NCBI RefSeq assembly: GCF_005886805.2 | Contig: NZ_CP045429.1 | Location: forward strand, 2,822,501 to 2,886,500 | Direction of reading: 5' to 3' | From: Pseudoalteromonas rubra | GTDB taxonomy: Bacteria; Pseudomonadota; Gammaproteobacteria; Enterobacterales; Alteromonadaceae | DNA: 64,000 bases | In this document: positions 1 through 64,000 of the stretch, one piece after another | Layout of the letters: the number at the start of each line of letters is the position of its first letter | How positions within the stretch are numbered: the first letter of the stretch is position 1 | Notes under the pieces: generated by a model | What the model was told of the DNA's origin: nothing | The model's input: the letters and a program-made list of their open reading frames with translations, nothing else | Database searches by the model: none | Made by a program: the position numbers and the translations under genes

Positions 1-643
1 AGGATTCAGGTGCACTCACAGAGCCACCATAGAAATTGAGCTTGCTCTGATACCACTCTTTGCCGTTCGGCAGCTGGTACATCCCCAGAGACGACCTGAC
101 CCGATAACTTTCCAAATACTCCGCCAGCTGCTGCGCAGCTTGTGATTGTCTGGTTACCTCAGGCGTAAGATGTTCAAGCAACTGATTTCTCTCTAACCGG
201 TTAAGCACAATTTTACTTTCCCGGGCTTCGCTCAGACGTGACTCTACATATCCGTACCAGGTATCCAGTTGAGACGACAACACACCACGCTCTTGTGCAA
301 CCTTGGGGAGATTAATATGTACCGGCCAGGGTAAAAAGCGTTCAGGGTATCTCTGCTGTATGCTCAGATACTGACTTTCCTGAGCTGCTATTTCCGTAAA
401 ACTACTCAAGTCTGCGCGCTGTAAAAGATCGTGACGTTTTTTCAGATAAAGTTCTGTAAAAGGTAATCCGGCAAGGTCATTCTCAGGTAAACCCTGCGAC
501 TGACTTACAGATGAAAACCAATTAAGTTGCCTGAGCTGCGCCGACAACTCTGTGTAAGGGAGGTTTACTTGCGGCTCAGTGCAGCCGCCAATCATAGTTA
601 GCAGCACAAGTGCTGAGGACACATAATGCCGAGAGGTTTTCAT
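1..643 (-). CDS. DUF885-type lipoprotein, N-terminal part (runs off window)
   Basis: The reading frame opens at an ATG at 643 and stays open to the window edge, so only about 214 N-terminal residues are visible. The N-terminus has a basic stretch, a hydrophobic segment and a lipobox ending IGGC at about residue 21, so the product is probably an outer-membrane or periplasmic lipoprotein. The mid-protein segment LPNGKEWYQSKLNFY resembles the substrate-side motif of DUF885 proteins, a family with distant similarity to metallopeptidases. The family call rests on this short motif and the length, because the catalytic part lies outside the window. Confidence 0.6.
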   Translation of the reverse strand, partial: MKTSRHYVSSALVLLTMIGGCTEPQVNLPYTELSAQLRQLNWFSSVSQSQGLPENDLAGLPFTELYLKKRHDLLQRADLSSFTEIAAQESQYLSIQQRYPERFLPWPVHINLPKVAQERGVLSSQLDTWYGYVESRLSEARESKIVLNRLERNQLLEHLTPEVTRQSQAAQQLAEYLESYRVRSSLGMYQLPNGKEWYQSKLNFYGGSVSAPES

Positions 644-813
644 GTCGGTTTATCCACTTTGTTTCACGTTGCAGATATGCACTAGGCACAGCTGATCCCA
701 ATCGGGTTAGATTATAACAAAGATGAGGAGAGATTTTAGTACTTAAATCAGCGTACTAAGCTCGAATATATCACTGTGGATGACAGCGTTAGGTGAGCTG
801 GGGCTATAAAAGC

Positions 814-837
814 AAAAAGCCCCTTGCGGGGCTTTTT
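814..837 (-). terminator. Rho-independent terminator of the TonB2-type operon
   Basis: A perfect 10-bp inverted repeat (AAAAAGCCCC / GGGGCTTTTT) with a TTGC loop lies 5 bp beyond the stop of the TPR gene. Read on the minus strand it ends in a T-run. Confidence 0.9.
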
Positions 838-841
838 CGAC

Positions 842-2104
842 TTAAAGGCTGATGCCTTTACGCTGTGCTTTCTCTTTAATGAAAGAGGCCCAGCTGCGAG
901 CAAATTTACGTGTTCTAGGATCTTCCTGAGCCTTAACAATCGCAGTATATGCTTGCTTATACTTTTCCTGATACAGGTAAGCTTCCGCCAAGTCTGAGTA
1001 GATTGTGCCTTTTTTCTCAGAACCCAGTTCCAACGCTTTGTTCAAACGAACAACGGCTGCGCTGTACTGCTGATCCTGAAGTAACAAGCTACCAGCTTTG
1101 CGGTATAACTCAGCATCTTCGTCAAACTTTGCAGCTTCTTCATAGTACTTAGCAGCATCGCTGATGTGCTTAGCCTGATGATAGTAGCTGGCAACAGCCG
1201 TCACGTTTTGCTTAGTGCGCTTAACCTTCTCCTCTTTGACCGACTTTTCCATCACCTTAGCGGCTTTGTATGGAATTTCGTTCAATGAGTAGTAGCTGCT
1301 CAGAATTTTATAATGGTTTTCTTTTTCAAAATAACCATTTTTATAAGCCACTTCCATCACGGTTTGACCTTTTTTGTAGTCTTCCGTTTGCATATAGAAG
1401 GAGCCCAACTGAGTCCACATTTTCGGGTCTTCAGGGAACAGTTTCACCAGCTCTTCAGCCACCTTTACGGCGTTTTTGAACTGCTTAAGCTCAAAGTAAG
1501 AACCAATTTTAAGCATATAGAATGACTTATTTGGTTCTTCTTTGTTTAGCGCAATTGCCTGGTCCGCCGGCTCAATCACATCTCTGAACTGCTTGAGTTC
1601 ATAGTTTGCCTGAGCAATACGGCCATACACTTTAGCATCTAGCTCGCCAGTGAAATCCATCCAGTCGTAGTAAGCTTTCTTGGCACCGTCGTATTGCTCA
1701 GTACCAATCAGAAGGTCACCTAACAACTTAATTAGATCGCCTTGATCTTTAAAGTTCAGCACATCTGGCGCAATCGCCTGACGGATGTACTTGATTGCTG
1801 TTTGATACTCTTCTTTCTGAGCATACAAGTTACCCAGGTAACGGTTTACCGTAGCGCGGTCGAAGTCGTCAGACGCGTCGATTTCAAGCAATAATGCAAT
1901 CGCTTCATCAACTTTGTCTTCGTTATACAAGTCAAACGCTTTGATAACCTTTTTACCAACTCGCTCACCCATAACCTTAGTTTTGGCATTTTTGCGCGCT
2001 TCGATCTTTGCAGGATCAGGGGCGGCAAATGTGGCAGTGCTTAAAGCACCGCCAGCCAAAGACATCATCAGAGCAAGAGCTGTTGCTTTAGACATTTGCT
2101 TCAT
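842..2104 (-). CDS. Periplasmic TPR protein of the TonB2-type operon
   Basis: A 420-residue protein with a signal peptide (cleavage near residue 27, after TFA) followed by about nine degenerate tetratricopeptide repeats, visible as recurring A-x3-G/Y-x6-A patterns from residue 50 to the end. It is the last gene of the operon, 12 bp after tonB, and an AGGAG six bases before the ATG supports this start. Such TPR proteins accompany TonB2/ExbB2/ExbD2/TtpC clusters in Vibrio, Shewanella and Pseudoalteromonas. A scaffolding role at the energised TonB complex is inferred, not shown. Confidence 0.85.
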   Translation of the reverse strand: MKQMSKATALALMMSLAGGALSTATFAAPDPAKIEARKNAKTKVMGERVGKKVIKAFDLYNEDKVDEAIALLLEIDASDDFDRATVNRYLGNLYAQKEEYQTAIKYIRQAIAPDVLNFKDQGDLIKLLGDLLIGTEQYDGAKKAYYDWMDFTGELDAKVYGRIAQANYELKQFRDVIEPADQAIALNKEEPNKSFYMLKIGSYFELKQFKNAVKVAEELVKLFPEDPKMWTQLGSFYMQTEDYKKGQTVMEVAYKNGYFEKENHYKILSSYYSLNEIPYKAAKVMEKSVKEEKVKRTKQNVTAVASYYHQAKHISDAAKYYEEAAKFDEDAELYRKAGSLLLQDQQYSAAVVRLNKALELGSEKKGTIYSDLAEAYLYQEKYKQAYTAIVKAQEDPRTRKFARSWASFIKEKAQRKGISL

Positions 2105-2116
2105 ACCTTACTCCTA

Positions 2117-2731
2117 TTAGTCTTGGTTAAGTTTAAAGTCGAGTTGTACAGTAATACCTGGCTGTTTCTGAGGCTTACCATCAACGATTTTAGGTCTGTA
2201 CTTCCATTTGCGAAGCGCACGTTTTGCTTCACGGTTGAAAATACGCTTTGGTTCAGCATCGATGATCTCAATGTCATCTACACCGCCCAGCTCGTTGATA
2301 GTGAAGCGCAGCTGTACCCAGCCTTCTTTACCATCACGCGCTGCTTGAGGCGGATACTTAGGTTCGATACGAACGATAGGTGTTGCTTCACCGTCACGAC
2401 CGAAATCACCAGGACCACTTAAACCACCAGCTGTGCCACCGATGTCAATGCTTGGCATGTTAAAGCCAATTGCACCTGCATTTGGGTTAGCATTCTCAGG
2501 CTGAGGCGGCTGCGGTTTAGGCGGCTGCTTTGGCGGTGGAGGAGGTGGAGGCGGTACACGCTTCCTCTCCTGCACATCTGATTCAGGCGGATTCGACATA
2601 ATCTCGACTATGATCTCTTCCTTCTTATTATCAGCCCTATCCGCTCCTCCTGAGATAAGATAGGACATAAAGAAGAATAAGCCGAAGGTTACTGCCCCAC
2701 CTGCAAGAAGTGAAAACAGAAATCGAATCAT
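2117..2731 (-). CDS. tonB: TonB-family energy transducer (TonB2-like)
   Basis: 204 residues. There is one N-terminal transmembrane helix (about residues 4-27), a proline-rich periplasmic spacer (an eight-proline run, then repeated KPQPP-type units at about 58-80) and a C-terminal TonB domain (from about residue 115) with the typical EPKYPPQAARDGKEGWV core. TonB couples the proton-motive force, through ExbB/ExbD, to outer-membrane receptors. The ATG overlaps the exbD stop as TGATG, indicating translational coupling. A GTG one codon earlier is possible but less likely. The short spacer fits TonB2-type rather than classical TonB. Confidence 0.93.
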   Translation of the reverse strand: MIRFLFSLLAGGAVTFGLFFFMSYLISGGADRADNKKEEIIVEIMSNPPESDVQERKRVPPPPPPPPKQPPKPQPPQPENANPNAGAIGFNMPSIDIGGTAGGLSGPGDFGRDGEATPIVRIEPKYPPQAARDGKEGWVQLRFTINELGGVDDIEIIDAEPKRIFNREAKRALRKWKYRPKIVDGKPQKQPGITVQLDFKLNQD

Positions 2732-3135
2732 CACTTAGCTCCAGCTATTGAAATCTTCAAGGCGTCGTCAGTTGCCTTAATCTGGTCCATTACCTTAACA
2801 ACTACACCGTGTTTCGCGCCTTTATCCGCCTGGATAATAACGGTCTCGGTTTGTTGCTCAGCTAACAGATTTTCAAGGTTCGCACTTACACGCTCAACAT
2901 CAACCTGACGCTTATCCATCCAAATCTCACCGTTTTCACGGATAGCGATGAAGATGTTCGCATTCTTAGTTTGTTGTGCCTGCGCAGCTTTTGGCTTTTT
3001 AACTTCAATACCAGCCTCTTTAACAAAAGAGGTAGTAACGATGAAGAAGATCAACATGATGAATACGATGTCAAGCATCGGGGTCATGTCTACTGCTGCT
3101 TCTTCTTCCTCACGAAAACGTTGTTTACGTGCCAT
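2731..3135 (-). CDS. exbD: ExbD biopolymer transport protein
   Basis: 134 residues with the ExbD layout: a charged cytoplasmic N-terminus, one membrane helix (about 20-42) containing the conserved aspartate (DMTPMLDIVFIMLIFF; the D of MLD is the proton-carrying residue in the family), and a periplasmic domain ending DDALKISIAGAK. It works with ExbB as the inner-membrane proton channel that powers TonB. Its stop overlaps the tonB start and its own start is 14 bp after exbB. Confidence 0.94.
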   Translation of the reverse strand: MARKQRFREEEEAAVDMTPMLDIVFIMLIFFIVTTSFVKEAGIEVKKPKAAQAQQTKNANIFIAIRENGEIWMDKRQVDVERVSANLENLLAEQQTETVIIQADKGAKHGVVVKVMDQIKATDDALKISIAGAK

Positions 3136-3149
3136 AATAAAATCTCTCT

Positions 3150-3674
3150 CTAGTGATGTGGCAAGCTATCAATTAGTTTCTCTTTAGCCATCTTCGCTCT
3201 CGCTTCAAGACGGGTGCTAAAGAATACACCTGATAGTGCCGCAACCATTCCAGCCATTGTTGGTATCGTTGCCATTGAGATGCCTGAGGCCATCAATCGA
3301 GGGTTACCTGTACCTTGTGTAGCCATGGTTTCGAATACCGAAATCATACCTGTCACTGTACCTAGTAGACCGATTAACGGACACATTGCAACCAATGTTT
3401 TGATAATCAACATGCGCTCATCTAATTTTTCAGACGCTTCAGAAATCCATGCATCGCGGATTCTGTGTGCGTACCAAGATGTAGTATCTTGGCGGGCATC
3501 CCATCTGGCTACAATTCCCTTCTTAATTTTAGGAAACTCAGCCAATAGGAACCAATAGCGCTCAATCATTAATACCCACATTAGAAAGAGTGCTATCGCG
3601 ACCACGTATAATACATCGCCGCCTGTAGCAACAAAATCCCTGATAGATTCCCACGTCTCCACCAGGACTAGCAT
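3150..3674 (-). CDS. exbB: ExbB/TolQ-type proton channel subunit
   Basis: 174 residues, short for ExbB, with three predicted membrane helices. The MotA/TolQ/ExbB signature MCPLIGLLGTVTGMISVFE sits around residues 97-115, and the third helix (ISMATIPTMAGMVAALSGVFF) follows. Its ATG overlaps the stop of the preceding larger channel protein by one base (TAATG), so the two are translationally coupled. It pairs with ExbD in the TonB motor. Confidence 0.93.
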   Translation of the reverse strand: MLVLVETWESIRDFVATGGDVLYVVAIALFLMWVLMIERYWFLLAEFPKIKKGIVARWDARQDTTSWYAHRIRDAWISEASEKLDERMLIIKTLVAMCPLIGLLGTVTGMISVFETMATQGTGNPRLMASGISMATIPTMAGMVAALSGVFFSTRLEARAKMAKEKLIDSLPHH

Positions 3675-5038
3675 TATGCTCTCTCCTTCTCCGCGTGCGC
3701 AGCAACGATACCCGCGCTTTGCTCGTCAAGAATGTGTAGGATAGATTTACTACGACCCGCAACGATAGCGTGAAGTAGGATTAACGGTAGCGCAGCAATT
3801 AGACCAAGCGCAGTAGTAACAAGAGCTAGAGAGATGTTACCTGCCATGATCTTCGGATCACCAGTACCAAATAGTGTGATTGATTCGAACGTCAGGATCA
3901 TACCAACAACCGTACCTAGTAGACCTAGTAGAGGTGCGATAGCTGCAAGGATCTTGATGATGTTGATACCAGCTTCGATACGAGGCGTTTCACGTAGAAT
4001 TGCTTCGTCAAGTTTAAGCTCAAGGTTTTCAACGTCTTGGTTCTTGTTGTCGTGGTACACTTTCAAGATACGACCCAGTGGGTTGCTGTCACTTGGGTTG
4101 TTAGCGTTCTTGATTTGTGCCTTGATCTTCGCACCAACCAGCATTAGGTCTAGGAAACGAACAACAGCGATTAATGCACCAAGTGCCAACAATGCAGTGA
4201 TGATGTAACCTACTGTGTCACCCTGGTGCCAACGTTCTTCAACAGTTGCACGCTGAGTGTTCAGACGTAGGATAGCACCACGCGTTGGGTCAACAACGAA
4301 AGGTGTGTACTGGTCAGCAGACGTGCTCAGAAGATCAGCAACAGTTGCTAGAACGTCTGAAGAAGGTTGCTTACCTAAAGGTACGATTTGTTTGTTTTCT
4401 GCATCGTAAACAACGTAGCCGTCTTTAGTTACTAGGTTGAAGTTACCAACACGAGTTACTTGTTTAACATTGATGTCGCCGCTTAGTTCAGCTACTTCAG
4501 ATTCGAAAGTAGAGATTTTTGCAGACTCAGTCATTTCAGTTTGGAAAGCAATCCAAAGCTCTTCCAACTCGCGAGTAGTTGGTAGTTCTTTAGCAGCTGC
4601 CAGTGAACGAAGTACTTCTGAACGTCCAGGCTTTTCAGCACTGATGATTGACGCTTCGATAGCACCGATTGCTTCAGCAGCGTTACGACGTACCACACCG
4701 AACATCTCACCCAGGGTACCCTGTGCGTTAAGTAGTTCAGTTTCTTTCTCAGCAAGTGTTACTTCGTTTTGCTTGAATTCCTTGTTAAGACGCTCACCAC
4801 GTGCTTTTTCAGCAGCAAGGTCGCGCTTAGCTTTGTTCAGCAAAGCTTGCTTGTCAGCACGATCTGACAGGAACTCTTGTTCGCGAGCTTTGTTGATTTT
4901 ACCTTCAGAGATACGGTTCTGCTTTACTTGCTCAAGGATTTTATCCAGAGACTCAGTGCTTGCATGTGCGTTCAATGCGCCACCAGCAGAAACTGTTAAT
5001 GCTGCAGCAACGGCAAAACCTTTAAATAGTTTCTTCAT
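3674..5038 (-). CDS. TtpC-like MotA/TolQ/ExbB-family channel protein
   Basis: 454 residues: a signal peptide (about 1-26), a long coiled-coil periplasmic region rich in K/E/Q (about 28-130), then membrane helices and a MotA/TolQ/ExbB domain at the C-terminus (PLLGLLGTVVGMILTFE at about 367-383). This extended architecture matches TtpC, the fourth component needed for TonB2-dependent iron uptake in Vibrio. It lies between DUF3450 and exbB, 6 bp after DUF3450. The name TtpC is by architecture and neighbourhood, not experiment. Confidence 0.85.
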   Translation of the reverse strand: MKKLFKGFAVAAALTVSAGGALNAHASTESLDKILEQVKQNRISEGKINKAREQEFLSDRADKQALLNKAKRDLAAEKARGERLNKEFKQNEVTLAEKETELLNAQGTLGEMFGVVRRNAAEAIGAIEASIISAEKPGRSEVLRSLAAAKELPTTRELEELWIAFQTEMTESAKISTFESEVAELSGDINVKQVTRVGNFNLVTKDGYVVYDAENKQIVPLGKQPSSDVLATVADLLSTSADQYTPFVVDPTRGAILRLNTQRATVEERWHQGDTVGYIITALLALGALIAVVRFLDLMLVGAKIKAQIKNANNPSDSNPLGRILKVYHDNKNQDVENLELKLDEAILRETPRIEAGINIIKILAAIAPLLGLLGTVVGMILTFESITLFGTGDPKIMAGNISLALVTTALGLIAALPLILLHAIVAGRSKSILHILDEQSAGIVAAHAEKERA

Positions 5039-5044
5039 GTTTTA

Positions 5045-5815
5045 TTACTCCGCGCCGAAAATAGGTAGTTTAACTAGTTCTGGGGCAGCCTGACCACGTG
5101 CGATACGGATCATGTCTTTAATAGGCTTCAGATATTCTTCACCTAACTGATCCCACTGCTTGCTGCTGGTGTTCCAAACCCACGCTTGCTTCTGGTCGAA
5201 AGACTGAGCAACAAATGCGATACGGCCTAGACGGGCGAAGTCAACATTGATGTTTTTACCGTTGATCTCAAGTGAACCTTGAGAAGCAACCATTGCAGAA
5301 CCATAGTTGGTTTCAATGCTGTATGCTTCAAGTACCTGACGGTATTTTTCAGACGTCGTTACTTTTGCATTAGTAAGTGTCTCACGTAATCTCTCAATAC
5401 GCTCTAGACGCTTTTCAGTATCAAACGGCACGTCCGCTTTGATGAATTGCTCGAGTGTATCAATCATGCGATACATCAAAGGCACAACGTCTTGCTTAGT
5501 TTTATCAACCGTCGCGATCTGACGTTCTAGAGATTCGATATTTGCATTTTGGTCTGCAACCAAACGTGCTACGTGGTCGTTGTAAACTTTCAGAAGTTCT
5601 GTTTCGTCAACAATTCCACGGTACTCAGCTACCATTTCGATAGTTTGACCGTAGATACCATCAATCTTGTCTTGAGACTTTTTAGCAGCCGTTTGAGTTT
5701 GCTGACCTACTTTTTGTATGTCATTCAAAGGATCTGCCATCACATTGCTGCTTGCAATTGCCGCTGCGCCAAAAAGCGCTGAAGCTACAAGGCTCTTTCT
5801 GATTTTAACAGACAT
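5045..5815 (-). CDS. DUF3450 periplasmic coiled-coil protein, first gene of the TonB2 operon
   Basis: A protein of about 256 residues with a signal peptide (cleavage near VMA-DPL) followed by a long alpha-helical, Q/E/K-rich coiled coil (about 30-145) and a small C-terminal domain. DUF3450 proteins are fixed companions of TtpC-type TonB clusters, and a structural role in the periplasm is likely. I take the ATG at 5815. An in-frame TTG three codons upstream is open but has no better ribosome site. It is the promoter-proximal gene of the six-gene operon. Confidence 0.85.
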   Translation of the reverse strand: MSVKIRKSLVASALFGAAAIASSNVMADPLNDIQKVGQQTQTAAKKSQDKIDGIYGQTIEMVAEYRGIVDETELLKVYNDHVARLVADQNANIESLERQIATVDKTKQDVVPLMYRMIDTLEQFIKADVPFDTEKRLERIERLRETLTNAKVTTSEKYRQVLEAYSIETNYGSAMVASQGSLEINGKNINVDFARLGRIAFVAQSFDQKQAWVWNTSSKQWDQLGEEYLKPIKDMIRIARGQAAPELVKLPIFGAE

Positions 5816-6210
5816 AGTTCCCAACCAATTAAGTAATGTTACTTTTATAATTTTTGCACTCTCTTAGAGAGTACCCCGGATACTTTTAGCAGTATCAACC
5901 GTGCAATAATGCTAAATGCTATTGCCCATGTCAACTTCATGTTTAAAACAATTTTTGCTTGTCGCGATGAAATAAATTGAAAAAAAACATTGTATTAACA
6001 AGGAAACCAAGAATAAAAACCTTAAGCACTTATATTTCATACACAAAGCAACTTTATTTACATTTTATTACAGCTATTTAGCCCTAATCTACAGCCTTAA
6101 ATTTGCACAACTTAGTAATTTATTTCGTTTTTAATATCAAGGATCTAGGCACCGACTGAACACTTAGCATTCACCTTTGTGCAACAGCGAATACAGCCAG
6201 AAAGGAAGAC
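5816..6210. promoter_or_regulatory. Leader and promoter region of the TonB2 operon
   Basis: 395 bp without a gene. Two palindromic signals are visible. One is a near-perfect 15-bp palindrome ACTCTCT-T-AGAGAGT at 5858-5872, which would form a hairpin in the operon leader. The other is a symmetric block with arms GCAATA/TATTGC at 5903-5925 that matches 12 of 19 positions of the classical Fur box. Iron control would suit a TonB operon, but the match is too weak to call a Fur site firmly. The rest is AT-rich with no other signal I can support. Confidence 0.35.
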
Positions 6211-6858
6211 TTAGCCTAATAACTGTTCACACAATAACCGGCACTGAATTTCTATTTCCTGGATAAATTCCGCTACATGTAAGCCATCCATCAAAGCATG
6301 GTGTACTTCAATAGAGAATGGCAATTCACCTGTTTGCACATCAAAGCGACCGAAAACACACTTTGGAATACCAAGGTTATCTTTTGCGTTTCGGGCATGG
6401 CTGAAGCTACTGAAATCCAACCAAGGCAATATGGATAAATAAAGTTGCTGTGGAGTCTCAGAAGTCGCCAAAAAGTGTTCACTAACCAAAGGCTGTTCCA
6501 GATACGCATTTTTCTGCGCTACATTCTCTTTAATGTAGTCGTGGATACCTTCACAAGCAACCAAAGGCACAAATCGAAAGCTTCTGTCTTCACGCAAAAA
6601 TACACAGCTCATCTCAACTTGATCAACAACACATGGGTGTTCATTCATTATTCGGTAGCGGATAGGCTCGTATTTCTGACAGGCTTTGCTCAGACAATAC
6701 AAATAGCTAAAGGTAAAAGAGAGTTGCTGTTGCTTGCAAAGTGTGTACAGCGTGCCCATCTTCAGGCGGGTCGTAATATTAAAATAAGGCTGGTCGAAAC
6801 CTAAATAAAATTCAAAATGTTCGGCTCTGGGCCAGTCTGAGGGAGTGATTTTTTTCAT
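6211..6858 (-). CDS. Chloramphenicol acetyltransferase-type enzyme (CAT, type A fold)
   Basis: 215 residues, the usual length of classical trimeric CAT. The active-site block EVHHALMDGLH at about 185-195 contains the catalytic histidine (second H of HH) and the structural DG; FSSF near 149-152 corresponds to the region of the serine that contacts the substrate. The family transfers acetyl from acetyl-CoA to the 3-hydroxyl of chloramphenicol. The gene stands alone on the minus strand with an ordinary chromosomal context and no nearby mobile element, so it may be an intrinsic enzyme with another natural substrate. Resistance is inferred only. Confidence 0.85.
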   Translation of the reverse strand: MKKITPSDWPRAEHFEFYLGFDQPYFNITTRLKMGTLYTLCKQQQLSFTFSYLYCLSKACQKYEPIRYRIMNEHPCVVDQVEMSCVFLREDRSFRFVPLVACEGIHDYIKENVAQKNAYLEQPLVSEHFLATSETPQQLYLSILPWLDFSSFSHARNAKDNLGIPKCVFGRFDVQTGELPFSIEVHHALMDGLHVAEFIQEIEIQCRLLCEQLLG

Positions 6859-6910
6859 AATTCAATATAGAGGGAATACTCCCCTCTATATTGAGTGTAT
6901 CAGCTTACGA

Positions 6911-7951
6911 TTACAAACCGTTTGCGATGATCTCTTGTGCCAACTCATCGGCAATCAGATGCGTTGATTTTTGCTCAGCATCAGAACGAGCAAAGATTTC
7001 AGTCAGGGTGTCGTAGATGCCCTCAACGTGCTTAGTTGCCGCCTCTTCGCTGTACCCCTCAGGTTTTGTCTCGTAATATACATTGATGATACCACCCGCA
7101 TTAATGACATAGTCAGGTGCATAAAGCACACCCTTTTCGCGCAAGATCTCACCATGTCTTGATTCAGCAAGCTGGTTATTCGCACAGCCAGCAATGATGC
7201 TAGCTTTAATACGAGGGATAGTTTCATCGTTTACTGTTGCACCTAGTGCACACGGCGCGTAAACATCTACTTCCAGGTCGTAGATTTCATCAATGCTCAC
7301 CGCTGTTGCGCCAAAGTCATTCACGACTTTATCAATCGATGCCTGATTGATATCGGTCACAAACAGCTCAGCACCCGCTTCGTGCAAGTATTTACACAAA
7401 GTGTAAGCAACCGCGCCCAGCCCCTGAACGGATACTTTCACACCAGACAGGTCTTGATGACCATGCTTGTGTTGGTAAGCAGCCTTAATACCTAGGAACG
7501 TGCCCAATGCAGTGAAAGGCGACGGGTTACCGCTTTTGCCTTCGAGACCCATTACATAATTAGTCTCTTTATGCATTGTCATTACATCACCTGTGGTGAT
7601 GTTAACGTCTTCTGCTGAATAGTAGCTACCACCGAGGCGTTCAAGGTGTTTGCCAAACGCTCTGAATAACGCTTCAGATTTGATTTTCTTAGCATCACCA
7701 ATGATCACAGATTTACCACCGCCAAAAGGCAAACGCGCGACGGCGTTTTTATAAGTCATGCCCTTTGAAAGACGCAATACGTCATAGACTGCATCGGCAT
7801 CATCTGCATAGTCCCAAAGGCGACATCCGCCAACCGCAGGACCAAGCTTAGTATTATGAACAGCAATGATTGCCTTCAAGCCCGATGCTTCATCAGAACA
7901 AAAAACTACTTGTTCGTGGTTATCAAATTCAACTTGGTTAAATACAGCCAC
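6911..7951 (-). CDS. ldh: Leucine dehydrogenase (Glu/Leu/Phe/Val dehydrogenase family)
   Basis: 346 residues. The N-terminal catalytic domain has LGPAVGGCRLWDY and RLPFGGGKSVIIGD. K68 in GMTYKNA and K80 in GGGKS are the family's substrate and catalytic lysines. The C-terminal Rossmann domain has VQGLGAVA. It deaminates branched-chain amino acids to 2-oxo acids with NAD+. The start is GTG with GGAG about nine bases upstream. It is followed by the CAT gene after about 50 bp, but no operon link is evident. Confidence 0.93.
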   Translation of the reverse strand: MAVFNQVEFDNHEQVVFCSDEASGLKAIIAVHNTKLGPAVGGCRLWDYADDADAVYDVLRLSKGMTYKNAVARLPFGGGKSVIIGDAKKIKSEALFRAFGKHLERLGGSYYSAEDVNITTGDVMTMHKETNYVMGLEGKSGNPSPFTALGTFLGIKAAYQHKHGHQDLSGVKVSVQGLGAVAYTLCKYLHEAGAELFVTDINQASIDKVVNDFGATAVSIDEIYDLEVDVYAPCALGATVNDETIPRIKASIIAGCANNQLAESRHGEILREKGVLYAPDYVINAGGIINVYYETKPEGYSEEAATKHVEGIYDTLTEIFARSDAEQKSTHLIADELAQEIIANGL

Positions 7952-8331
7952 TTTGTTTGTTCTCCGTTATAGACTGACTTTAAGTCAGATAGCGCTGAAA
8001 TTCATCGAACTGTATCACTAACTCTCTAACCAATCCACAATATGAGTTGATATTGACCTTAAAAGCGTTAAACCTGCCTTCATGATACATTAAATAGTCA
8101 TATATCGGCTTGATTATGCATTTCATTTGAATATATGAGTTTAATTCTTCACTATTTTAACGATTTTTAGAGGTTAATCTTTACGTAAACGTCAACACAA
8201 ACGATTGTGTACGGTTATTTGTACGATAAATAGAGGTCTGATGAGGAGGTGAGCACGTTAAGAAACGCTGAATCGCAGTTGCAAAGTATGGCGTCTGAAG
8301 CCAATTCAGCAAAATACACAGCGACAAGATC
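7952..8331. other. Intergenic region upstream of leucine dehydrogenase
   Basis: This 380-bp stretch should hold the leucine dehydrogenase promoter. I see no strong repeat, RNA gene or convincing small ORF in it. An AGGAGG at about 8242-8247 is followed too closely by GTG to act as a ribosome site. Confidence 0.4.
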
Positions 8332-8355
8332 AAAAAAAGAGGGACATGCCCTCTT
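8332..8355 (-). terminator. Terminator of the fumarase gene
   Basis: On the minus strand, AAGAGGG and CCCTCTT flank a 5-nt loop and are followed by seven T. It lies 25 bp beyond the fumarase stop. Confidence 0.88.
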
Positions 8356-8379
8356 CTTTTAAGTCACTCAGGATTACCG

Positions 8380-9906
8380 TTATTTCAGCTTACTATCAAG
8401 CTCTTCAATCTTAGCTTTCCAAATTGCCGGACCTTGAGTGTGTGCGTTAACACCGTTGCTGTCTACAGCCACAGTGACAGGCATGTCTTCTACTTCAAAT
8501 TCGTAGATAGCTTCCATTCCCAGGTCTTCAAACGCAACAACTTTAGATTTCTTAATCGCTTTAGCTACCAGATATGCAGCACCACCCACAGCCATCAGAT
8601 AAACAGCTTTGTTTTCTTTGATGGACTCTACAGTCGCTGGACCACGCTCTGCTTTACCTATCATGCCGATCAGGCCAGTCTTCTCTAACATCAGATCAGT
8701 GAACTTGTCCATACGGGTCGATGTTGTTGGACCAGCAGGACCAACTACCTCATCACCTACAGCATCTACCGGACCTACGTAATAAATGAACTTGTTGGTC
8801 AGATCAACCCCGTCTGGCAACCCTTCACCTGAGTTAATCATGTCCTGCAAACGCTTATGTGCTGCATCACGACCCGTCAGGATCTTACCCGATAACAACA
8901 CGGTCTCGCCCATTTTCCAATCCTGAATATCCTCTTTCGTGATTTCATCCAGGTTAACACGACGAGTATCTTCCCCGACTTCCCAGGTCACTTCTGGCCA
9001 GTCTTCCAGTTTAGGCGCTTTAAGATCAGCAGGGCCTGAGCCGTCCAGAGTGAAATGTACGTGACGTGTCGCAGCACAATTTGGGATCATCACTACTGGC
9101 TTAGAGGCAGCGTGGGTAGGCGCAGACTTGATTTTCACGTCAACCACGGTAGTTAAGCCACCCAAACCCTGTGCACCAATACCGAGCTTGTTTGCGCGCT
9201 CGAAGATTTCTAGACGCAGTTTCTCTTCTGCTGTTTCCGCGCCACGCTCAAGTAGCTCATGGATATCAACTGGATCCATCAATGATTCTTTTGCCAGAAC
9301 CGCGGCTTTTTCTGCGGTACCACCGATACCAATACCCAGCATGCCAGGCGGACACCAGCCAGCGCCCATTGTTGGCAATGTTTTCTCTACCCAGGCAGCA
9401 ACATCGTCTGATGGATTAAGCATGACCATTTTGGTCTTGTTTTCAGAGCCACCGCCTTTGGCAGCGATCATCACCTCAACTTCTGCGCCCGGGACCATAT
9501 CAATGTGAACAACAGAAGGTGTATTGTCTTTGGTATTTTTACGAGCACCAGCAGGGTCCGCAACGATTGAAGCACGCAATGGGTTATCCGGGTTGGTATA
9601 GGCGCGGCGTGTGCCTTCATCTACCATTTGTTGAACAGTCAAGTCTGTTTTATCCCATTTAACATCCATACCGACCTTTACAAAGCAAGTCACGATCCCG
9701 GTATCCTGACACAAAGGACGTTTGCCCTCTGCTGACATACGCGAGTTAATTAAGATCTGCGCGATGGCATCTTTGGCCGCTTTACTTTGCTCTTTGTCGT
9801 ACGCCTTTTCTAAAGCTTGCACAAAATCCAACGGATGATAGTAAGAAATGTATTGCAATGCATCTTCGATGCTGTCAATGAAGTCTTGCTGACGAATAGT
9901 ACTCAT
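8380..9906 (-). CDS. Class I fumarate hydratase (4Fe-4S)
   Basis: 508 residues from the ATG at 9906, chosen because AAGGA sits seven bases upstream and because an upstream in-frame extension has no family support. It catalyses fumarate to malate interconversion in the TCA cycle using an oxygen-labile [4Fe-4S] cluster. The expected three cluster cysteines are C66 (RPLCQDTG), C185 (GWCPPGM) and C277 (IPNCAATRH). The C-terminal beta subunit-like domain contains VDAVGDEVVGPAGPTTSTRMD. It is monocistronic, divergent from pabB. Confidence 0.95.
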   Translation of the reverse strand: MSTIRQQDFIDSIEDALQYISYYHPLDFVQALEKAYDKEQSKAAKDAIAQILINSRMSAEGKRPLCQDTGIVTCFVKVGMDVKWDKTDLTVQQMVDEGTRRAYTNPDNPLRASIVADPAGARKNTKDNTPSVVHIDMVPGAEVEVMIAAKGGGSENKTKMVMLNPSDDVAAWVEKTLPTMGAGWCPPGMLGIGIGGTAEKAAVLAKESLMDPVDIHELLERGAETAEEKLRLEIFERANKLGIGAQGLGGLTTVVDVKIKSAPTHAASKPVVMIPNCAATRHVHFTLDGSGPADLKAPKLEDWPEVTWEVGEDTRRVNLDEITKEDIQDWKMGETVLLSGKILTGRDAAHKRLQDMINSGEGLPDGVDLTNKFIYYVGPVDAVGDEVVGPAGPTTSTRMDKFTDLMLEKTGLIGMIGKAERGPATVESIKENKAVYLMAVGGAAYLVAKAIKKSKVVAFEDLGMEAIYEFEVEDMPVTVAVDSNGVNAHTQGPAIWKAKIEELDSKLK

Positions 9907-10131
9907 GACGGTTCCTTTATTCTCCGGCCTGTGACGAGGCAAACCGGTGTTTATTGAGAGGCGCGATTATATACCATCTTGCGATGAGTGAGTATCGCAA
10001 TCATAGACTAGCGACCAAAGTCCGACACTTATCTAAAATCGTTCGATGGAATATAAGGTAACGCTCTAGGGATTCAATGACAATTATGATACCCTCCTCG
10101 CCCGTTTCGGGCTAGCATTCGGGTTCAGTAA

Positions 10132-11475
10132 ATGACAAATCCAAGTAGTAACTCCATTGAACTAGACATTTCTTTGTCAACCATCGAGGTGTTTGGCACC
10201 CTCGCCTCCCAGCAACTGGCAATCTTGCTCGATTCCAGTGACGCCAATCACGAAAATAGCCGCTTCGATATCATGAGTATCAACCCACTGTGTATACTCG
10301 AAGCCAGAGACGGTCAGTTTTACCTCGACGGTGAGCAGGTTGAGCAAGATGGCTTCACGGTAATGCAAGACAAGCTTACAGAGCTCGATTCAAGGCCTCA
10401 TTCAGATATTCCCTTCACGGGTGGCTGGCTCGGTTACTTTGGCTACGATCTCGGCCGATACATAGAGGCCATGCCCAAAATCGCGATGCAGGATATTGCA
10501 CTGCCAGACATGATAGCCGGTCTTTACCCCGATGCTCTGATACGCGATAACCTGAGCAACCAATGGTACTTTGTTACGCAACCAGGATACAACCGGCTGA
10601 GTACTTACCTGTCACTGATTGAACAAGGTGGCCGTGATGATGATACTTTCACGCTAACCAGTCGCTGGCAGGCCAATATGACCCAGTCAGAATATGCGCA
10701 CAAATTCGCCAGTATCCACGACTATCTGAAAAGCGGCGACTGTTATCAGATAAATCTGGCGCAAAGATTCAGTGCCGATTATCACGGCTCGCCCTGGCAG
10801 GCCTATAAAACGCTGCGCGCAAATAACCAGGCACCTTTTTCTGCTTTTATTAATCTTGGTGAGGATGCTATCGTGTCTGTGTCACCAGAGCGCTTTATCT
10901 CAGTACGCAATGGCCAGGTTGAGACCAAACCAATCAAGGGCACTTTGCCCAGAATACACGACGACAAACAAGCAGATGCGCAGCAAGCCACCCGGTTACA
11001 ACAGAGCCGCAAAGATCGCGCAGAGAATGTGATGATTGTAGACTTGCTACGCAATGACCTTGGCAAAGTGGCAACGCCTGGTAGTGTGCAAGTGCCCAAG
11101 CTATTCGAAATTGAAAGCTTTCCGGCTGTTCACCATCTAGTTAGTACAGTCACGGCGCAATTGGCAACAGGCAAAACAGCCGTTGATCAACTCAAAGCCG
11201 CATTCCCGGGAGGCTCAATCACAGGTGCACCGAAGATCCGGGCAATGGAAATCATCGAAGAACTTGAACCTCACCGGCGCAGCGCTTACTGCGGCTCAAT
11301 TGGCTATCTGAGTGCTTGTGGAGCAATGGACACCTCGATCACTATCCGAACCTTAGTTTGCCATCAGCAAAAAATTCACTGCTGGGCCGGAGGGGGGATT
11401 GTCGCAGACTCAGACTGTGAGTTAGAGTATCAGGAGACTTATCACAAGGTGAACAAAATACTCCCTGTACTATGA
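10132..11475 (+). CDS. pabB: Aminodeoxychorismate synthase component I (PabB)
   Basis: 447 residues of the chorismate-binding family. Visible landmarks are SGDCYQINLAQRF, the catalytic ETKPIKGTLPR block, VMIVDLLRNDLGKV and the C-terminal GGSITGAPKIRAMEIIEELE and AGGGIVADSD motifs. PabB aminates chorismate with ammonia from PabA to give 4-amino-4-deoxychorismate for folate synthesis. The PIKGT lysine distinguishes PabB from anthranilate synthase. The stop overlaps the nudL start by ATGA, so the pair is translationally coupled. Confidence 0.95.
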   Translation: MTNPSSNSIELDISLSTIEVFGTLASQQLAILLDSSDANHENSRFDIMSINPLCILEARDGQFYLDGEQVEQDGFTVMQDKLTELDSRPHSDIPFTGGWLGYFGYDLGRYIEAMPKIAMQDIALPDMIAGLYPDALIRDNLSNQWYFVTQPGYNRLSTYLSLIEQGGRDDDTFTLTSRWQANMTQSEYAHKFASIHDYLKSGDCYQINLAQRFSADYHGSPWQAYKTLRANNQAPFSAFINLGEDAIVSVSPERFISVRNGQVETKPIKGTLPRIHDDKQADAQQATRLQQSRKDRAENVMIVDLLRNDLGKVATPGSVQVPKLFEIESFPAVHHLVSTVTAQLATGKTAVDQLKAAFPGGSITGAPKIRAMEIIEELEPHRRSAYCGSIGYLSACGAMDTSITIRTLVCHQQKIHCWAGGGIVADSDCELEYQETYHKVNKILPVL

Positions 11476-12029
11476 ATCTACAACATGTCATTAGCCGCTT
11501 TAGTTTAAGTGCTTCAGATCACGTGCCAGCATCAGGACAAGGACAAGAAAGCGCGGTATTAGTCCCCTTACTCGAGGTGGATGGGGAAGCATCCCTGCTG
11601 CTTTGCAAGCGCAGTGCGCAACTGCGCAGCCATCCAAGTCAGCTCTGTTTTCCGGGTGGTAAAGTTGAATTACAAGACAAATCAGTGATCACTACGGCAT
11701 TACGAGAGAGTCAGGAAGAAATTGCCCTTGATCCACTACTAGTTAACCCGGTTGGTATTTTACCTTTGCATACAACACTGACCGGCTTTCGTATTACGCC
11801 TGTGCTGGCAACCTTAGCACACAGTGCGACCTGGCAAACCCACAGTGATGAGGTGGAGCAAGTGTTCACCCTGCCATTGTCTTTGCTCGCACAACAAGGT
11901 GTCTGGCAACCTGTGCAGACGCGATTACAAGGAAAAACGGTGACCTTCAACGCCCTCATGACAGAGCATGGGTTACTTTGGGGAGCCACAGCGAAGATTG
12001 TTCAACAGTTGCTGAACAGAGTAGCCTGA
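11472..12029 (+). CDS. nudL: CoA pyrophosphatase, Nudix family (NudL/YeaB)
   Basis: 185 residues. The UPF0035-type signature LLLCKRSAQLRSHPSQLCFPGG precedes the Nudix box (GGKVEL...ALRESQEEIAL, residues about 57-82). NudL enzymes hydrolyse CoA or acyl-CoA to phosphopantetheine and 3',5'-ADP. It overlaps pabB by four bases, the same arrangement as pabB-nudL (yeaB) in E. coli. Confidence 0.92.
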   Translation: MNLQHVISRFSLSASDHVPASGQGQESAVLVPLLEVDGEASLLLCKRSAQLRSHPSQLCFPGGKVELQDKSVITTALRESQEEIALDPLLVNPVGILPLHTTLTGFRITPVLATLAHSATWQTHSDEVEQVFTLPLSLLAQQGVWQPVQTRLQGKTVTFNALMTEHGLLWGATAKIVQQLLNRVA

Positions 12030-12130
12030 CCAGCCAAACACGCGTATCTGCCACCCCACTAACTAAGTGATTTTGATTACATTTCAATATATTTTACTCA
12101 CCATTGGTTACAATACCTGCATGTCCAGAT

Positions 12131-12148
12131 AAAACTGTATACAATTTT
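12131..12148. promoter_or_regulatory. Near-perfect operator-like palindrome upstream of sdaA
   Basis: AAAACTGTA/TACAATTTT is symmetric at eight of nine pairs and contains the TGTATACA core typical of GntR-family operators. It lies about 77 bp before the sdaA start. A similar perfect palindrome occurs at 43315-43328. No GntR gene is in the window. Confidence 0.4.
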
Positions 12149-12224
12149 GCTGTGAAGTGGGTTACTTATGCAATAATTAACGTTATGATGTGCGCCCGTT
12201 CAGAGGCAATGTTGAGTAGAATTT

Positions 12225-13601
12225 ATGATTAGTGCATTTGACATGTTCAGTGTTGGTATTGGACCGTCATCTTCCCATACTGTTGGACCTATGCGTGCTT
12301 CGCGCTTGTTTGTGAAAGACCTGCAAAGTAGCCGCATTATTGATAAAGTCACATCAGTAAAAGTAGAGTTATTCGGCTCATTAGGTCAGACTGGTATTGG
12401 GCATGGTTCTGGTAAAGCGGTGATCTTAGGGCTGGCTGGATATGATCCTGAGTCGGTAGATGCGGACAAAGTCCCTGAGATCCTGGATACCATTGAGCGT
12501 GAGCAGGTGATTTACCTGGATAAAACCCATAAAGCCGATTTTCCTAAACAAGGCGCAATTGTCTTTCATCGCCGTAAAACGCTGCCTAAGCACTCCAATG
12601 CCATGGAGCTTCAAGCTTATTCGGGTGCAGAGCTCGTACATAGCCAGATTTATTATTCTATCGGCGGTGGTTTTATTGTCACTGAAGAGCAGTTTGATAC
12701 TGAGAAACAAGCAGCGCTAGATGTACGTGAGCAAAATCCAGCGCCTTACCCTTTTGAGAATGCGCAACAACTGCTCGAGATGTGTAAAGAAACAGGCCTG
12801 AGTGTCTCTTCGCTCATGATGCACAATGAAAAAACGCTCCGCAGTGAACAAGAAATCAAAACAGAGTTGTTTCATATCTGGGAAGTGATGAAAGCGTGTA
12901 TTGAACGCGGTATGCGCACTGAAGGCATTTTACCTGGCGGGCTAAAAGTAAAGCGCCGCGCGCCAAGTTTGTATTTAAAACTAAATGTTGAAAACAGCAA
13001 CGATCCACTTCGGGCAATGGACTGGGTTGATCTGTTTGCGCTGGCCGTTAATGAAGAAAATGCTGCTGGCGGCCGCGTAGTAACGGCACCCACAAATGGT
13101 GCTGCCGGGATCCTACCTGCGGTACTCATGTATTATCATACGTTTATCAAAGAAGTGGATGCCGAGATAGCAACGCGCTACCTGCTCACTGCCGCAGCAA
13201 TTGGTATTCTGTATAAGAAAAATGCCTCTATTTCTGGTGCTGAAGTTGGCTGCCAGGGTGAAGTAGGTGTGGCCTGCTCTATGGCAGCTGGCGCACTCAC
13301 AGAAATCATGGGTGGTAATGTGGTACACGTGGAAAATGCCGCTGAAATAGGAATGGAACATAACCTGGGGTTAACTTGCGACCCGGTCGGTGGATTGGTA
13401 CAGGTACCATGTATTGAGCGAAACGCCATGGGCGCCGTAAAAGCCATTAACGCATCACGTCTTGCCATGCGTGGCAGCGGCGAGCAAAAAGTCTCTTTGG
13501 ATAAGGTTATCAAAACCATGCTGGATACTGGTAATGATATGAAAACCAAGTACAAAGAAACGGCACGTGGTGGACTCGCGGTTAATATCATTGAATGTTA
13601 A
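12225..13601 (+). CDS. sdaA: L-serine ammonia-lyase (single-chain, Fe-S)
   Basis: 458 residues, the length of single-chain SdaA/SdaB enzymes. The N-terminal beta domain starts [24 protein letters not shown], and the C-terminal alpha domain has [15 protein letters not shown], the cysteine-bearing [17 protein letters not shown], and [18 protein letters not shown]. Cysteines in the last two blocks are expected to bind the [4Fe-4S] cluster. It converts L-serine to pyruvate and ammonia. It stands alone, bounded by an operator-like palindrome upstream and a strong bidirectional terminator downstream. Confidence 0.95.
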
Positions 13602-13610
13602 TCCGTACCG

Positions 13611-13654
13611 TCAGACATTAAAAAAGCCGCTTTTGCGGCTTTTTTAATGTCTGA
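13611..13654. terminator. Bidirectional terminator between sdaA and cysB
   Basis: A perfect 20-bp inverted repeat (TCAGACATTAAAAAAGCCGC and its complement) with a TTTT loop sits between convergent sdaA and cysB. A-rich and T-rich arms flank the GCCGC stem core, so it can terminate from both sides. Confidence 0.93.
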
Positions 13655-13688
13655 TATCAGGTCGCATTCAGCAACCTGGTGTGCTCAT

Positions 13689-14681
<993 letters not shown>

Positions 14682-14944
14682 TTAATTGTTATCTGGTGTA
14701 CGACTAGGCCAATTATCGTTAGATACAGGCAAATAATGACTCAGCCTAGCATAATTATAGTATATCCGATAGGACAATACTTTCCCCAGTGTATTAGAGC
14801 CAGCTTCCAAGCATTAAGCTATACTAAAAAATGATGGAATTTGGTGGATTTTCAAGTCTCTTGTTATTAACACTGTTCAATCCCCAATTATTTGATGTAA
14901 TATAAAAAAACTGTCAGCTGTATGATTTACGAAGAGATCCGGGT

Positions 14945-15706
14945 ATGTTTATTACCGTAATAATTTTGTTGATTGTAGCACTCATTGTCATTGCAGTGTG
15001 GGTCAGTGCTATTCAACAACACAAAGAAAAACAAGAAGCGGAACGCCGTAAAGAGCTGGCAAAACAAAAGCGGATCATTGAAGAAGCCGAAGATGTAATC
15101 CTTAATAGCAGCAACATTCCTATGTCCGGTGCCATGATCAAAGTCATTCAGCGCCGTGTGCATGATGCACTGGTATCTATGGTCGAGCTTTCACCCACCT
15201 CTCGAGAATTAAAAAGTCGCATGCATGAATCTCAGGAGCGTTTAAACAACGAACCTCAAAATGCAAACGAATCTGATAAAGTCACATTACCCGACAACGA
15301 TAAGCAGCTCATCGCGCTGGTTCAGGGCATTAAAAAATTGCGCCACTTACTACGTTCAGAGCACAGCAAAGGCAAAGTAGACACACAAGTGTTTGTTCAG
15401 GAAGACCGTAAAATGGAGCGGTTGCAACTAAGAATAAATGTAGAAAGCCAAATCAAGCGGGGAATGTCAGCTAAGAGCGCTAACATGGTGGGATCGGCAC
15501 GTCAGTATTTTGAAAAAGCCTATGCGATCATCTGCGGTGTCACCCACGCCGATGAGTACACCAAAGAAAAGAAAACTCTGCTCGAAGGATACCTGAGTGA
15601 GATAAGCACTGAGCTTAAAGCCTCCAATGCCTCTGCGGTGAAAAAGAAAGCAGAGAAAGAAAAGGACGACCTCGATGTCCTTTTCGCTCCCAAGAAAAAG
15701 TGGTGA
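14945..15706 (+). CDS. Membrane-anchored coiled-coil protein, conserved hypothetical
   Basis: 253 residues. Residues 2-21 form a single N-terminal membrane helix, followed by a charged coiled-coil rich in K/E/Q (23-50) and a soluble helical domain (RRVHDALVSMVELSP...RLQLRINVESQIKRGM...GSARQYFEKAYAIICG). The region 175-225 resembles a short TPR-like hairpin. The tail is lysine-rich (LFAPKKKW). I recall similar proteins of unknown function in Shewanella, Vibrio and Pseudoalteromonas. No function is claimed. Its stop lies 6 bp from the stop of the convergent purine permease gene. Confidence 0.75.
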   Translation: MFITVIILLIVALIVIAVWVSAIQQHKEKQEAERRKELAKQKRIIEEAEDVILNSSNIPMSGAMIKVIQRRVHDALVSMVELSPTSRELKSRMHESQERLNNEPQNANESDKVTLPDNDKQLIALVQGIKKLRHLLRSEHSKGKVDTQVFVQEDRKMERLQLRINVESQIKRGMSAKSANMVGSARQYFEKAYAIICGVTHADEYTKEKKTLLEGYLSEISTELKASNASAVKKKAEKEKDDLDVLFAPKKKW

Positions 15707-15712
15707 TCAGCC

Positions 15713-17002
15713 TCAGCTGATCGCAAACTTGACAATAAACAGCACGGTCAATACCCAGACACTGACAGAGATCTCCTCGCGTTTATTACACGCCAGCTTC
15801 ACCGCAGTATAAGAAATAAAGCCAAGCGCTATGCCATGCGCAATTGAGAACGTCAGTGGTGTCATAAGTAACACCACACTGACCGGAATGGCATCACTCA
15901 TATCATCCCAGTTCACCAGCTTCAAATTTTGCAGCATCAGTACAGCGACGTACAAAATCGCTCCGGCAGTGGCATACGCAGGGACCATTTGCGCCAAAGG
16001 TGCAAAGAACATCATAAGCAGGAAACACAAACCAACCACCACTGCGGTTAATCCTGTACGCCCACCCACAGACACACCTGACACAGATTCAATGTACGAA
16101 GTGGTTGTGGAGGTACCAAGAAAAGATCCAGCTATCGTTGCTGAGCTGTCAGCCGAAAGCGCTCTGCCAAGGCGTGGCATCCGCCCTTCTTTATCTGCAA
16201 TACCAGCTTTTTGTGTCACCGCAACCAAAGTGCCACTGGTATCAAACAAATCAACAAATAAAAATGCGAACACCACGCTCAGCATCGAGATTTCCAACGC
16301 ACTGGCAATATCAAGTTGCGCCAGAGTTGGTGTAATACTCGGTGGCATAGAAACAATACCGGCATATTCGACCAAGCCAAGGCCCCAGGCAAGCACAGTA
16401 ACCAACAAAATACTCAGCAGCACGCCACTTTTCATATCACGATACATTAAGGCAGCAATAACAAAAAAGCTCAGAATGGCAAGTAAAGGGCCAGGGCTGG
16501 TGATGTCACCCAATTGCACAAAGGTTGCCGGGCTGGCAACGATGATCTGCGCATTTTTAAGCGCTATCAGTGCCAGGAAAGCACCAATACCTGTAGCAAT
16601 GGCTTGCTTGAGTACCAGCGGGATTGCCTGTATCACCCACTCTCTGACCTTAAATATACTGAGTAATAAAAATAGACACCCAGATAAAAAAACCGCGCCC
16701 AACGCGCTTTGCCAGGAATGACCCATACCCAACACGACGCCATAAGTAAAAAAGGCATTTAAGCCCATGCCTGGCGCCAAAGCCAGCGGATAATTGGCCC
16801 ACAAGCCCATGATAAAACAACCTATAGCTGCGGCTAAACAAGTGGCAACAAACGCAGCACCATGATCGATGCCCGCCTCAGCTAGCATGGCAGGGTTCAC
16901 AAAAACAATGTAAACCATAGTGACAAATGTCGTCAGGCCGGCGATAAACTCGGTTTTGACTGTGCTCTGCTGTGCACGGAGCGAAAATAATTTTTCCAGC
17001 AT
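15713..17002 (-). CDS. NCS2-type purine permease (AzgA/AdeP-like)
   Basis: 429 residues from the ATG at 17002; the frame extends 14 codons upstream to a GTG but family proteins start near MLEKLFSL. It has 12-14 membrane segments. Family motifs include TFVTMVYIVFVNPAML near the start, GMGLNAFFTYGVV, the long FLFVDLFDTSGTLVAVTQKAG block and FLGTSTTTSYIESVSGVSVGGRTG. These are hallmarks of proton-coupled adenine/guanine/hypoxanthine transporters of the AzgA subfamily. Substrate range is inferred from the family. Confidence 0.9.
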   Translation of the reverse strand: MLEKLFSLRAQQSTVKTEFIAGLTTFVTMVYIVFVNPAMLAEAGIDHGAAFVATCLAAAIGCFIMGLWANYPLALAPGMGLNAFFTYGVVLGMGHSWQSALGAVFLSGCLFLLLSIFKVREWVIQAIPLVLKQAIATGIGAFLALIALKNAQIIVASPATFVQLGDITSPGPLLAILSFFVIAALMYRDMKSGVLLSILLVTVLAWGLGLVEYAGIVSMPPSITPTLAQLDIASALEISMLSVVFAFLFVDLFDTSGTLVAVTQKAGIADKEGRMPRLGRALSADSSATIAGSFLGTSTTTSYIESVSGVSVGGRTGLTAVVVGLCFLLMMFFAPLAQMVPAYATAGAILYVAVLMLQNLKLVNWDDMSDAIPVSVVLLMTPLTFSIAHGIALGFISYTAVKLACNKREEISVSVWVLTVLFIVKFAIS

Positions 17003-17120
17003 GTCTTTGTATTTTATATAGAAACGAAAGCCGGATTTTATCACAAATCTCTGGTGTAATCGGACAAAATAGTTAAAAATCAGCTACACTCTGATCTAAG
17101 TCGTATTAAGTGAAATCAGT

Positions 17121-17585
17121 ATGAAAAAGAACCAATTAGCAGTTGCAAACGGCAGTGATTTAGAGCAACAGCTGCTCAATGTGCTGGAATTTGTGACCGC
17201 AACACCGGACTCTGAAAACCGCTGGCCCAACGATACCGATAACAAAGCTGTCTATAAAAAAGGCCTTTATTATCTGAAAAATAAACAATATCCGCTCGCT
17301 GCGAAATGGCTTCGGCTTGCTGCGATGTCAGGTGATAATAAAGCCCAGTTTTATCTCGGGATGTTATTTGTAAAAGGTCAGGGTGTACCAAAAAGCGTTT
17401 TTCATGGTATTGCCTGGCTATCGCTCTCTCAAAGTCAGGGAAATCAGGCAGCAGCTGGCACACTTGAGCAAGTGCGTACCCATCTGACAGCTAAGCGATT
17501 CATAGATGCCCAGTGCTATGCCGCTACCCTGTATGAGCAAATCCATCAAATGATGCACTTTAGCCCGGACGCGAACCCAAAATAA
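17121..17585 (+). CDS. Sel1-repeat protein
   Basis: 154 residues without a signal peptide. Two Sel1-like repeats are visible between about residues 50 and 115 (AAKWLRLAAMSGDNKAQFYLGMLFVKGQGVP and the following HGIAWLSLSQSQGN). Sel1 repeats are TPR-like protein-protein interaction helices. The partner is unknown. It is divergent from the purine permease and lies 118 bp upstream of sulA. Confidence 0.75.
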   Translation: MKKNQLAVANGSDLEQQLLNVLEFVTATPDSENRWPNDTDNKAVYKKGLYYLKNKQYPLAAKWLRLAAMSGDNKAQFYLGMLFVKGQGVPKSVFHGIAWLSLSQSQGNQAAAGTLEQVRTHLTAKRFIDAQCYAATLYEQIHQMMHFSPDANPK

Positions 17586-17674
17586 AAGTAAATGTAATCA
17601 AAGCACTATTAAAAAAGCACAAAAAACACGCGATATTTTACTTGCCAAATAGCACTGTATGAAATACTGTATAA

Positions 17675-17696
17675 CCACTGTATAGAAAATCAGTGG
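17675..17696 (+). promoter_or_regulatory. LexA (SOS) box of sulA
   Basis: CCACTG-N10-CAGTGG, with an AT-rich spacer TATAGAAAAT, fits the CTG-N10-CAG LexA rule with extended symmetry. It ends 7 bp before the sulA start codon, so bound LexA would block the promoter or early transcription. Two further ACTGTAT half-sites occur upstream at 17654 and 17666, at 11-12 bp spacing. Confidence 0.75.
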
Positions 17697-17703
17697 TCTG
17701 CTC

Positions 17704-18129
17704 ATGTTACATACTCAAGTGCAAAATATATCAGTGTCTCAGGCTAAAACAGCCAATAAACGCTATCAGTTAGTATATGCGGAAGATGACATAGTAAGCA
17801 GTTTAGAACTGCTTAAAATCCTGTATCGATGCAATTCACTTCACAGATGGACCTTGCTTATTGCACCAGACAACATTCCAAGCAAAGCCCTGCTGGATAA
17901 CAGTTCAATTGATAGCAGCAAGCTACTGGTGCTACGTCAAAGACATTTGATAAACTTAGAGTATGTTATCAACAGCGCTTTATGCAAAGGTAACTTTGCA
18001 GCGGTGATCACCTGGACAGACATTGTGTCGGAACAACAGCTGTCTCAGTTTAAACTGATAGACAGTGACACTGAGGTCTTTTGTTTTACCCGCACCTCTG
18101 GACATGAGGTATCTGTCGTTGCGCATTAA
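17704..18129 (+). CDS. sulA: SOS cell-division inhibitor SulA
   Basis: 141 residues, short like SulA proteins. Recognisable SulA segments are QLVYAEDD, LELLKILYRCNSLHRWTLLIAP, the DSSKLLVLRQ segment and CKGNFAAVITWTD, aligning with RWQLWLTP and TGNYSVVIGW of E. coli SulA. SulA binds FtsZ and blocks polymerisation after DNA damage. The adjacent LexA box supports the call. lexA itself is not in the window. Confidence 0.85.
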   Translation: MLHTQVQNISVSQAKTANKRYQLVYAEDDIVSSLELLKILYRCNSLHRWTLLIAPDNIPSKALLDNSSIDSSKLLVLRQRHLINLEYVINSALCKGNFAAVITWTDIVSEQQLSQFKLIDSDTEVFCFTRTSGHEVSVVAH

Positions 18130-18145
18130 GTTCAAATGAGAAAAT

Positions 18146-18601
18146 ATGTGTTATTGCGGTTCTGAAAGAGAAGCACAAGCATGCTGTCTGCCTTTTATAG
18201 CAGGCCAAAAGCTACCTGACAGTGCGGAGCAGTTAATGCGCTCCAGATACAGTGCTTATTGCCTCAAAGACACAGGGTACATACATCGTACTTATGCACA
18301 GTGCAAACGTGCAGAAAATAGTGAGGCCAGTATCAGTGCATTTGCTGAGCACGCAACCTTTATTGGCTTGGAGGTCATCCAAAGCAATGATTCTCCAGAA
18401 CATCACTTTGTGGAGTTTAAGGCTACATACCTGGATGGCAGCACCTGTATCACTATGCACGAACGGTCTCGCTTTTTACGTGAAGACGGCCAGTGGCGTT
18501 ATCTTGATGGTGAACTGTTTGCCTGCCCTGAGAAAAAAATTAGCAGGAATGATCCTTGTCCCTGCCAAAGTGGGAAGAAGTTCAAAAAATGCCACGGCTA
18601 G
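18146..18601 (+). CDS. ychJ: YchJ-family SEC-C motif protein
   Basis: 151 residues. The N-terminal cysteine motif [13 protein letters not shown] and the C-terminal SEC-C zinc-binding motif [16 protein letters not shown] bracket a NTF2-like core ([21 protein letters not shown]...[18 protein letters not shown]). This is the full YchJ layout. YchJ function is unknown; zinc binding is likely from the cysteines. It lies 16 bp after sulA and may be cotranscribed with it. A 13-bp hairpin follows. Confidence 0.9.
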
Positions 18602-18619
18602 ATAGGCAGGCTAGATGAT

Positions 18620-18647
18620 CTGGGTTATTGAACCTTCAATAACCCAG
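18620..18647 (+). terminator. Hairpin downstream of ychJ
   Basis: A perfect 13-bp inverted repeat CTGGGTTATTGAA/TTCAATAACCCAG with a CC loop, 18 bp after the ychJ stop. The T-tract is poor (TTCT), so termination strength is uncertain. Confidence 0.65.
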
Positions 18648-18879
18648 TTCTAAGTAGGCAGCTTCTTCGCGTTTGTTGTACCCAATTTATTTGTGCTCTG
18701 CAACTAAGGCCCCCTAAGCGACTTCAAAGCCTTGGAAGCGGCCTAACAAAATCAAAGACAAAGACTCTAGCAAACGACAACATCATTCCAATATGCTTAT
18801 GATGTTTGCACGCATCAAATTACTCGCCCAATATTTACGCATCGCTTAGTTTTCTTTTTTAAACTCGCTGTGGCGTTTG
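18648..18879. other. Intergenic sequence before the repeat element
   Basis: I see no ORF, RNA gene or clear regulatory site here. With the hairpin on its left and the repeat element on its right it forms a 440-bp non-coding block. Confidence 0.3.
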
Positions 18880-19045
18880 TTATACCAATTTGCTTAATTA
18901 AGTGATCTATTTTGAGGCGAGAAAATAGGGTCGATAACAAGGCAAAAATTTTGCTATTTAGTTGTTCTAAATAAGAAATTTTTAACGCCGTTAGCGTCCT
19001 ATTTGCTCCTTCAAATAGACCAGGTATTAAGTGAAATTGGTATTA
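18880..19045. repeat. 166-bp intergenic repeat element with imperfect terminal inverted repeats
   Basis: The element begins TTATACCAATTTGCTTAAT and ends with the imperfect complement (ATTAAGTGAAATTGGTATTA), so it has MITE-like ends of about 20 bp. The interior is AT-rich with no coding frame. A 31-bp copy that keeps only the two ends lies at 47073-47103, and a 23-bp interior fragment lies at 22333-22355. I recall similar elements between genes in Pseudoalteromonas genomes. Its right end supplies the TAA stop of the neighbouring minus-strand gene. Confidence 0.75.
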
Positions 19046-19564
19046 CACCGCAACCTGCAACATAGATTGCATTTCACCACTGGCTATCTGATCATAGAAA
19101 CCTGCAGCATCTATATCGTGTTTATCAACAAGCATTTGCGGATTTCTGGTATTTTCGAGCTTCTGTCTTACGGCAGGCTCCAAATTATCAACGATATGCA
19201 GCGGAATGTGCTTTTTGTCGTTACGTACCGCAAAGGGCTCTGGCTGCAAACATTCTTTAAGGCGAAGACTTGTCAGATCGCCCCCCTGAGCCATAAACCC
19301 ATTGCTCTGGCCAATCAGCATATCGAACTGTTCTGGGGCAAGTGGCTTTTGCGGACCAAGCTGCAACGCCTTTTTAAGCGCTTCTTCTGATTTATCAGCT
19401 TCCTGTGAAGACGAATGCGGCAGGTCAAACTGGCTAAAATCTAATGCATCCTGAGACAATAAAGACAGCAGCAAGCCAAAGTCGCCGCGTCTTGCTTCAT
19501 GAACGCTGTGATTGAGTGCACTGCCCAGCTGAGCCTCTTTGCACAAAATGCCATCTATCTGCAT
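19043..19564 (-). CDS. Conserved hypothetical protein (VC2046/SO_2500-like)
   Basis: 173 residues from the ATG at 19564; a TTG five codons upstream is open but less likely. It is soluble, with no signal peptide. The N-terminal QLGSALNHSVHEARRGDF-LLLSLLSQDA pattern recalls the gammaproteobacterial family labelled VC2046/SO_2500, of unknown function; this match is from memory. The C-terminus (DIDAAGFYDQIASGEMQ) is acidic. The stop codon lies inside the terminal bases of the adjacent repeat element. Confidence 0.7.
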   Translation of the reverse strand: MQIDGILCKEAQLGSALNHSVHEARRGDFGLLLSLLSQDALDFSQFDLPHSSSQEADKSEEALKKALQLGPQKPLAPEQFDMLIGQSNGFMAQGGDLTSLRLKECLQPEPFAVRNDKKHIPLHIVDNLEPAVRQKLENTRNPQMLVDKHDIDAAGFYDQIASGEMQSMLQVAV

Positions 19565-19633
19565 GTAAAATCGCCACAATTTATCAAATATGAAAATTTA
19601 TCGGCATTTTTTCAATTTTCTTTAGGACATTTC

Positions 19634-19661
19634 TTTACTTCACTAAAAACTTTGATATTAT
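19634..19661 (+). promoter_or_regulatory. Sigma-70 promoter of tRNA-Tyr
   Basis: TTTACT, a 16-bp spacer and TATTAT, ending 15 bp before the tRNA 5' end. Spacing and position fit a tRNA promoter. Confidence 0.65.
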
Positions 19662-19676
19662 CAGCGCCCATGTTGA

Positions 19677-19761
19677 GGAGGGGTTCCCGAGCGGCCAAAG
19701 GGATCAGACTGTAAATCTGACGGCACTGCCTTCGCTGGTTCGAATCCAGCCCCCTCCACCA
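19677..19761 (+). tRNA. tRNA-Tyr (anticodon GTA)
   Basis: 85 nt with encoded CCA. The acceptor stem GGAGGGG pairs with CCCCTCC. The anticodon loop CTGTAAA on a TCAGA/TCTGA stem gives GTA, there is a long class II variable arm, and the T-arm is GCTGG-TTCGAAT-CCAGC. It is intact in all arms. Confidence 0.97.
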
Positions 19762-19783
19762 CTTTACAATTTGTTTTCTCCTA

Positions 19784-19868
19784 GGAGGGGTTCCCGATCG
19801 CCCAAAGGGATCAGACTATAAGCCTGACAACACTGCCTTAGCTGGTTACAATACAGCCTCCTTAGCCA
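19784..19868 (+). pseudogene. Decayed tandem copy of tRNA-Tyr
   Basis: Exactly 85 nt and clearly derived from the preceding tRNA, 22 bp away. Damage is spread over the molecule: the acceptor 3' strand reads CCTCCTT (G-T and A-C pairs), the anticodon loop is CTATAAG (anticodon ATA) with one broken stem pair, and the T-loop invariant TTCGA has become TTACA. It should not yield a functional tRNA. Confidence 0.85.
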
Positions 19869-20033
19869 CATTAAGCCATATAAAACAGTCAGTTAGAAAG
19901 TTTCTTCAACTGTCTTTTTGTGTCTGCTGAAAAACATCCAATTTCCAAAAGCATAGTCCCACTTGGGACACTCGCTAGCTGCCAAAAACAGCCTCTACAA
20001 TAAAAAAACACATGATTTTTCACAGTAGTAAAT

Positions 20034-20068
20034 AAACAAAGTGCAGTTACGTTAACTGCACTTTGTTT
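20034..20068. terminator. Strong inverted repeat downstream of the enoyl-CoA hydratase gene
   Basis: A perfect 16-bp inverted repeat AAACAAAGTGCAGTTA with a 3-nt loop (CGT). It lies 146 bp beyond the stop of the minus-strand hydratase and also downstream of the tRNA genes on the plus strand, so it may terminate both. Confidence 0.65.
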
Positions 20069-20214
20069 GGTACAGAACCGAATATGGGCATTGCATGATT
20101 TTCGGTAAAACAACTTAACTCAATATTACTAGAAGGCCGGCCATAACAGTGCCATAACGACTAGATCAAAGTTGGAACATGGTCACATTAGTGACTAACT
20201 CATCTTATTTGACC

Positions 20215-21060
20215 CTATTTAATATCCTGAATACCCATCACTAATTGATCCCAGTTGCGCTGATTTTCCATGCTATCTTGCGCACCATTATCGTCAGCAT
20301 ACTGAAAACGTTTTTGTGCTGGTGTTTTGCTCATTGATTGATACAACCTGTAAGCTTCTTCTTTTAGCGAATCTTCAATTGGCAAATCAATTGAGGCATA
20401 TACAGCGCGTTTACAGGCTTCTATCGATTCAGCAGGAAATTGACTAATTCGATTAGCTAGTTCTTCTACATAAGGACCAATTTTATCCGCATCCAGTGCT
20501 TGGTTAATTGTGCCATACGCTTGTGCTTGGTCGGCATCAAAATCACGCGCACTCAAAATTATCTCCAATGCACGCCCTAACCCTACCTGCCGAGCCATGC
20601 GGGATGCTCCACCGCCACATGGTAAAATCCCCATACCCACCTCCATTTGCATAAACTTGGCTTTACCGCGAGCAGCAAAACGCATGTCACAAGCCAGCAT
20701 AAATTCATGACCCCCACCACGTGCAAACCCCTCTACTTTTGCGATGGTGGCTTGTGGCAGTACACTGACTCTCTGCAAGACTTGCTGCAAATAAAGTAAT
20801 TCAACCTCTTCTCTCGCCACCGCTTGAGTAGACATATCCTTTAAAAAGTTTGTGTCGGCATGTGCAACAAAAATTTCTGGGTGTGCAGATTGAAATACAA
20901 CAACTTTTACACTTTTGTCTGTCTCCAGTGCTGCAGATAAGCGATTAAGATCATCCAACATAGGAATGCCTTGAATATTTACAGGTTCAAAATCAAAGGT
21001 AACTGTAAGCACTCCTTGATTTTGCCTTGCCTTAAATGTTGTATAATTTTCATAAACCAT
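20215..21060 (-). CDS. Enoyl-CoA hydratase/isomerase family protein
   Basis: 281 residues from the ATG at 21060 (GGAG seven bases upstream). The crotonase fold is evident: the oxyanion-hole region HPEIFVAHADTNFLKDM near 65-81 and the second oxyanion motif KVEGFARGGGHEFMLACDMRFAA near 115-137. The usual catalytic glutamates are not obvious at both positions (MEVGMGILPCGGGASRMAR), so hydratase activity is uncertain; isomerase, thioesterase-like or other crotonase chemistry is possible. It is monocistronic and lies next to the IS relic. Confidence 0.82.
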   Translation of the reverse strand: MVYENYTTFKARQNQGVLTVTFDFEPVNIQGIPMLDDLNRLSAALETDKSVKVVVFQSAHPEIFVAHADTNFLKDMSTQAVAREEVELLYLQQVLQRVSVLPQATIAKVEGFARGGGHEFMLACDMRFAARGKAKFMQMEVGMGILPCGGGASRMARQVGLGRALEIILSARDFDADQAQAYGTINQALDADKIGPYVEELANRISQFPAESIEACKRAVYASIDLPIEDSLKEEAYRLYQSMSKTPAQKRFQYADDNGAQDSMENQRNWDQLVMGIQDIK

Positions 21061-21168
21061 AATTATCTCCACTCGTCACAGTCGTTCAAAAAGTAAACTT
21101 TAAAATGGAGAGTAACACCCACTCAAAACCTTTATAACCAGCCTTAGTTAAGATTGAGTTTATGGGTT

Positions 21169-22016
21169 TTATTGATAATCATTTTTATGCTCAAATCCGG
21201 CCTTGTTGATCAAATCCAGATAGCTTAAACAACGCTGTATTTCAGCTGTTTCCACCAGTGAGCGTTGATGGTAATTCACACACTTCTTCCACTCACTGCT
21301 ACCTATATGCTTTGTTAAAATGACCACGCTATTCGAGTATGCGCATTCTCCCACAACTGCGCGTTGCACCTTGGTGGGATCACTGCATCAGCCTTTTTGA
21401 CTGCGACTTCGGCATAACAGCCTCTAGTATCATAAGCGCCATCAGCTTTTACCGAACTGATTTTCCTGCGCAATGGTCTGAGCAAATCGCCCAGAACTTC
21501 TGGATCAGCTACGGAGATTGCAGACAACTCAGCACCCACGATTTGGTGCGTATTTGCATCAATGGCCAGATGTAACTTTCGCCATGTCCGGCGTTTGTTC
21601 GCACCATGCTTTCTTGCATGCCACTCACCATTTCCGTGCACCTTCAAGCCAGTGCTATCAACCACGATATCAATGCCCGCAGATGCACTGGAGCTTGGCC
21701 TGTAACGAACTGCGAGCTCTGCACTACGCTTGCACAAACAACTATAAGTTGGCGTTTCCAAATTAAGCTTCATCATTGATATCAGAGAAGAAACAAAACC
21801 CTGTGCGGCTCGAAGAGACAAGCGAAATACAGCCCGTAAAGTCAGGCAGGTCTCAATCGCCAGCTCAGAGAAATGATTGGCTCGCCCTTTACCGCCGTGA
21901 TGTTGCGTGTTGTTCCACTGAGTAATTGCATCCTCGGAAAACCAAAGTTGGATGTTGCCTCTGGCGATAAGGGCTTTGTTGTAATCGCGCCAGTTGGTGA
22001 TACGCTTTTCTTTCAA
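21169..22016 (-). pseudogene. Frameshifted, internally deleted IS5/IS903-type transposase
   Basis: The first frame (21315-22016, 233 residues, TTG start) carries the DDE core: GIDIVVDSTGLKVHGNGEW, HLAIDANTHQIVGAELS and SSVKADGAYDTRGCY. A frameshift near 21320-21340 moves the rest into another frame (...HIGSSEWKKCVNYHQRSLVETA), which is the IS5-type C-terminus. After VETA the sequence jumps to the terminal repeat and reads out of the element to a stop at 21169, so roughly 50-60 C-terminal codons are missing. The transposase cannot be active. Confidence 0.85.
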
Positions 22017-22060
22017 AATTCAGTCTCGGTGTTTGCTTTTGAGATCTGATCACACAAGGC
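21199..22060 (-). mobile_element. Degenerate IS5-family (IS903-type) insertion sequence
   Basis: Bounded by imperfect 18-bp inverted repeats: GGCCTTGTTGATCAAATC at 21199-21216, near the IS903 end GGCTTTGTTGAATAAATC, and its diverged complement GATCTGATCACACAAGGC at 22043-22060. At 862 bp it is about 200 bp shorter than a typical IS903. The flanks show no matching 9-bp duplication, so the insertion is old or rearranged. Confidence 0.8.
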
Positions 22061-22332
22061 TAAATTAGTTCAATGATTTAGGAAACAATGCCCTCAAATC
22101 CCCACATTTCGAGTTAGTTCTCGTTGTTAAATGCCCACACAATAACAATAATAAAAACCTGACTTTAACTGTAGAAAACCTCAATAGCTCACTTCTATCG
22201 CACAACAATATATGAATGCATCAGGCGTCCTTTTATCAAAGCTACACTCGAACAATTGTGATGATTTTACCCCTTCTCGACAGGCTACCAACAAATTGTG
22301 CCATCGAAGCGGATGATGACTATAATTGAATT
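22061..22332. other. Non-coding flank of the IS relic
   Basis: AT-rich sequence between the IS right end and a repeat fragment. I see no gene or RNA here; it presumably contains the promoter for the solute-binding protein gene. Confidence 0.3.
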
Positions 22333-22355
22333 GGTCGATAACACAGGCAAAAATT
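22333..22355 (+). repeat. Fragment of the 166-bp repeat element
   Basis: GGTCGATAACACAGGCAAAAATT matches the interior of the element at 18929-18950 with a single inserted C. It ends one base before the ATG of the following gene and supplies the AGG that could act as its ribosome site. Confidence 0.6.
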
Positions 22356-22356
22356 C

Positions 22357-23079
22357 ATGCATGCGACAAAAGCGCTTCTTTTATTTTGTATTTTCTTTGG
22401 AATATCCCCTCTTCTATTCGCACAACAAATAAAAGTTGTCACAGAACACTTTCCTCCGTATCAAATAGTTGAAAATGGCTTGCCAATTCAGGGAAGTGCT
22501 GTTGAGCTAGTCAAAAAGCAGCTTTCCAAAGCCAATTACAAAGTACCTATAGAGGTATACCCTTGGGCGAGAGCATATAAACTGGCTCTCAACGAGCCTA
22601 ATACAATGATATTTTCATTAGCTAGAACTAAAGAGCGAGAACACTTATTTCATTGGGTTGGTCCGATTAGTAAGCTAAAGGGTCATATATGGGCTCTTAC
22701 AAGCAGCTCCCATATAGAAATTAATGCTCTAGCTGATGCTAAGCACTTTTCAATTGCTGTAATCAGAGAAGACAGTACTCATCACTTTTTAAGATATATC
22801 GGTTTTAATGATGAATCCAATCTATATTTAACAACCACCTTCGAACAAAACGTCCAAATGCTCTTTTTAAAACGGGTTGATCTAGTTATTGGAACGCAAT
22901 CAATGCTAGAGGAACAGATGAGTAACTTAGGGTTAGACATAAAAAAACTAAGAAAGATCTACACGTTCGGCCCTGATGATTTTCAGCTTTACATTGCCTT
23001 CAACAATGACACCTCTCTTGAATTAGTATACAAATTTCAACGAATATTAGAAGAAATACAACAAAGTCATAGCCACTAA
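22357..23079 (+). CDS. Periplasmic solute-binding protein family 3 (amino-acid type)
   Basis: 240 residues with a signal peptide (cleavage near LFA-QQI). The start IKVVTEHFPPYQIVENGLPIQGSAVELVKK is the usual opening of SBP family 3 proteins and is followed by VYPWARAYKLALNEPNTMIFSLARTKERE, typical of the many stand-alone family members in marine gammaproteobacteria. No permease or ATPase genes are adjacent, so its role may be sensory or scavenging rather than classical ABC import. The ligand is unknown. Confidence 0.82.
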   Translation: MHATKALLLFCIFFGISPLLFAQQIKVVTEHFPPYQIVENGLPIQGSAVELVKKQLSKANYKVPIEVYPWARAYKLALNEPNTMIFSLARTKEREHLFHWVGPISKLKGHIWALTSSSHIEINALADAKHFSIAVIREDSTHHFLRYIGFNDESNLYLTTTFEQNVQMLFLKRVDLVIGTQSMLEEQMSNLGLDIKKLRKIYTFGPDDFQLYIAFNNDTSLELVYKFQRILEEIQQSHSH

Positions 23080-23345
23080 ATTTTTGCAGTCTAAAACATT
23101 AGTTTTGTCAGTTTAATCCCAGGACACATGCTACTGTGTAACTCCACCTAACCTAGTACAGCTCATTAGTAGAATTATGCAGCCTCAAGGTAGCCAACTG
23201 AAGTCAAGTCCTACCGCGTATCGATAAAGCTAACTTCAATTGGACGTGTATCGGCTTCTTTTGGGTTCAAATCTACGCTTCTTATGAACAAGTAAAGCGT
23301 CCAGCAAAATGTCCTCGATTCTCGCCATTTCATCGAACAATTGGT
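23080..23345. other. Non-coding stretch with a short open minus-strand segment
   Basis: On the minus strand a short open segment (about 23230-23345) encodes ELNQLFDEMARIEDILLD and continues to a stop. It abuts the remnant at 23346-23528 in another frame and may be its frameshifted continuation. No intact gene is visible. Confidence 0.3.
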
Positions 23346-23528
23346 TTAACTCATTTTACGTAAGCTCCACCACTTTTCTACTCGGCACCGTACAACACCC
23401 TGTGTTAGCTTTTCATACGGGCATTCATGTTCAGGCAGTCGCACCAGCGCCATTCGTAAACCGATGTTTTCATTAATGCCCAAAATGGAAGCAAGCTTCA
23501 GGCTGCCTATCTCAAAACCATCACTCCA
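23346..23528 (-). pseudogene. C-terminal gene remnant, possibly formylglycine-generating-enzyme-like
   Basis: An open segment with no start encodes WSDGFEIGSLKLASILGINE followed by NIGLRMALVRLP and a stop. The order W-S-D-G, L-R/K-x-A-S, then I-G-x-R-x-A resembles the C-terminal end of SUMF/FGE (sulfatase-modifying factor) proteins. A stop codon precedes it directly, so it is a fragment. The family assignment is tentative. Confidence 0.35.
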
Positions 23529-23557
23529 TCAGTGTCACTGTGTAGATCCGGTCTCCG

Positions 23558-24238
23558 CTATGGCTTTTCGATCTGTAACCCAACCCCATATTGCTTCAGG
23601 TAAGCTTGAGCTTCCCGGTACCTGGGATAATGACGTGCCACTATCTGCCAAAAGGCCTGATTGTGTGCCATCACATGACCGTGTGCCAGCTCATGCACAA
23701 CAACATAATCTATAACCCACTTAGGCGCACCAACCAACAGGCTGTTAAGCGCCAGCGTGCCATTTGAAGACAAACTTCCCCAGCGGCGTTTATATTCCCT
23801 TATTTTCAATTCCTGATACTGACTGTTCATCAGGACCGAATACTCAGCCAGTACCGGCGTTACATAGCTGAGCAGTATCTGGTTTAAGAGCTTAAATAAG
23901 GCTTTGCGCGCGCCCTCTGTTCCTGGTTGTGCCCGGGTTTTTAGACCAATACATTTGGCGTCATGATCAATATAAGAACGACGCGGCGACAGCACCAGCT
24001 GATATCGTTCACCAAATATCTGAATTTCTTTGTGACAGAAAGGTGATTGGATCTGTTGTTGCTGAGCAGACACTGCTAGCTTCTTATCCTCAACCCAGCT
24101 CGACTTGCTCTTCAGCCAGGTTTCCAGCCATTGTCGGTCAATGCCATGCGGCGCAAACACTTTCACGCCATTCGCTGTGACTTTTATCGCAACACTCTGT
24201 CTGCGCTTACTGATACTTAACTGATAATCGAATGACAT
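23558..24238 (-). CDS. YgjP/DUF45-type M48-like metallopeptidase
   Basis: 226 residues, cytoplasmic. The zinc site is H182-E183-x2-H186 in VVVHELAHGHVMAHNQAFW, with H192 as the likely third ligand. The upstream REYKRRWGSLSSNGTLALN block is diagnostic of the YgjP/DUF45 family. Members are related to WLM/SprT peptidases. E. coli YgjP has been linked to UTP hydrolysis, so the physiological reaction is open. It is followed by the decayed remnant and divergent from the K+-channel gene. Confidence 0.88.
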   Translation of the reverse strand: MSFDYQLSISKRRQSVAIKVTANGVKVFAPHGIDRQWLETWLKSKSSWVEDKKLAVSAQQQQIQSPFCHKEIQIFGERYQLVLSPRRSYIDHDAKCIGLKTRAQPGTEGARKALFKLLNQILLSYVTPVLAEYSVLMNSQYQELKIREYKRRWGSLSSNGTLALNSLLVGAPKWVIDYVVVHELAHGHVMAHNQAFWQIVARHYPRYREAQAYLKQYGVGLQIEKP

Positions 24239-24310
24239 AGATACAATTTTTTATTTACCCTGAAAAAATGCTGCTACCCTTACTAATAGGAAGGATTAAA
24301 CTGGCGTAAC

Positions 24311-25291
24311 ATGAATAACAAACCACTTTGCCAATATGAATCTCCCGACGGCCATAAATGCCAGGAAATAGACATGGGTTCAGGCTATTGCTTCTGGCAT
24401 GATAGCAAATTTGACAAAAGCGGTCTGGAGTTAACTCAAAAGCTGGAGCGGTATGCAAAACGAGGCGGCCTTTTACAGGGGTTGGAGTTAAAACGTGCCA
24501 ACCTGGAAGGTCTTAACCTGGTTAAATTTGGTAACCACGAAGGCTATGACCTGTCATACAGCAACTTCTATCGTGCCAACTTGCAAGGTGCTCACCTGTT
24601 CAACAGTACCATCAAAAATGCTTCCTTAATGAAAGCGGACTTGCGAGATGCCAATCTACATTGCTGCAAACTCGAAAACACCAATCTGCTCGGCATGAAA
24701 CTCGATAAAACTCGTATCGATAACCTCTACCTTGGCGATAAACTGTTACAAGAAAAACAAGCCAGCGACGCACTGAAAGAGCAAGATTTAGATGAAGCCA
24801 ACGACTTGTTTTTACAATCAGAAGAAATCTATCGCTTATTGAGAAAAGGCGCAGAGCAGCAAGGTCTGTTTGAAATGGCTGGCAAATATACCTACAGCGA
24901 ACTTCGCATGCGTCACGCGCAATACCCTAAATTGTCCAAACGCCGGTTGGTATCCTCTTTCGTTGATATGTTATGTGGCTACGGCGAAAAGCCCGAAAAT
25001 GTGATCCGCTTCAGTCTGGGCATGATAGTCGCCTGTGCGATTTGCTACTTTATATTCGGAATCAATTATAACGACGGGCTGATCCAGTTTTCCAGTCAGG
25101 CCTCATGGTCAGACAACCTCAGTACATTACTCAACTGCATTTATTTCAGTGTGGTCACCTTTACTACACTGGGTTATGGCGACATAACGCCGACCGGCAT
25201 TACCCGGTTAATCGCCACGGTTGAAGCGTTTACCGGGAGCTTTTCGCTGGCGTTGTTTGTCGTTGTATTCGTAAAACGCATGACCCGCTAG
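24311..25291 (+). CDS. Pentapeptide-repeat protein fused to a two-helix K+ channel
   Basis: 326 residues. The N-terminus has a possible zinc site (C7, C17, C27, H30). Pentapeptide repeats (A-D/N-L-x-x units such as RANLEGLNL, RANLQGAHL, KADLRDANL) cover about 58-125, a helical linker follows, and an Ion_trans_2 pore lies at the C-terminus: one helix (about 232-252), the pore loop with selectivity filter TLGYGD at 286-291, and a second helix (about 300-322). It is probably a membrane K+ channel with a cytoplasmic sensing domain. Its stop overlaps the convergent HD gene by four bases. Confidence 0.9.
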   Translation: MNNKPLCQYESPDGHKCQEIDMGSGYCFWHDSKFDKSGLELTQKLERYAKRGGLLQGLELKRANLEGLNLVKFGNHEGYDLSYSNFYRANLQGAHLFNSTIKNASLMKADLRDANLHCCKLENTNLLGMKLDKTRIDNLYLGDKLLQEKQASDALKEQDLDEANDLFLQSEEIYRLLRKGAEQQGLFEMAGKYTYSELRMRHAQYPKLSKRRLVSSFVDMLCGYGEKPENVIRFSLGMIVACAICYFIFGINYNDGLIQFSSQASWSDNLSTLLNCIYFSVVTFTTLGYGDITPTGITRLIATVEAFTGSFSLALFVVVFVKRMTR

Positions 25292-25935
25292 TCGGGGACA
25301 CCTATCTCTCTGCCCAATTCGAGCAAGAATCCACGCATAAACTCAGTTCGGCGCTGCGCTTCTTGTTTTGCCGACTGCGTGTGCATTTGCTCCGCAATAT
25401 TCAGCAGCTTGATGTAGAAGTGATCTAACGTGTACTTTTTATCATCCGCTTCTCGTTGCTGACAAAATGGGTCATCAATGTGATACAAATGTCTGGCAAT
25501 GGCACCGCCCACTTTCATGCATCGACTCACCCCAATCGCCCCAAGCGCATCCATTCGGTCTGCGTCCTGAACAACTTTAGCTTCCAGCGTATCGGGTGGC
25601 ACGTTGGCACTGAAGCTATGTGCAACTATCGCATGATGTACCGCTGAGAGTTTGTGCTCTGGATAATCCAGGGTTGATAGAAAGGCAACCGCCCTGTCCC
25701 CGGCCAATTTCGACGCTATGGGCCTGTCCGGGTGATTCTTTGCCACAGCCACACAGTCGTGTAACCAGGCCGCGGGCAACACAACTTCAAGATCAGCCCC
25801 TTCCGCAGCACAGAGTTGCTTGGCGGTTTTAACCACACGCAGGATGTGTGATAAATCATGGGCGGTATCGGCAAACTCGGTTGTGAGCATAAAATCTCTG
25901 CATGCCGTCTCTAATTCCGTCATATTTACTGTCAT
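25288..25935 (-). CDS. HD-domain phosphohydrolase (YedJ-like)
   Basis: 215 residues. Metal-binding HD residues appear in order: DLSHILRVVKTA, AAWLHDCV (the HD), HHAIVAHSF and VVQDADRMDALGAIG. This matches YedJ-type predicted metal-dependent phosphohydrolases; the substrate is unknown. AAGGG just before the ATG supports the start. The last codons overlap the convergent channel gene. Confidence 0.88.
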   Translation of the reverse strand: MTVNMTELETACRDFMLTTEFADTAHDLSHILRVVKTAKQLCAAEGADLEVVLPAAWLHDCVAVAKNHPDRPIASKLAGDRAVAFLSTLDYPEHKLSAVHHAIVAHSFSANVPPDTLEAKVVQDADRMDALGAIGVSRCMKVGGAIARHLYHIDDPFCQQREADDKKYTLDHFYIKLLNIAEQMHTQSAKQEAQRRTEFMRGFLLELGREIGVPD

Positions 25936-26018
25936 TTATCCCTTAACCTTATGGTTCTGATTGTATGTTTTTATTGGCTTCACTAAAATGTCACCATTAT
26001 CCATAGTAAGGAATTTAT

Positions 26019-27209
26019 ATGTCTTGCGCGCTGTATTTACAACCTGGCCGTGAAAAATCTTTAAAAAGAAAACACCCCTGGATCTTTTCCAAGGCAATCA
26101 AAAAAGTCAAAGGTAAGCCTGCGCTTGGCGATACGGTGACCATTTATAGTCACGACGGACAGTACCTCGCAACAGCCGCATATAGCCCCGATTCACAGAT
26201 CCGTGCCCGGATCTGGAGTTTTGATCAAGCAGAGTTAATCGATCAGGCCTTTTTCGAACGCCGACTCGCACGCGCACTTGCAGCCCGCGAACAGGTCATT
26301 GAGGAAGGACAGTTAACCGGTTTCAGATTGTGTGCCGCGGAGTCAGATGGTTTACCCGGCATTACCATAGACAAATTTGATAACTATCTGGTTTGCCAGT
26401 TACTCAGCGCCGGTGCAGAGCGTCACAAGGGCGAAATTGTACAAGCGCTCAGAACGCTGTTCCCTGAATGTCATATTTACGAACGCTCTGACGTCGATGT
26501 ACGTAAAAAAGAAGGGCTTGAGAAAACCACTGGCGTATTGTGGGGAGACGAGCCAACGGCACCTGTGGTGATCATGGAAAACGGCTTAAAAATAGAAGTC
26601 GATATAAAATCCGGACATAAAACAGGTTTTTATCTGGACCAAAGAGACAGCCGGGCAGCATTAGAGCGCTTTTCAAAAGGTAAATCTGTACTGAATTGTT
26701 TTTGCTATACAGGCACATTTGGCTTGTATGCGCTGCGCGGCGACTGTGATGAAGTCATTAATGTCGATGTGTCTCAACCAGCTTTAGATACGGCGAAACG
26801 TAATGTCGAACACAATGAGCTGGATGTATCCCGTGCTCAGTTTGTTAAACAAGACGTGTTTAAGCTTCTCAGACAGTATCGGGAAGAAGGCCGTCAGTTT
26901 GACACTATCGTCATGGATCCACCTAAATTTGCAGAGAGTAAAGCACAGCTCAATGGTGCATGTCGCGGTTACAAAGACATCAACATGCTGGCAATGCAAT
27001 TGCTAAAGCCAGGTGGCACTTTATTGACCTTCTCTTGCTCAGGCCTGATGGAACAGAATCTATTCCAGAAAGTCGTAGCTGATGCAGCGCTGGATGCCGG
27101 TAAGGATTTATTGATCATGGAGCGTCTTAATCAGGCTGCTGACCACCCCATTGCGGGTTGCTATCCGGAAGGTTTTTACCTGAAGGGTCTGATCTGCAAA
27201 GTCTATTGA
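26019..27209 (+). CDS. rlmI: 23S rRNA (cytosine-1962-C5)-methyltransferase RlmI
   Basis: 396 residues, the family length. An N-terminal PUA domain ([22 protein letters not shown]) is followed by a Rossmann methyltransferase domain: [42 protein letters not shown] and TFSCSGLM, the last carrying the catalytic cysteine. It makes m5C1962 in 23S rRNA. It is monocistronic, with AAGGA before the ATG and a strong terminator after the stop. Confidence 0.95.
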
Positions 27210-27227
27210 TTGTTACCAGCAAAGTAA

Positions 27228-27253
27228 AAAAGGCCGCTCCAGAGCGGCCTTTT
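27228..27253. terminator. Bidirectional terminator between rlmI and the subtilase gene
   Basis: 11-bp arms AAAAGGCCGCT/AGCGGCCTTTT with a CCAG loop between two convergent genes. Confidence 0.92.
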
Positions 27254-27276
27254 CTATATTACTTACTCGGTACTGT

Positions 27277-29136
27277 TTAGAAACTGCCTTGCAGAGTCAG
27301 GCCTGAGTAACTGCTGTATCCACGTACCATGATGTGGTAAGTACCGCCATCTGTACCTGAACTCAGACTACAGCTTTCTGTGTTGCCAGACAGATATGGA
27401 CGACAATCATAGTTATTAGTGGTTGGCTGAGTGCCTTTACGGACATACAAGTCCGCATCACCTGATCCACCTGAAATGCTCACATTCAATGTTACATTGG
27501 CCGGTACTTCGATGGTATAACGGGTATCTGTGTTAGTACCACCAGACAACCCCGTGACTGGCACGCCGTTTTGAAGGCAGTTTGCCCCACAGCCTGAAGC
27601 ATCACCAAAAGTACCCGTCAGCGTAGCGCCTGAGTACTGGCTATAGCCATGTAGCATTACGTACCAGTCACCCGCTGCCGGGTTAGAGAACTCACATGAT
27701 TCGTTGTTGCCGTTTTTATATGGACGACACGCGTAGCTGCTTTGAGTCGGTTGAGTGCCTTGTTGAACGTACAGATCCGCATCACCCGAGCCACCAGCCA
27801 GAGTGAACGAAACCGACGCTGCACCAGCTGGAACAGCAAGCTTATAGAAGGTCTCAGAGCCAGACGCACCTGACGCCGACACACCTACACCTGAAACAAG
27901 CTCAGTTGGGCCTGGAGGAGGCGGTGGTGGTGGCGCATCACCTTCCAGCGTATAAAGCAGTTCATTAGGCGAGCTTGCTTTTGCATCAGACACTGCACCT
28001 TTAGTACTTCTGCTGCTCAGCAATGAGTCAATCTGAGCTGGCGTAAGCGTCGGATCCTGGTCAAGGTATAAAGCCACCGCACCGGCAACATGAGGTGCTG
28101 CCATTGAGGTACCACTGATAGTGTTAGTAGCGCTGTCTGAGTTATACCATGCAGATTTGATGCTTGAACCTGGCGCATAGATATCCAGACAAGAGCCGTA
28201 GTTAGAGAAACTAGAGCGGCCATCACTGCTTGTTGTAGAACCAACGGTTATCGCATCAGCCGCACGAGCAGGTGAATAGTTACAGGCATCGCTGTTATCA
28301 TTACCCGCAGCCACAACGAAGGTAACACCCGAGGCAACGGCAGCATTAACCGCATCATCAACAGCCTGAGATACACCACCACCCAGACTCATGTTGGCAA
28401 CAGACGGGCCTGACGCATTATTTTTAACCCAGTCAATCCCTGAAATCACACCAGAATACGAACCGGAACCGTTACACCCTAATACGCGGACGCCTACAAC
28501 ATTGACATTTTTCGCAACACCGTACTCTGAACCACCGATAGTACCAGCAACGTGTGTACCGTGACCGTTACAGTCAGACGAGTCTGCATCGTTGTCAACA
28601 AAGTCATAACCATGGCTTGCACGATTACCGAACTCACTGTGCGAAATACGCACACCAGTATCGATGACGTACGCGGTCACACCTGTGCCGTCAAAGTCAT
28701 AGTGATAGTTTGAATTCAAAGGTAATGCACGCTGATCGACACGGTCAAGGCCCCAGATCGCATTATTCTGATCACCAGAAGCCTGAGGTGTAACAGTGAC
28801 AATCTGATCTTGCTCAATGTAAGCAATGTTAGGGTCTTTAAGCATTGCTTTAACATCGCCTTCAGATGCATTGACTACCACACCGTTTAGCACGCCGTTA
28901 AAGCGTTTAGCAACGCTTACATTATAAGCATTGCTAAGTGCCTGTGCCTGGGTAGTCGCATAATCAGAGATAGCCATAGCGCTTTGTGTATTAAGCACGG
29001 TTGGCGTTTTAAACACGACAATATAATTGTCTGGAATGGCTTTACCCTGATCTGCTGTCAATAACTCGGCCTGAGCCATGGACTGTCCAGATAGGCCTGC
29101 CAGAACGGCAAAAGCCAGTGTGTTTAGTTTACGCAT
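27277..29136 (-). CDS. Secreted subtilisin-like serine protease (S8, proteinase K type) with two PPC domains
   Basis: 619 residues. Signal peptide (1-22, ending SMAQA), I9 propeptide (about 36-116), then the S8 catalytic domain with D159 (VIDTG), H192 (GHGTHVAG), oxyanion N279 (AAGND) and S344 (GTSMAAPH). A proline hinge (residues about 402-410) leads to two PPC domains (about 411-510 and 520-619), each with the SGGSGDADLYV core and paired cysteines. PPC domains usually aid secretion and are removed or bind substrate. The protease is probably exported by type II secretion. AAGGAAC precedes the ATG. Confidence 0.95.
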   Translation of the reverse strand: MRKLNTLAFAVLAGLSGQSMAQAELLTADQGKAIPDNYIVVFKTPTVLNTQSAMAISDYATTQAQALSNAYNVSVAKRFNGVLNGVVVNASEGDVKAMLKDPNIAYIEQDQIVTVTPQASGDQNNAIWGLDRVDQRALPLNSNYHYDFDGTGVTAYVIDTGVRISHSEFGNRASHGYDFVDNDADSSDCNGHGTHVAGTIGGSEYGVAKNVNVVGVRVLGCNGSGSYSGVISGIDWVKNNASGPSVANMSLGGGVSQAVDDAVNAAVASGVTFVVAAGNDNSDACNYSPARAADAITVGSTTSSDGRSSFSNYGSCLDIYAPGSSIKSAWYNSDSATNTISGTSMAAPHVAGAVALYLDQDPTLTPAQIDSLLSSRSTKGAVSDAKASSPNELLYTLEGDAPPPPPPPGPTELVSGVGVSASGASGSETFYKLAVPAGAASVSFTLAGGSGDADLYVQQGTQPTQSSYACRPYKNGNNESCEFSNPAAGDWYVMLHGYSQYSGATLTGTFGDASGCGANCLQNGVPVTGLSGGTNTDTRYTIEVPANVTLNVSISGGSGDADLYVRKGTQPTTNNYDCRPYLSGNTESCSLSSGTDGGTYHIMVRGYSSYSGLTLQGSF

Positions 29137-29232
29137 ACTTGTTCCTTTTTTGTTGTTTGGTTAATTTCCAATCAAAATGTAGCGCATATGAAGAAAAAAT
29201 AAACAACAAAATAGAACATTTATTTAACTATG

Positions 29233-29260
29233 TTTACAAAGTTTGTAAATTTAAATTTAC
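29233..29260. promoter_or_regulatory. Two overlapping AT-rich palindromes upstream of the subtilase gene
   Basis: TTTACAAA-G-TTTGTAAA (29233-29249) overlaps GTAAATTTAAATTTAC (29245-29260). Both are perfect. They lie about 100-125 bp upstream of the minus-strand protease start, a suitable place for an activator or repressor. Confidence 0.4.
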
Positions 29261-29652
29261 ATTAGTTTTTTTCATTTTAGTGAATATTTCATTAGCCTAT
29301 TGATTTTTGTAATTTAATTTCGCTTAACCCAGCCTTTATTACCCATAACAGGTTTGCCTAACGTCAATTCTTTTCACGTAACCTGAAAGTAACAGGTATT
29401 ACAAAAGTGCCTATTTACCCCCCTCCGCTCACAAACCAGCCTGAGCTTTAGTGCTCAAACAACAGCTTCCTTGAGGTCAAACCGTTCAAAACTTATATGG
29501 TGACATTATCGGAAGTTTTTTCAGACGTGTTGGTGTAAAGTAATTGCAAAAGGCAGGCAGATGCGAGTTTTAGAATACCGAGAGTGGGTTGTTTCACTGG
29601 CTGTAAACTCAATCATGCCCTTCTTGTAAGTCTTCACGTTTAAGGAAAAACC
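29261..29652. other. Long intergenic region between divergent genes
   Basis: About 390 bp. Apart from the palindromes on its left I see no RNA gene, repeat or convincing ORF. It should hold the promoter of the 29653 gene; TTAAGGA lies close before that ATG. Confidence 0.3.
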
Positions 29653-30255
29653 ATGAAATTTAAGTATATTAGCTTTATCTTAATGGCACTCAGCCTGAAT
29701 GGCCATGCAGGTATGTGGGCGTGGGAAAATAATGGCGCCACAAAGTGGCTGAATGGATATCCTGAATGTCAAAGCTACTTTAGCCTTAAGTTTGCAGAAA
29801 AAGTCACCCCAAAGAGCGCTACGCACTTTGAATATCAGGCGACCCCTTATCAGATTGTGGCTATCCCCATTGCTTCATTTACTGACAAGGATGCAAAAAA
29901 AGCAGGTATAAAAAGCATATTAGAAAGCCATCTGGAACATGAATTTAACTATCTAAAACACGCCTCCAAAGATCACTCTGTCACAGTGCATCAGCAGGCG
30001 TGGCTCGATGGAACAGAGCTTCTATACTGGCATCTGAAGCGCCATAATGACACCGAAGAAAGCCATTTGGTCTCTTTATCAACGCTCAGTGACCTGTGCG
30101 TCTTTTACATTGTCTCAATGATCGAAAGCGAGGACGATATTGCCAGTACAAAAGAAAATATTCTAAGCATTATCAGAACACTAGATACCCATGTGCCAAC
30201 TTCACAGACAGAATTTGAAGCTTTAATATCTCAGTTCAAACCTAATAAAGGGTGA
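29653..30255 (+). CDS. Secreted protein of unknown function
   Basis: 200 residues with a signal peptide (cleavage near GHA-GMW). The mature part starts with tryptophans (MWAWENNGATKWL) and contains two cysteines (PECQSY and LSDLCVF) that could form a disulfide. It is a mixed alpha/beta protein with no motif I recognise, and there is no operon partner. Confidence 0.6.
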   Translation: MKFKYISFILMALSLNGHAGMWAWENNGATKWLNGYPECQSYFSLKFAEKVTPKSATHFEYQATPYQIVAIPIASFTDKDAKKAGIKSILESHLEHEFNYLKHASKDHSVTVHQQAWLDGTELLYWHLKRHNDTEESHLVSLSTLSDLCVFYIVSMIESEDDIASTKENILSIIRTLDTHVPTSQTEFEALISQFKPNKG

Positions 30256-30428
30256 CGCTTTGAGACACTCAGCTACGCACTCCCACCACAGTGCTCACCA
30301 AAGAAGTCTCAACACCGCACCTGCTGAAGGCGCCCCCCCGGTGACCTCATTGACCTTGGCCAAAATGTTCTGACTCCACCTTGTGAGTACTGTAAAATAA
30401 GGGTCACTATGTCACCGGGATTTATCAC

Positions 30429-31055
30429 ATGCCAATTGATTACACCATTCAAAAAATAGACACCCACAGTGCTGAAGAAGCCGCCAGACTGCTAGTCAAA
30501 GAGTTCCATGAACGAGAGCCACTGGCGCACTTAAATACTGCAGATCCGCAGGAATTTTCAGATTATATCCACTACCTTTCAAATCAATGTGCCGTTCAGG
30601 GCATGGGGTTCATCGCTAAGGAGGTTAACTCGGGTCGAGTTATCGGCGTGCTACTGGCTTCAGATTTGTCAGACTCAGTGAATGCATCACCTGAAGGAAA
30701 TGAGAACCCGATAGCGGCGTTGATTGATTCGCTAAATAATACCTACTTCAACAAAGGTGAATTGACAGAAAACACCTATCTGAATATCAAATTTGTTGCC
30801 ACAGATGCCAATGTCAAAGTAAAAGGTATGGTGGTTGCACTCATTTCAGCATGTTTACAAGCGGCCAAAGCTCAGGGGTTTCAATACGCACAGGCCGAAG
30901 CCACCGGCAATATTTCTCAACACATCTTTGCCAACAAATTAGGCTTTGATAAAAAGGCCACAATCAAATACAGTGAGTTTGAAGTAAACGGGAACAAACC
31001 GTTTATTTCAATTACAGAGCATGAAGGCATTCAGTTGCTAATTAAGAAGCTCTAG
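30429..31055 (+). CDS. GNAT-like N-acetyltransferase
   Basis: 208 residues. The N-terminal AARLLVKEFHEREPL and the beta-strand GFIAKEVNSGRVIGVLLASD fit the GNAT fold. The acetyl-CoA binding stretch (KFVATDANVKVKGMVVALISA) lacks a clean Q/R-x-x-G-x-G/A motif, resembling arylalkylamine-type or divergent GNATs. The substrate is unknown. Confidence 0.65.
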   Translation: MPIDYTIQKIDTHSAEEAARLLVKEFHEREPLAHLNTADPQEFSDYIHYLSNQCAVQGMGFIAKEVNSGRVIGVLLASDLSDSVNASPEGNENPIAALIDSLNNTYFNKGELTENTYLNIKFVATDANVKVKGMVVALISACLQAAKAQGFQYAQAEATGNISQHIFANKLGFDKKATIKYSEFEVNGNKPFISITEHEGIQLLIKKL

Positions 31056-31171
31056 ATCACAAAGGCAGAGTAATAGATCGCCAGTCAGAAGTGAATGATC
31101 CAGCAAGATTAATAAACGCCTGAGTGGCGCACTAAATCCGCTTTTGATGTTAAGTACGCTACGGAGAGAAT

Positions 31172-31549
31172 GTGAATTACATACTGACCATCCTATTTGC
31201 AATCAGTTTCCAGGCACTGAGCTGCTTGCCACCAATCGCAATAGAGCTTGGTGAAATCCAGATTGAAGTTCCGGACCCACTTTTTTCTGACAAAGCAAAT
31301 ATTCAAGACAGCGAAGGCAGAATCACAGCCACCCTGTTTTTTGACGCTCAAGGGCACGTTGTAAAGCTGGAAAACTTAAAAACGTTTCCGGCGACCTTAC
31401 CTAGAGAGCCTGTCATCAGGGCACTAAATTCTGCCAGGCGACTTTACTCAGCAGCTAAAGCAACATCCCACGATGTTGATCTGGTGTTCCCAATTAAATT
31501 CAAGGAAAAAATGCGCTTACAACTGAATTTAACACCACCAACTTTATAG
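31172..31549 (+). CDS. Small secreted protein, possibly TonB C-terminal-like
   Basis: 125 residues with GTG start and a signal peptide (ending near ALS-CLP). The core GRITATLFFDAQGHVVKLEN followed by a helix ALNSARRLYSAAK and a final strand VFPIKFKEK has the strand-helix-strand order of TonB C-terminal/TonB-like domains. That is a fold-level impression only. Confidence 0.5.
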   Translation: MNYILTILFAISFQALSCLPPIAIELGEIQIEVPDPLFSDKANIQDSEGRITATLFFDAQGHVVKLENLKTFPATLPREPVIRALNSARRLYSAAKATSHDVDLVFPIKFKEKMRLQLNLTPPTL

Positions 31550-31586
31550 AGTGATTTACCCGTCATACCCCTTTAAGGACAATCAT

Positions 31587-32018
31587 ATGGCTATTATCAT
31601 CAGAGATGCGTTAGCGTCTGATTCACAGGAAATTGCTCAGGTCTCAGAGCACCTCGGATACATAAATCTGTCACCAGAAGAGTCTCATGCCAACCTCATT
31701 GCATTGCTGGACTCTCCGGTCGATAAGGTATTCGTCGCTCAGCTAAGCACTCGTATTGTTGGCTGGATACATGTTTTCTTCGCCCGGCGGCTAGCCTCCA
31801 ACAGCTTTTATGAAATTGGTGGGCTGGTTGTACTCCCTGATACCCGTGGCCAGGGCGTAGGTCGCATGCTGGTAAAACACGTGCTAGCGCACCAGCCAGG
31901 TCAATACCGAGTTCGCTGTAATGAAGTCAGAACGGATGCACATGCGTTCTATGGATCCATTGGGTTCAAGCACAGCAAGGTGCAACACGTCTTCAGGGCC
32001 ATCTCTGATAACAAATGA
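31587..32018 (+). CDS. GNAT family N-acetyltransferase
   Basis: 143 residues from the ATG at 31587 (AAGGA upstream). Full GNAT signature: IRDALASDSQEIAQ, VFVAQLSTRIVGWIHVFF, IGGLVVLPDTRGQGVGRMLV (CoA-binding RGQGVG) and AHAFYGSIGFK. The substrate is unknown. It follows the preceding gene by 37 bp and may share its transcript. Confidence 0.9.
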   Translation: MAIIIRDALASDSQEIAQVSEHLGYINLSPEESHANLIALLDSPVDKVFVAQLSTRIVGWIHVFFARRLASNSFYEIGGLVVLPDTRGQGVGRMLVKHVLAHQPGQYRVRCNEVRTDAHAFYGSIGFKHSKVQHVFRAISDNK

Positions 32019-32339
32019 AATTGAACACGCTTAAAGGAGTGAGCATAGGCGCCTGACTGTTCCTTTCTGACTGTAGAAAATGCCAGTTTGTTCCCAATAC
32101 AAAACCACTTGTAAACTTCGCCAATTCCCGTTTTAATGGGGTTAGCGGATAGGACATTTTTCAGCCCACATATCATACGATGAGCACACAAACGTAATAT
32201 GACTGAGACACCATGAAGCATGTATCACAGAGAGCAGGTGGCTCAAAACCAGTTCTGGACACAGAGCAACTAGCTCCTAAAATCAGAGTATGGCCAAGAC
32301 GTGCCATACTAAACAAAACACCTCAAAAAGGCGGAAAAG
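32019..32339. other. Intergenic region
   Basis: 321 bp in which I see no gene, hairpin terminator or repeat that I can support. Confidence 0.3.
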
Positions 32340-32711
32340 ATGCTTCTGAATAACCCAGTGAGATATTTTGAAATTCCGGTGACCGACTTAGATCGCGCCA
32401 CGGCCTTTTATCAAGCCGTTTTTGGCTTTGAGTTCGAACGTGCCCTCATCGATGGTCACGACATGGCTCTATTCCCATCAAACGATCAGGTAGCCGGGAT
32501 CACCGGCGCACTCGTCAAAGGAGACAGTTATATTCCTTCTAAAGCGGGGGCACGGCTGTATTTCCATACAGAAGACATAGATGCCACGCTGGCCAAGGTT
32601 TTTTCTTTGGGTGGAAAAACCCTCTACCCCAAAACCTCTATTTGCGGATTCGGCTGGGTTGCGGAATTTGAAGATTCAGAAGGCAACTGCATTGCCCTGC
32701 ATACTGAGTAA
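32340..32711 (+). CDS. VOC (glyoxalase/bleomycin-resistance fold) protein
   Basis: 123 residues. The opening RYFEIPVTDLDRATAFYQAVFGFEFE and the closing GWVAEFEDSEGNCIALHTE are typical of small VOC proteins. Possible metal ligands are E11, H75 and E121-type residues. The reaction is unknown; members include glyoxalases, dioxygenases and drug-binding proteins. Confidence 0.88.
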   Translation: MLLNNPVRYFEIPVTDLDRATAFYQAVFGFEFERALIDGHDMALFPSNDQVAGITGALVKGDSYIPSKAGARLYFHTEDIDATLAKVFSLGGKTLYPKTSICGFGWVAEFEDSEGNCIALHTE

Positions 32712-32893
32712 CCACTTTTTGATTGGCTGAGTATCTCTTTGACAGCCTGTGTCAGGAGACATCGCTCAGAACACAGGGTCCGCGTGCAGCTCGATACAAC
32801 CCATGATAGCCTTTCCACCTAAGAGCTCAGTCACACGTTTGCTGTCGTTGCGCCATATGGCAGGTCATTGAATGACATTAAGGGTAATTAACT

Positions 32894-33190
32894 ATGTTCA
32901 GAGTGATTTATCAGTGGCAGGTACCCACTGAAAATATGACTGAGTTTCAGGCCACATGGCAAATAACAACCGATGAAATACACCGTTCTGTTGACGGTGC
33001 ACTTGGCAGTTTTATGTTACAAAGCACCGACCAGCCAGACAAAGTACTGACCATAGCCAAATGGCGTTCTCGCAAAGACTGGCTGAACTTCTGGGATAAC
33101 AGCAACCCGGAAAAAATGCAGCGGATGCGTGAACTTGCAAAACGTATTTCGGTAGAAACTTTTGACGAGGTAGAGGACAGAACACGATAA
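32894..33190 (+). CDS. Antibiotic-biosynthesis-monooxygenase (ABM)-like protein
   Basis: 98 residues of the ferredoxin-like ABM fold: MFRVIYQWQVPTENMTEFQ, a central helix (WQITTDEIHRSVDGALGSF), a strand (KVLTIAKWRSRKDW) and a helix (WDNSNPEKMQRM). Such proteins are small cofactor-free oxygenases or heme-degradation-like dimers; the substrate is unknown. It precedes the alpha/beta hydrolase by 55 bp. Confidence 0.75.
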   Translation: MFRVIYQWQVPTENMTEFQATWQITTDEIHRSVDGALGSFMLQSTDQPDKVLTIAKWRSRKDWLNFWDNSNPEKMQRMRELAKRISVETFDEVEDRTR

Positions 33191-33245
33191 CGCGGCGCCC
33201 AAAGAGCAATGTCGAATAATAACAACGCAGTTAAAGGATATGATC

Positions 33246-34034
33246 ATGAATAAGCAGTCAGCATATGCAGACATCAACGGCACCCTACTCCACTATGAAC
33301 TCAGTGGTAATCCAAATAGTTTTCCTCTGGTCATGCTCCATGGTGGCCTGGGTTCAACCCGGGACCTGGATGTACTTAGTGAGTATTTGATTGAGCACTT
33401 CCGTTTGATATCCATCGATTTACGCGGGCAGGGAAAGTCGCACCTGGGCTATGCACCATTGACCTATGCTCAGTATCAGGAAGACATACAAGCCCTGCTT
33501 AGTGCGCTGGGTATCAGGCAATATGCCCTGTTTGGCTTCAGTGATGGCGGTATCGTTGCCTATCGCCTGGCAGCGCAGAACCCTCAGCAGGTTGTTCGCC
33601 TGGTTACCCTGGGGTCGACCTGGCGGCTGGAAGAAAATGATCCGACCATTGACACTCTGCAAGGCCTGACGGTCGAACTCTGGACAGAATTATTTCCTGA
33701 AGGAGTCGCTTATTATAACACCTCAAATCCCACCCCAGACTTCCCTGCTCTGGTTAGTGCGGTGAAGGCGCTCTGGCTCGATACCAGTGAGTCGGGATAT
33801 CCTTGCGATTTGGTAAGCCAAATCACATGCCCTACCCTCATCATGCGAGGCGATGATGACTTTTTATTTTCTCTGTCAGAAGCCGTTGCGCTCAAAGCAA
33901 AGCTGACTGACGCAAACTTTGCAAATATTCCATTCACCGCGCATGCCGCTCACCAGGAATTACCTGAGCTGGTTTGTCCTATTATCCAGCAGTTTTTTGT
34001 TACGGCAGACACCACTACTGCATCAACGAATTAG
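33246..34034 (+). CDS. Alpha/beta hydrolase
   Basis: 262 residues from the ATG at 33246, which lies eight bases after AAGG; an ATG six bases upstream is too close to the ribosome site. Typical features are VMLHGGLGSTRDLD, the nucleophile elbow GFSDGG, RGDDDFLFS with the acid and HAAHQELPEL with the histidine. The substrate is unknown. It lies 9 bp before the S66 peptidase gene, suggesting co-expression. Confidence 0.88.
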   Translation: MNKQSAYADINGTLLHYELSGNPNSFPLVMLHGGLGSTRDLDVLSEYLIEHFRLISIDLRGQGKSHLGYAPLTYAQYQEDIQALLSALGIRQYALFGFSDGGIVAYRLAAQNPQQVVRLVTLGSTWRLEENDPTIDTLQGLTVELWTELFPEGVAYYNTSNPTPDFPALVSAVKALWLDTSESGYPCDLVSQITCPTLIMRGDDDFLFSLSEAVALKAKLTDANFANIPFTAHAAHQELPELVCPIIQQFFVTADTTTASTN

Positions 34035-34043
34035 AGGAAGTTT

Positions 34044-35036
34044 ATGAGCACGCAAAAGAAAATCGCACGTATTGTCTCACCCAGCAGGTCAGCAAATATC
34101 TTATCCGATGAGACCGTGGCCATTGCCACTGAAACACTGGCGGGGCTTAATATTCAGTGTGATTTTGCAAAGCACTACATCCACCAATCGGATACCACGG
34201 CGCAACGGATAAAAGACAAAGCACAAGATCTCAATGAGGCCTATGCAGATCCTAACGTCGCACTGATCCTGAGCACCATAGGTGGCCACAATGCCAACAG
34301 AATACTCGACCACCTTGACTGGGAAACGATCCGTACTCAGCCTAAGCCCTTGTGCGGCTATTCAGACATCACCGTGCTGCTCAATGCCATCTATGCCAAA
34401 ACAGGTCAGATAACTTTTCTGGGGCCACACTTTTCATCATTTGGTATGCAACAGGGCTTTGCGTACACTTTAAAGCACTTTGAACACGCATTACTACGCG
34501 GTACTGACTATGTACTGGATGTATCAGAAACCTGGTCAGATGATCTTTGGTTTATCGATCAGACCAGGCGGCAATTTATCAAAAATGCAGGCCCGGTTAT
34601 CGTCAACCCGGGAAGTTGTGAAGGCACTATTTTAGGCGGCAACCTGTGTTCATTCAACCTGTTACAGGGAACCCAGTATATGCCAGACCTGACAGGTGCC
34701 CTCTTGTTTTTAGAAGAAGACAATCTCCTTGGAGAGCTGACTCTGACGGAGTTCGAACGCAATTTACAGTCCTTATTGTCTCACCGGGGAGCAGAACACA
34801 TTCAGGGCCTGATGATTGGCCGGTTTCAAAAAGACAGTAAAGTCGAACTCAACGACCTGGTTGAGATTCTGCGCAGCTTTGAGCAACTTGAACACTGCCC
34901 GGTTGTGTGCAATCTCGACTTTGGCCACACTACGCCCATCTTTACTATACCAATTGGCGGGCGATGTCAGATCAATGCACATAAAGAGACCGTCTCGATA
35001 AAAGTATCACCATCCATTTCAGGCTCAGCAGAATAA
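34044..35036 (+). CDS. S66 family LD-carboxypeptidase, MccF-like
   Basis: 330 residues. The nucleophile block LCGYSDITVLLNAIYAKTG, GPHFSSFG, GGNLCSFNLLQGT and the C-terminal HTTPIFTIPIGGRCQIN match the S66 family, in particular the MccF branch, which cleaves the acyl-sulfamate adenylate of microcin C. It could be a self-protection or detoxification amidase. No microcin biosynthesis genes are nearby, so resistance is inferred from the family only. It sits between the hydrolase and a membrane protein in one tight cluster. Confidence 0.88.
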   Translation: MSTQKKIARIVSPSRSANILSDETVAIATETLAGLNIQCDFAKHYIHQSDTTAQRIKDKAQDLNEAYADPNVALILSTIGGHNANRILDHLDWETIRTQPKPLCGYSDITVLLNAIYAKTGQITFLGPHFSSFGMQQGFAYTLKHFEHALLRGTDYVLDVSETWSDDLWFIDQTRRQFIKNAGPVIVNPGSCEGTILGGNLCSFNLLQGTQYMPDLTGALLFLEEDNLLGELTLTEFERNLQSLLSHRGAEHIQGLMIGRFQKDSKVELNDLVEILRSFEQLEHCPVVCNLDFGHTTPIFTIPIGGRCQINAHKETVSIKVSPSISGSAE

Positions 35037-35040
35037 AAGC

Positions 35041-35754
35041 ATGTCACAGAGCTTAATCACCACGGATGATAAACATGCCTCACACACTGTACAGCACGCC
35101 AACTCAGCCTTGCCCATGTCCTTCTATGTTAAGTGGCTTTGGGCAATTGGCCTGCTGATATTACTGGGGTTTATTCCAAGTTATGTGCTGCAATTTTCAT
35201 CCTTAACTGAAGCGCATCACTCGCACGCCTCGGTGTCTTTTTTATGGATCGCTGGCATGCTGGTTCAGGTAACACTCATTCACTATCAGCGCTACACCCA
35301 TCATCGCATTCTTGGGTACTTATCAACCTGTGTCTTACTAGCGTTTGTCCTTTCTACCTTATCGCTATACGCCAATATATTTCAGACTCAGTTTAATACC
35401 TCCACTATCTTTCGGCTCGTATTGAGTCTGGATCTGGTACTTTTTCCTGCCTTTATTTTATTCATGTATAAAGCTATTTTGCGCACTGACTCACCGCATG
35501 CACACGCCCACTGGATACTCCTTGCAGCTATGATGCTATTACCACCCGGGCTGGGTCGCCTGATCCATGGCCTGTTCTTCTTTCCGTTTGATGCACCAGT
35601 GCGGTTTTTCTACGAACCCACAGTTGTGCTCACAGGGCTATTCATCTACTCAATAGGGCGTACACAACGCTGGCACTTTAAAAGTACCAAAGCATGCTTA
35701 GTGCTATTTATCGCTGCTGTTATTTTCAGTTATGGTGTTGGCTATGGCTTTTAA
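35041..35754 (+). CDS. Multi-pass membrane protein of unknown function
   Basis: 237 residues with about seven hydrophobic segments (from residue 29 onward) and several histidine-rich loops (EAHHSHASVS, HYQRYTHHR, SPHAHAHW). Four bases separate it from the MccF-like gene, so they are probably cotranscribed. I do not recognise the family. The histidines could bind metal or heme, but this is conjecture. Confidence 0.6.
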   Translation: MSQSLITTDDKHASHTVQHANSALPMSFYVKWLWAIGLLILLGFIPSYVLQFSSLTEAHHSHASVSFLWIAGMLVQVTLIHYQRYTHHRILGYLSTCVLLAFVLSTLSLYANIFQTQFNTSTIFRLVLSLDLVLFPAFILFMYKAILRTDSPHAHAHWILLAAMMLLPPGLGRLIHGLFFFPFDAPVRFFYEPTVVLTGLFIYSIGRTQRWHFKSTKACLVLFIAAVIFSYGVGYGF

Positions 35755-35806
35755 TATTGGTCTTAGTATTGGTATTAATGCCCCCTTTTAAGCTTCGGAA
35801 GAACAC

Positions 35807-35863
35807 ATGCCAAAAGGAAATAAAAGTAAAGACGAATTGATAAAGCGCTGGCAGAGCCAATAG
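35807..35863 (+). other. Possible 18-codon small ORF
   Basis: ATG with GGAAG about seven bases upstream opens a short lysine-rich frame (MPKGNKSKDELIKRWQSQ). It may be a real small protein, the start of a lost gene or chance. No comparison is possible here. Confidence 0.2.
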
Positions 35864-35922
35864 AATACAGATACCGCTAACGCAAAATCCAACGGGACAC
35901 ATCCATTGCCCGACCATCCTGC

Positions 35923-36609
35923 TTATTTGCCTGATGTGCCTACCTGCGGCTCTACGCTCAAATCAAACCCTCTGAAAATGAGCCAAAGTGGTAATAGGAG
36001 CTCAAACAAGCCACCAGGAATATACATCCAGGCACCACCCATACTCACACCAAAGAAATCAAACAGCACTTTCAATAACAGCATGACATAACCGAGCAAC
36101 CCAAGACCTGCTAATACACGCGGTACCAGGCGATACTTAAACAAAGTGATGTTCAGCAGGAATCCGAAAATAGCCAGTGCTATCATTCCCATCAGGAAAC
36201 TAAAATAGCGCTCCGTTTTCAGCGCATTGCCCATAATATAAAGCTGCTCACTGTGCATCACCGAGCTGGCTGCCAGATTCTCTCCCATCGCCCCGAATGT
36301 CATCAACATCACCGCACCAGATGTCAGCATAGCTGCTTCTATCACACGGCCGGCAATATAACCAATCGCAACCCGTTCGCTATATCGCTTAATAATGGGA
36401 TAAATCACAATGGCAATCCCAACAACCGCTGCACAGTTAATAAACTCAAGTAACGAAGCCAGCGCCAGTGTTGACTGATTCTGTGCTGCCTGATTGAGAA
36501 AGTCGGGCAGCCTGAGTAGCGGCGACAATATGGTGTCAGCATACATATAAGAGCTGGTCGAGATCAGAAATAAAAACCCAGCAATACGCGCCGCTAATTG
36601 GTGAGACAT
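35923..36609 (-). CDS. DUF4386 membrane protein
   Basis: 228 residues with six or seven membrane helices. The opening AARIAGFLFLISTSSYMYAD and the central GRVIEAAMLTSGAVMLM and AWMYIPGGLFELLLPLWLIFRGF are typical of DUF4386 proteins, a family of unknown function. It lies upstream of, and in the same orientation as, no partner other than the AraC gene on its far side. Confidence 0.82.
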   Translation of the reverse strand: MSHQLAARIAGFLFLISTSSYMYADTILSPLLRLPDFLNQAAQNQSTLALASLLEFINCAAVVGIAIVIYPIIKRYSERVAIGYIAGRVIEAAMLTSGAVMLMTFGAMGENLAASSVMHSEQLYIMGNALKTERYFSFLMGMIALAIFGFLLNITLFKYRLVPRVLAGLGLLGYVMLLLKVLFDFFGVSMGGAWMYIPGGLFELLLPLWLIFRGFDLSVEPQVGTSGK

Positions 36610-36749
36610 AGATAAAACTCCCTACAATGATAATATCAGGCAACCTCTATTCGGTTGTGGCCTGTGCGTGTTTGGTAACGCCATTGTCAGGGAGTGCCTC
36701 AGAATTGTCGTTCGATTGGGCCCGTTCGAACTTTTTATTCATATACTTT

Positions 36750-37886
36750 TTAGGCTGTTACAGCCTTTTCTTGCTTACGGTACAGAGATGGTGTGAGCCC
36801 TGTGGCTTTTTTAAATGCCGTATTGAAAGTCGATTTTGAGTTAAAGCCAACTTCAAACTGAATAGTCAGGATCTGCATATCCGTTTCTTTGAGCAGTTTT
36901 TCGGCATGTGAGATCCGATAGCCATTCACAAACTGGAAGAAATTGGTTTTTAGCAATTGCGATAAAGTCTCTGAAATATGATTTTCGCTGATACCAATCG
37001 CTTTGGAGAGTTTATTCAAAGATAAGTCTTCTTCCATAAACAACTGCTCCTCTTTCATCGCGCTTTGCAGCTTAGCCGCAATGCGTTGCATTCTGTCCAA
37101 ACTGACCGTCGACGTGCGCGGCTGCTCGGATCTGGGCTCTCCTTTGTCGGCCTTAACCAATATGGGTTGTTTCAACGCAAGATACGCAAATGCCAGTAAG
37201 ACGCAAGTTTCAAAGATAGGCAAAATCACGCCTTGCCCGAACCAACGCCAGCCATAAAAAACGGAAATGTAACCGGTGGCATAGCACAACCACACTAATC
37301 CCCAGAACAGTAAAATGACCCCAAACCAGCTCAGAGAGCGTGATTCTATTTCGGAAAACCGCTCCATCAATTGCTGACGATGACGACGATGCAGTTTCAA
37401 TGCACGGAAGAAATAAACAGCCGTATACAAAACAAAGATTTGCGTTGCTGCAAAACAGGAAAATAACGCCAGCTTATAGTGCTCAGGGTTACGGGTGGCC
37501 GGATCTGCCAGTGCCAGCTTTTCAGCAGAGCTCAGGCTGATGGTGAATGGTAACATCACCGCAATCACCAGAACCGGGCCCGACAGCGCCCACAGGTAGG
37601 TGCGTTTTGAAAACTCAGGGTTGGGAGACATAGTGGCACAGGCATACAAATACAAAGCAGGCCCAAGCAGTACACGTAAGGGATATTGAGCCCCCACCAG
37701 CCAGGGGACGTACTGATAAGCGCCCGTATATACGACTAGCTCACCGCAAACATGGATGATCAGTAAAACCAACAAAGCTATCAGGTAAGTTGTCTGCATT
37801 TGCCTGGGTTTATTAACCGCCTGCAACAAAGCCAGCGCCAGTATACCAAACATACAGGCGTAAATTAGCGTGCCCAATACATTCAT
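36750..37886 (-). CDS. AraC-family regulator with N-terminal seven-helix membrane domain
   Basis: 378 residues. The N-terminal 230 residues form about seven membrane helices. The C-terminal 110 carry two helix-turn-helix motifs (LSKAIGISENHISETLSQLL and TIQFEVGFNSKSTFNTAFKKATG). This layout belongs to membrane-bound AraC regulators common in Pseudoalteromonas and Shewanella, which may sense a membrane-associated signal. It is divergent from the serine hydrolase gene, which is therefore the likeliest target. Confidence 0.88.
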   Translation of the reverse strand: MNVLGTLIYACMFGILALALLQAVNKPRQMQTTYLIALLVLLIIHVCGELVVYTGAYQYVPWLVGAQYPLRVLLGPALYLYACATMSPNPEFSKRTYLWALSGPVLVIAVMLPFTISLSSAEKLALADPATRNPEHYKLALFSCFAATQIFVLYTAVYFFRALKLHRRHRQQLMERFSEIESRSLSWFGVILLFWGLVWLCYATGYISVFYGWRWFGQGVILPIFETCVLLAFAYLALKQPILVKADKGEPRSEQPRTSTVSLDRMQRIAAKLQSAMKEEQLFMEEDLSLNKLSKAIGISENHISETLSQLLKTNFFQFVNGYRISHAEKLLKETDMQILTIQFEVGFNSKSTFNTAFKKATGLTPSLYRKQEKAVTA

Positions 37887-38256
37887 TTATTGCTCCCCGA
37901 AAAAAGCGCCTTACGAAACAATGAGCCATCTTGCTTAACCACTATCGCTCATGCTGCCATTCGGCTTTATTTTTTATTATTATTTTAGTCTTTCAATTAT
38001 CCAATAGAAGATCAATATTTACAATATGTTAGGGTTTTACCCTGACACATATAAAAGACTGAACGAGCACTAGCCACACGAATTCTCATCGTGTCTTCTA
38101 TCTCACTACGGATTTTATTGCCCTACCTTCACTACTTTTTCACACAGTAACTTGTTAAATTTAGGCGAAATTTATCAGCCCTCAGCTTTTTTACATCAGC
38201 AAATGTTCGAAAATCGCGGTACGGGCACACGACCAGAGCCAGGTAAGGAGAAGTCA
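37887..38256. other. Divergent promoter region of the AraC and serine hydrolase genes
   Basis: 370 bp, AT-rich near 37975-38000. A small imperfect hairpin GTTAGGG-TTTTA-CCCTGAC lies at about 38027-38045. The open frame upstream of 38257 is not taken as coding because AAGGAG and the signal peptide place the start at 38257. Confidence 0.35.
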
Positions 38257-40053
38257 ATGCTCAGAAGTCTTATCATATTGGCCACTTTGTTGCTGTCAAA
38301 TTTGACCTATGCAGAGACCAGGCATACCAAAATACAAACATTGCTAGACGCGCAGGCACTGTCGGGGATCACCTGGAGCATAGTGACTCGGGCACAGATC
38401 ACAACGGGCAGCGCAGGATATGCCAATATTGAACACTCGCAGAAGATGCTACCCAATCAAAAAATGCATGTTGGCTCAGTCACCAAAACCGTCCTATCAC
38501 TGGGGGTTTTGCGGTTAATTTCTCAGGGGCAGCTGACACTCGAAACCCCGGTTCAGCCGTTGCTGCCTCACTTGCATTTTAATAACCCCTGGGAACCCCG
38601 TGCACCTGTACGTGTTAAGCATCTGCTCACTCATACAGCCGGGCTGGACAACATTCGTATGTGGCAATTTCTGAGTACCACGCCCACACCAGTTACGCCA
38701 CTTGCTGAGGCTTTTCCGACAGAGAATAAAGCGCTACTCAAAATAAGAACTGAGCCCGGTACTCAATATTCATACTCCAATATGGGCTATACGTTGCTTG
38801 GTATGGTAATAGAAGCTGTCACCGGTCAACGCTATGAAGCTTACCTGGATCAACACTTGCTCATTCCGTTGGGTATGCATGACAGCACCTTCGAGTTTAC
38901 CAGTCAAGGTGCCAACACCACACTGGCCATGGGATACCATGAAAACCATGTTGCTCAGAGCGCCGTGCCAGTTTATACCCGACCAGCAGGTCAATTCACG
39001 ACAACTGCGCAAGATATGGCTAGATTCATCCAGTTTGTATTGAGCGATGGCGTACTTAATGGAGAAGCCATTGTTGCCCCTGAATTAATGGACAAACTTT
39101 TTGATTATCACATTACCAACGCAGACAAAGCGGGTCTGGAAATTGGCCGGGGTCTGGCATTTGCAAACCGCGACAGATATGGTGTTATCGGCCATTGCCA
39201 CCCAGGCACAACTTTTGGTTTTCGCGCCAATATCTGCGTGTTCCCGGAGCAAAAGAAAGGGTATTTTTACGCTATCAACACGGACAGTGAAAGCGCCGAC
39301 TATGAAGCGTTCAAAGCCTTGTTTGTCGAATTACTTGAGTTAAGCGAAACCGATGTTGCTCAGCCCGGCACATCGACAAAGGACATGTCTGCCTGGCTTG
39401 GTTTGTATGAACTGTCGCCCAATAATATGGCTGAATTTGAGTTCCTTGATAAATTATTCGGTCTCGTTTGGGTCGCGGCATCTGGTGAGCAGATCACTCT
39501 ACACTCGTTGCAAAGTGCCCCTCGAATACTGCACCACATCGAAGGTGGTCTTTACCGGGACTCCGAACGAACTCAGGCATCTCATGTGTTTTTTACCAAC
39601 CAGGCCGGTGAACTAATATTGAGCAACGGTCTGAAAACTTTTAAAAAAGCCAATACTGTTGAAATCTCACTATATTGGGCCAGCCTGCTACTCGGGTTGT
39701 GTGGCTTTTTATACATTCTGATCTTTGCGCTGTTCCGATTGGTAACCAAACGTTTTACTGGATTCCGGCGCCTGCGGTGGGGGTTAGTGAATTTACTGGC
39801 CTTTACTGTGCCAATCATCCTGTATTTAAATCAGTCTTTTCTGGCTTTTGGCGATGTCACTCTGGCAAGTGTCTCACTTGCCATTCTGACCGCTTTGTTG
39901 CCATTCAGTTTGATCTGTTCATTGTGGCAGTGTTACCAGCAAGGTATAACAACAAAAGGCAGTATGAGAGATGGTATAGTGCTTATAATGGCCCTACAGT
40001 TGTGCGCTGTCCTGACAGCATGGGGTCACTTACCTGTACTATTCTGGCGATGA
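38257..40053 (+). CDS. Exported serine hydrolase (class C beta-lactamase fold) with C-terminal membrane helices
   Basis: 598 residues from the ATG at 38257. Signal peptide (1-19), then a penicillin-binding/beta-lactamase domain with S74-V-T-K77 (SxxK), Y173-S-N175 (YxN) and GHCHPGTTFGF as the third active-site element. A linker (about 375-460) leads to four membrane helices (about 468-590). Members act as D-amino acid peptidases, esterases or peptide hydrolases. The periplasmic catalytic domain is anchored in the inner membrane. It is probably controlled by the divergent AraC-type protein. Confidence 0.9.
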   Translation: MLRSLIILATLLLSNLTYAETRHTKIQTLLDAQALSGITWSIVTRAQITTGSAGYANIEHSQKMLPNQKMHVGSVTKTVLSLGVLRLISQGQLTLETPVQPLLPHLHFNNPWEPRAPVRVKHLLTHTAGLDNIRMWQFLSTTPTPVTPLAEAFPTENKALLKIRTEPGTQYSYSNMGYTLLGMVIEAVTGQRYEAYLDQHLLIPLGMHDSTFEFTSQGANTTLAMGYHENHVAQSAVPVYTRPAGQFTTTAQDMARFIQFVLSDGVLNGEAIVAPELMDKLFDYHITNADKAGLEIGRGLAFANRDRYGVIGHCHPGTTFGFRANICVFPEQKKGYFYAINTDSESADYEAFKALFVELLELSETDVAQPGTSTKDMSAWLGLYELSPNNMAEFEFLDKLFGLVWVAASGEQITLHSLQSAPRILHHIEGGLYRDSERTQASHVFFTNQAGELILSNGLKTFKKANTVEISLYWASLLLGLCGFLYILIFALFRLVTKRFTGFRRLRWGLVNLLAFTVPIILYLNQSFLAFGDVTLASVSLAILTALLPFSLICSLWQCYQQGITTKGSMRDGIVLIMALQLCAVLTAWGHLPVLFWR

Positions 40054-40075
40054 GCAAAAGTCTGCGAATAAAATC

Positions 40076-40104
40076 AAACATACCGGCCTGTCGCCGGTAT
40101 GTTT
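40076..40104. terminator. Bidirectional terminator
   Basis: 12-bp perfect arms AAACATACCGGC/GCCGGTATGTTT with a 5-nt loop between convergent genes. Confidence 0.9.
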
Positions 40105-40120
40105 AAAACGCCAACTCCTG

Positions 40121-41398
40121 TTACTGGCGTTGATCCACTTCTACTTTACCGTCTTTGATCACCAGAGTAACGGTTTCCATAACCTGAATGTCCTCCAGCG
40201 GATTACCTGGTACAGCAATAATGTCGGCCAATTTTCCAGCCTCTAAAGAGCCCAGTTTGTCCTGCATTTTTAGTAGTGATGCCGAGTTGATGGTTGCAGC
40301 CTGAAGCGCCTGTAGCTCATTCATGCCAAATTTAACCATACGACTGAACTGCTTACCATTTTGGCCATGGGGGTAAACCCCACCATCGGAGCCAAATACC
40401 ATGTTGACGCCAGCTTTAACGGCTTTGGTAAAACTCGCCCGCTGGGTGCCACCCACTTTACGCTCTTTATCCAGGCTTTCAGGTAAAATACCGGCCTTTT
40501 CCCCTTCGCTCAGGATATATTCTGTGTTGTAAATATCCATTGAAAAGTAAGTGCCGTGTTTTTTGGCAAGCACAATGGCTTCATCGTCCAAAAAACTCAC
40601 ATGCTCAACTGAATCGACCCCGGCACGAATAGCAGATTTAATACCATCGGTGCCATGCGCATGCGCTGCAACCGTCAATCCTCGCAAATGGACTTCAGCT
40701 ACCAGTGCCTGCATTTCCTCAAAAGAATATTGCTGTGCGCCGACTTTAGTGCCCTTTGACAATACACCACCTGTTGCACAAAACTTGATCACATCGACAC
40801 CATACTTTATGTTCTCACGTACTTTTTGCCTGACAGCCCACGGGCCATCCGCTACACCAGCTGCAACCACCTTATGCTCATGGGTAAAGAGGTTATTATC
40901 ACAATGGCCACCGGTGATCCCAAGCGCAGGGCCCGATGCAAATATCCGTGGCCCTGGCACGTCGCCATCGTAGATGGCATCTCGTAATGCCAGATCGGCA
41001 TAACCTGGCGCGCCCAGGTTACGAACGGAAGTAAAACCCGCAGCCAATGTACGTTTAGCATTGCGTACCCCTGTAATTGCCGAGCGCGGTGCTGTACGAC
41101 GTAAACGTTTATAACCGTGTACCTGAGAGTCTCCGGTCAAATGCACGTGCATATCAAATAATCCGGGCAATAATGTGTGGCCCTTTAGGTCAATCACTGT
41201 CGCGTCTTCAGGGTAAGCCCTGCGATTACTGCGGGCCACAGACACTATGGTGTTATCTTCAACCACCACAGTGGCCGGGCGGATCAACTTACCCGTCTTC
41301 ACATCCAGTGCAGCATCCGCATTAAGAATCAAGGTGTCAGCAAATGCGTTGCCACAGGCCATAAGCACAGCAGCACTGATCAGAGTTGTTTTCAACAT
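40121..41398 (-). CDS. Periplasmic amidohydrolase (prolidase/imidazolonepropionase-like)
   Basis: 425 residues with a signal peptide (1-20). Amidohydrolase metal ligands are visible: H84 and H86 (FDMHVHL), a carboxylated lysine candidate K205 (VIKFCATGG), H246/H248 (AAHAHG), H266 (VEHVSF) and D338 (GSDGG). This set matches the Xaa-Pro or Xaa-Arg dipeptidase-like subgroup that is exported in many marine bacteria. It neighbours a POT peptide transporter in the same orientation, which supports a role in peptide degradation. Confidence 0.9.
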   Translation of the reverse strand: MLKTTLISAAVLMACGNAFADTLILNADAALDVKTGKLIRPATVVVEDNTIVSVARSNRRAYPEDATVIDLKGHTLLPGLFDMHVHLTGDSQVHGYKRLRRTAPRSAITGVRNAKRTLAAGFTSVRNLGAPGYADLALRDAIYDGDVPGPRIFASGPALGITGGHCDNNLFTHEHKVVAAGVADGPWAVRQKVRENIKYGVDVIKFCATGGVLSKGTKVGAQQYSFEEMQALVAEVHLRGLTVAAHAHGTDGIKSAIRAGVDSVEHVSFLDDEAIVLAKKHGTYFSMDIYNTEYILSEGEKAGILPESLDKERKVGGTQRASFTKAVKAGVNMVFGSDGGVYPHGQNGKQFSRMVKFGMNELQALQAATINSASLLKMQDKLGSLEAGKLADIIAVPGNPLEDIQVMETVTLVIKDGKVEVDQRQ

Positions 41399-41516
41399 AT
41401 TCGCTTCTTTTTTGTAGTAATTAGTCGAGTCAGTCTAGTCACAGCACGCTGACAAAGGCAAACTAACTGCGACTAAAAGCAATCAACGTCACGTATCCAG
41501 GCTGCAAATACACTAA

Positions 41517-43292
41517 CTAGCTTGTCTGTGGTGCAGATGAAATCTCGTGCGTTGAGCCCTCGATTACATATCGATTAAACAAATACAAAGCGATCGCTGT
41601 CAGCAAGGCAAGACCACCAAATAGCGCCCACATTAAATCCGGGCGGCCATCCTGTTGCACCAGAGTTGCATAGCTCCAGCCAGATAAGAACCCGGCGAAC
41701 AAGAAACCCAGTGCCATGGAGACGAAGTAGTACCCCATATATAAGGCTGCCTGAGAAGGCGGCGCAATGCTGGCCACATACTCCTGGCTCTTCGGAGAGG
41801 TGAGCATTTCGCCCAATGCAATCAGCAGGATCACAGTTACTATTACCGCGCCTCCCATGGCTGTCAGCTCTACTGCCATCAGAGCAAACGCGCAACACAT
41901 CACCACCAGTCCGGCCGTCAGCACGTAAAAAGGACGGATCCGCTGACATAAATAACTCACCAGGATCTGGAGCAGCACAATGGCCGCAAAGTCGAGGTTA
42001 ATCAAGTACTCTGGGTTAATCTGGCGATATGCTAACAACGCGCTGGTAAACTGCTGCAACTGAATCGTTGTCAACACTTCCAGTGATTGTAAGTGTGTCA
42101 TCAGGGCTGAAAGCTCTGAGGCTGGCACATTCACCTTCAGATGCACCCACTCCAGGCGCAACGCTTCAGCAGTCGGCTGAGTACCTGCATGCAACTGGGC
42201 ATGCAATGCCTGCACCGCTTCTTGCAGCTGCGTACTGTCGACATAAGCAAAGAACGAGACAGCATCTTCACCAAACCAAGCGATAAAGTTCAGCAAATCG
42301 CGCGTATCTACATAATCGCGAATAAACAAGGGCAAGGTATAAAACAACTGATTATAAACCGTCCAGAACCCGGCAATAATGGCCAGATACAAAGCAAAAC
42401 GCACATTGCTCACTTGCATTGGCTGAGCCCACCAACTGAGATTCGATGGCCCTACTTTCGATGCAATGCGATCCCAGATCAGATTAATCACCAGCCACAA
42501 TCCAATGCAAGAGAATGCTTGCGCATAGCTGAGCACCTCGACACCTGAACACATCAGCAGCAGGACAGCAACCAACAGAGTCAATGCAAAACGACCATTG
42601 CCCAATACTGACTGGGCCTCTCTGATCACGTTGCTCAGTGGCGCTTTTTCACGTTTGAGACTAGGCGGGTCACGATAAAACCACAACACGGGAATAAAGT
42701 TAACCAGGATCCAGCATGCCGACATCATAAACACCGCATCCCAGCTGATAGCGCGCAATGCGCCGGCCAGCAAAGGACCCAGAAAGCCACCAATATTCAC
42801 CATGGTATAAAAAATACCAAACCCCAGGCCGCGATTGCTGTCATTGGTACTATGAGAAATGGTACCCACAACCACAGGTTTAAAACACGCAGCCCCCAGT
42901 GCAACCAAACTTAACGCAGCAAAAAACGGCCAGAAACTTTGCGCCTGACCCAGCAAATAATAGCCGGGCGCCATGATGGCAAACGACAGTAAAAACATTT
43001 TTCGATAACCGAGCTGATCACCCAGCGCGCCGGTTAGCACAGGCAAAAGATAAAGAAAAAAGGGAATGATCCCCTGTACAGCGCCACGCTCTAGATCAGT
43101 AAAACCCACGCCCCCTTGTGCACTGGGCGTGGTCATATACACAGACGACACAGCAAAAAAGCCATACCAGGCTAACCGCTCAAAAATTTCCATCAGATTA
43201 GCCACATAGAAAGCGCGGCTAAACCCACGATGCTGAATATTTCCAGTTTGCAGCTCAGGCCCTGGCTGACTGGACGGTGTACTTATCGACAT
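41517..43292 (-). CDS. POT/PTR2-family proton-coupled oligopeptide transporter
   Basis: 591 residues with 12-14 membrane helices. The first helix motif NLMEIFERLAWYGFF corresponds to the ExxERFxYY proton-coupling motif of POT carriers, and LGDQLGYRK, GTISHSTNDSNRGLGFGIFYTMVNIGGFLGPLLAG follow. A soluble insert of about 110 residues (around 345-455) between helices is longer than usual. It imports di- and tripeptides with protons in the family. It is divergent from a metallopeptidase lipoprotein gene across a palindromic operator-like site. Confidence 0.88.
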   Translation of the reverse strand: MSISTPSSQPGPELQTGNIQHRGFSRAFYVANLMEIFERLAWYGFFAVSSVYMTTPSAQGGVGFTDLERGAVQGIIPFFLYLLPVLTGALGDQLGYRKMFLLSFAIMAPGYYLLGQAQSFWPFFAALSLVALGAACFKPVVVGTISHSTNDSNRGLGFGIFYTMVNIGGFLGPLLAGALRAISWDAVFMMSACWILVNFIPVLWFYRDPPSLKREKAPLSNVIREAQSVLGNGRFALTLLVAVLLLMCSGVEVLSYAQAFSCIGLWLVINLIWDRIASKVGPSNLSWWAQPMQVSNVRFALYLAIIAGFWTVYNQLFYTLPLFIRDYVDTRDLLNFIAWFGEDAVSFFAYVDSTQLQEAVQALHAQLHAGTQPTAEALRLEWVHLKVNVPASELSALMTHLQSLEVLTTIQLQQFTSALLAYRQINPEYLINLDFAAIVLLQILVSYLCQRIRPFYVLTAGLVVMCCAFALMAVELTAMGGAVIVTVILLIALGEMLTSPKSQEYVASIAPPSQAALYMGYYFVSMALGFLFAGFLSGWSYATLVQQDGRPDLMWALFGGLALLTAIALYLFNRYVIEGSTHEISSAPQTS

Positions 43293-43314
43293 TGACTTGG
43301 ATCCTATTGATTAT

Positions 43315-43328
43315 TATTGTATACAATA
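43315..43328. promoter_or_regulatory. Perfect 14-bp operator-like palindrome between divergent genes
   Basis: TATTGTATACAATA lies 22 bp from the POT transporter start and 30 bp from the metallopeptidase start. The TTGTATACAA core is typical of GntR (FadR/VanR-type) operators. Confidence 0.5.
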
Positions 43329-43358
43329 TACATAAAACACTAATAAGAGAAAGTCAAA

Positions 43359-45761
43359 ATGTTACGTTTGAGTTTAATAGCGCTGGCACTACTGAGTGGC
43401 TGTCAGTCGATAGAAAAACCCCATCAAGATTCCAGAGTACACTTATCACAACAGCGTGCGCAGGCCATACCAAGCCCGGCCCAGATGCGCGTTGATATTG
43501 ACGTTGCTGGCAGAACCAGCACATTAAATCACATAGACATCACGTATGTCGGCAAACAAATCCCGCGCACCTATAGCGATGGCAAGATCAACAATAGTCG
43601 AGGTTACAACTGGTGGGTCAGCAAACACTTTGCGCTGAAAAGTGACTTGAGCGAAGAAAAAGTGCGCTTATATCTTGAGTTACTGGAGATGTCTTACCCT
43701 CATTATGTTGAGCTGTTTGGTATGGCGCCTGCTAACATAGCGCATCAACGTATTGCCGTGGTGTACGGCAGCTCTCGGGAGCGCGTGCGCGAAGCCATGC
43801 TGGATGACGGCTTTTTACGTGGTGTACACAAAACAGCGGGCGGTGAAACCATGTATTATAACCGTGCTGGATATAGTTTCCCCAGCCATCGACAACACCA
43901 TCAGCGTTATATTGTCATCCACGAAACCATGCACGCCTTTCACATGGCACTGAACGGCCATTCGACCTGGGCACCGAATTGGATCACGGAAGGCATGGCT
44001 GATGCCATAGCAAGCCACACCTATGACAGCAACAAAAAACAGCTCAGAGTCATGGTGTTTGACCGCGCACCGATGAACTACCAGTCACTGGGGCTGGCGC
44101 AATATCATCAAAATGCAAAGCCTAGTTTTGAGCAAATCAACGACGACCCGCAGTTGCGACGGGGCCTTAACTTCTTTATTGTGCACTTTTTGCTCAGCGA
44201 CCCCATCCGTTATCAGTACTTTAAGCGCTACCTGCGTTCATTAATGGCTCTGAACCCGGACTCAGAGGCCACATTGCCAACGGCCAATGCCTTACTTAAA
44301 AAAACCTTTGCAGACTGGCCAAAACTGGAGCGCGATTTTGCCAGGTTCGTCAATTCAGCACACCCCAGCTTTTATATTGTGCGTGGACCCTGGGAGCAGA
44401 ATGGCGCAGGCTATTGGCTGCGCAGCAATGACCAAAAGCAGCTGCAACGCTTAGATATCACCCCAAAACACAATGCCACACACCCTGTGTTAGATTACCC
44501 GGCGCCCGCTCCTCACCCTGCCATAAACCCAATTAGTAAAGAGTCTTTTTCAGCTTTGCTGACTCTGCAACCCGAACAACACACACGGGGTGAAATAGGG
44601 ATCGGCTTACTTACCAAGCTCACGGCAGACAGCCTGGCCAAACGAGCCGGACTAACTGACAAAGCAGAGTTTGAACAAGATCAAATGATAAAAGTGTTAC
44701 TTAAAGATGGCACCCGGCTGTCGGTCGATAACACCTCACAGGGGACTTCTCTGGAAATTGCGCTGACACCCACAATTTTGCAAAGTTTAAAGCAAACGTC
44801 ACAGCTCGGCCTGAATCTACAGCGCACCTCTGCAGGTCTCGCCATTGAGATTAAATCCGGCAGCAGCCAGCAGAACGTGCTGTTTAAAATGGCGGACGAC
44901 ACGTTAAGTGTAATCGATTTTCAACAGGTCGCCTTGCTTGGTCGCAACATGAACCACACGATCACCCCTTACCTGTTCGGCCACACATATAAGGTGCCGG
45001 ACCTAAGCAAAGACACCGCCAATCCCTGGTACTTTGCTAATGCGGATCTGGCGCATCGGGCTTTTAATACGTGTGTCGAGTTTTCGACTCAACTGCCGGG
45101 CTGCATGGCCACATTGCGCGACCAATTAGCTCAACAAGCGAGCGTTACTAAGCATCCCGTTATTAATAAAAACCTGTACTCCCTGATGCAGGACTGGCAA
45201 GGTAAGCTCTCTGACACAGCCCTTTTTACGCTCAGTGGTATTGAATTAAAACTAAGGTTTGACGGTCAAACCCCGTTTATCTTTGCCCATAATCCGAGCG
45301 AACAAGTGGCAGAAATTACATTGCAAAACGGGACATCCTACTCCCTGTTGCCTGGTACACATAACCTGCCTCTGTCAGCCAATCACAGCACAGTTGACTA
45401 TTCTGTGAGCTGGCAAGGCTTAATCCAGCCGGGTCAGATCACGCTTGCAAATCAACACTTTGACGGTGTGTATTTAAATGCACAGTTACCTCAGGATAAA
45501 TCAGATATAAAGATCACCCTGACCGGTCCATATTCAGGAGACACCCATGGCAAATTGTCAGTTCAGTTTCTGCCCTATCAGACTCCCGAGGCTCAGCCAA
45601 CGCTCTGGGAGCAGGACGTCACCATTGCGCCGTACGAGAAAAAGCGCTGGCAGCCACGCTTGAATGAAGCAGGCATACTTGAAAATGGCGTCCTAAAAGT
45701 AATTGCTATACTGGATGTAGATGGTGAACCCATCAGATTAGTGGAGCGCTTTAAGCTTTAA
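43359..45761 (+). CDS. Lipoprotein with gluzincin-type metallopeptidase domain
   Basis: 800 residues. The lipobox LLSGC puts the acylated cysteine at position 15. The zinc site is H188-E189-x2-H192 in IVIHETMHAFH with E211 in NWITEGMADAIASH as the third ligand, an HExxH-x18-E gluzincin pattern. The C-terminal 400 residues (from about 400) look beta-rich and are unassigned; they may bind substrate. It is probably periplasmic or surface-exposed. The peptide transporter across the shared promoter and the nearby amidohydrolase suggest a peptide-utilisation locus. Confidence 0.78.
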   Translation: MLRLSLIALALLSGCQSIEKPHQDSRVHLSQQRAQAIPSPAQMRVDIDVAGRTSTLNHIDITYVGKQIPRTYSDGKINNSRGYNWWVSKHFALKSDLSEEKVRLYLELLEMSYPHYVELFGMAPANIAHQRIAVVYGSSRERVREAMLDDGFLRGVHKTAGGETMYYNRAGYSFPSHRQHHQRYIVIHETMHAFHMALNGHSTWAPNWITEGMADAIASHTYDSNKKQLRVMVFDRAPMNYQSLGLAQYHQNAKPSFEQINDDPQLRRGLNFFIVHFLLSDPIRYQYFKRYLRSLMALNPDSEATLPTANALLKKTFADWPKLERDFARFVNSAHPSFYIVRGPWEQNGAGYWLRSNDQKQLQRLDITPKHNATHPVLDYPAPAPHPAINPISKESFSALLTLQPEQHTRGEIGIGLLTKLTADSLAKRAGLTDKAEFEQDQMIKVLLKDGTRLSVDNTSQGTSLEIALTPTILQSLKQTSQLGLNLQRTSAGLAIEIKSGSSQQNVLFKMADDTLSVIDFQQVALLGRNMNHTITPYLFGHTYKVPDLSKDTANPWYFANADLAHRAFNTCVEFSTQLPGCMATLRDQLAQQASVTKHPVINKNLYSLMQDWQGKLSDTALFTLSGIELKLRFDGQTPFIFAHNPSEQVAEITLQNGTSYSLLPGTHNLPLSANHSTVDYSVSWQGLIQPGQITLANQHFDGVYLNAQLPQDKSDIKITLTGPYSGDTHGKLSVQFLPYQTPEAQPTLWEQDVTIAPYEKKRWQPRLNEAGILENGVLKVIAILDVDGEPIRLVERFKL

Positions 45762-45767
45762 GAAACA

Positions 45768-45798
45768 AGCTGGGCCGACCGAATGAGTTGGCCCAGCT
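45768..45798. terminator. Hairpin between convergent genes
   Basis: 9-bp perfect arms AGCTGGGCC/GGCCCAGCT with a 13-nt loop, 6 bp after the metallopeptidase stop. There is no T-run, so it is a moderate candidate. Confidence 0.5.
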
Positions 45799-45853
45799 GC
45801 TATTAAGCCAAATATCGTTATATTGGCATAGCTGCATGTATTTCAATAACGCG

Positions 45854-46165
45854 CTATTTCAGGTAAAGCCCTTCAAGCTCAATTGCTGTTGGCAGGCCAC
45901 CGCACGCACTTTGCTTATCATAAACAGTTACGGGCCTATCTCGTGCCTGCGCCGACAAAGCCATCGCATACCATGCGCTGTGACTGGGATCGTTAATACT
46001 CCAGCCCCACCAGCTATCTATAGCGCCGCATGCACCATAGGTAACGCCTATCTTCAGCCTCACCACCTCATCGACAACTTGTATCTCTTCTATTTTACGT
46101 TCAAATGAACTCCCGGCAAAACACAGCGAAGGGGCAAGAAAGAACAGCGGCAGAATTCTTTTCAT
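45854..46165 (-). CDS. Small secreted protein of unknown function
   Basis: 103 residues: signal peptide (cleavage near CFA-GSS), then a small domain with two cysteines (YGACG and QSACGG) likely to be disulfide bonded. The C-terminal layout A-W/Y-x-A-x5-A-x2-R/D-x-V...C...A-I resembles that of the protein encoded at 46684-47010, suggesting one small family. GGAAG precedes the ATG. Confidence 0.6.
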   Translation of the reverse strand: MKRILPLFFLAPSLCFAGSSFERKIEEIQVVDEVVRLKIGVTYGACGAIDSWWGWSINDPSHSAWYAMALSAQARDRPVTVYDKQSACGGLPTAIELEGLYLK

Positions 46166-46628
46166 AATACTTCCTTATCAATAACAATATTGCTACAAAA
46201 TAATTGGTTAAAAATTAGAAAAATGTGGAATTAATAAGTCGCCATTATAGTCGGTAATGACAGCAACTAAATAAGAAGTAACTAATATAGTATTAGCACT
46301 TTGGAGACACGCTTAAAATCACGACAAAGCGGCTCTAAATACAACGGAGAATATACCTAAAAAAGGGAAAAAGAAAAAGATCTGGACACGACTATTTCCA
46401 TTTCAGGATGGTTTATATGGAATGGGTAAAGTGCTCAACTCATAAAATACAATGAGTACCCATAAACGCCTTGTACCCACCAAGCCAAGCCAAGCCAAGC
46501 AAACAGTAGTCACTTTCAAGCGATAGCATACGCTTTTAGCCAGGCAAATTTAAGAATAGATGGTTTGGATTAGATCTGATAAATAAGAGGCTGTTGACCC
46601 ATCAGCTAATAAAAGCACTGTAAAAAAA
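46166..46628. other. AT-rich intergenic region with a short tandem repeat
   Basis: About 460 bp without a gene. The only structure I see is four perfect tandem copies of CAAGC at 46481-46500. The right part approaches the left edge of the cassette-like array. Confidence 0.4.
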
Positions 46629-46683
46629 TGTTAACTTGCCACTTTGTACAAGCCAGACAGGCTCGCACACAAGCGCGTTAAAA
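46629..46683 (-). other. attC-like site after the 46684 gene (short type)
   Basis: 55 bp. On the minus strand TTTTAAC follows the stop closely, an imperfect hairpin (AGCC-TGTCT-GGCT core) comes next and GTTAACA closes it. Weak but in the right place. Confidence 0.4.
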
Positions 46684-47010
46684 TTACTTACTCACCTTTA
46701 TATATGCAGCATTGTGGCAATCTGTATTGTAATAATTATGTGCCATTACTTTATCTCCAGTAGCAAATGCCGTCATTGCTGCTGAGTAGGCTCGATCATG
46801 ACTCTCTTTTGACCCAGCCGCAGTCAGAGGAAAAGAAATAGATTTATTAGCACATAAGCCAGTACCGCCCTCTAGCCAAATCGTAAATGTATTCTCGTTC
46901 CCATTTGTGTTTGAGATGCCAGTAATAGTTGCGTCTTTAACGAGGTCAGTTGCGGCAGATAAATTGCACGAAAAAACGAGCAATAGTGTAGATACTGATA
47001 AACTTTTCAT
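46684..47010 (-). CDS. Small secreted protein of unknown function (cassette-borne)
   Basis: 108 residues from the ATG at 47010; two upstream in-frame starts exist but this one gives a clean signal peptide (MKSLSVSTLLLVFSCNLSA). The mature domain has two cysteines (GLCANK and TDCHNA) and resembles the 45854-46165 product in its C-terminal half. Function unknown; possibly a member of a small secreted disulfide-bonded family. Confidence 0.6.
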   Translation of the reverse strand: MKSLSVSTLLLVFSCNLSAATDLVKDATITGISNTNGNENTFTIWLEGGTGLCANKSISFPLTAAGSKESHDRAYSAAMTAFATGDKVMAHNYYNTDCHNAAYIKVSK

Positions 47011-47072
47011 ATTTAATCTCATGATCAATTATCAATTTAGCACAATAAAACGAAAGGTATGAAATACCTTAC

Positions 47073-47103
47073 TACCAATTCGCTTAATAAAGTGAAATTG
47101 GTA
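47073..47103. repeat. Minimal copy of the 166-bp repeat element
   Basis: TACCAATTCGCTT and AAGTGAAATTGGTA are joined by four bases. These are the two ends of the element at 18880-19045 with the whole interior missing. Confidence 0.7.
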
Positions 47104-47363
47104 TAAGTTCAGCTGTCGAACAATCCCCAATGAAACCGCCGTCAGAGACTTGCTCAAATTATACACGACAACTCTAAACAAAGCATGTTCATTTCCCCTG
47201 ACAAGGTTGCCTGACGACACGGAATCACTCTTTTTCATGATGCGCTTAAAAGCACATAAGAGTGTTCAGAATACCCCCAAACAAAACACGGTTCAGGTAC
47301 TGACAGATAAGATATTCAAACCGATAAAAGCTTCTGGCGGAACTGGCTGCACCAACCACGTGT
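47104..47363. other. Non-coding stretch after the minimal repeat
   Basis: No convincing ORF or attC-like site is visible downstream of the 47364 gene, so the array may be decayed here. Confidence 0.3.
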
Positions 47364-47873
47364 CTACAAGCCCTGCTTGCTATGTTCTGACGAAAAACCA
47401 GAGTAAATAACAGCACATTGCGGGGTAATCTTCTTAGGTAACTTTGCAACAACGTCTTTCACATTGGAGGCAAAATCCGAGTTGTCTGGGGCAAACTTAA
47501 CCACATAGCATACATCCTGGCTATTTCCCGTACCGCCTGACAAGGCGTCAGAACCGAGCTCCCAAAGCAATATCACCTTCTCTTCAAGATTAAAATAGTA
47601 ATAGTCATTACCCCACCTGCTTTCTGGCACTGCCCTAATATAGCCACGCTCAGATCCAGCTATTTTTGCAGAGACTAAGTGTTCAAGTCCCTCCTCATTA
47701 CTAGGATATCGACCTGTTTTTAACTTATGCATTTCTAAGGCATCGGCAATATGCCGAAAATTGAGCTGAACAAAGTCTTTCTTACATCCCTGATTTTGCC
47801 AAAGCCACGGCCAGGCTGTGCCAACCCCCAAAAGCAAGAGTACAAGCAAAACAATCGTTCGACTTAACTTCAT
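47364..47873 (-). CDS. Solitary type II secretion pseudopilin GspG-like protein
   Basis: 169 residues. An N-terminal hydrophobic helix (about 5-25) without the canonical prepilin GFTLIE motif is followed by a helix ALEMHKLKTGRYPSNEEGLEHLV and a C-terminal block PESRWGNDYYYFN...LWELGSDALSGGTGNSQDV that is characteristic of the GspG C-terminal domain (the GSDG-like turn binds calcium in true GspG). No other secretion genes are near. It is probably a repurposed pseudopilin-like protein carried by a cassette. A shorter relative is encoded at 49741-50100. Confidence 0.7.
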   Translation of the reverse strand: MKLSRTIVLLVLLLLGVGTAWPWLWQNQGCKKDFVQLNFRHIADALEMHKLKTGRYPSNEEGLEHLVSAKIAGSERGYIRAVPESRWGNDYYYFNLEEKVILLWELGSDALSGGTGNSQDVCYVVKFAPDNSDFASNVKDVVAKLPKKITPQCAVIYSGFSSEHSKQGL

Positions 47874-47887
47874 AAGGTTCCTTACGT

Positions 47888-47940
47888 ACTAAACGCTCTG
47901 TCACGGAAGCGGCGTAATATTCCTTGCTATTTTCTTACGC
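47888..47940 (-). other. attC-like site after the kinase-like ATPase gene (short type)
   Basis: 53 bp. The end box on the minus strand is GTTTAGT; the centre ACGCCGCTTC resembles short integron attC sites. The R'' box overlaps the stop but is degenerate (GCGTAAG). Confidence 0.45.
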
Positions 47941-48429
47941 GCTCACCTTGCAGCCATGCTCGAGCTCACTGTCGGCCGGCGCTTCAAACTTAGGCTCCAT
48001 GAAGTCAAACATCATGTCCGTTACTTCAAACGAATACACCTTCGAGTCCTTTTCTATATTCCGTTTAGCGACTCGCTTTCTGCGAGTCTCCTTTTGTGCG
48101 TCAAGATAATGGATCTCGGCTCTAATACCTAACTCACTCGCTTTGCCGACAAAAAGATCACGCTGAGCTTTAGTCGTAAAACCCAGGTCAAGCACAACGT
48201 TGCCGCCTAATGATAGAATTTGCTCGCAAACTTCCCATATTTGCTCGTGACAACGACCCACACGCTCCATCATCCAGGAAAAATCAAGCGACTGCATATC
48301 TTTCGCAAATAATGTCTGCATCCAGGGGTCAATTGAGAACTTGACGGCCCCAACCTCCTCACATAACGACATAGAATAGGTCGTTTTACCTGCCCCGATA
48401 GGACCACAAACCAAAATTAACCGTGCCAT
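47935..48429 (-). CDS. P-loop kinase-like ATPase (zeta toxin/AAA_33 type)
   Basis: 164 residues from the ATG at 48429 (AGGA eight bases upstream). Walker A GPIGAGKTT at residues about 8-16, then a DPW motif (FSIDPWMQTLF) and the lid region (ETRRKRVAKRN) are those of AAA_33 small-molecule or nucleotide kinases; zeta toxins share the fold. No antitoxin-like gene adjoins it. The substrate is unknown. It is a typical free-standing cassette gene. Confidence 0.78.
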   Translation of the reverse strand: MARLILVCGPIGAGKTTYSMSLCEEVGAVKFSIDPWMQTLFAKDMQSLDFSWMMERVGRCHEQIWEVCEQILSLGGNVVLDLGFTTKAQRDLFVGKASELGIRAEIHYLDAQKETRRKRVAKRNIEKDSKVYSFEVTDMMFDFMEPKFEAPADSELEHGCKVSA

Positions 48430-48754
48430 TTTTAAATTCCTATTGTTATTTCCTGTGAACGGCACATCATACTGACCATATTATGGTGCAGACGTATCTA
48501 GTCTAATTTTGCCAGTACAACGTCTTGAGCTCTACATATTAAACCACTCATGGCCTTACAAACCAAAACCCTGACTAAGGGCACCAAGTTCAATAGTGAT
48601 ATAGCCCACCTCTAAGTTCAATAATACACTTGGTAACTCATCACTACTTTGTATTTATAGCCAAAAGATAAACAGTAAAGATATTAAATAGCTGGCTAAA
48701 CACAGCTCAAACAACAGGTAACTCAGCTATTTTTAGAATATAACAAATGTCACT
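48430..48754. other. Gap in the array, possible decayed attC
   Basis: About 325 bp without a gene. A 9-bp inverted repeat AAATAGCTG/CAGCTATTT at about 48686-48732 and GTTATAT just after the upstream stop (minus strand) may be what remains of an attC. Otherwise nothing is supported. Confidence 0.3.
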
Positions 48755-49097
48755 TCACGCTTTATTTTTAAACAGCAAAGGCGTAATTAGTAAACTGGCC
48801 AGCATGCAAAGTGCTATGATAAACCCAATATTTTGTAGCAAGCCTGTGTCAGAAAAAAGAAAAGTAAAAGCAATAAGCAACGCTGCTAATTGACTATAGC
48901 CTATCCATAATCTCGAACTACGGTTACCCGTGCCACGATACATCCAGATAAATATTACGGGTAAAACCAAAAAGAGTAGTACCATCAGAGGGTAGATGAC
49001 CCCAGCACCGCCATATGTCACAGTTCCCTCCCTTCCGCGTAAAACGGTGATAAGCAGCAAAAAATAGTAGTCATAAAATAAACACTAATTTACTCAT
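48755..49097 (-). pseudogene. Small membrane protein gene with probable frameshift near its start
   Basis: The open frame 48755-49060 encodes three hydrophobic helices (GVIYPLMVLLFLVLPVIFIW, LAALLIAFTFLF, IIALCMLASLLITPLLF) but has only a TTG start without a ribosome site. An ATG at 49097 with GAGGGG seven bases before it reads MSKLVFI and then hits a stop. Removing one T from the T4 run at 49075-49078 would join it to DYYFLLLITVLRG in the main frame. This is either a true disrupted gene or a base-calling error. Function unknown. Confidence 0.55.
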
Positions 49098-49124
49098 TGC
49101 CCCCTCGTTTAATTAATAAATAGT

Positions 49125-49205
49125 CTACAACACGATAAGGTGCCTGATGCCCCAAGGTTAACCTTATGTGGCAAAACGGAGCTGAGCCTGGTTGCTCTGT
49201 TATAT
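49125..49205 (-). other. attC-like site after the ABM gene
   Basis: 81 bp. Minus strand: ATATAAC overlapping the stop, then AGAGCAACCAGGCTC, the CAGCTCCGTTTTGCC centre familiar from Vibrio-type attC sites, and CACCTTATCGTGTTGTAG at the end. One of the better matches. Confidence 0.6.
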
Positions 49206-49517
49206 ACCGTAATCCCGCTCTACTTTTGCAATACGCACCTTAAATGACTTGTACCAAAGCTTACGGCCTGATTTTTGCGCTTCCATGTGCTCTGCATTCG
49301 CTTTCCAGAGTTTGATGGACTCCAAATCTGTCCAATAGGACACTGTAATACCTAGCTCCTCTCTAGCTGATTCAATGCCTAAATATCCGGGTTGCTGTTC
49401 AGCTAACTCGACCATTCTACTTGCAATTTCACTATAACCATTATCCTCTTCTGTTCGACTCGAGGTAAAAATAACAGCATAGTAGGGTGGCTCCGGAGTA
49501 TTAGCTAACAGTGACAT
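49200..49517 (-). CDS. ABM-family (YqjZ-like) monooxygenase-type protein
   Basis: 105 residues. YYAVIFTSSRTEEDNGYSEIA, then MVELAEQQPGYLGIESARE and ITVSYWTDLESIKLWKANAEHMEAQ, is the pattern of the YqjZ-like antibiotic-biosynthesis-monooxygenase fold. These small dimeric proteins are often of unknown function and are common integron cassette products. The stop codon lies in the R'' box of the following attC-like site. Confidence 0.85.
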   Translation of the reverse strand: MSLLANTPEPPYYAVIFTSSRTEEDNGYSEIASRMVELAEQQPGYLGIESAREELGITVSYWTDLESIKLWKANAEHMEAQKSGRKLWYKSFKVRIAKVERDYGI

Positions 49518-49740
49518 CTGAATTCCTTAGGTATATGTTATTTCGCTTTTCTATACACATATTGCGACAAGCAAGCTAGTTAGTTATTGTGAGCCCTGCG
49601 TACGAAAACGCCTGGAATTTTCTATTTAAAATCGGCATGGTGAACAAACACGTCTTTTTTGAACCAATTTCCCTTATGCAAAACCAACCTGGTAACAGCA
49701 ATACACAAGCCAGCTTTTATGTCTGAGAACATATGCATTT

Positions 49741-50100
49741 CTATTTGCCGTCTTGATGAAGCCATTGTACGTTTGTTTCTTTGATACCTAAACCAGCTTT
49801 AAACTTGACAGGGAAGGCTAATGTTGGTTTTCCTGCCCAACCTCGCTCCAGGTATAAATTATACCCTTCGCCATTTCTTTCGTACCGTACGGCAGATAAC
49901 CATATACCATCCCAGTCTCCCAAAAACTCCAACTCACTCAGGCTATCAGGGTAGTGACCATTTCTTAGTTTATGTAATTCTATGATTGATACAGCTGATA
50001 CAAAGTTCTGCTTACCAAACTTCTCATCGGCACCGGGGACTTCAAAGTCACAGCCCAATAAAATTACCGCGAGCACTATGCTGATTATTGTTTTAAACAT
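49741..50100 (-). CDS. Lipoprotein with GspG-like domain
   Basis: 119 residues. The lipobox ILLGC gives an acylated cysteine at about residue 17. The mature part AVSIIELHKLRNGHYPDSLSEL is very similar in pattern to the helix of the 47364-47873 product and to GspG pseudopilins, but it is lipid-anchored and lacks the calcium loop. Function unknown. Confidence 0.65.
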   Translation of the reverse strand: MFKTIISIVLAVILLGCDFEVPGADEKFGKQNFVSAVSIIELHKLRNGHYPDSLSELEFLGDWDGIWLSAVRYERNGEGYNLYLERGWAGKPTLAFPVKFKAGLGIKETNVQWLHQDGK

Positions 50101-50147
50101 TTACTCTCTGTCCTTTTATAAAAATCCACACCATTTCCATGCTAGAT

Positions 50148-50229
50148 ATGATAATCAATAGCTGCTGCAGTTTATGAGGGGTTACAAGCTTATGCCACGC
50201 GTTGCGCCTTCCCCTAAATCAGATTGCTA
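50148..50229 (-). other. attC-like site after the LysE-family gene (decayed)
   Basis: On the minus strand TAGCAATCTGATTTAGGGG is roughly complementary to CCCCTCATAAACTGC plus AGCAGCTA, flanking a GCAACGCGTGGC centre similar to Vibrio repeats. The end box is not recognisable. Confidence 0.4.
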
Positions 50230-50232
50230 GTT

Positions 50233-50850
50233 TTATTGCTGACGACTTAGCAACAAATTTGCTCCAGATATAGCTAAAAAGGTTGCGCAGCCTCTATTGA
50301 AGCGCTTTGCTATTTTCGGCTTCGTGAACCACTGCCTTAGATATACTCCGAATAGGGCATAAATTGATATTGCCACTAATTCTAAAATGAGGAAAGAGGC
50401 CCCCAAAACGAAGAACTGTTCATTTACATTGGCTGTAACATCAACGAACTGAGGTAGAAAGGCAGTAAAAATTAAGATCGCCTTTGGATTTCCTGCAGCT
50501 AATAAAAACTCCTGCTTCGCTAAACCAAGTCGGTTGCGAGTACTTTCTGGTTCGGAGACTGGACTTGCTTCCGAGCGCCAGAGATTAAAGGCAATCCACA
50601 ACAAGTATGCAGCACCGGCAACTTTAATGGTCAAAAACAGCGCCTCAGATGCAAAGAGCACAACCGCTAAACCTGAAGCAGCCAAAGCAATCATGACTGT
50701 GAACGCCACAATTCGACCCAGACCAGCAATAAAAGCGGATTTAAAACCGTAACAACGCGCATTGTTCATAGACAATAGGTTGTTTGGACCAGGAGTCATA
50801 TTGAGCGCAAAACACGCCAACGCAAAGAATAGTAAATTCCAAAACTCCAT
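50233..50850 (-). CDS. LysE/RhtB-family amino-acid exporter
   Basis: 205 residues with six membrane helices. The N-terminal motif ACFALNMTPGPNNLLSMNNARCYG is the RhtB/LysE signature, and LAAGNPKAILIFTAFLPQFVD is the second conserved block. It exports amino acids or derivatives. GGGGAG precedes the ATG. It is bounded by a GTTATAT box on the upstream side and a decayed attC-like site downstream, consistent with a cassette. Confidence 0.9.
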   Translation of the reverse strand: MEFWNLLFFALACFALNMTPGPNNLLSMNNARCYGFKSAFIAGLGRIVAFTVMIALAASGLAVVLFASEALFLTIKVAGAAYLLWIAFNLWRSEASPVSEPESTRNRLGLAKQEFLLAAGNPKAILIFTAFLPQFVDVTANVNEQFFVLGASFLILELVAISIYALFGVYLRQWFTKPKIAKRFNRGCATFLAISGANLLLSRQQ

Positions 50851-50865
50851 AAATTCTCCCCATAA

Positions 50866-51119
50866 ATATAACGCTCTTTAGAGCGGTGAGCCATAATTGG
50901 TCAGGTTTTTAAGTAAAGCAGAGCCAATTACTATAACTCTAACTTTAAGGCTTTATAATTATCTTTTTATGTATTCATAGTAGCGCTTTCTCGCTCTTTC
51001 ATTCCCAGCACCAATACGCCAACCCATATAGTTATTTACATCTTTAATTGATGCTAGAGCACGCCTTTTATCTCAATCTCTAAAATCTTACCTCAGTGGC
51101 CACGAGGAACCTGTTAAGC
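50866..51119 (-). other. attC-like interval after the GNAT gene
   Basis: The boxes are clear: GCTTAAC (a perfect RYYYAAC) overlaps the GNAT stop, and GAGC-GTTATAT lies 16 bp upstream of the next gene. At 254 bp the interval is too long for one ordinary attC, so it may hold two sites or an empty cassette. Confidence 0.5.
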
Positions 51120-51569
51120 GCCTTGCTCACCTTCACTTTTGACCATTTTATTTACCGTTACTTTTACAGAATTGTAAGTGGTTTCAAATGTTTCTGTGAT
51201 CACGAAACCTGACTTTTTGTACATTTCCTTTGCGAAAGAATTCGAAGCCGCAACATACAAACTCGCACTTCGCGAGGTAAGAGACAGTAAATGCTCTAAT
51301 AAGTCTTTGCCAATTCCGTGCCCTCGATGGTTAGGGTGGACAAATAACGCCCTTATTTCTGACTCAAAGATTGCGCAAAAAGCGACTATAGACTCAAGTT
51401 CGTAAACGAATATTTGGGATTCAAATAACAGTTTGCTTCGTTCCTTGTCTTCTGACAATGGAAGTAAAGTAAACAGTGTATCTTCCTGCGACAATTCGTC
51501 TAATTTAGAGAGGTTATATATTTTTTCTATTGACAGAAAGTCGACCTCTGAATACATCCTTATGGTCAA
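51114..51569 (-). CDS. GNAT family N-acetyltransferase
   Basis: 151 residues with a TTG start supported by AAGGAG seven to eight bases upstream. GNAT signature: AFCAIFESEIRALFVHPNHRGHGIGKDLLEHL (CoA loop RGHGIG) and LYVAASNSFAKEMYKKSGF. Substrate unknown. The TAA stop is part of a perfect attC R'' box. Confidence 0.88.
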   Translation of the reverse strand: MTIRMYSEVDFLSIEKIYNLSKLDELSQEDTLFTLLPLSEDKERSKLLFESQIFVYELESIVAFCAIFESEIRALFVHPNHRGHGIGKDLLEHLLSLTSRSASLYVAASNSFAKEMYKKSGFVITETFETTYNSVKVTVNKMVKSEGEQGA

Positions 51570-51755
51570 ATTTTACTCCTTACGGCTCACGTCTGAATAC
51601 ATGAATGCTAGGATAAATTTAGCGACAAAGAAGCTCAATCCCGCTGATTTACATCCTTGATTAATGCGTTTGATATTTGTTCTACTACACCAATACAGTT
51701 TTATGGCTTGTTCCACATGCTCTTAGTTATGCACGAGGTACTTTTTAACAGGCAC

Positions 51756-52286
51756 TTATTTTTTGTTTTCTTCATTTGGTGGTACATATGGATATTTCAT
51801 CCCTGGGGCCCATTTTATTTTCTTATCTACGTATTCAGAAAAACCAGTGCCATCCTCTATGCCCAAAACTGAATGGCCAAAACAACTAACTAGTACAACC
51901 ATTGATTCAGTACCACCATAAGGGTAGTCATGAGGATGAAAGTTCAGATGGTGGCACCCATTCTCTTTCGTGATGGAAATAAGATCGTAATCTCCATTCC
52001 AGAAAGCTTCATACATTGACTCTAAATCCCATGGTGGCAATGGCATTTCAGGAGATAGGCGAACCTCAACGGCGGTCTCTGCCCAAAAGTTTTGCCATTC
52101 TTTCAGCTCTTCGTTCGATGGGTCCCAGAAATGGCGCTTTTCACTTTCCGAAAGAAACTCGCTCAGTTTCATTTCGTCTGGCCCTTTCGAAGAATCTTTC
52201 TCTTTTTTCAGTAACTCAAAGAAACTTGTAAGCCGTGCCAGTGACTCATCACCCTGTGCATTAAATTTTACGTGGCAATATTTCAT
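51756..52286 (-). CDS. Soluble protein of unknown function
   Basis: 176 residues from the ATG at 52286 (AAGGGG seven bases upstream). It is acidic and rich in tryptophan and histidine (HFWDPSNEELKEWQNFW, ENGCHHLNFHPHDYPYGG), without signal peptide or membrane segment. The C-terminal GTESMVVLVSCFGHSVLGIEDGTGF resembles immunity-type or SMI1-like folds only vaguely. I do not recognise the family. Confidence 0.6.
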   Translation of the reverse strand: MKYCHVKFNAQGDESLARLTSFFELLKKEKDSSKGPDEMKLSEFLSESEKRHFWDPSNEELKEWQNFWAETAVEVRLSPEMPLPPWDLESMYEAFWNGDYDLISITKENGCHHLNFHPHDYPYGGTESMVVLVSCFGHSVLGIEDGTGFSEYVDKKIKWAPGMKYPYVPPNEENKK

Positions 52287-52301
52287 TGGTTCCCCTTGAG
52301 C

Positions 52302-52400
52302 ATATGACACTTCGCTAAAGCGTCGCAAAATAACAGACTAAAATTAGCGAAATAAGGAGCGCAAGCCTGCTGTTTTTCGTCCTTGGCTGAAACGTTATTT
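52302..52400 (-). other. attC-like site after the 52399 gene
   Basis: 99 bp. Minus strand: AAATAAC overlaps the stop, a CAGCAGGCTTGCGCTCC centre follows and GTCATAT closes the site. The end box has GTC where GTT is expected. Confidence 0.5.
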
Positions 52401-52773
52401 AGGCCTGTGTAATGATTCTTCGTTGCCAGAGCAATAACACCCCAGCAAACACAATTGAAATAAATGATAAACAGAACAGCGGTTGCGAAGTTCCGGTAAC
52501 ACCAAAGGCCGTTAAAATTATCAAGCTTAAAGCTAAAAACAAGCAAGTTAATCTTGTCACATTTGGAAAGTCATATATCGATTTCACACCAAAAAAAATA
52601 CACGTCAACCCCAGTAAAGAAAAAGTGAACAGACCAAAATAAAATAAACTTTCAAACATCATGAATGCACTGACAGACAAACTAATCAAAGATAACACGC
52701 CCCAGCCGACTGCTGAAGGAAGTATTAAAACCATCAAAAGTAGTTGTCTTATAAAGTTATTTTTCCGATTCAA
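52399..52773 (-). CDS. Small multi-pass membrane protein of unknown function
   Basis: 124 residues from a TTG at 52773, chosen because the frame upstream runs through an attC-type end (GGGCGTTAGGA) that cannot belong to this cassette's gene, and because AGGA lies seven bases before the TTG. Four hydrophobic helices are predicted. No family recognised. Confidence 0.55.
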   Translation of the reverse strand: MNRKNNFIRQLLLMVLILPSAVGWGVLSLISLSVSAFMMFESLFYFGLFTFSLLGLTCIFFGVKSIYDFPNVTRLTCLFLALSLIILTAFGVTGTSQPLFCLSFISIVFAGVLLLWQRRIITQA

Positions 52774-52779
52774 AGGTAT

Positions 52780-52880
52780 TCCTAACGCCCGTATCTGAGG
52801 AATCCCCAGATATTCATATTTAAAATCAATGCGATGGAGACACAAGGTATTGTTTGATTTAACTTATTTCGCTAAAGCTA
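52780..52880 (-). other. 3' half of an attC site (separated from its other half)
   Basis: Minus strand CAGATAC-GGGC-GTTAGGA with an imperfect hairpin ATCTGAGGAATCCCCAGAT. GTTAGGA is almost the exact complement of the ACCTAAC box at 53492-53498, whose partner end is missing, so the two are probably one site split by the intervening sequence. Confidence 0.5.
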
Positions 52881-53011
52881 ACGAGATAACAACACCCTGT
52901 GTATTCTCTCCATCCTATACGATATGCTTAGAAAAAACTGCCCCAAATTCATGCCCGGCATCTTGGTATTAATGCTGGCAACCGAAATGCCGGGTTTCGA
53001 CAGGTTGATAA
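52881..53011. other. Sequence between the split attC and the transposase relic
   Basis: About 130 bp, no gene or inverted-repeat end recognised. It may be part of the decayed IS. Confidence 0.25.
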
Positions 53012-53393
53012 AAAGGTTGGTCATGGCTCAGACGGATGCGTAGCAAAATCACTGTTCGCGAGCGTATGTAAATCGAAGAAAACTTTCGAGATCTGAAAAG
53101 CCCTCAATACGGTATGTGCCTCAGACATAGTAAAAGCCGATGTACCCTACCGGCTCGATACACTGTTATTGCTCTATTTACTTGCGACAATTATCCTCTG
53201 GTGGTTTGGCCTGTATGCTCGCACTCAAATAGGCAACGAAAGTTCCTGGCAAATACAATCAGAGATTGTGCCGTTTTGTCGACTGTCAGACTTGGCAAAA
53301 AGGTTATTTGACGAAATGGCGTGGAAACAGTCACGCAAGACTATAAGTGAAGAGGTTTGCTTCACATCGCAGCTTGAGAGCCCTCTTTTATGA
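53012..53393 (+). pseudogene. C-terminal relic of an IS4-family transposase
   Basis: The reading KITVRERM-stop-IEENFRDLKSPQYG matches the IS4 Y-(2)-R-(3)-E-(6)-K region with the usual glutamine codon CAA turned into TAA at 53069-53071. After a frameshift near 53130-53148 the frame continues YRLDTLLLLYLLATIILWWFGLYAR and ends at 53393. The N-terminal two thirds, including the first catalytic aspartates, are absent. It is on the opposite strand to the surrounding cassettes. Confidence 0.8.
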
Positions 53394-53439
53394 GGGGTCC
53401 ACAAGCGCCGCAGTATCTAGCTAAAAATAGCTGATAAGT

Positions 53440-53498
53440 AATTTATGGGCACAAACAAAGGCAACTACTTTTTGTCCGCGTTTACAATTTTGTTAGGT
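53440..53498 (-). other. 5' half of an attC site after the 53502 gene
   Basis: Minus strand, beginning 4 bp after the stop: ACCTAAC (perfect RYYYAAC), then AAAATTGTAAACGCGGAC and AAAAAGTAGTTGCC, the normal 5' portion of a Vibrio-like attC. Its 3' half is not adjacent; the IS4 relic intervenes. Confidence 0.55.
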
Positions 53499-53501
53499 AA
53501 A

Positions 53502-53966
53502 CTATTGACGCCTTCGGCCTCGGCTCCAATTAACAGTCGCGCAAATAGCAACAATCAACGGAGTAATGAACAGTGAAAATATAATATATAAATTGTAGTC
53601 ACTTTTTTGCTCAGCAAAATCATATTGTTCGATGCCATCAACTTTCAGAGAAAAGACGTGAAGCTTTAACAAGATATTTCTCTGTACTGCCTCAAAAGAG
53701 CGTGCATTTTGATAAAATGCCACAAGCTGTGAACACTCTCCTTCTTTACTAAATTTCATCTCAAGCCCTGATTTATCTGTAAAAAATGTTAGCTTTTTCT
53801 GCATAAACGAACGTGAGCCCTCTTTACATTCTACAGAACGTATTTCTCCCTGAAGTTTTTCAAATTCAGTAAGCTCCCCAATACTGTCAGCATACTCAAA
53901 TACAGAGAATCCATATACTAAACTGCTCAAGCCTATTAACCAAAGAAACTTTATAAATGCTGGCAT
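53502..53966 (-). CDS. Membrane protein of unknown function (DUF3592-like layout)
   Basis: 154 residues from the ATG at 53966 (AGGAG upstream). A membrane helix at each end (about 5-25 and 125-147) brackets a beta-rich domain (GEIRSVECKEGSRSF...LTFFTDKSGLEMKF). That layout is like DUF3592 proteins, but I cannot confirm the family. The last codons read through GGCGTCAATAG, a sequence also found at the next attC-like site, so the C-terminus may have been formed by recombination. Confidence 0.55.
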   Translation of the reverse strand: MPAFIKFLWLIGLSSLVYGFSVFEYADSIGELTEFEKLQGEIRSVECKEGSRSFMQKKLTFFTDKSGLEMKFSKEGECSQLVAFYQNARSFEAVQRNILLKLHVFSLKVDGIEQYDFAEQKSDYNLYIIFSLFITPLIVAICATVNWSRGRRRQ

Positions 53967-53983
53967 CAATTCTCCTGCTCACC

Positions 53984-54055
53984 AAAAACCATACTCTGAG
54001 GAATCTTCAGAAGGCGCCAAATACTGACATTTAGCTATTGACGCCATAACGTTTT
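53984..54055 (-). other. attC-like spacer after the DJ-1 family gene
   Basis: Minus strand AAAAAAC-GTTATGGCGTCAATAG near the stop, then a TTCTGAAGATTCCTCAGAG hairpin and GGTTTTTGG. It shares GGCGTCAATAG with the 53502 gene end and a TCTGAGGAATC block with 52795-52811. Probably a variant attC. Confidence 0.35.
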
Positions 54056-54811
54056 TTAAGTACCACTATTAGTAATAATCATTTCCTTTGCAACCAGAGC
54101 AGCAGATGGTAAAAACATAGTTGTAACCACACGTTGGTCAATGACAACATCATGTTTATTTTTTAATGTTTCCTTATTTTGCGCAAATGCCCCGTTCTTA
54201 TTAAGCTGGCTTTCAATCAAAAAGGGTAATAGCGTCCCTTGTTTCGCCCACTTTTTCGATTTTTCTGTGGAGTTAGGGAAACCTGCGACTTTTTTACCCT
54301 TAACGAGAAATTGCCCGGAAGCCAATTTCACGTTAGCAATACCTGCAGCCCCATGACCACCCGTGCCTACAACACCGCCCGACTGATAGATTCTGGCAAT
54401 GATTGACTGTATTTCTTTATTGCTCGCCACATCAAAAACAGGGCCGTACCCTCCACCTATATATACGCCCCAGTAGTCATCAGGATTAACGTCTTCTGGT
54501 TTAAGTGAACTGTTAGCTTTACCTAAAAAGTTCTCGTATTTTATTGTATAACTGCTGATTCCGAGAGGATCCATCATAAAAGGAACTTTCCCACCTTGAG
54601 GTGATACAAAGTCCACGTCAAAGCCATGACTAACAAACACATGATATGGCGGTGCCACTTCCCATAGGTTGTTTCTTGCATCATGTTTTTCTGGATCTCC
54701 CATGTTTTCCATATTTGATACAATAATCAATACTTTCTTAGCTGGCTCAGCGTACAAAACACTTGATAGCAACAGACAAAGTGCACTAAAAAATAAACTA
54801 AAAAACTTCAT
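54056..54811 (-). CDS. Secreted DJ-1/PfpI-family protein lacking the nucleophilic cysteine
   Basis: 251 residues with a signal peptide (1-21). The fold is that of Hsp31/PfpI glutamine-amidotransferase-like proteins: VLIIVSNMENMGDPEKHDARNNLWEVAPPYHVF, YWGVYIGGGYGPVFDV and the elbow GVVGTGGHGAAGI. In active members the elbow reads CHG; here the cysteine is a glycine (about residue 152, GGT where TGT is expected). Glyoxalase or deglycase activity is therefore unlikely, and export to the periplasm is unusual. Role unknown. Confidence 0.82.
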   Translation of the reverse strand: MKFFSLFFSALCLLLSSVLYAEPAKKVLIIVSNMENMGDPEKHDARNNLWEVAPPYHVFVSHGFDVDFVSPQGGKVPFMMDPLGISSYTIKYENFLGKANSSLKPEDVNPDDYWGVYIGGGYGPVFDVASNKEIQSIIARIYQSGGVVGTGGHGAAGIANVKLASGQFLVKGKKVAGFPNSTEKSKKWAKQGTLLPFLIESQLNKNGAFAQNKETLKNKHDVVIDQRVVTTMFLPSAALVAKEMIITNSGT

Positions 54812-55256
54812 AATTTCCCTTAATTAAACCTGTGCCACAAAGACACATAACCTTTTGATTTTTATATCTTATTACATTTCACCATGAATACCCAGTAATA
54901 AATTCCCGATAACAGAAACTTTTGCAAAACACTTACCTCCCCCCTCAAGTGTTCTTTGCAATGGTTCTCGCACGCTTAATGCTATCCTGCTATCTCTTGT
55001 CTGGGATCATGAGTTCTGACATATTAGATGACTGCCCACAGTCAGATTCGGCAAAGAGCTCGGACGACGAAATGATTATTTTATGCCAGGGAAACGATTA
55101 CACGGTGCTATACACGAATACGTGCGTTTGATACACCAGCTTGAGCGAACTCAATTATTTAGGAAACTCCACGCGTCGCTGTAGCTGGCTTAAAATATAA
55201 GCGCGAACAAAAACAATGGTTTCCTGCCCGCGTTGATAATCTGATTAGATTACTGT
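54812..55256. other. Long non-coding gap in the array
   Basis: 445 bp without a clear attC site. A short plus-strand frame (about 55010-55131, acidic) is not convincing. This may be a decayed cassette. Confidence 0.3.
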
Positions 55257-55667
55257 TCATAAACACGTATTACTGCGAATTCTGCGTACTTTTCGCCCTG
55301 CACTTGAAATAAACACAAATGATTTATCATCGATAGTGACTATTTTGTCTGTAACTATTATGCCTGTAGGCAAAGGGTTTTGACCTTGGCTTTCTGTCAC
55401 CGTGATCGTGAGTTGTCCATCTTTAATCAACCAACTGCCGAGAGTAATTGAGTCTATCGAATTGCATTTACCGGAAGTGTATTGAATATGCTCTATAGTG
55501 CCATCACTTCTATAAATGCTGATATGACCTTCTTGCCCATAATAGTTATCTGTTTTTGAAATTGACCATGACCCAACCAGTTTTTTCGAAAGTTCAAAAT
55601 CTGAAATTGGTTGAGCAGTAACATCAACAGACACAGATAACAGAAACGCTACTATTGTATATTTCAA
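55257..55667 (-). CDS. Small secreted lipocalin-like protein
   Basis: 136 residues, TTG start with GGAG seven bases upstream, signal peptide ending near VTA-QPI. The sequence LSKKLVGSWSISKTDNYYGQEGHISIYRSDGTIEHIQY and later ITLGSWLIKDGQLTITVTES follow the pattern of small lipocalin-like or DUF-type beta-barrel proteins. Two cysteines (GKCNS and NTCL). Function unknown. Confidence 0.65.
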   Translation of the reverse strand: MKYTIVAFLLSVSVDVTAQPISDFELSKKLVGSWSISKTDNYYGQEGHISIYRSDGTIEHIQYTSGKCNSIDSITLGSWLIKDGQLTITVTESQGQNPLPTGIIVTDKIVTIDDKSFVFISSAGRKVRRIRSNTCL

Positions 55668-55689
55668 AATAAGCTCCCTTTTTAAAGAA

Positions 55690-55748
55690 ACCTGACGCCT
55701 TGCTCGGCCGCCGCCAGGGTGTAGTCGATTAGATGCAGCACCTTACTA
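55690..55748 (-). other. attC-like site after the 55746 GNAT gene (short type)
   Basis: 59 bp, GC-rich. Minus strand AAGGTGCTGCATC, a GGCGGCGGCC centre, then GCAAGGCGTCAGGT. Again GTC replaces GTT in the end box. Confidence 0.45.
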
Positions 55749-56234
55749 TGCTGCTAAAACCTTCTCCATTAAGACTGCATTTTTTCCATAACCTGGATAC
55801 AGATTTGCTCCTGAGATTTCTTCGAAGCCCAGTAATGACCAAAAGCGACCAGCGCCTTGAACGGCAACAAGAGTGATTCGCTTAACCCCTTTACTTACAC
55901 ACACTTTTATTAGCAATTCCATCATTGAACGGCCTATTCCTTGGCCCTTGAAGTGTGGACCAACTGCCATATCATGGAGAAACAAGGAGTCGCTATTTAC
56001 AAGGTCTGGCAAAGGCTCAAACAGCTTGGGAGGCTCTTTCCCGCTCCATGGATGTGCCAACAAATAGCCTAACACATCATCTCGATCTGACACGCAGACA
56101 AAGCAAGTGTCCGGCGAAGCAGATTGCTTAGATTTGAGTACCTCTAGTTCTTCTAAGCCAACTTCATGATAGGCACTATCTTGAATTTCTAAGATCCCGA
56201 TCCAATTCTTTTCTTCGATTTTTTGAATTTTCAT
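55746..56234 (-). CDS. GNAT family N-acetyltransferase
   Basis: 162 residues with a full GNAT signature: YLLAHPWSGKEPP, FLHDMAVGPHFKGQGIGRSMMELL (CoA loop KGQGIG) and ITLVAVQGAGRFWSLLGFEEI. Substrate unknown. The ATG follows the GTCATAC box of the preceding attC-like site by only 8 bp, so expression must depend on transcription from outside the cassette or a promoter within the neighbouring one. Confidence 0.88.
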   Translation of the reverse strand: MKIQKIEEKNWIGILEIQDSAYHEVGLEELEVLKSKQSASPDTCFVCVSDRDDVLGYLLAHPWSGKEPPKLFEPLPDLVNSDSLFLHDMAVGPHFKGQGIGRSMMELLIKVCVSKGVKRITLVAVQGAGRFWSLLGFEEISGANLYPGYGKNAVLMEKVLAA

Positions 56235-56241
56235 TTGTTTT

Positions 56242-56338
56242 GTATGACAGCGTCAAAGGATGATACTACTTGGCTATACTTGTGCAACGAAACGGAGCCA
56301 AGCGTTAGCAGCCCCACTACTTAATGCGCTGGTTATAT
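56242..56338 (-). other. attC site after the 56333 gene
   Basis: 97 bp. Minus strand: ATATAAC containing the TAA stop, CAGCGCATTAAG complementary to CTTTGACGCTG at the other end, a GCTAACGCTTGGCTCCG centre with CTTGGCT/AGCCAAG stem, and GTCATAC. Strong overall structure with a mutated end box. Confidence 0.65.
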
Positions 56339-56893
56339 TTCTCTTTGTACTGAGCAATTCGCGTGCTTTCCAAAGTGGTCAACAGCAAAGCTAAACAGTA
56401 CCTTTACCATGAAAAAAATACTCACCATCAAAAACCAAAGTGGCAGTGACAAGTAAATCAATAAAAAGATGCCATAGCACATAAAATTAGCGGCAACAAA
56501 AGACTGAATTGACTTCCCCTTTAGCGCATTGACTATAAATGCTGACACGATAGTGTAGCCCCAAATCATGATTGCACTACCCATGGGTTCAGAAAGCAAC
56601 CATGCAATAGCTAAAATATGAACGTGAATGGCGATAAAAATAAGGCGACTTTTGGGCCGCCGAGAATAAAATTCATTCGTGCCATAGCTAAAATTAGCAA
56701 TGCAGCCCGCCAACACATCAAAGATTAATAGAAAAGCTATGATTGATTTCCAATTATCTAAGCTTGTATCTGCAACTGAATAAACAATCCAACTTCCGAA
56801 CAAGGCAAATACAATCGTACAACAAACCTCTAAAAGTGATTGTTTTTCACCAAATACTTCGAAAAGAAATTCTGGGGTTTTAAAGTACCTCAT
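56333..56893 (-). CDS. Multi-pass membrane protein of unknown function
   Basis: 186 residues with five or six membrane helices and a conserved-looking loop FSYGTNEFYSRRPKSRLIFIAIHVHIL. No family recognised. It starts 45 bp after the GTTATAT box of the preceding attC and its stop lies inside the next attC, the standard cassette geometry. Confidence 0.62.
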   Translation of the reverse strand: MRYFKTPEFLFEVFGEKQSLLEVCCTIVFALFGSWIVYSVADTSLDNWKSIIAFLLIFDVLAGCIANFSYGTNEFYSRRPKSRLIFIAIHVHILAIAWLLSEPMGSAIMIWGYTIVSAFIVNALKGKSIQSFVAANFMCYGIFLLIYLSLPLWFLMVSIFFMVKVLFSFAVDHFGKHANCSVQREI

Positions 56894-56937
56894 TGTCTGT
56901 GTACCACTTCCTTATATGTACCGAATTTTGATGTGAA

Positions 56938-57075
56938 ATATAACGCCATAATAGAGCAGCCAATACGTAGGTTGCTTTGTGTTAATTTGGTTCAAAGCGA
57001 CAACACAAAGCAACTGGAGTGTTGAAAATCCAATCGACCCGTTTTTACCGGCGTTTTTGAATTTCCTTGTTAACA
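56938..57075 (-). other. attC site after the 57078 gene (long Vibrio-like type)
   Basis: 138 bp. Minus strand: TGTTAAC-AAGG near the stop, AAAACGCCGGTAAAAACGG, a perfect 13-bp stem GTTGCTTTGTGTT/AACACAAAGCAAC, and TTGGCTGC...GGC-GTTATAT at the end. This is the clearest attC of the window. Confidence 0.75.
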
Positions 57076-57077
57076 AT

Positions 57078-57437
57078 TTAGTTTGGCAACTTAATACGTT
57101 TAAATATGAATACTCTTGTCTCCTTTTGAAGATTAAGTTCATATTTATTTCTTAATAGAATCTTTAACTTCTGACTTTGAGCGCCATGTTGTAAGAAAGA
57201 TGGCTGATTAACCTTACGATTAAAGAAGTAGAAATAGTCGTTATCGAACTCAATATTTCCACTTTCGATGATGGGCTCTTTTGGATCGAAACCGTAGCAA
57301 TCATTATAAATCTTATAATTATCACCCTTAAGTTTTAGCGCATCAGGACATTCGAGTTCTTCACCAAACTGAAGCCATGTATCAGCACTTGCCGGAAAGT
57401 TCAGTAGGAATGTAAAGATAGCTATTATTCTGCTCAT
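57078..57437 (-). CDS. Small secreted protein of unknown function
   Basis: 119 residues from the ATG at 57437, with signal peptide (ending near PASA-DTW). Two cysteines (LECPDA and NDCYGF) and an aromatic beta-rich segment (NIEFDNDYFYFFNRKV). No family recognised. It is the first gene of the array as transcribed and is followed by the clearest attC site. Confidence 0.6.
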   Translation of the reverse strand: MSRIIAIFTFLLNFPASADTWLQFGEELECPDALKLKGDNYKIYNDCYGFDPKEPIIESGNIEFDNDYFYFFNRKVNQPSFLQHGAQSQKLKILLRNKYELNLQKETRVFIFKRIKLPN

Positions 57438-57443
57438 AACCAA

Positions 57444-57888
57444 AGACCGCTACCAGTATATTTGTGAGAATGCCGGTTAAAGCCTGCTCTCAGGTTTTTC
57501 CCGCCTCCACAACTAAATTAACATAATAGGAACAACCTACCACCCTGAACCTAAACCTGCAAGCCTGGTGTAGCCTGAAAAAAGCGAGCCTTGATATTGG
57601 CGAGACCTGAGCGCTTGGATAAAACGTACATGTAAGACTGATATAATGGCTCATTAATTTTTGCCTGTGAATCTGCATATATGTTTTTTGATATGTACTG
57701 AGGCATCCAGGAAGACAAGGAACGTGTTTTTGGCTATTCATTCACCTTAGCGCGAGCTACAGGAACCTGACAAACTCAACTTAGATCGTCCTCCCATTTC
57801 CAAAAATCGCAATTTCACTTCCACAAATAAAGCCGAGTATACATACTCAAAAAACAGCCAAGCCCAACAAATACAAACACTTAAAAAA
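57444..57888. promoter_or_regulatory. Region upstream of the efflux operon with an activator-site candidate
   Basis: About 445 bp without a convincing gene. GAGTAT-AC-ATACTC at 57835-57848 is an inverted repeat about 41 bp upstream of the -24 element, where a sigma-54 enhancer-binding protein could bind. Confidence 0.45.
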
Positions 57889-57904
57889 TGGCATGTGACT
57901 TGTA
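57889..57904 (+). promoter_or_regulatory. Sigma-54 promoter of the efflux operon
   Basis: TGGCATGTGACTTGTA fits the -24/-12 consensus TGGCAC-N5-TTGCA with the invariant GG and the correct spacing. Transcription would begin about 57915, 24 bp before the ATG. Confidence 0.72.
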
Positions 57905-57938
57905 ATGTCTACTATCAAGTACCCTTAGAGGATTGAGT

Positions 57939-59186
57939 ATGGACATACAAGTCGAACAAAAAAAGAACACCCAAGTGAACTGGCTGTGGCTAGGCGGGAT
58001 TACCTTGTTCGTTGCCGTGGCGGGCTGGCTGCTCGCCCAGCCCAGCGCGCAGGCATCCTTGCCGACAGAGGATGCCTGGATTGGTGAGGTCAGACAGGGA
58101 GATTTAGTCATTTCAGTGGCCGGGTTTGGTCAGCTTAAATCGCGCACGCCGCGTTTGATCAGTGCTGCCAGTGAAGCCACGATAGAGGAAATCGTACTGC
58201 GCCCGGGTATTGAGGTTACGCCCGACAGTGTGATCATGCGACTTAAGGATGCCAACCTGACTCAGGCACTAAAAGATGCAAAACGCACGCTGCAACAGGC
58301 AAAAGATCAATATTTGCAATCAAACATTAATCAGCAGCGTGAAATGCTGTCGCATCAGGCAGATCTGGAGATCTTAAAATCTGACTTAGAACGTGCTGAG
58401 TTAGAGGTGTCTGCTCAGGCAGGTCTGGTTGAGGATGGTGCAGTATCCAAACTGGATTATCAGCGTACAGTTCTGGAACATCGCCAGTTAACCCGCAGGA
58501 TTGACATTGAACAACGTCGTATCAGTCAACTTGAAACCTTGCATACAGCTAACTTACAGCTGGCCAACTCAGATATCGAAGCTGCCGAAGAGGCTTATCA
58601 GCTGATCCAGCACAGAGTTGACCGCCTCACTGTACGGGCGGGGATCACAGGTGTGGTGCAGCAGGTATATGTCGAACTGGGGCAAAGTGTGCCCATGGGC
58701 GCGCAACTGGCGTTGGTTGGCAGCACCCGCGATTTATATGCCCGATTGCAAATTCCACAGGCATATGCGGAGCAAGTAGCACTGACGCAATCGGTTCAGG
58801 TGAACACCCGCTCAGATCTAATCACAGGCACTGTCTCGCGTATAAACCCTGTGGTGCAAAATGGCAATATTGAGCTTGAAGTAGCACTGCCCAAAGCTTT
58901 ACCCGACAGCGCCCGGCCCGAACTCAATATTGAAGGCACTATACATATCAACACACTCAACGACGCGCTGTTTATCGACAAGCCTGTCGGTGCCAAAGCC
59001 TTTAGCCACGCCAGGTTATACCGTATCGACGCGAATACCCATCAAGCACACGCCATTGAGGTACACTATGGCGCCCAAACCGCACAGCATATTCAGCTGC
59101 TATCCGGCGCACAACCAGAGCAGCGCTTTATTCTGTCGGATATGGCATCCTATCAGGATGAGCCGGTCGTGTACCTGAGTAAATAA
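57939..59186 (+). CDS. HlyD/MacA-type periplasmic adaptor of an ABC efflux system
   Basis: 415 residues from the ATG at 57939 (GAGG seven bases upstream). One N-terminal inner-membrane helix (about 17-36), a lipoyl half (GDLVISVAGFGQLKSRTPR), a long coiled-coil hairpin (about 110-220), the second lipoyl half (VDRLTVRAGITGVVQQVYVELGQSV) and a beta-barrel. It links the inner-membrane ABC permease to an outer-membrane factor, which is not encoded here. First gene of a five-gene operon. Confidence 0.9.
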   Translation: MDIQVEQKKNTQVNWLWLGGITLFVAVAGWLLAQPSAQASLPTEDAWIGEVRQGDLVISVAGFGQLKSRTPRLISAASEATIEEIVLRPGIEVTPDSVIMRLKDANLTQALKDAKRTLQQAKDQYLQSNINQQREMLSHQADLEILKSDLERAELEVSAQAGLVEDGAVSKLDYQRTVLEHRQLTRRIDIEQRRISQLETLHTANLQLANSDIEAAEEAYQLIQHRVDRLTVRAGITGVVQQVYVELGQSVPMGAQLALVGSTRDLYARLQIPQAYAEQVALTQSVQVNTRSDLITGTVSRINPVVQNGNIELEVALPKALPDSARPELNIEGTIHINTLNDALFIDKPVGAKAFSHARLYRIDANTHQAHAIEVHYGAQTAQHIQLLSGAQPEQRFILSDMASYQDEPVVYLSK

Positions 59187-59196
59187 GGAAACAACA

Positions 59197-59904
59197 ATGA
59201 ACAACAAATGCGTTATTAAACTCACAGATATCACCAAACACTTCCTGCTCAGTGGTATGGAAACACAAGCCTTACGTGGCGTGAACCTGAGTATCAACGA
59301 GGGTGAATATGTTTCTATCTCTGGCCCATCCGGTTGCGGCAAATCTACCCTACTCAATATTCTGGGCCTGTTAGACACGCCTACTGGCGGCCGTTATCAG
59401 ATCGCCGGAAACGACGCCAGCCAACTCAGTGTCAATCAACGCGCAACATTAAGAAACAAGCACATTGGCTTCGTCTTTCAGTCGTTCAATCTGATAGATG
59501 AACTGAATGTATTCGACAACCTGGCGCTGCCAGTTAAGTACAGTGCGCATCCTCTGAATGGCACTCAGCTCAAAGAGCGAGTGATGCATTGTCTGGAGCT
59601 GGTGCAGATGACACATAGGATAAACCATCAGCCCAATCAACTGTCGGGTGGTCAGCAGCAGCGCATTGCCATCGCACGGGCGTTGGTCAATCAGCCAGAT
59701 ATTCTGCTGATTGATGAGCCCACCGGTAACCTGGATTCCAAAAACGGTGATGCCGTCATGCAGATGCTGCACGACTTAAACGCACAAGGCACCACCATGT
59801 GCATGGTCACACACGACCTGAGGTATGCCGATATGGCCAGTCGCAAACTGTTCCTACTTGATGGCGTTATGGTAGATGAGGTGAAGCTGGAGATGGCAGG
59901 ATGA
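59197..59904 (+). CDS. ABC transporter ATP-binding protein (MacB/LolD type)
   Basis: 235 residues. Walker A GPSGCGKST (43-51), Q-loop FQSFNLIDELNVFDN, signature LSGGQQQRIAIARAL, Walker B ILLIDEPTGNLD and the H-loop MVTHD. It belongs to the family-3 exporters that work with FtsX-type permeases. It lies 10 bp after the adaptor and overlaps the permease by ATGA. Confidence 0.94.
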   Translation: MNNKCVIKLTDITKHFLLSGMETQALRGVNLSINEGEYVSISGPSGCGKSTLLNILGLLDTPTGGRYQIAGNDASQLSVNQRATLRNKHIGFVFQSFNLIDELNVFDNLALPVKYSAHPLNGTQLKERVMHCLELVQMTHRINHQPNQLSGGQQQRIAIARALVNQPDILLIDEPTGNLDSKNGDAVMQMLHDLNAQGTTMCMVTHDLRYADMASRKLFLLDGVMVDEVKLEMAG

Positions 59905-62288
59905 TCAAAGCAGAACTTAAACTGGCAGCGTCTAACCTGAAAAAGCTGCCCGGCTTTAGCTTCACCGTGATTTTTACACTAGCGCTGACCCTGGCGGCGC
60001 TGTGTGTAGTGATCAACATCAACCACCGGTTGCTGACCAAGCCCTTACCCTACCCCAATGCCGATACCTTATGGGTTACCGATCAGAGCGAAACCATCAA
60101 CGGCGAGACACAATACGGCTTTCAGATGTTGCCAACTCAAGTGCTGCTCTACCAGGATCAACAGTTTATTGATGAAATGGCCATGCTGCATCACACCTCA
60201 CCTCGTCTGATGGATGTCGATGGACGACCCACAGTGGATGTGCTGCGTGTTTCCCCTGAATTTTTCTCGTTACTCGGCGTGCCCATGCATTTGGGCCGCG
60301 CATTGAACAGCAATGAAGGGATCAGCGATGAACAAAAAGTGCTGGTACTCAGTTATCAGGCCTGGCTGGAAGACTTCAATGCAGATCCCGCCGTAATTGG
60401 CACCTTTACCCAGCTGAACCGGGTGGCTTATCAAATTGTGGGAGTCGTTGCCGAGAACTTTGAAGTACCAGAGATTTTTCGCAGCTCTGAGATCACTGGA
60501 TTCAGCAGCTTCCCAGAAGCACTTAGCACCACTAATAACTGGAACAGCATCAGCAGCCAGTTTAATGGGATCGCTCGCTTTAAGCCGGGTGTGAACACAG
60601 CGCAAGCCAATCACTCACTGGGTGAGCAGATCAATACCCTGTATCAATCTCAGGAGAACGTTGCCCCCGATACCGCCATCGGGGCACGCTTCACCCCATT
60701 GCGCACCAGAATCATCGCCGAGAGCGATAACCTGGCATTGAGTTTGTTGTTTTCCGCGGCAGTGCTGGTTTTGATTGCGCTGACCAATGTCACCAACCTG
60801 TTTTTATCACGAGGCGCACAAAAGCAACGTACTATGGCAATTCAGGCTGCACTAGGAGCTAAGCCACGCCATATTTTCATCAGTATGTTTTGTGAAGGTG
60901 CTTTATTGATTGGCGCCGCAACCGTGCTCGGCTTACTGGGCGCGCAGTGGCTGAATGTCCTGTTGGCCGACGACTTGAGCTATCTATTCACTCGTATGCA
61001 GGCATTGTCGCTCGATGCGCCCACTATTGTAGTTGCAATTACCCTGGCGCTGCTTATCACTCTGCTCATTGCCGCCATCACCAGCAGTCAAGTTAACTAC
61101 CACGCCCTGACAGGCGCCCTGCATGCCAGCGGCAAAGGCACAGGTGCGCAAATCTCTACCCGCACTCGTCATATCCTGGTGGCACTACAAGTGATGTTTG
61201 CCAGTTTATTGCTGTTTCTGGCGGCCAATAAGCTCCTGCCCGCCTATCATAAAATGACCCACCCAACCGGGTTCAATACTGAACACCTCTACTATGTGCG
61301 TGTTGATAGCAGTGCCACTGAGATTGACCCATTTGAACTAACCCGACAGGTGAAAAGTACCCTGAGTGCACAAGCAAATGTCGATTCTGTGGCAGCCAGT
61401 GCAGCCTCTCCATTAGCCATGAGCTGGAAAAACTACCTATATGACGAACAAATTGCGCTATTGGGCATAACCAGTTTGGCATTTTTAGATCAGGATGCTT
61501 TCGCTACTTTATCTTTGCCTGTCAGGCAAGGGCGCAGCTTTACCCCTATTGCAGCCTCTGGAGAGGATAACAACGAAATTATCATCTCGGAGTCACTGGC
61601 CAAACGCCTGTATGACACAAATAACCCGCTTGGGCAAACGCTATACATCGACCAGGAAACTCCAAGACAAGTTGTCGGTGTCGTAGGCGACGTTTACGTA
61701 CCCACCGGCCCGCTAGGGTATGAATTGGAGCGCTACTATGTACCGCTCACCGAAGGCAGCAATGCGTTTATTATCAAAGCCAGCGGGCCTTTATCAAAAG
61801 TGCAATTTGGTGAGGTACTGAGAGATATTCATCCGACCTTAAACTTCTCGGTTTTCAGGAAAGTGGATGATATGCTCAGTCAGCGACTCAGACAAACCTG
61901 GCTTCAGGCCATGCTGACCGTGGCGTTATTAGCACTGACGCTTAGCCTGGCTGGCGCAGGCATTTACGGTGTACTTACCTATAGCGTGCAAATGCGTCGT
62001 TACGAGTTGGGCATTCATTTGTCTCTGGGGGCACACACACATAAACTGGCCGCTATGATCATAAAACAGAGTTTTGTGCCAATTTTTACCGGCCTGGCAG
62101 TCAGCCTGCTATTTGCAAGCCTGGGTTATCTGGTGTGGTCTCGTATCGGCGACGGACCAGTCGATGTGAACTGGCTGGCCATCATCAGCAGCATTCCGGT
62201 GATGCTACTGGTCGCACTAGTTGCCAGTTATCTGCCAGTACAAAAGGTGATCCGTCAGGACCCTATCCGGGCATTGAGAAATGAATAA
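59901..62288 (+). CDS. MacB/FtsX-type ABC permease (duplicated)
   Basis: 795 residues, about twice a MacB-PCD/FtsX unit. N-terminal helix (about 18-40), a large periplasmic MacB-PCD domain (about 45-260), three helices (about 285-400), then a second half with a helix near 430, a second periplasmic domain (about 455-660) and three final helices (about 675-790). The GAQKQRTMAIQAALGAKPRHI and MRRYELGIHLSLGA stretches are FtsX coupling motifs. It is a mechanotransmission-type exporter; the cargo is unknown (peptide, lipid or natural product). Confidence 0.88.
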   Translation: MIKAELKLAASNLKKLPGFSFTVIFTLALTLAALCVVININHRLLTKPLPYPNADTLWVTDQSETINGETQYGFQMLPTQVLLYQDQQFIDEMAMLHHTSPRLMDVDGRPTVDVLRVSPEFFSLLGVPMHLGRALNSNEGISDEQKVLVLSYQAWLEDFNADPAVIGTFTQLNRVAYQIVGVVAENFEVPEIFRSSEITGFSSFPEALSTTNNWNSISSQFNGIARFKPGVNTAQANHSLGEQINTLYQSQENVAPDTAIGARFTPLRTRIIAESDNLALSLLFSAAVLVLIALTNVTNLFLSRGAQKQRTMAIQAALGAKPRHIFISMFCEGALLIGAATVLGLLGAQWLNVLLADDLSYLFTRMQALSLDAPTIVVAITLALLITLLIAAITSSQVNYHALTGALHASGKGTGAQISTRTRHILVALQVMFASLLLFLAANKLLPAYHKMTHPTGFNTEHLYYVRVDSSATEIDPFELTRQVKSTLSAQANVDSVAASAASPLAMSWKNYLYDEQIALLGITSLAFLDQDAFATLSLPVRQGRSFTPIAASGEDNNEIIISESLAKRLYDTNNPLGQTLYIDQETPRQVVGVVGDVYVPTGPLGYELERYYVPLTEGSNAFIIKASGPLSKVQFGEVLRDIHPTLNFSVFRKVDDMLSQRLRQTWLQAMLTVALLALTLSLAGAGIYGVLTYSVQMRRYELGIHLSLGAHTHKLAAMIIKQSFVPIFTGLAVSLLFASLGYLVWSRIGDGPVDVNWLAIISSIPVMLLVALVASYLPVQKVIRQDPIRALRNE

Positions 62289-62316
62289 CAAATCGAACAA
62301 CAGTCAATGAGGAAAT

Positions 62317-62338
62317 GCAGGCGCTTCAAAGCGCCTGC
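62317..62338 (+). promoter_or_regulatory. Hairpin just upstream of the response-regulator start
   Basis: GCAGGCGCTT-CA-AAGCGCCTGC, a perfect 10-bp stem, ends 10 bp before the chosen ATG at 62349. No T-run follows and no ribosome site is visible between hairpin and ATG, so it could modulate translation or mark an RNA-processing point inside the operon. Confidence 0.5.
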
Positions 62339-62348
62339 CAGTTATACC

Positions 62349-63713
62349 ATGCAAGGCACCCTACTTATCGTAGATGACAAGGCAGATATTCGCCTGAGTC
62401 TTCACATGCTGCTGAAAAACAGCGGCTTTAACACTCTCCAATGCAGCTCGCTGAGTGCTGCGGCAGACACGCTTGCACAGCAATCTGTCGACCTGGTGTT
62501 GCTCGATATGAACTATGAACTGGATACCACGTCGGGTCAGGAGGGCCTGCAGTTTTTATCTAAGCATGCCAAAGCAACCCCATCCAGCCCAGCGTTTATT
62601 GCTATGACCGCCTGGTCGAGTGTGACCCTGGCTGTCGAAGCCATGCAGCGTGGCGCTGTGGATTTTTTTGCCAAGCCCTGGGACAACCACGCCGTACTGA
62701 TGATGATCAAAAAACATCTGGGGCTGAGACAAATGGCCCAGGCTCGGCAAAGCGCAACTCTTATCGCTCAAAAAACCACTGGCAAGACACTAGAGTGGCT
62801 CAGTCCGCAGATGCAAACACTCAAAAAGCAACTTGACCGGGTTGCGCCAACCGGGGCCAATATTTTATTGCGCGGTGAGAACGGCACAGGTAAATCCCAG
62901 ATTGCTCAGTACCTCCACCAGCAGAGCGCCCGGACAGGTACACTGATCAGCGTAAATATGGCAGCTATCCCCGATCCCTTGTTCGAAAGCGAACTATTTG
63001 GTCATGTTAAAGGGGCCTTTACCGATGCTAGGCAGGACCGCGAAGGCCGTTTTACTCAGGCCACTGGCGGCACCCTGTTTTTAGATGAAATTGCCACGCT
63101 GAGCGAATCACAACAAGCTAAGTTATTACGGGTACTGGAAAATGGCGAATACGAGCCTGTGGGCGCAGATCACACCCTTCACGCCGATTGTCGCCTGATC
63201 AGCGCCACCAATGCAGATTTAGAGGCGCTTCAAGCACAAGAGAGATTTCGCCAGGATCTGTATTTCAGGCTCAACACCATAGAGCTGACTGTGCCACCTC
63301 TGCGCCAGCGCAGTGATGAAATCATTCCGCTGGCAAAACACTTTATCTCGCACCATGCGCAAACCTACGGCTTGCCTGAATTAATTTTGTCTGATTGTGC
63401 ATGCAACACCTTGCAAGCCTATCACTGGCCGGGAAATGTACGGGAGCTAAGTCATATCATGGAGCGCGCCGTATTGATGTGCGACGAGTCCGAGATCACT
63501 GCCCGTCAGTTGCAAATAAAAGCCGTCAAAACCGAGCTCAACAATCCGGTGTCAGAGTTGGTAACTCTGGAGCAGGCAGAGCAAAAACTCATCCGAATGG
63601 CATTGGCTCAATGTCAGGACAACGTTGAAGACGCCTCACTCCTGCTGGGGATCAGTAAAAGTGCGTTGTATCGGCGCATGGATAAATTCAACATTAAGAC
63701 CCGGCACTCGTAA
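62349..63713 (+). CDS. NtrC-family sigma-54-dependent response regulator
   Basis: 454 residues from the ATG at 62349, where the receiver domain begins (MQGTLLIVDDKADIR); an ATG 42 bp upstream would put the hairpin inside the gene. Receiver: D9/D10, phosphoacceptor D53, K109. AAA+ domain: Walker A GENGTGKS (176-183), GAFTDA (222-227) in place of the usual GAFTGA loop, Walker B GTLFLDE (241-247). C-terminal Fis-type helix-turn-helix (VEDASLLLGISKSALYRRM). It should activate sigma-54 promoters, most simply the one at 57889. Confidence 0.93.
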   Translation: MQGTLLIVDDKADIRLSLHMLLKNSGFNTLQCSSLSAAADTLAQQSVDLVLLDMNYELDTTSGQEGLQFLSKHAKATPSSPAFIAMTAWSSVTLAVEAMQRGAVDFFAKPWDNHAVLMMIKKHLGLRQMAQARQSATLIAQKTTGKTLEWLSPQMQTLKKQLDRVAPTGANILLRGENGTGKSQIAQYLHQQSARTGTLISVNMAAIPDPLFESELFGHVKGAFTDARQDREGRFTQATGGTLFLDEIATLSESQQAKLLRVLENGEYEPVGADHTLHADCRLISATNADLEALQAQERFRQDLYFRLNTIELTVPPLRQRSDEIIPLAKHFISHHAQTYGLPELILSDCACNTLQAYHWPGNVRELSHIMERAVLMCDESEITARQLQIKAVKTELNNPVSELVTLEQAEQKLIRMALAQCQDNVEDASLLLGISKSALYRRMDKFNIKTRHS

Positions 63714-63715
63714 AT

Positions 63716-64000
63716 ATGATGGCGCTGAGTTACGAACGATCCGCAGCCCTATTTTGCATGTTAGTGTGGCTGCTACTGGCCTCGCTCAGTACCGGGTTAC
63801 TGCTCAGTCTGGGCAGTGGCTGGCTGGGTGTCATTACACTTTGGGTCCTGGGATTGTGCCCGGCTGCGCTGCTGCTACAACATATCAAAGTGCGCCTTAT
63901 TCAGCCTTTTTACCATCTGACGACGACCATTGAAGCCATGCGGCTGGAAGACTATGGTCAACGCTTTTACACTACCGACAAAAGCGGCATTCTGGCCCAG
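63716..64000 (+). CDS. Sensor histidine kinase, N-terminal part (runs off window)
   Basis: 95 codons visible, starting 2 bp after the regulator stop. Two membrane helices (about 8-31 and 35-52) with almost no periplasmic loop are followed by a HAMP-like segment (IKVRLIQPFYHLTTTIEAMRLEDYGQRF). The kinase core is outside the window. A very short external loop suggests sensing within the membrane. It is the natural partner of the preceding regulator. Confidence 0.8.
   Translation, partial: MMALSYERSAALFCMLVWLLLASLSTGLLLSLGSGWLGVITLWVLGLCPAALLLQHIKVRLIQPFYHLTTTIEAMRLEDYGQRFYTTDKSGILAQ

Follow-up and report, generated by a model that had tools for sequence, protein, structure and literature searches.

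What is a run of sixteen small genes, all on one strand and with no integrase beside them? Such a run occupies positions 46629-57442 of the 64-kb stretch of Pseudoalteromonas rubra DNA analysed here (the window), with 16 minus-strand ORFs of 101 to 251 aa between 46684 and 57443, chosen among the listed ORFs with smaller overlapping minus-strand ORFs omitted (Table 1). The first-pass annotation read it as an orphan cassette array (CALIN) of about sixteen cassettes. CALINs are common, and their origin is seldom visible; this locus brings together an attI-like remnant, broken integrases, junctions with a sister species and fossils of insertion sequences. The evidence makes it very likely that the locus is a cassette array lacking an integrase and left over from a chromosomal integron, and supports a refinement of the earlier reading: the array is decayed, it is preceded by an attI-like leader, and two of its attC sites contain IS10-like remnants.

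Table 1. Features of the cassette array, in window coordinates (G007, sister species)
Feature	Position	Strand	Evidence
C1, 121 aa	57078-57443	-	No Pfam match
C2, 186 aa	56333-56893	-	No Pfam match
C3, 162 aa, GNAT acetyltransferase	55746-56234	-	PF00583, E 2.8e-13; no attC found
C4, 136 aa	55257-55667	-	Weak Lipocalin_4, below cut-off
C5, 251 aa, DJ-1/PfpI family	54056-54811	-	PF01965, E 2.4e-8
C6, 155 aa	53502-53969	-	No Pfam match; absent in G007
C7, 148 aa	52399-52845	-	No Pfam match
C8, 190 aa, ORF	51756-52328	-	No Pfam match; absent in G007
C9, 151 aa, GNAT acetyltransferase	51114-51569	-	PF13508, E 2.2e-12
C10, 205 aa, LysE-type translocator	50233-50850	-	PF01810, E 2.3e-28
C11, 119 aa	49741-50100	-	No Pfam match; no attC found
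C12, 105 aa, ABM monooxygenase-like	49200-49517	-	PF03992, E 3e-6; absent in G007
C13, 101 aa	48755-49060	-	No Pfam match; absent in G007; no attC found
C14, 176 aa, AAA_33 P-loop protein	47935-48465	-	PF13671, E 4.4e-25; absent in G007; no attC found
C15, 169 aa, T2SSG-like	47364-47873	-	PF08334, E 1.5e-15; absent in G007; no attC found
C16, 114 aa, DUF5992	46684-47028	-	PF19454, E 1.5e-34; absent in G007; no attC found
attC of C7	52302-52404	-	Best site; R2 51.5 bits, E 7.2e-9; R1 genome-wide E 3.1e-7; crossover GTT now GTC
attC of C2	56242-56338	-	R2 29.8 bits, E 5.8e-4; crossover GTT now GTC
attC of C6 (R'', L'', VTS, L'), split by IS	53406-53498	-	R2 match 53399-53498, 19.7 bits, E 0.11
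attC of C8, VTS kept, R' lost	51584-51676	-	R1 18.0 bits; R2 18.3 bits as 51600-51666, E 0.23
Weak attC between C9 and C10; retains R' (GTTATAT) but not R''	50866-50964	-	R2 16.8 bits, E 0.52
Possible attC of C1 (first-pass), R' GTTATAT present	56938-57075	-	Partial R2 match 56938-56987, 11.4 bits, E 8.5; fold z -1.5
attC of C4 without R' side, cut at IS end	55174-55256	-	By eye beside IS right end; no model match
Putative attC of C12 (first-pass)	49125-49205	-	No R2 match at E 10; fold z -2.7
attI-like leader remnant upstream of first cassette	57450-57606	-	CTGTTAG box reads CTGGTAG
IS10-group element, defective	52795-53405	+	Internally deleted (611 of 1315 nt), with a remnant of the transposase
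Split-off R' box (TCCTAAC) and 9-nt flank CGCCCGTAT	52780-52794	+	Left of IS
Second IS10-like remnant, right end only	55032-55173	+	71.7% over 127 nt (55032-55158), E 2.8e-13; tblastn E 1e-10

attC sites of the array

Candidate sites were scored with R2, a covariance model of 38 attC from elsewhere in the genome, none from the window, run on the window with filters off; the model is home-made and its E-values are rough. At a cut-off of 15 bits, set after the matches had been inspected, R2 identifies five attC in the interval, all on the plus strand, that is, the bottom strand of minus-strand cassettes. The number expected is 0.21 (Poisson P 3e-6), and this excess, well above chance by the home-made model, bears out the CALIN identification. 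The background comprised one match of at least 15 bits in the remaining 53 kb of the window (20.6 bits, at 21121) and two (33.2 and 19.4 bits) in five segments, each of 20 kb, from the same chromosome, three of which (L027, L029 and L031) were previously known to be free of R1 matches. Taken singly, three of the five sites have E-values of only 0.1 to 0.5 for the window.

A CALIN holds at least two attC spaced by less than about 4 kb. By the same home-made model the sites lie at 50866, 51600, 52302, 53399 and 56242, with a largest gap of 2.7 kb and no TIGR02249 match in the window; they share a single orientation, and the stops at 52399, 56333 and 53502 (3 of the 16 genes) fall within 5 nt of site ends. 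Two of the four sites that the first-pass annotation had ranked best (56242-56338 and 53440-53498) were recovered, 56938-57075 gave a partial match, and 49125-49205 gave none at E 10; the strongest site, 52302-52404, was missing from that list.

The hairpin of the attC model covaries, with 121 double-change cells against 59.7 in shuffles, and 79.6% pairing against at most 48.5% when slid, both measured on an alignment fitted to the structure, which was itself derived from pair frequencies. An attC of a functional integron can fold so that its R and L boxes pair. Of the five sites here, four have a fold z near 0 (0.63, -0.13, 0.47 and 0.63), like shuffled DNA, and the fifth, 50866-50964, reaches -1.95 (6 of 200 shuffles as good), compared with -3.87 for the one site folded from the main array. 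By these predictions the array is decayed, though incompletely so: 49125-49205 would still fold (equalled by 2 of 200 shuffles), and 50866-50964 comes close to doing so.

Several other candidates and procedures were set aside. RNAalifold on the first MAFFT alignment, with a misaligned 3' arm, returned zero pairs. A simple box-and-fold search proved too strict in one form (3 matches) and too loose in another, which gave 67 matches on one strand of a 65.6-kb sequence, a good number of them evidently spurious, and a long series on the opposite strand; within the interval, its 5 + 5 matches on the two strands include none of the sites reported. The covariance model was used in place of this search. 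An R2 match at 52780-52877 (15.6 bits) was dropped as an attC, being mostly IS end. At Rfam gathering thresholds, tRNA was the sole entry in the window.

Cassette genes and their homologues

Direct support, meaning an attC of its own or a homologue in another species adjoining one, exists for 9 of the 16 genes; "about sixteen cassettes" thus holds as a count of minus-strand genes and overstates the number of supported cassettes. Homologues of seven genes in other species have an attC no more than 20 nt from their stop or start, as counted with all 20 attC matches of loci L106, L108 and L110 and with 24 of the 26 matches of another attC set. The homologue of C1 (L092, 72% identity) ends 3 nt from a 73-bit attC and that of C2 in G033 (88% identity) ends at a 61-bit attC, while the homologues of C4 (L081), C5 (L079, in only 1 of 11 homologous places) and C6 (L085) end 7, 2 and 4 nt from sites of 47, 42 and 83 bits, respectively. 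Homologues of C9 (L084 and L091) adjoin attC, and that of C10 in G041 has one 17 nt before its start (92.7 bits) and another 1 nt after its stop (20.1 bits).

For C3 and C11 to C16 (7 genes), no model-supported site and no attC-flanked homologue was found. There is good evidence for C1 to C10 as cassettes; C11 to C16 are assigned by position and strand and may be non-cassette accessory genes. Do these six (46684-50100) form a separate accessory block beside a shorter array of C1 to C10? The idea is tenable, though we consider it the less probable one: every model-supported site lies at 50866 or above, and C12 to C16 are missing as one block in the sister species, but strand, size and spacing are the same as in the array, the hairpin beside C12 folds better than shuffled DNA, and loss of terminal cassettes would give the same picture.

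Comparison with related genomes

The comparisons proposed with the first-pass annotation revealed variable gene content. At the same locus the sister species lacks 7 of the 16 genes (C6, C8 and C12 to C16) and has one gene interrupted, and the gene order of the array is not conserved in the six informative loci of other Pseudoalteromonas. In the sister species, matches for two of the sites score 29.9 bits (for 56242-56338; L104:13421-13522) and 26.0 bits (for 50866-50964; L104:8663-8760). Upstream of C7, homology between the two species starts at the R' box GCGTTAGG (52781-52788), with 46 of 47 positions identical to the right of the junction and 16 of 60 to the left; this junction lies exactly at the attC crossover box. 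For C8, the breakpoint between the two species falls halfway through the hairpin instead of at R', so that this difference is no IntI product, which led us to reject the view that all cassette differences between the sister species were made by IntI. In six loci of other Pseudoalteromonas, matching ends at 57791-57939, save for one IS-like piece in L059; these loci reach at least 1.6 kb beyond the right flank (10 kb in four cases), and three more end there with their contigs.

Leader, integrases and the state of the array

Upstream of the first cassette, the leader remnant is similar to attI-like copies at genome coordinates C1:1180.7 kb (68.9% over 167 nt, E 9e-9) and C1:2590.4 kb (E 2e-5), both of which in turn show a match to the region directly upstream of the main intI. 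The leader itself has no direct match to the main attI at E 0.01, and the homology is transitive only. As the first-pass annotation had stated, the 64 kb encode no integron integrase: the genome has 13 TIGR02249 matches, all of them outside the window. No intact integrase was found in the genome, and the array has no intact intI in cis. The main intI, about 242 kb away, is split by an insert with ATACCAATTT/AAATTGGTAT ends, which leaves pieces of 225 and 101 aa; a second copy consists of pieces in different frames with stops, a third of an N-terminal piece only, and the nearest remnant is 73 kb from the array. The sister species has an open IntI of 325 aa.

The array shares its attC family and strand orientation with the genome's main chromosomal integron (C1:2587-2626 kb), which contains 30 of the 46 R1 matches and where, unlike in the window, many attC score highly and intI is interrupted but present. 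It resembles CALINs in its same-strand small genes, the attC between them and the lack of intI within 64 kb, and differs in its strongly decayed sites, the attI-like leader it has kept and the IS10-like elements inside attC.

Could the degenerate sites still be recombined in trans by an integrase elsewhere, so that cassettes are gained and lost today? Cassette content does differ between the sister species, with one junction exactly at an R' box, and the sister species has its open IntI; yet no intact intI was found in this genome, the two best sites carry GTC instead of GTT, four of five sites fold like shuffled DNA and the R' junction may predate the decay, all of which makes a live satellite array very unlikely. 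Hardly credible is an ordinary genomic island or hot spot, with genes piled up by homologous or illegitimate recombination and attC-like stems arising by chance or as terminators: the common break at 57791-57939 in the six informative loci, the seven genes with no attC evidence and the breakpoint away from an attC crossover would suit it, but the five same-strand attC matches and the attI-like leader speak against it, and the seven genes whose homologues adjoin attC elsewhere largely refute it.

For the relic array, we infer an order of events, its immobility and its mode of expression as follows. An IntI recombinase would once have gathered the cassettes at attI and attC behind the leader 57450-57606. 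The local intI is gone, the genome's main intI is split by an insert and the two further intI remnants are broken. Later, on this account, attC sites lost GTT or AAC boxes and mostly ceased to fold, and IS10-like elements inserted into the R'/L' portion of two or more sites. Cassettes were also gained or lost between the sister species, in one case at the crossover box of an attC and in another through recombination within attC repeats. Today the array most likely behaves as an ordinary, slowly eroding accessory gene cluster, expressed, if at all, from promoters inside cassettes. At this locus one can thus trace, step by step, how an integron decays into an ordinary gene cluster.

An IS10-group element inside attC sites

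Two attC sites of the window, those of C6 and C4, are cut by IS10-group remnants. The element at 52795-53405, with its right end placed by alignment, matches IS positions 1-195, 581-663 and 946-1204 at 82.6, 83.1 and 86.2%, and its 9-nt flanks are CGCCCGTAT on the left and CGCCGCAGT on the right. The last 15 nt of the second remnant were placed by inference. An intact relative encodes a PF01609 (DDE_Tnp_1) transposase (E 3.7e-19), 48.9% identical to a transposase annotated IS10A, and 5 of the 17 copies with both ends have 9 of 9 identical flanking positions, the other 12, including the window copy, lacking them. By its transposase and 9-bp duplication, the element can be assigned to the IS4 family, IS10 group.

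In related species the element recurs at one position of attC. Among copies elsewhere, 15 of 22 right ends abut an attC match, 14 of them at the same offset, as counted with 43 of 47 attC matches (four low-scoring ones omitted). Movement of the IS as a cassette was set aside: the attC sequences beside the element vary from copy to copy, and in five cases the 9-bp duplication is perfect. The short motif AACGCY-N4-T was rejected as the sole cause of targeting, with 163 occurrences outside and 14 inside attC matches in 446.5 kb. The longer TAACGCY-N4-WAA occurs 7 times outside and 9 times inside, and sequence and structure as targets are inseparable for this reason. Among 394 genomes of the order, 4 of them of the same genus, the exact attC-IS junction pattern was seen only in this genome.

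The reading we favour, with some reserve, is that a Pseudoalteromonas clade carries an IS10-group (DDE) element with one fixed point of attC, the R'/L' spacer, as its main target. Its insertion would separate R' from the hairpin, lock the preceding cassette in place and leave directly repeated copies of the element, between which arrays could be deleted or amplified free of integrase. The window array would then hold two fossils of this element, and its targeting would be a second, unrelated solution beside the RNA-guided IS1111-attC elements. If the element does select attC, it offers a testable model of how a classical DDE transposase comes to target integrons, and would help to explain the freezing of cassette arrays.

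In the consulted parts of the literature, the attC-targeting insertion sequences named are of the IS1111 type, the IS1111-attC group of the IS110/IS1111 family (Tetu and Holmes 2008; Post and Hall 2009). The element here is like them in choosing one end of attC and, as far as those parts describe the group, differs in its DDE transposase (PF01609, not the PF01548/PF02371 of DEDD transposases), IS10-like ends and 9-bp duplications. What appears to be new, judging from sequence comparison, is thus that IS10-group remnants cut attC, with copies elsewhere mostly at one fixed attC position. With IS10 itself (IS4 family) the element shares a 49% identical transposase and a 9-bp target duplication. 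The IS10 target rule is symmetric and looser than a single attC offset, whereas most copies of the present element lie in attC at one offset.

A decayed cassette array recognized by attC models

The array at 46629-57442 stands as a real, decayed CALIN (an integrase-less cassette array), in which an IS10-like element and an attI-like leader were unexpected. The window spans C1:2822501-2886500. To model attC, we used the main array of the same genome (5.94 Mb, two contigs): 14 of its clear sites went into a covariance model, R1, which yielded at least 46 genome-wide matches at E ≤1 when 150 of 1,511 first-look candidates were scored, at least 30 of them in the main array, at least one in the window, and the others in small groups on both contigs. 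The rebuilt model, R2, drew on 38 sites spread over 8 stretches of the genome and on none in the window. In the R2 alignment, which had been fitted to structure, 121 cells of the 27-pair hairpin changed on both sides compared to a shuffled mean of 59.7 (equaled in 0 of 500 shuffles), and pairing reached 79.6% versus at most 48.5% in slid versions.

With filters off, R2 detected five sites in the array interval, all oriented as minus-strand cassettes would require. At ≥15 bits, a threshold chosen after the fact, there was one match in the 53 kb of window outside the interval and two in five 20-kb control stretches elsewhere on the chromosome, three of which were already known to be without R1 matches; these three control matches predict 0.21 sites for the interval against the five seen (P = 3e-6). 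A further R2 match, at 52780-52877, was dropped as mostly IS sequence. Two sites that the first-pass annotation had ranked among the best, 56938-57075 and 49125-49205, have fold z-scores of -1.5 and -2.7, respectively, but little or no R2 support.

Decay is evident in the sites themselves. The one main-array site folded as single-stranded DNA gave -22.9 kcal/mol (z = -3.87); the five R2-supported sites of the window gave z-scores of 0.63, -0.13, 0.47, -1.95, and 0.63. By eye, the two best window sites carry GTC in place of the expected GTT, the site at 51584 has lost R', and that at 50866 has lost R''. One of the two matches in the control stretches, of 33.2 bits and ~41 kb right of the array, may be a real orphan attC.

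Positions of features in the window and on its contig (C1), with loci in related genomes
Feature	Position	Observation
Main array	C1:2587-2626 kb	adjoins an integrase
Main intI	C1:2625675-2626779 (L001 1486-2608)	two open pieces, split by ~150-bp insert
Second intI copy	C1:1274554-1273625	pieces in different frames with stops
Third intI remnant	C1:2795713-2795907	N-terminal piece
Outlying R2 match	C1:2920698-2920799 (L041 698-799)	
Gene C16	46684-47028	DUF5992
C16-like proteins	L057 6030-6368; L061 8780-9118; L047 18358-18828	
IS10-like copy	52795-53405	deleted copy of 1,315-nt element
IS10-like right-end remnant	55032-55173	interrupts attC of C4
attI-like leader	57450-57606	adjoins start of C1
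Right-flank gene	57933-59186	putative efflux-adaptor-like protein, by reading
Element inside C5 of sister species	L104 10244-11280	~1 kb
Same element in window	21199-22093	IS-like by reading

Cassette genes and their homologues

Reading of the sequence had proposed about sixteen minus-strand cassettes in this interval. Sixteen ORFs (numbered C1 to C16 in order of descending coordinate) and attC sites are indeed present, with cassette support for 9 of the 16 genes, drawn from attC-flanked homologues and from sites of their own in the window (C2, C6, C7, and C8). Pfam assigned two GNAT acetyltransferases, DJ-1/PfpI, a LysE translocator, an ABM monooxygenase, AAA_33, T2SSG, DUF5992, and a weak lipocalin, and 7 of the 16 were without any family. 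The array DNA was searched in 108 genomes of the genus, and R2 was applied to 29 of the 30 returned loci and seven fetched stretches. Among the matches listed, other-species homologues with an attC match lying between -17 and +7 nt of the stop or 14 to 23 nt from the start were found for C1 (1 of 1 rows), C2 (2 of 6, with one place represented twice), C4 (2 of 3), C5 (1 of 11), C6 (1 of 1), C9 (2 of 2), and C10 (5 of 6, from three places); C3 had none in two rows, and C7, C8, and C11 to C16 had no homologue rows. C1 to C10 are well supported as cassettes when taken as a group, and C11 to C16 are candidates. By eye, C16 resembles small secreted proteins encoded at the same locus in P. rubra strains and others encoded near the second intI remnant.

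Variation of the locus among relatives

The sister species (G007) aligns with the locus over segments of 92 to 98% identity and has C1 to C4, C7, C9 to C11, and both flanks, with R2 matches at three places (29.9, 26.0, and 23.1 bits). Its C5 is broken by another element, and it is without C6, C8, and C12 to C16, having no match to window 46416-49749, 51672-52366, and 52795-54008. Upstream of C7, identity begins at the R' box GCGTTAGG (46/47) and the preceding sequence is unrelated (16/60); there, G007 has a complete short attC by eye (no R2 match) and the window has an IS end. This junction is where IntI crosses over. The breakpoint of the C8 difference, by contrast, falls midway through the attC hairpin, a pattern that recombination or slippage involving neighboring attC sites would produce.

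The right-flank gene has close relatives in P. rubra (84 to 86% identity) and in other Pseudoalteromonas. Four of nine loci from other Pseudoalteromonas extend 10 kb past the right flank, two extend 1.6 to 2.3 kb, and three stop at contig ends; in all six informative loci, similarity to the window stops at 57791-57939, bar an IS-like piece in L059, and L062 and L063 additionally align with a distant window segment at about 18.9 to 19.0 kb. P. rubra S2599 carries different minus-strand small genes at the locus, with attC matches of 43.6 and 24.5 bits; no attC match at E 1 was found in the eight other loci.

An attI-like leader and the loss of integrases

Copies similar to the leader lie at C1:1180.7 kb (68.9%, E = 9e-9) and at 2590.4 kb (E = 2e-5). 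These copies are in turn similar to the stretch directly preceding the main intI (E = 9e-9 and 3e-15, respectively; E-values computed over 53 local stretches). The leader is linked to the main attI region transitively, through these copies, with no direct match at 0.01. Such a leader adjoining C1 suggests that this was probably a complete integron at one time, with an intI, presumably on the right, that has since been lost. Six attI-like copies occur in the examined stretches (C1 1180.7, 2491.0, 2590.4, 2622.6, and 2625.4 kb and the window), and an integrase adjoins some, not all.

The window is without an integrase, as claimed at first reading, and a TIGR02249 profile search of the whole genome gave no intact IntI. 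The insert in the main intI is MITE-like, with inverted ends ATACCAATTT/AAATTGGTAT; by eye, a similar end is present at about 47070-47106 of the window, a segment that matches C1:3475146 and C1:563384. Three further open frames resembling tyrosine recombinases (312, 339, and 327 aa) reach at most 77 bits, far below the cutoff of 265 bits. Across the genus, IntI matches TIGR02249 at 1e-40 in 90 of 108 genomes and exceeds the curated cutoff in 83; G007 has an open 325-aa copy.

An IS10-like element mostly at one fixed attC position

The deleted IS copy has an R' box on its left, and the attC of C6 resumes on its right; the second remnant interrupts its attC likewise. An intact relative in G061 (L107) encodes a 331-aa transposase (PF01609), 48.9% identical to one annotated IS10A. 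The left end was found at E 0.001 in at least 10 of 108 genomes of the genus, G067 being a weak outlier. Because this query included 16 nt of attC flank and at most seven candidates were scored per genome, the search was repeated in nine of the ten genomes with the transposase alone as query. The left flanks comprise 39 distinct sequences, of which some may be orthologous; AACGYY lies 4 to 6 nt before the end in 27, with one mismatch in 5 and two or more in 7, the last including L143 and L120 (not attC) and L163 (a reverse insertion). The right ends, 22 distinct ones from 20 of the 60 loci L111 to L170 picked for containing a right end, abut an attC model match in 15 cases, 14 of them at the identical offset; the other seven are L163 (reversed), L143 and L150 (non-attC DNA), L112, L127, L134, and L152. 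This IS10-group DDE element of 1,315 nt occupies mostly one fixed attC position in several Pseudoalteromonas. Survival in a safe harbor alone would not explain the pattern, since it would not yield one fixed offset.

As far as the excerpts of the published work go, attC-targeting elements are named as IS1111-family (PMC12444791, PMC9330008, PMC11187229), group II introns are known in integrons (PMC7923331), and PMC3826837 adds nothing further on attC-targeting elements. Among the papers listed, no title or abstract opening described attC targeting by elements of the IS4 or IS10 group.

Of the 17 copies that retain both ends, 5 have identical nine-base flanks, both non-attC copies among them, and 12 have different ones; with the outer pairing, the flanks of L134 agree at 8 of 9 bases. 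The nonidentical flanks suggest recombination between IS copies. G007 has five IS copies ~2.3 kb apart (C1:4524735 to 4531863 and 1056-1280), which, if the contig is circular, represent tandem amplification of the IS plus a cassette and would fit IS-IS recombination.
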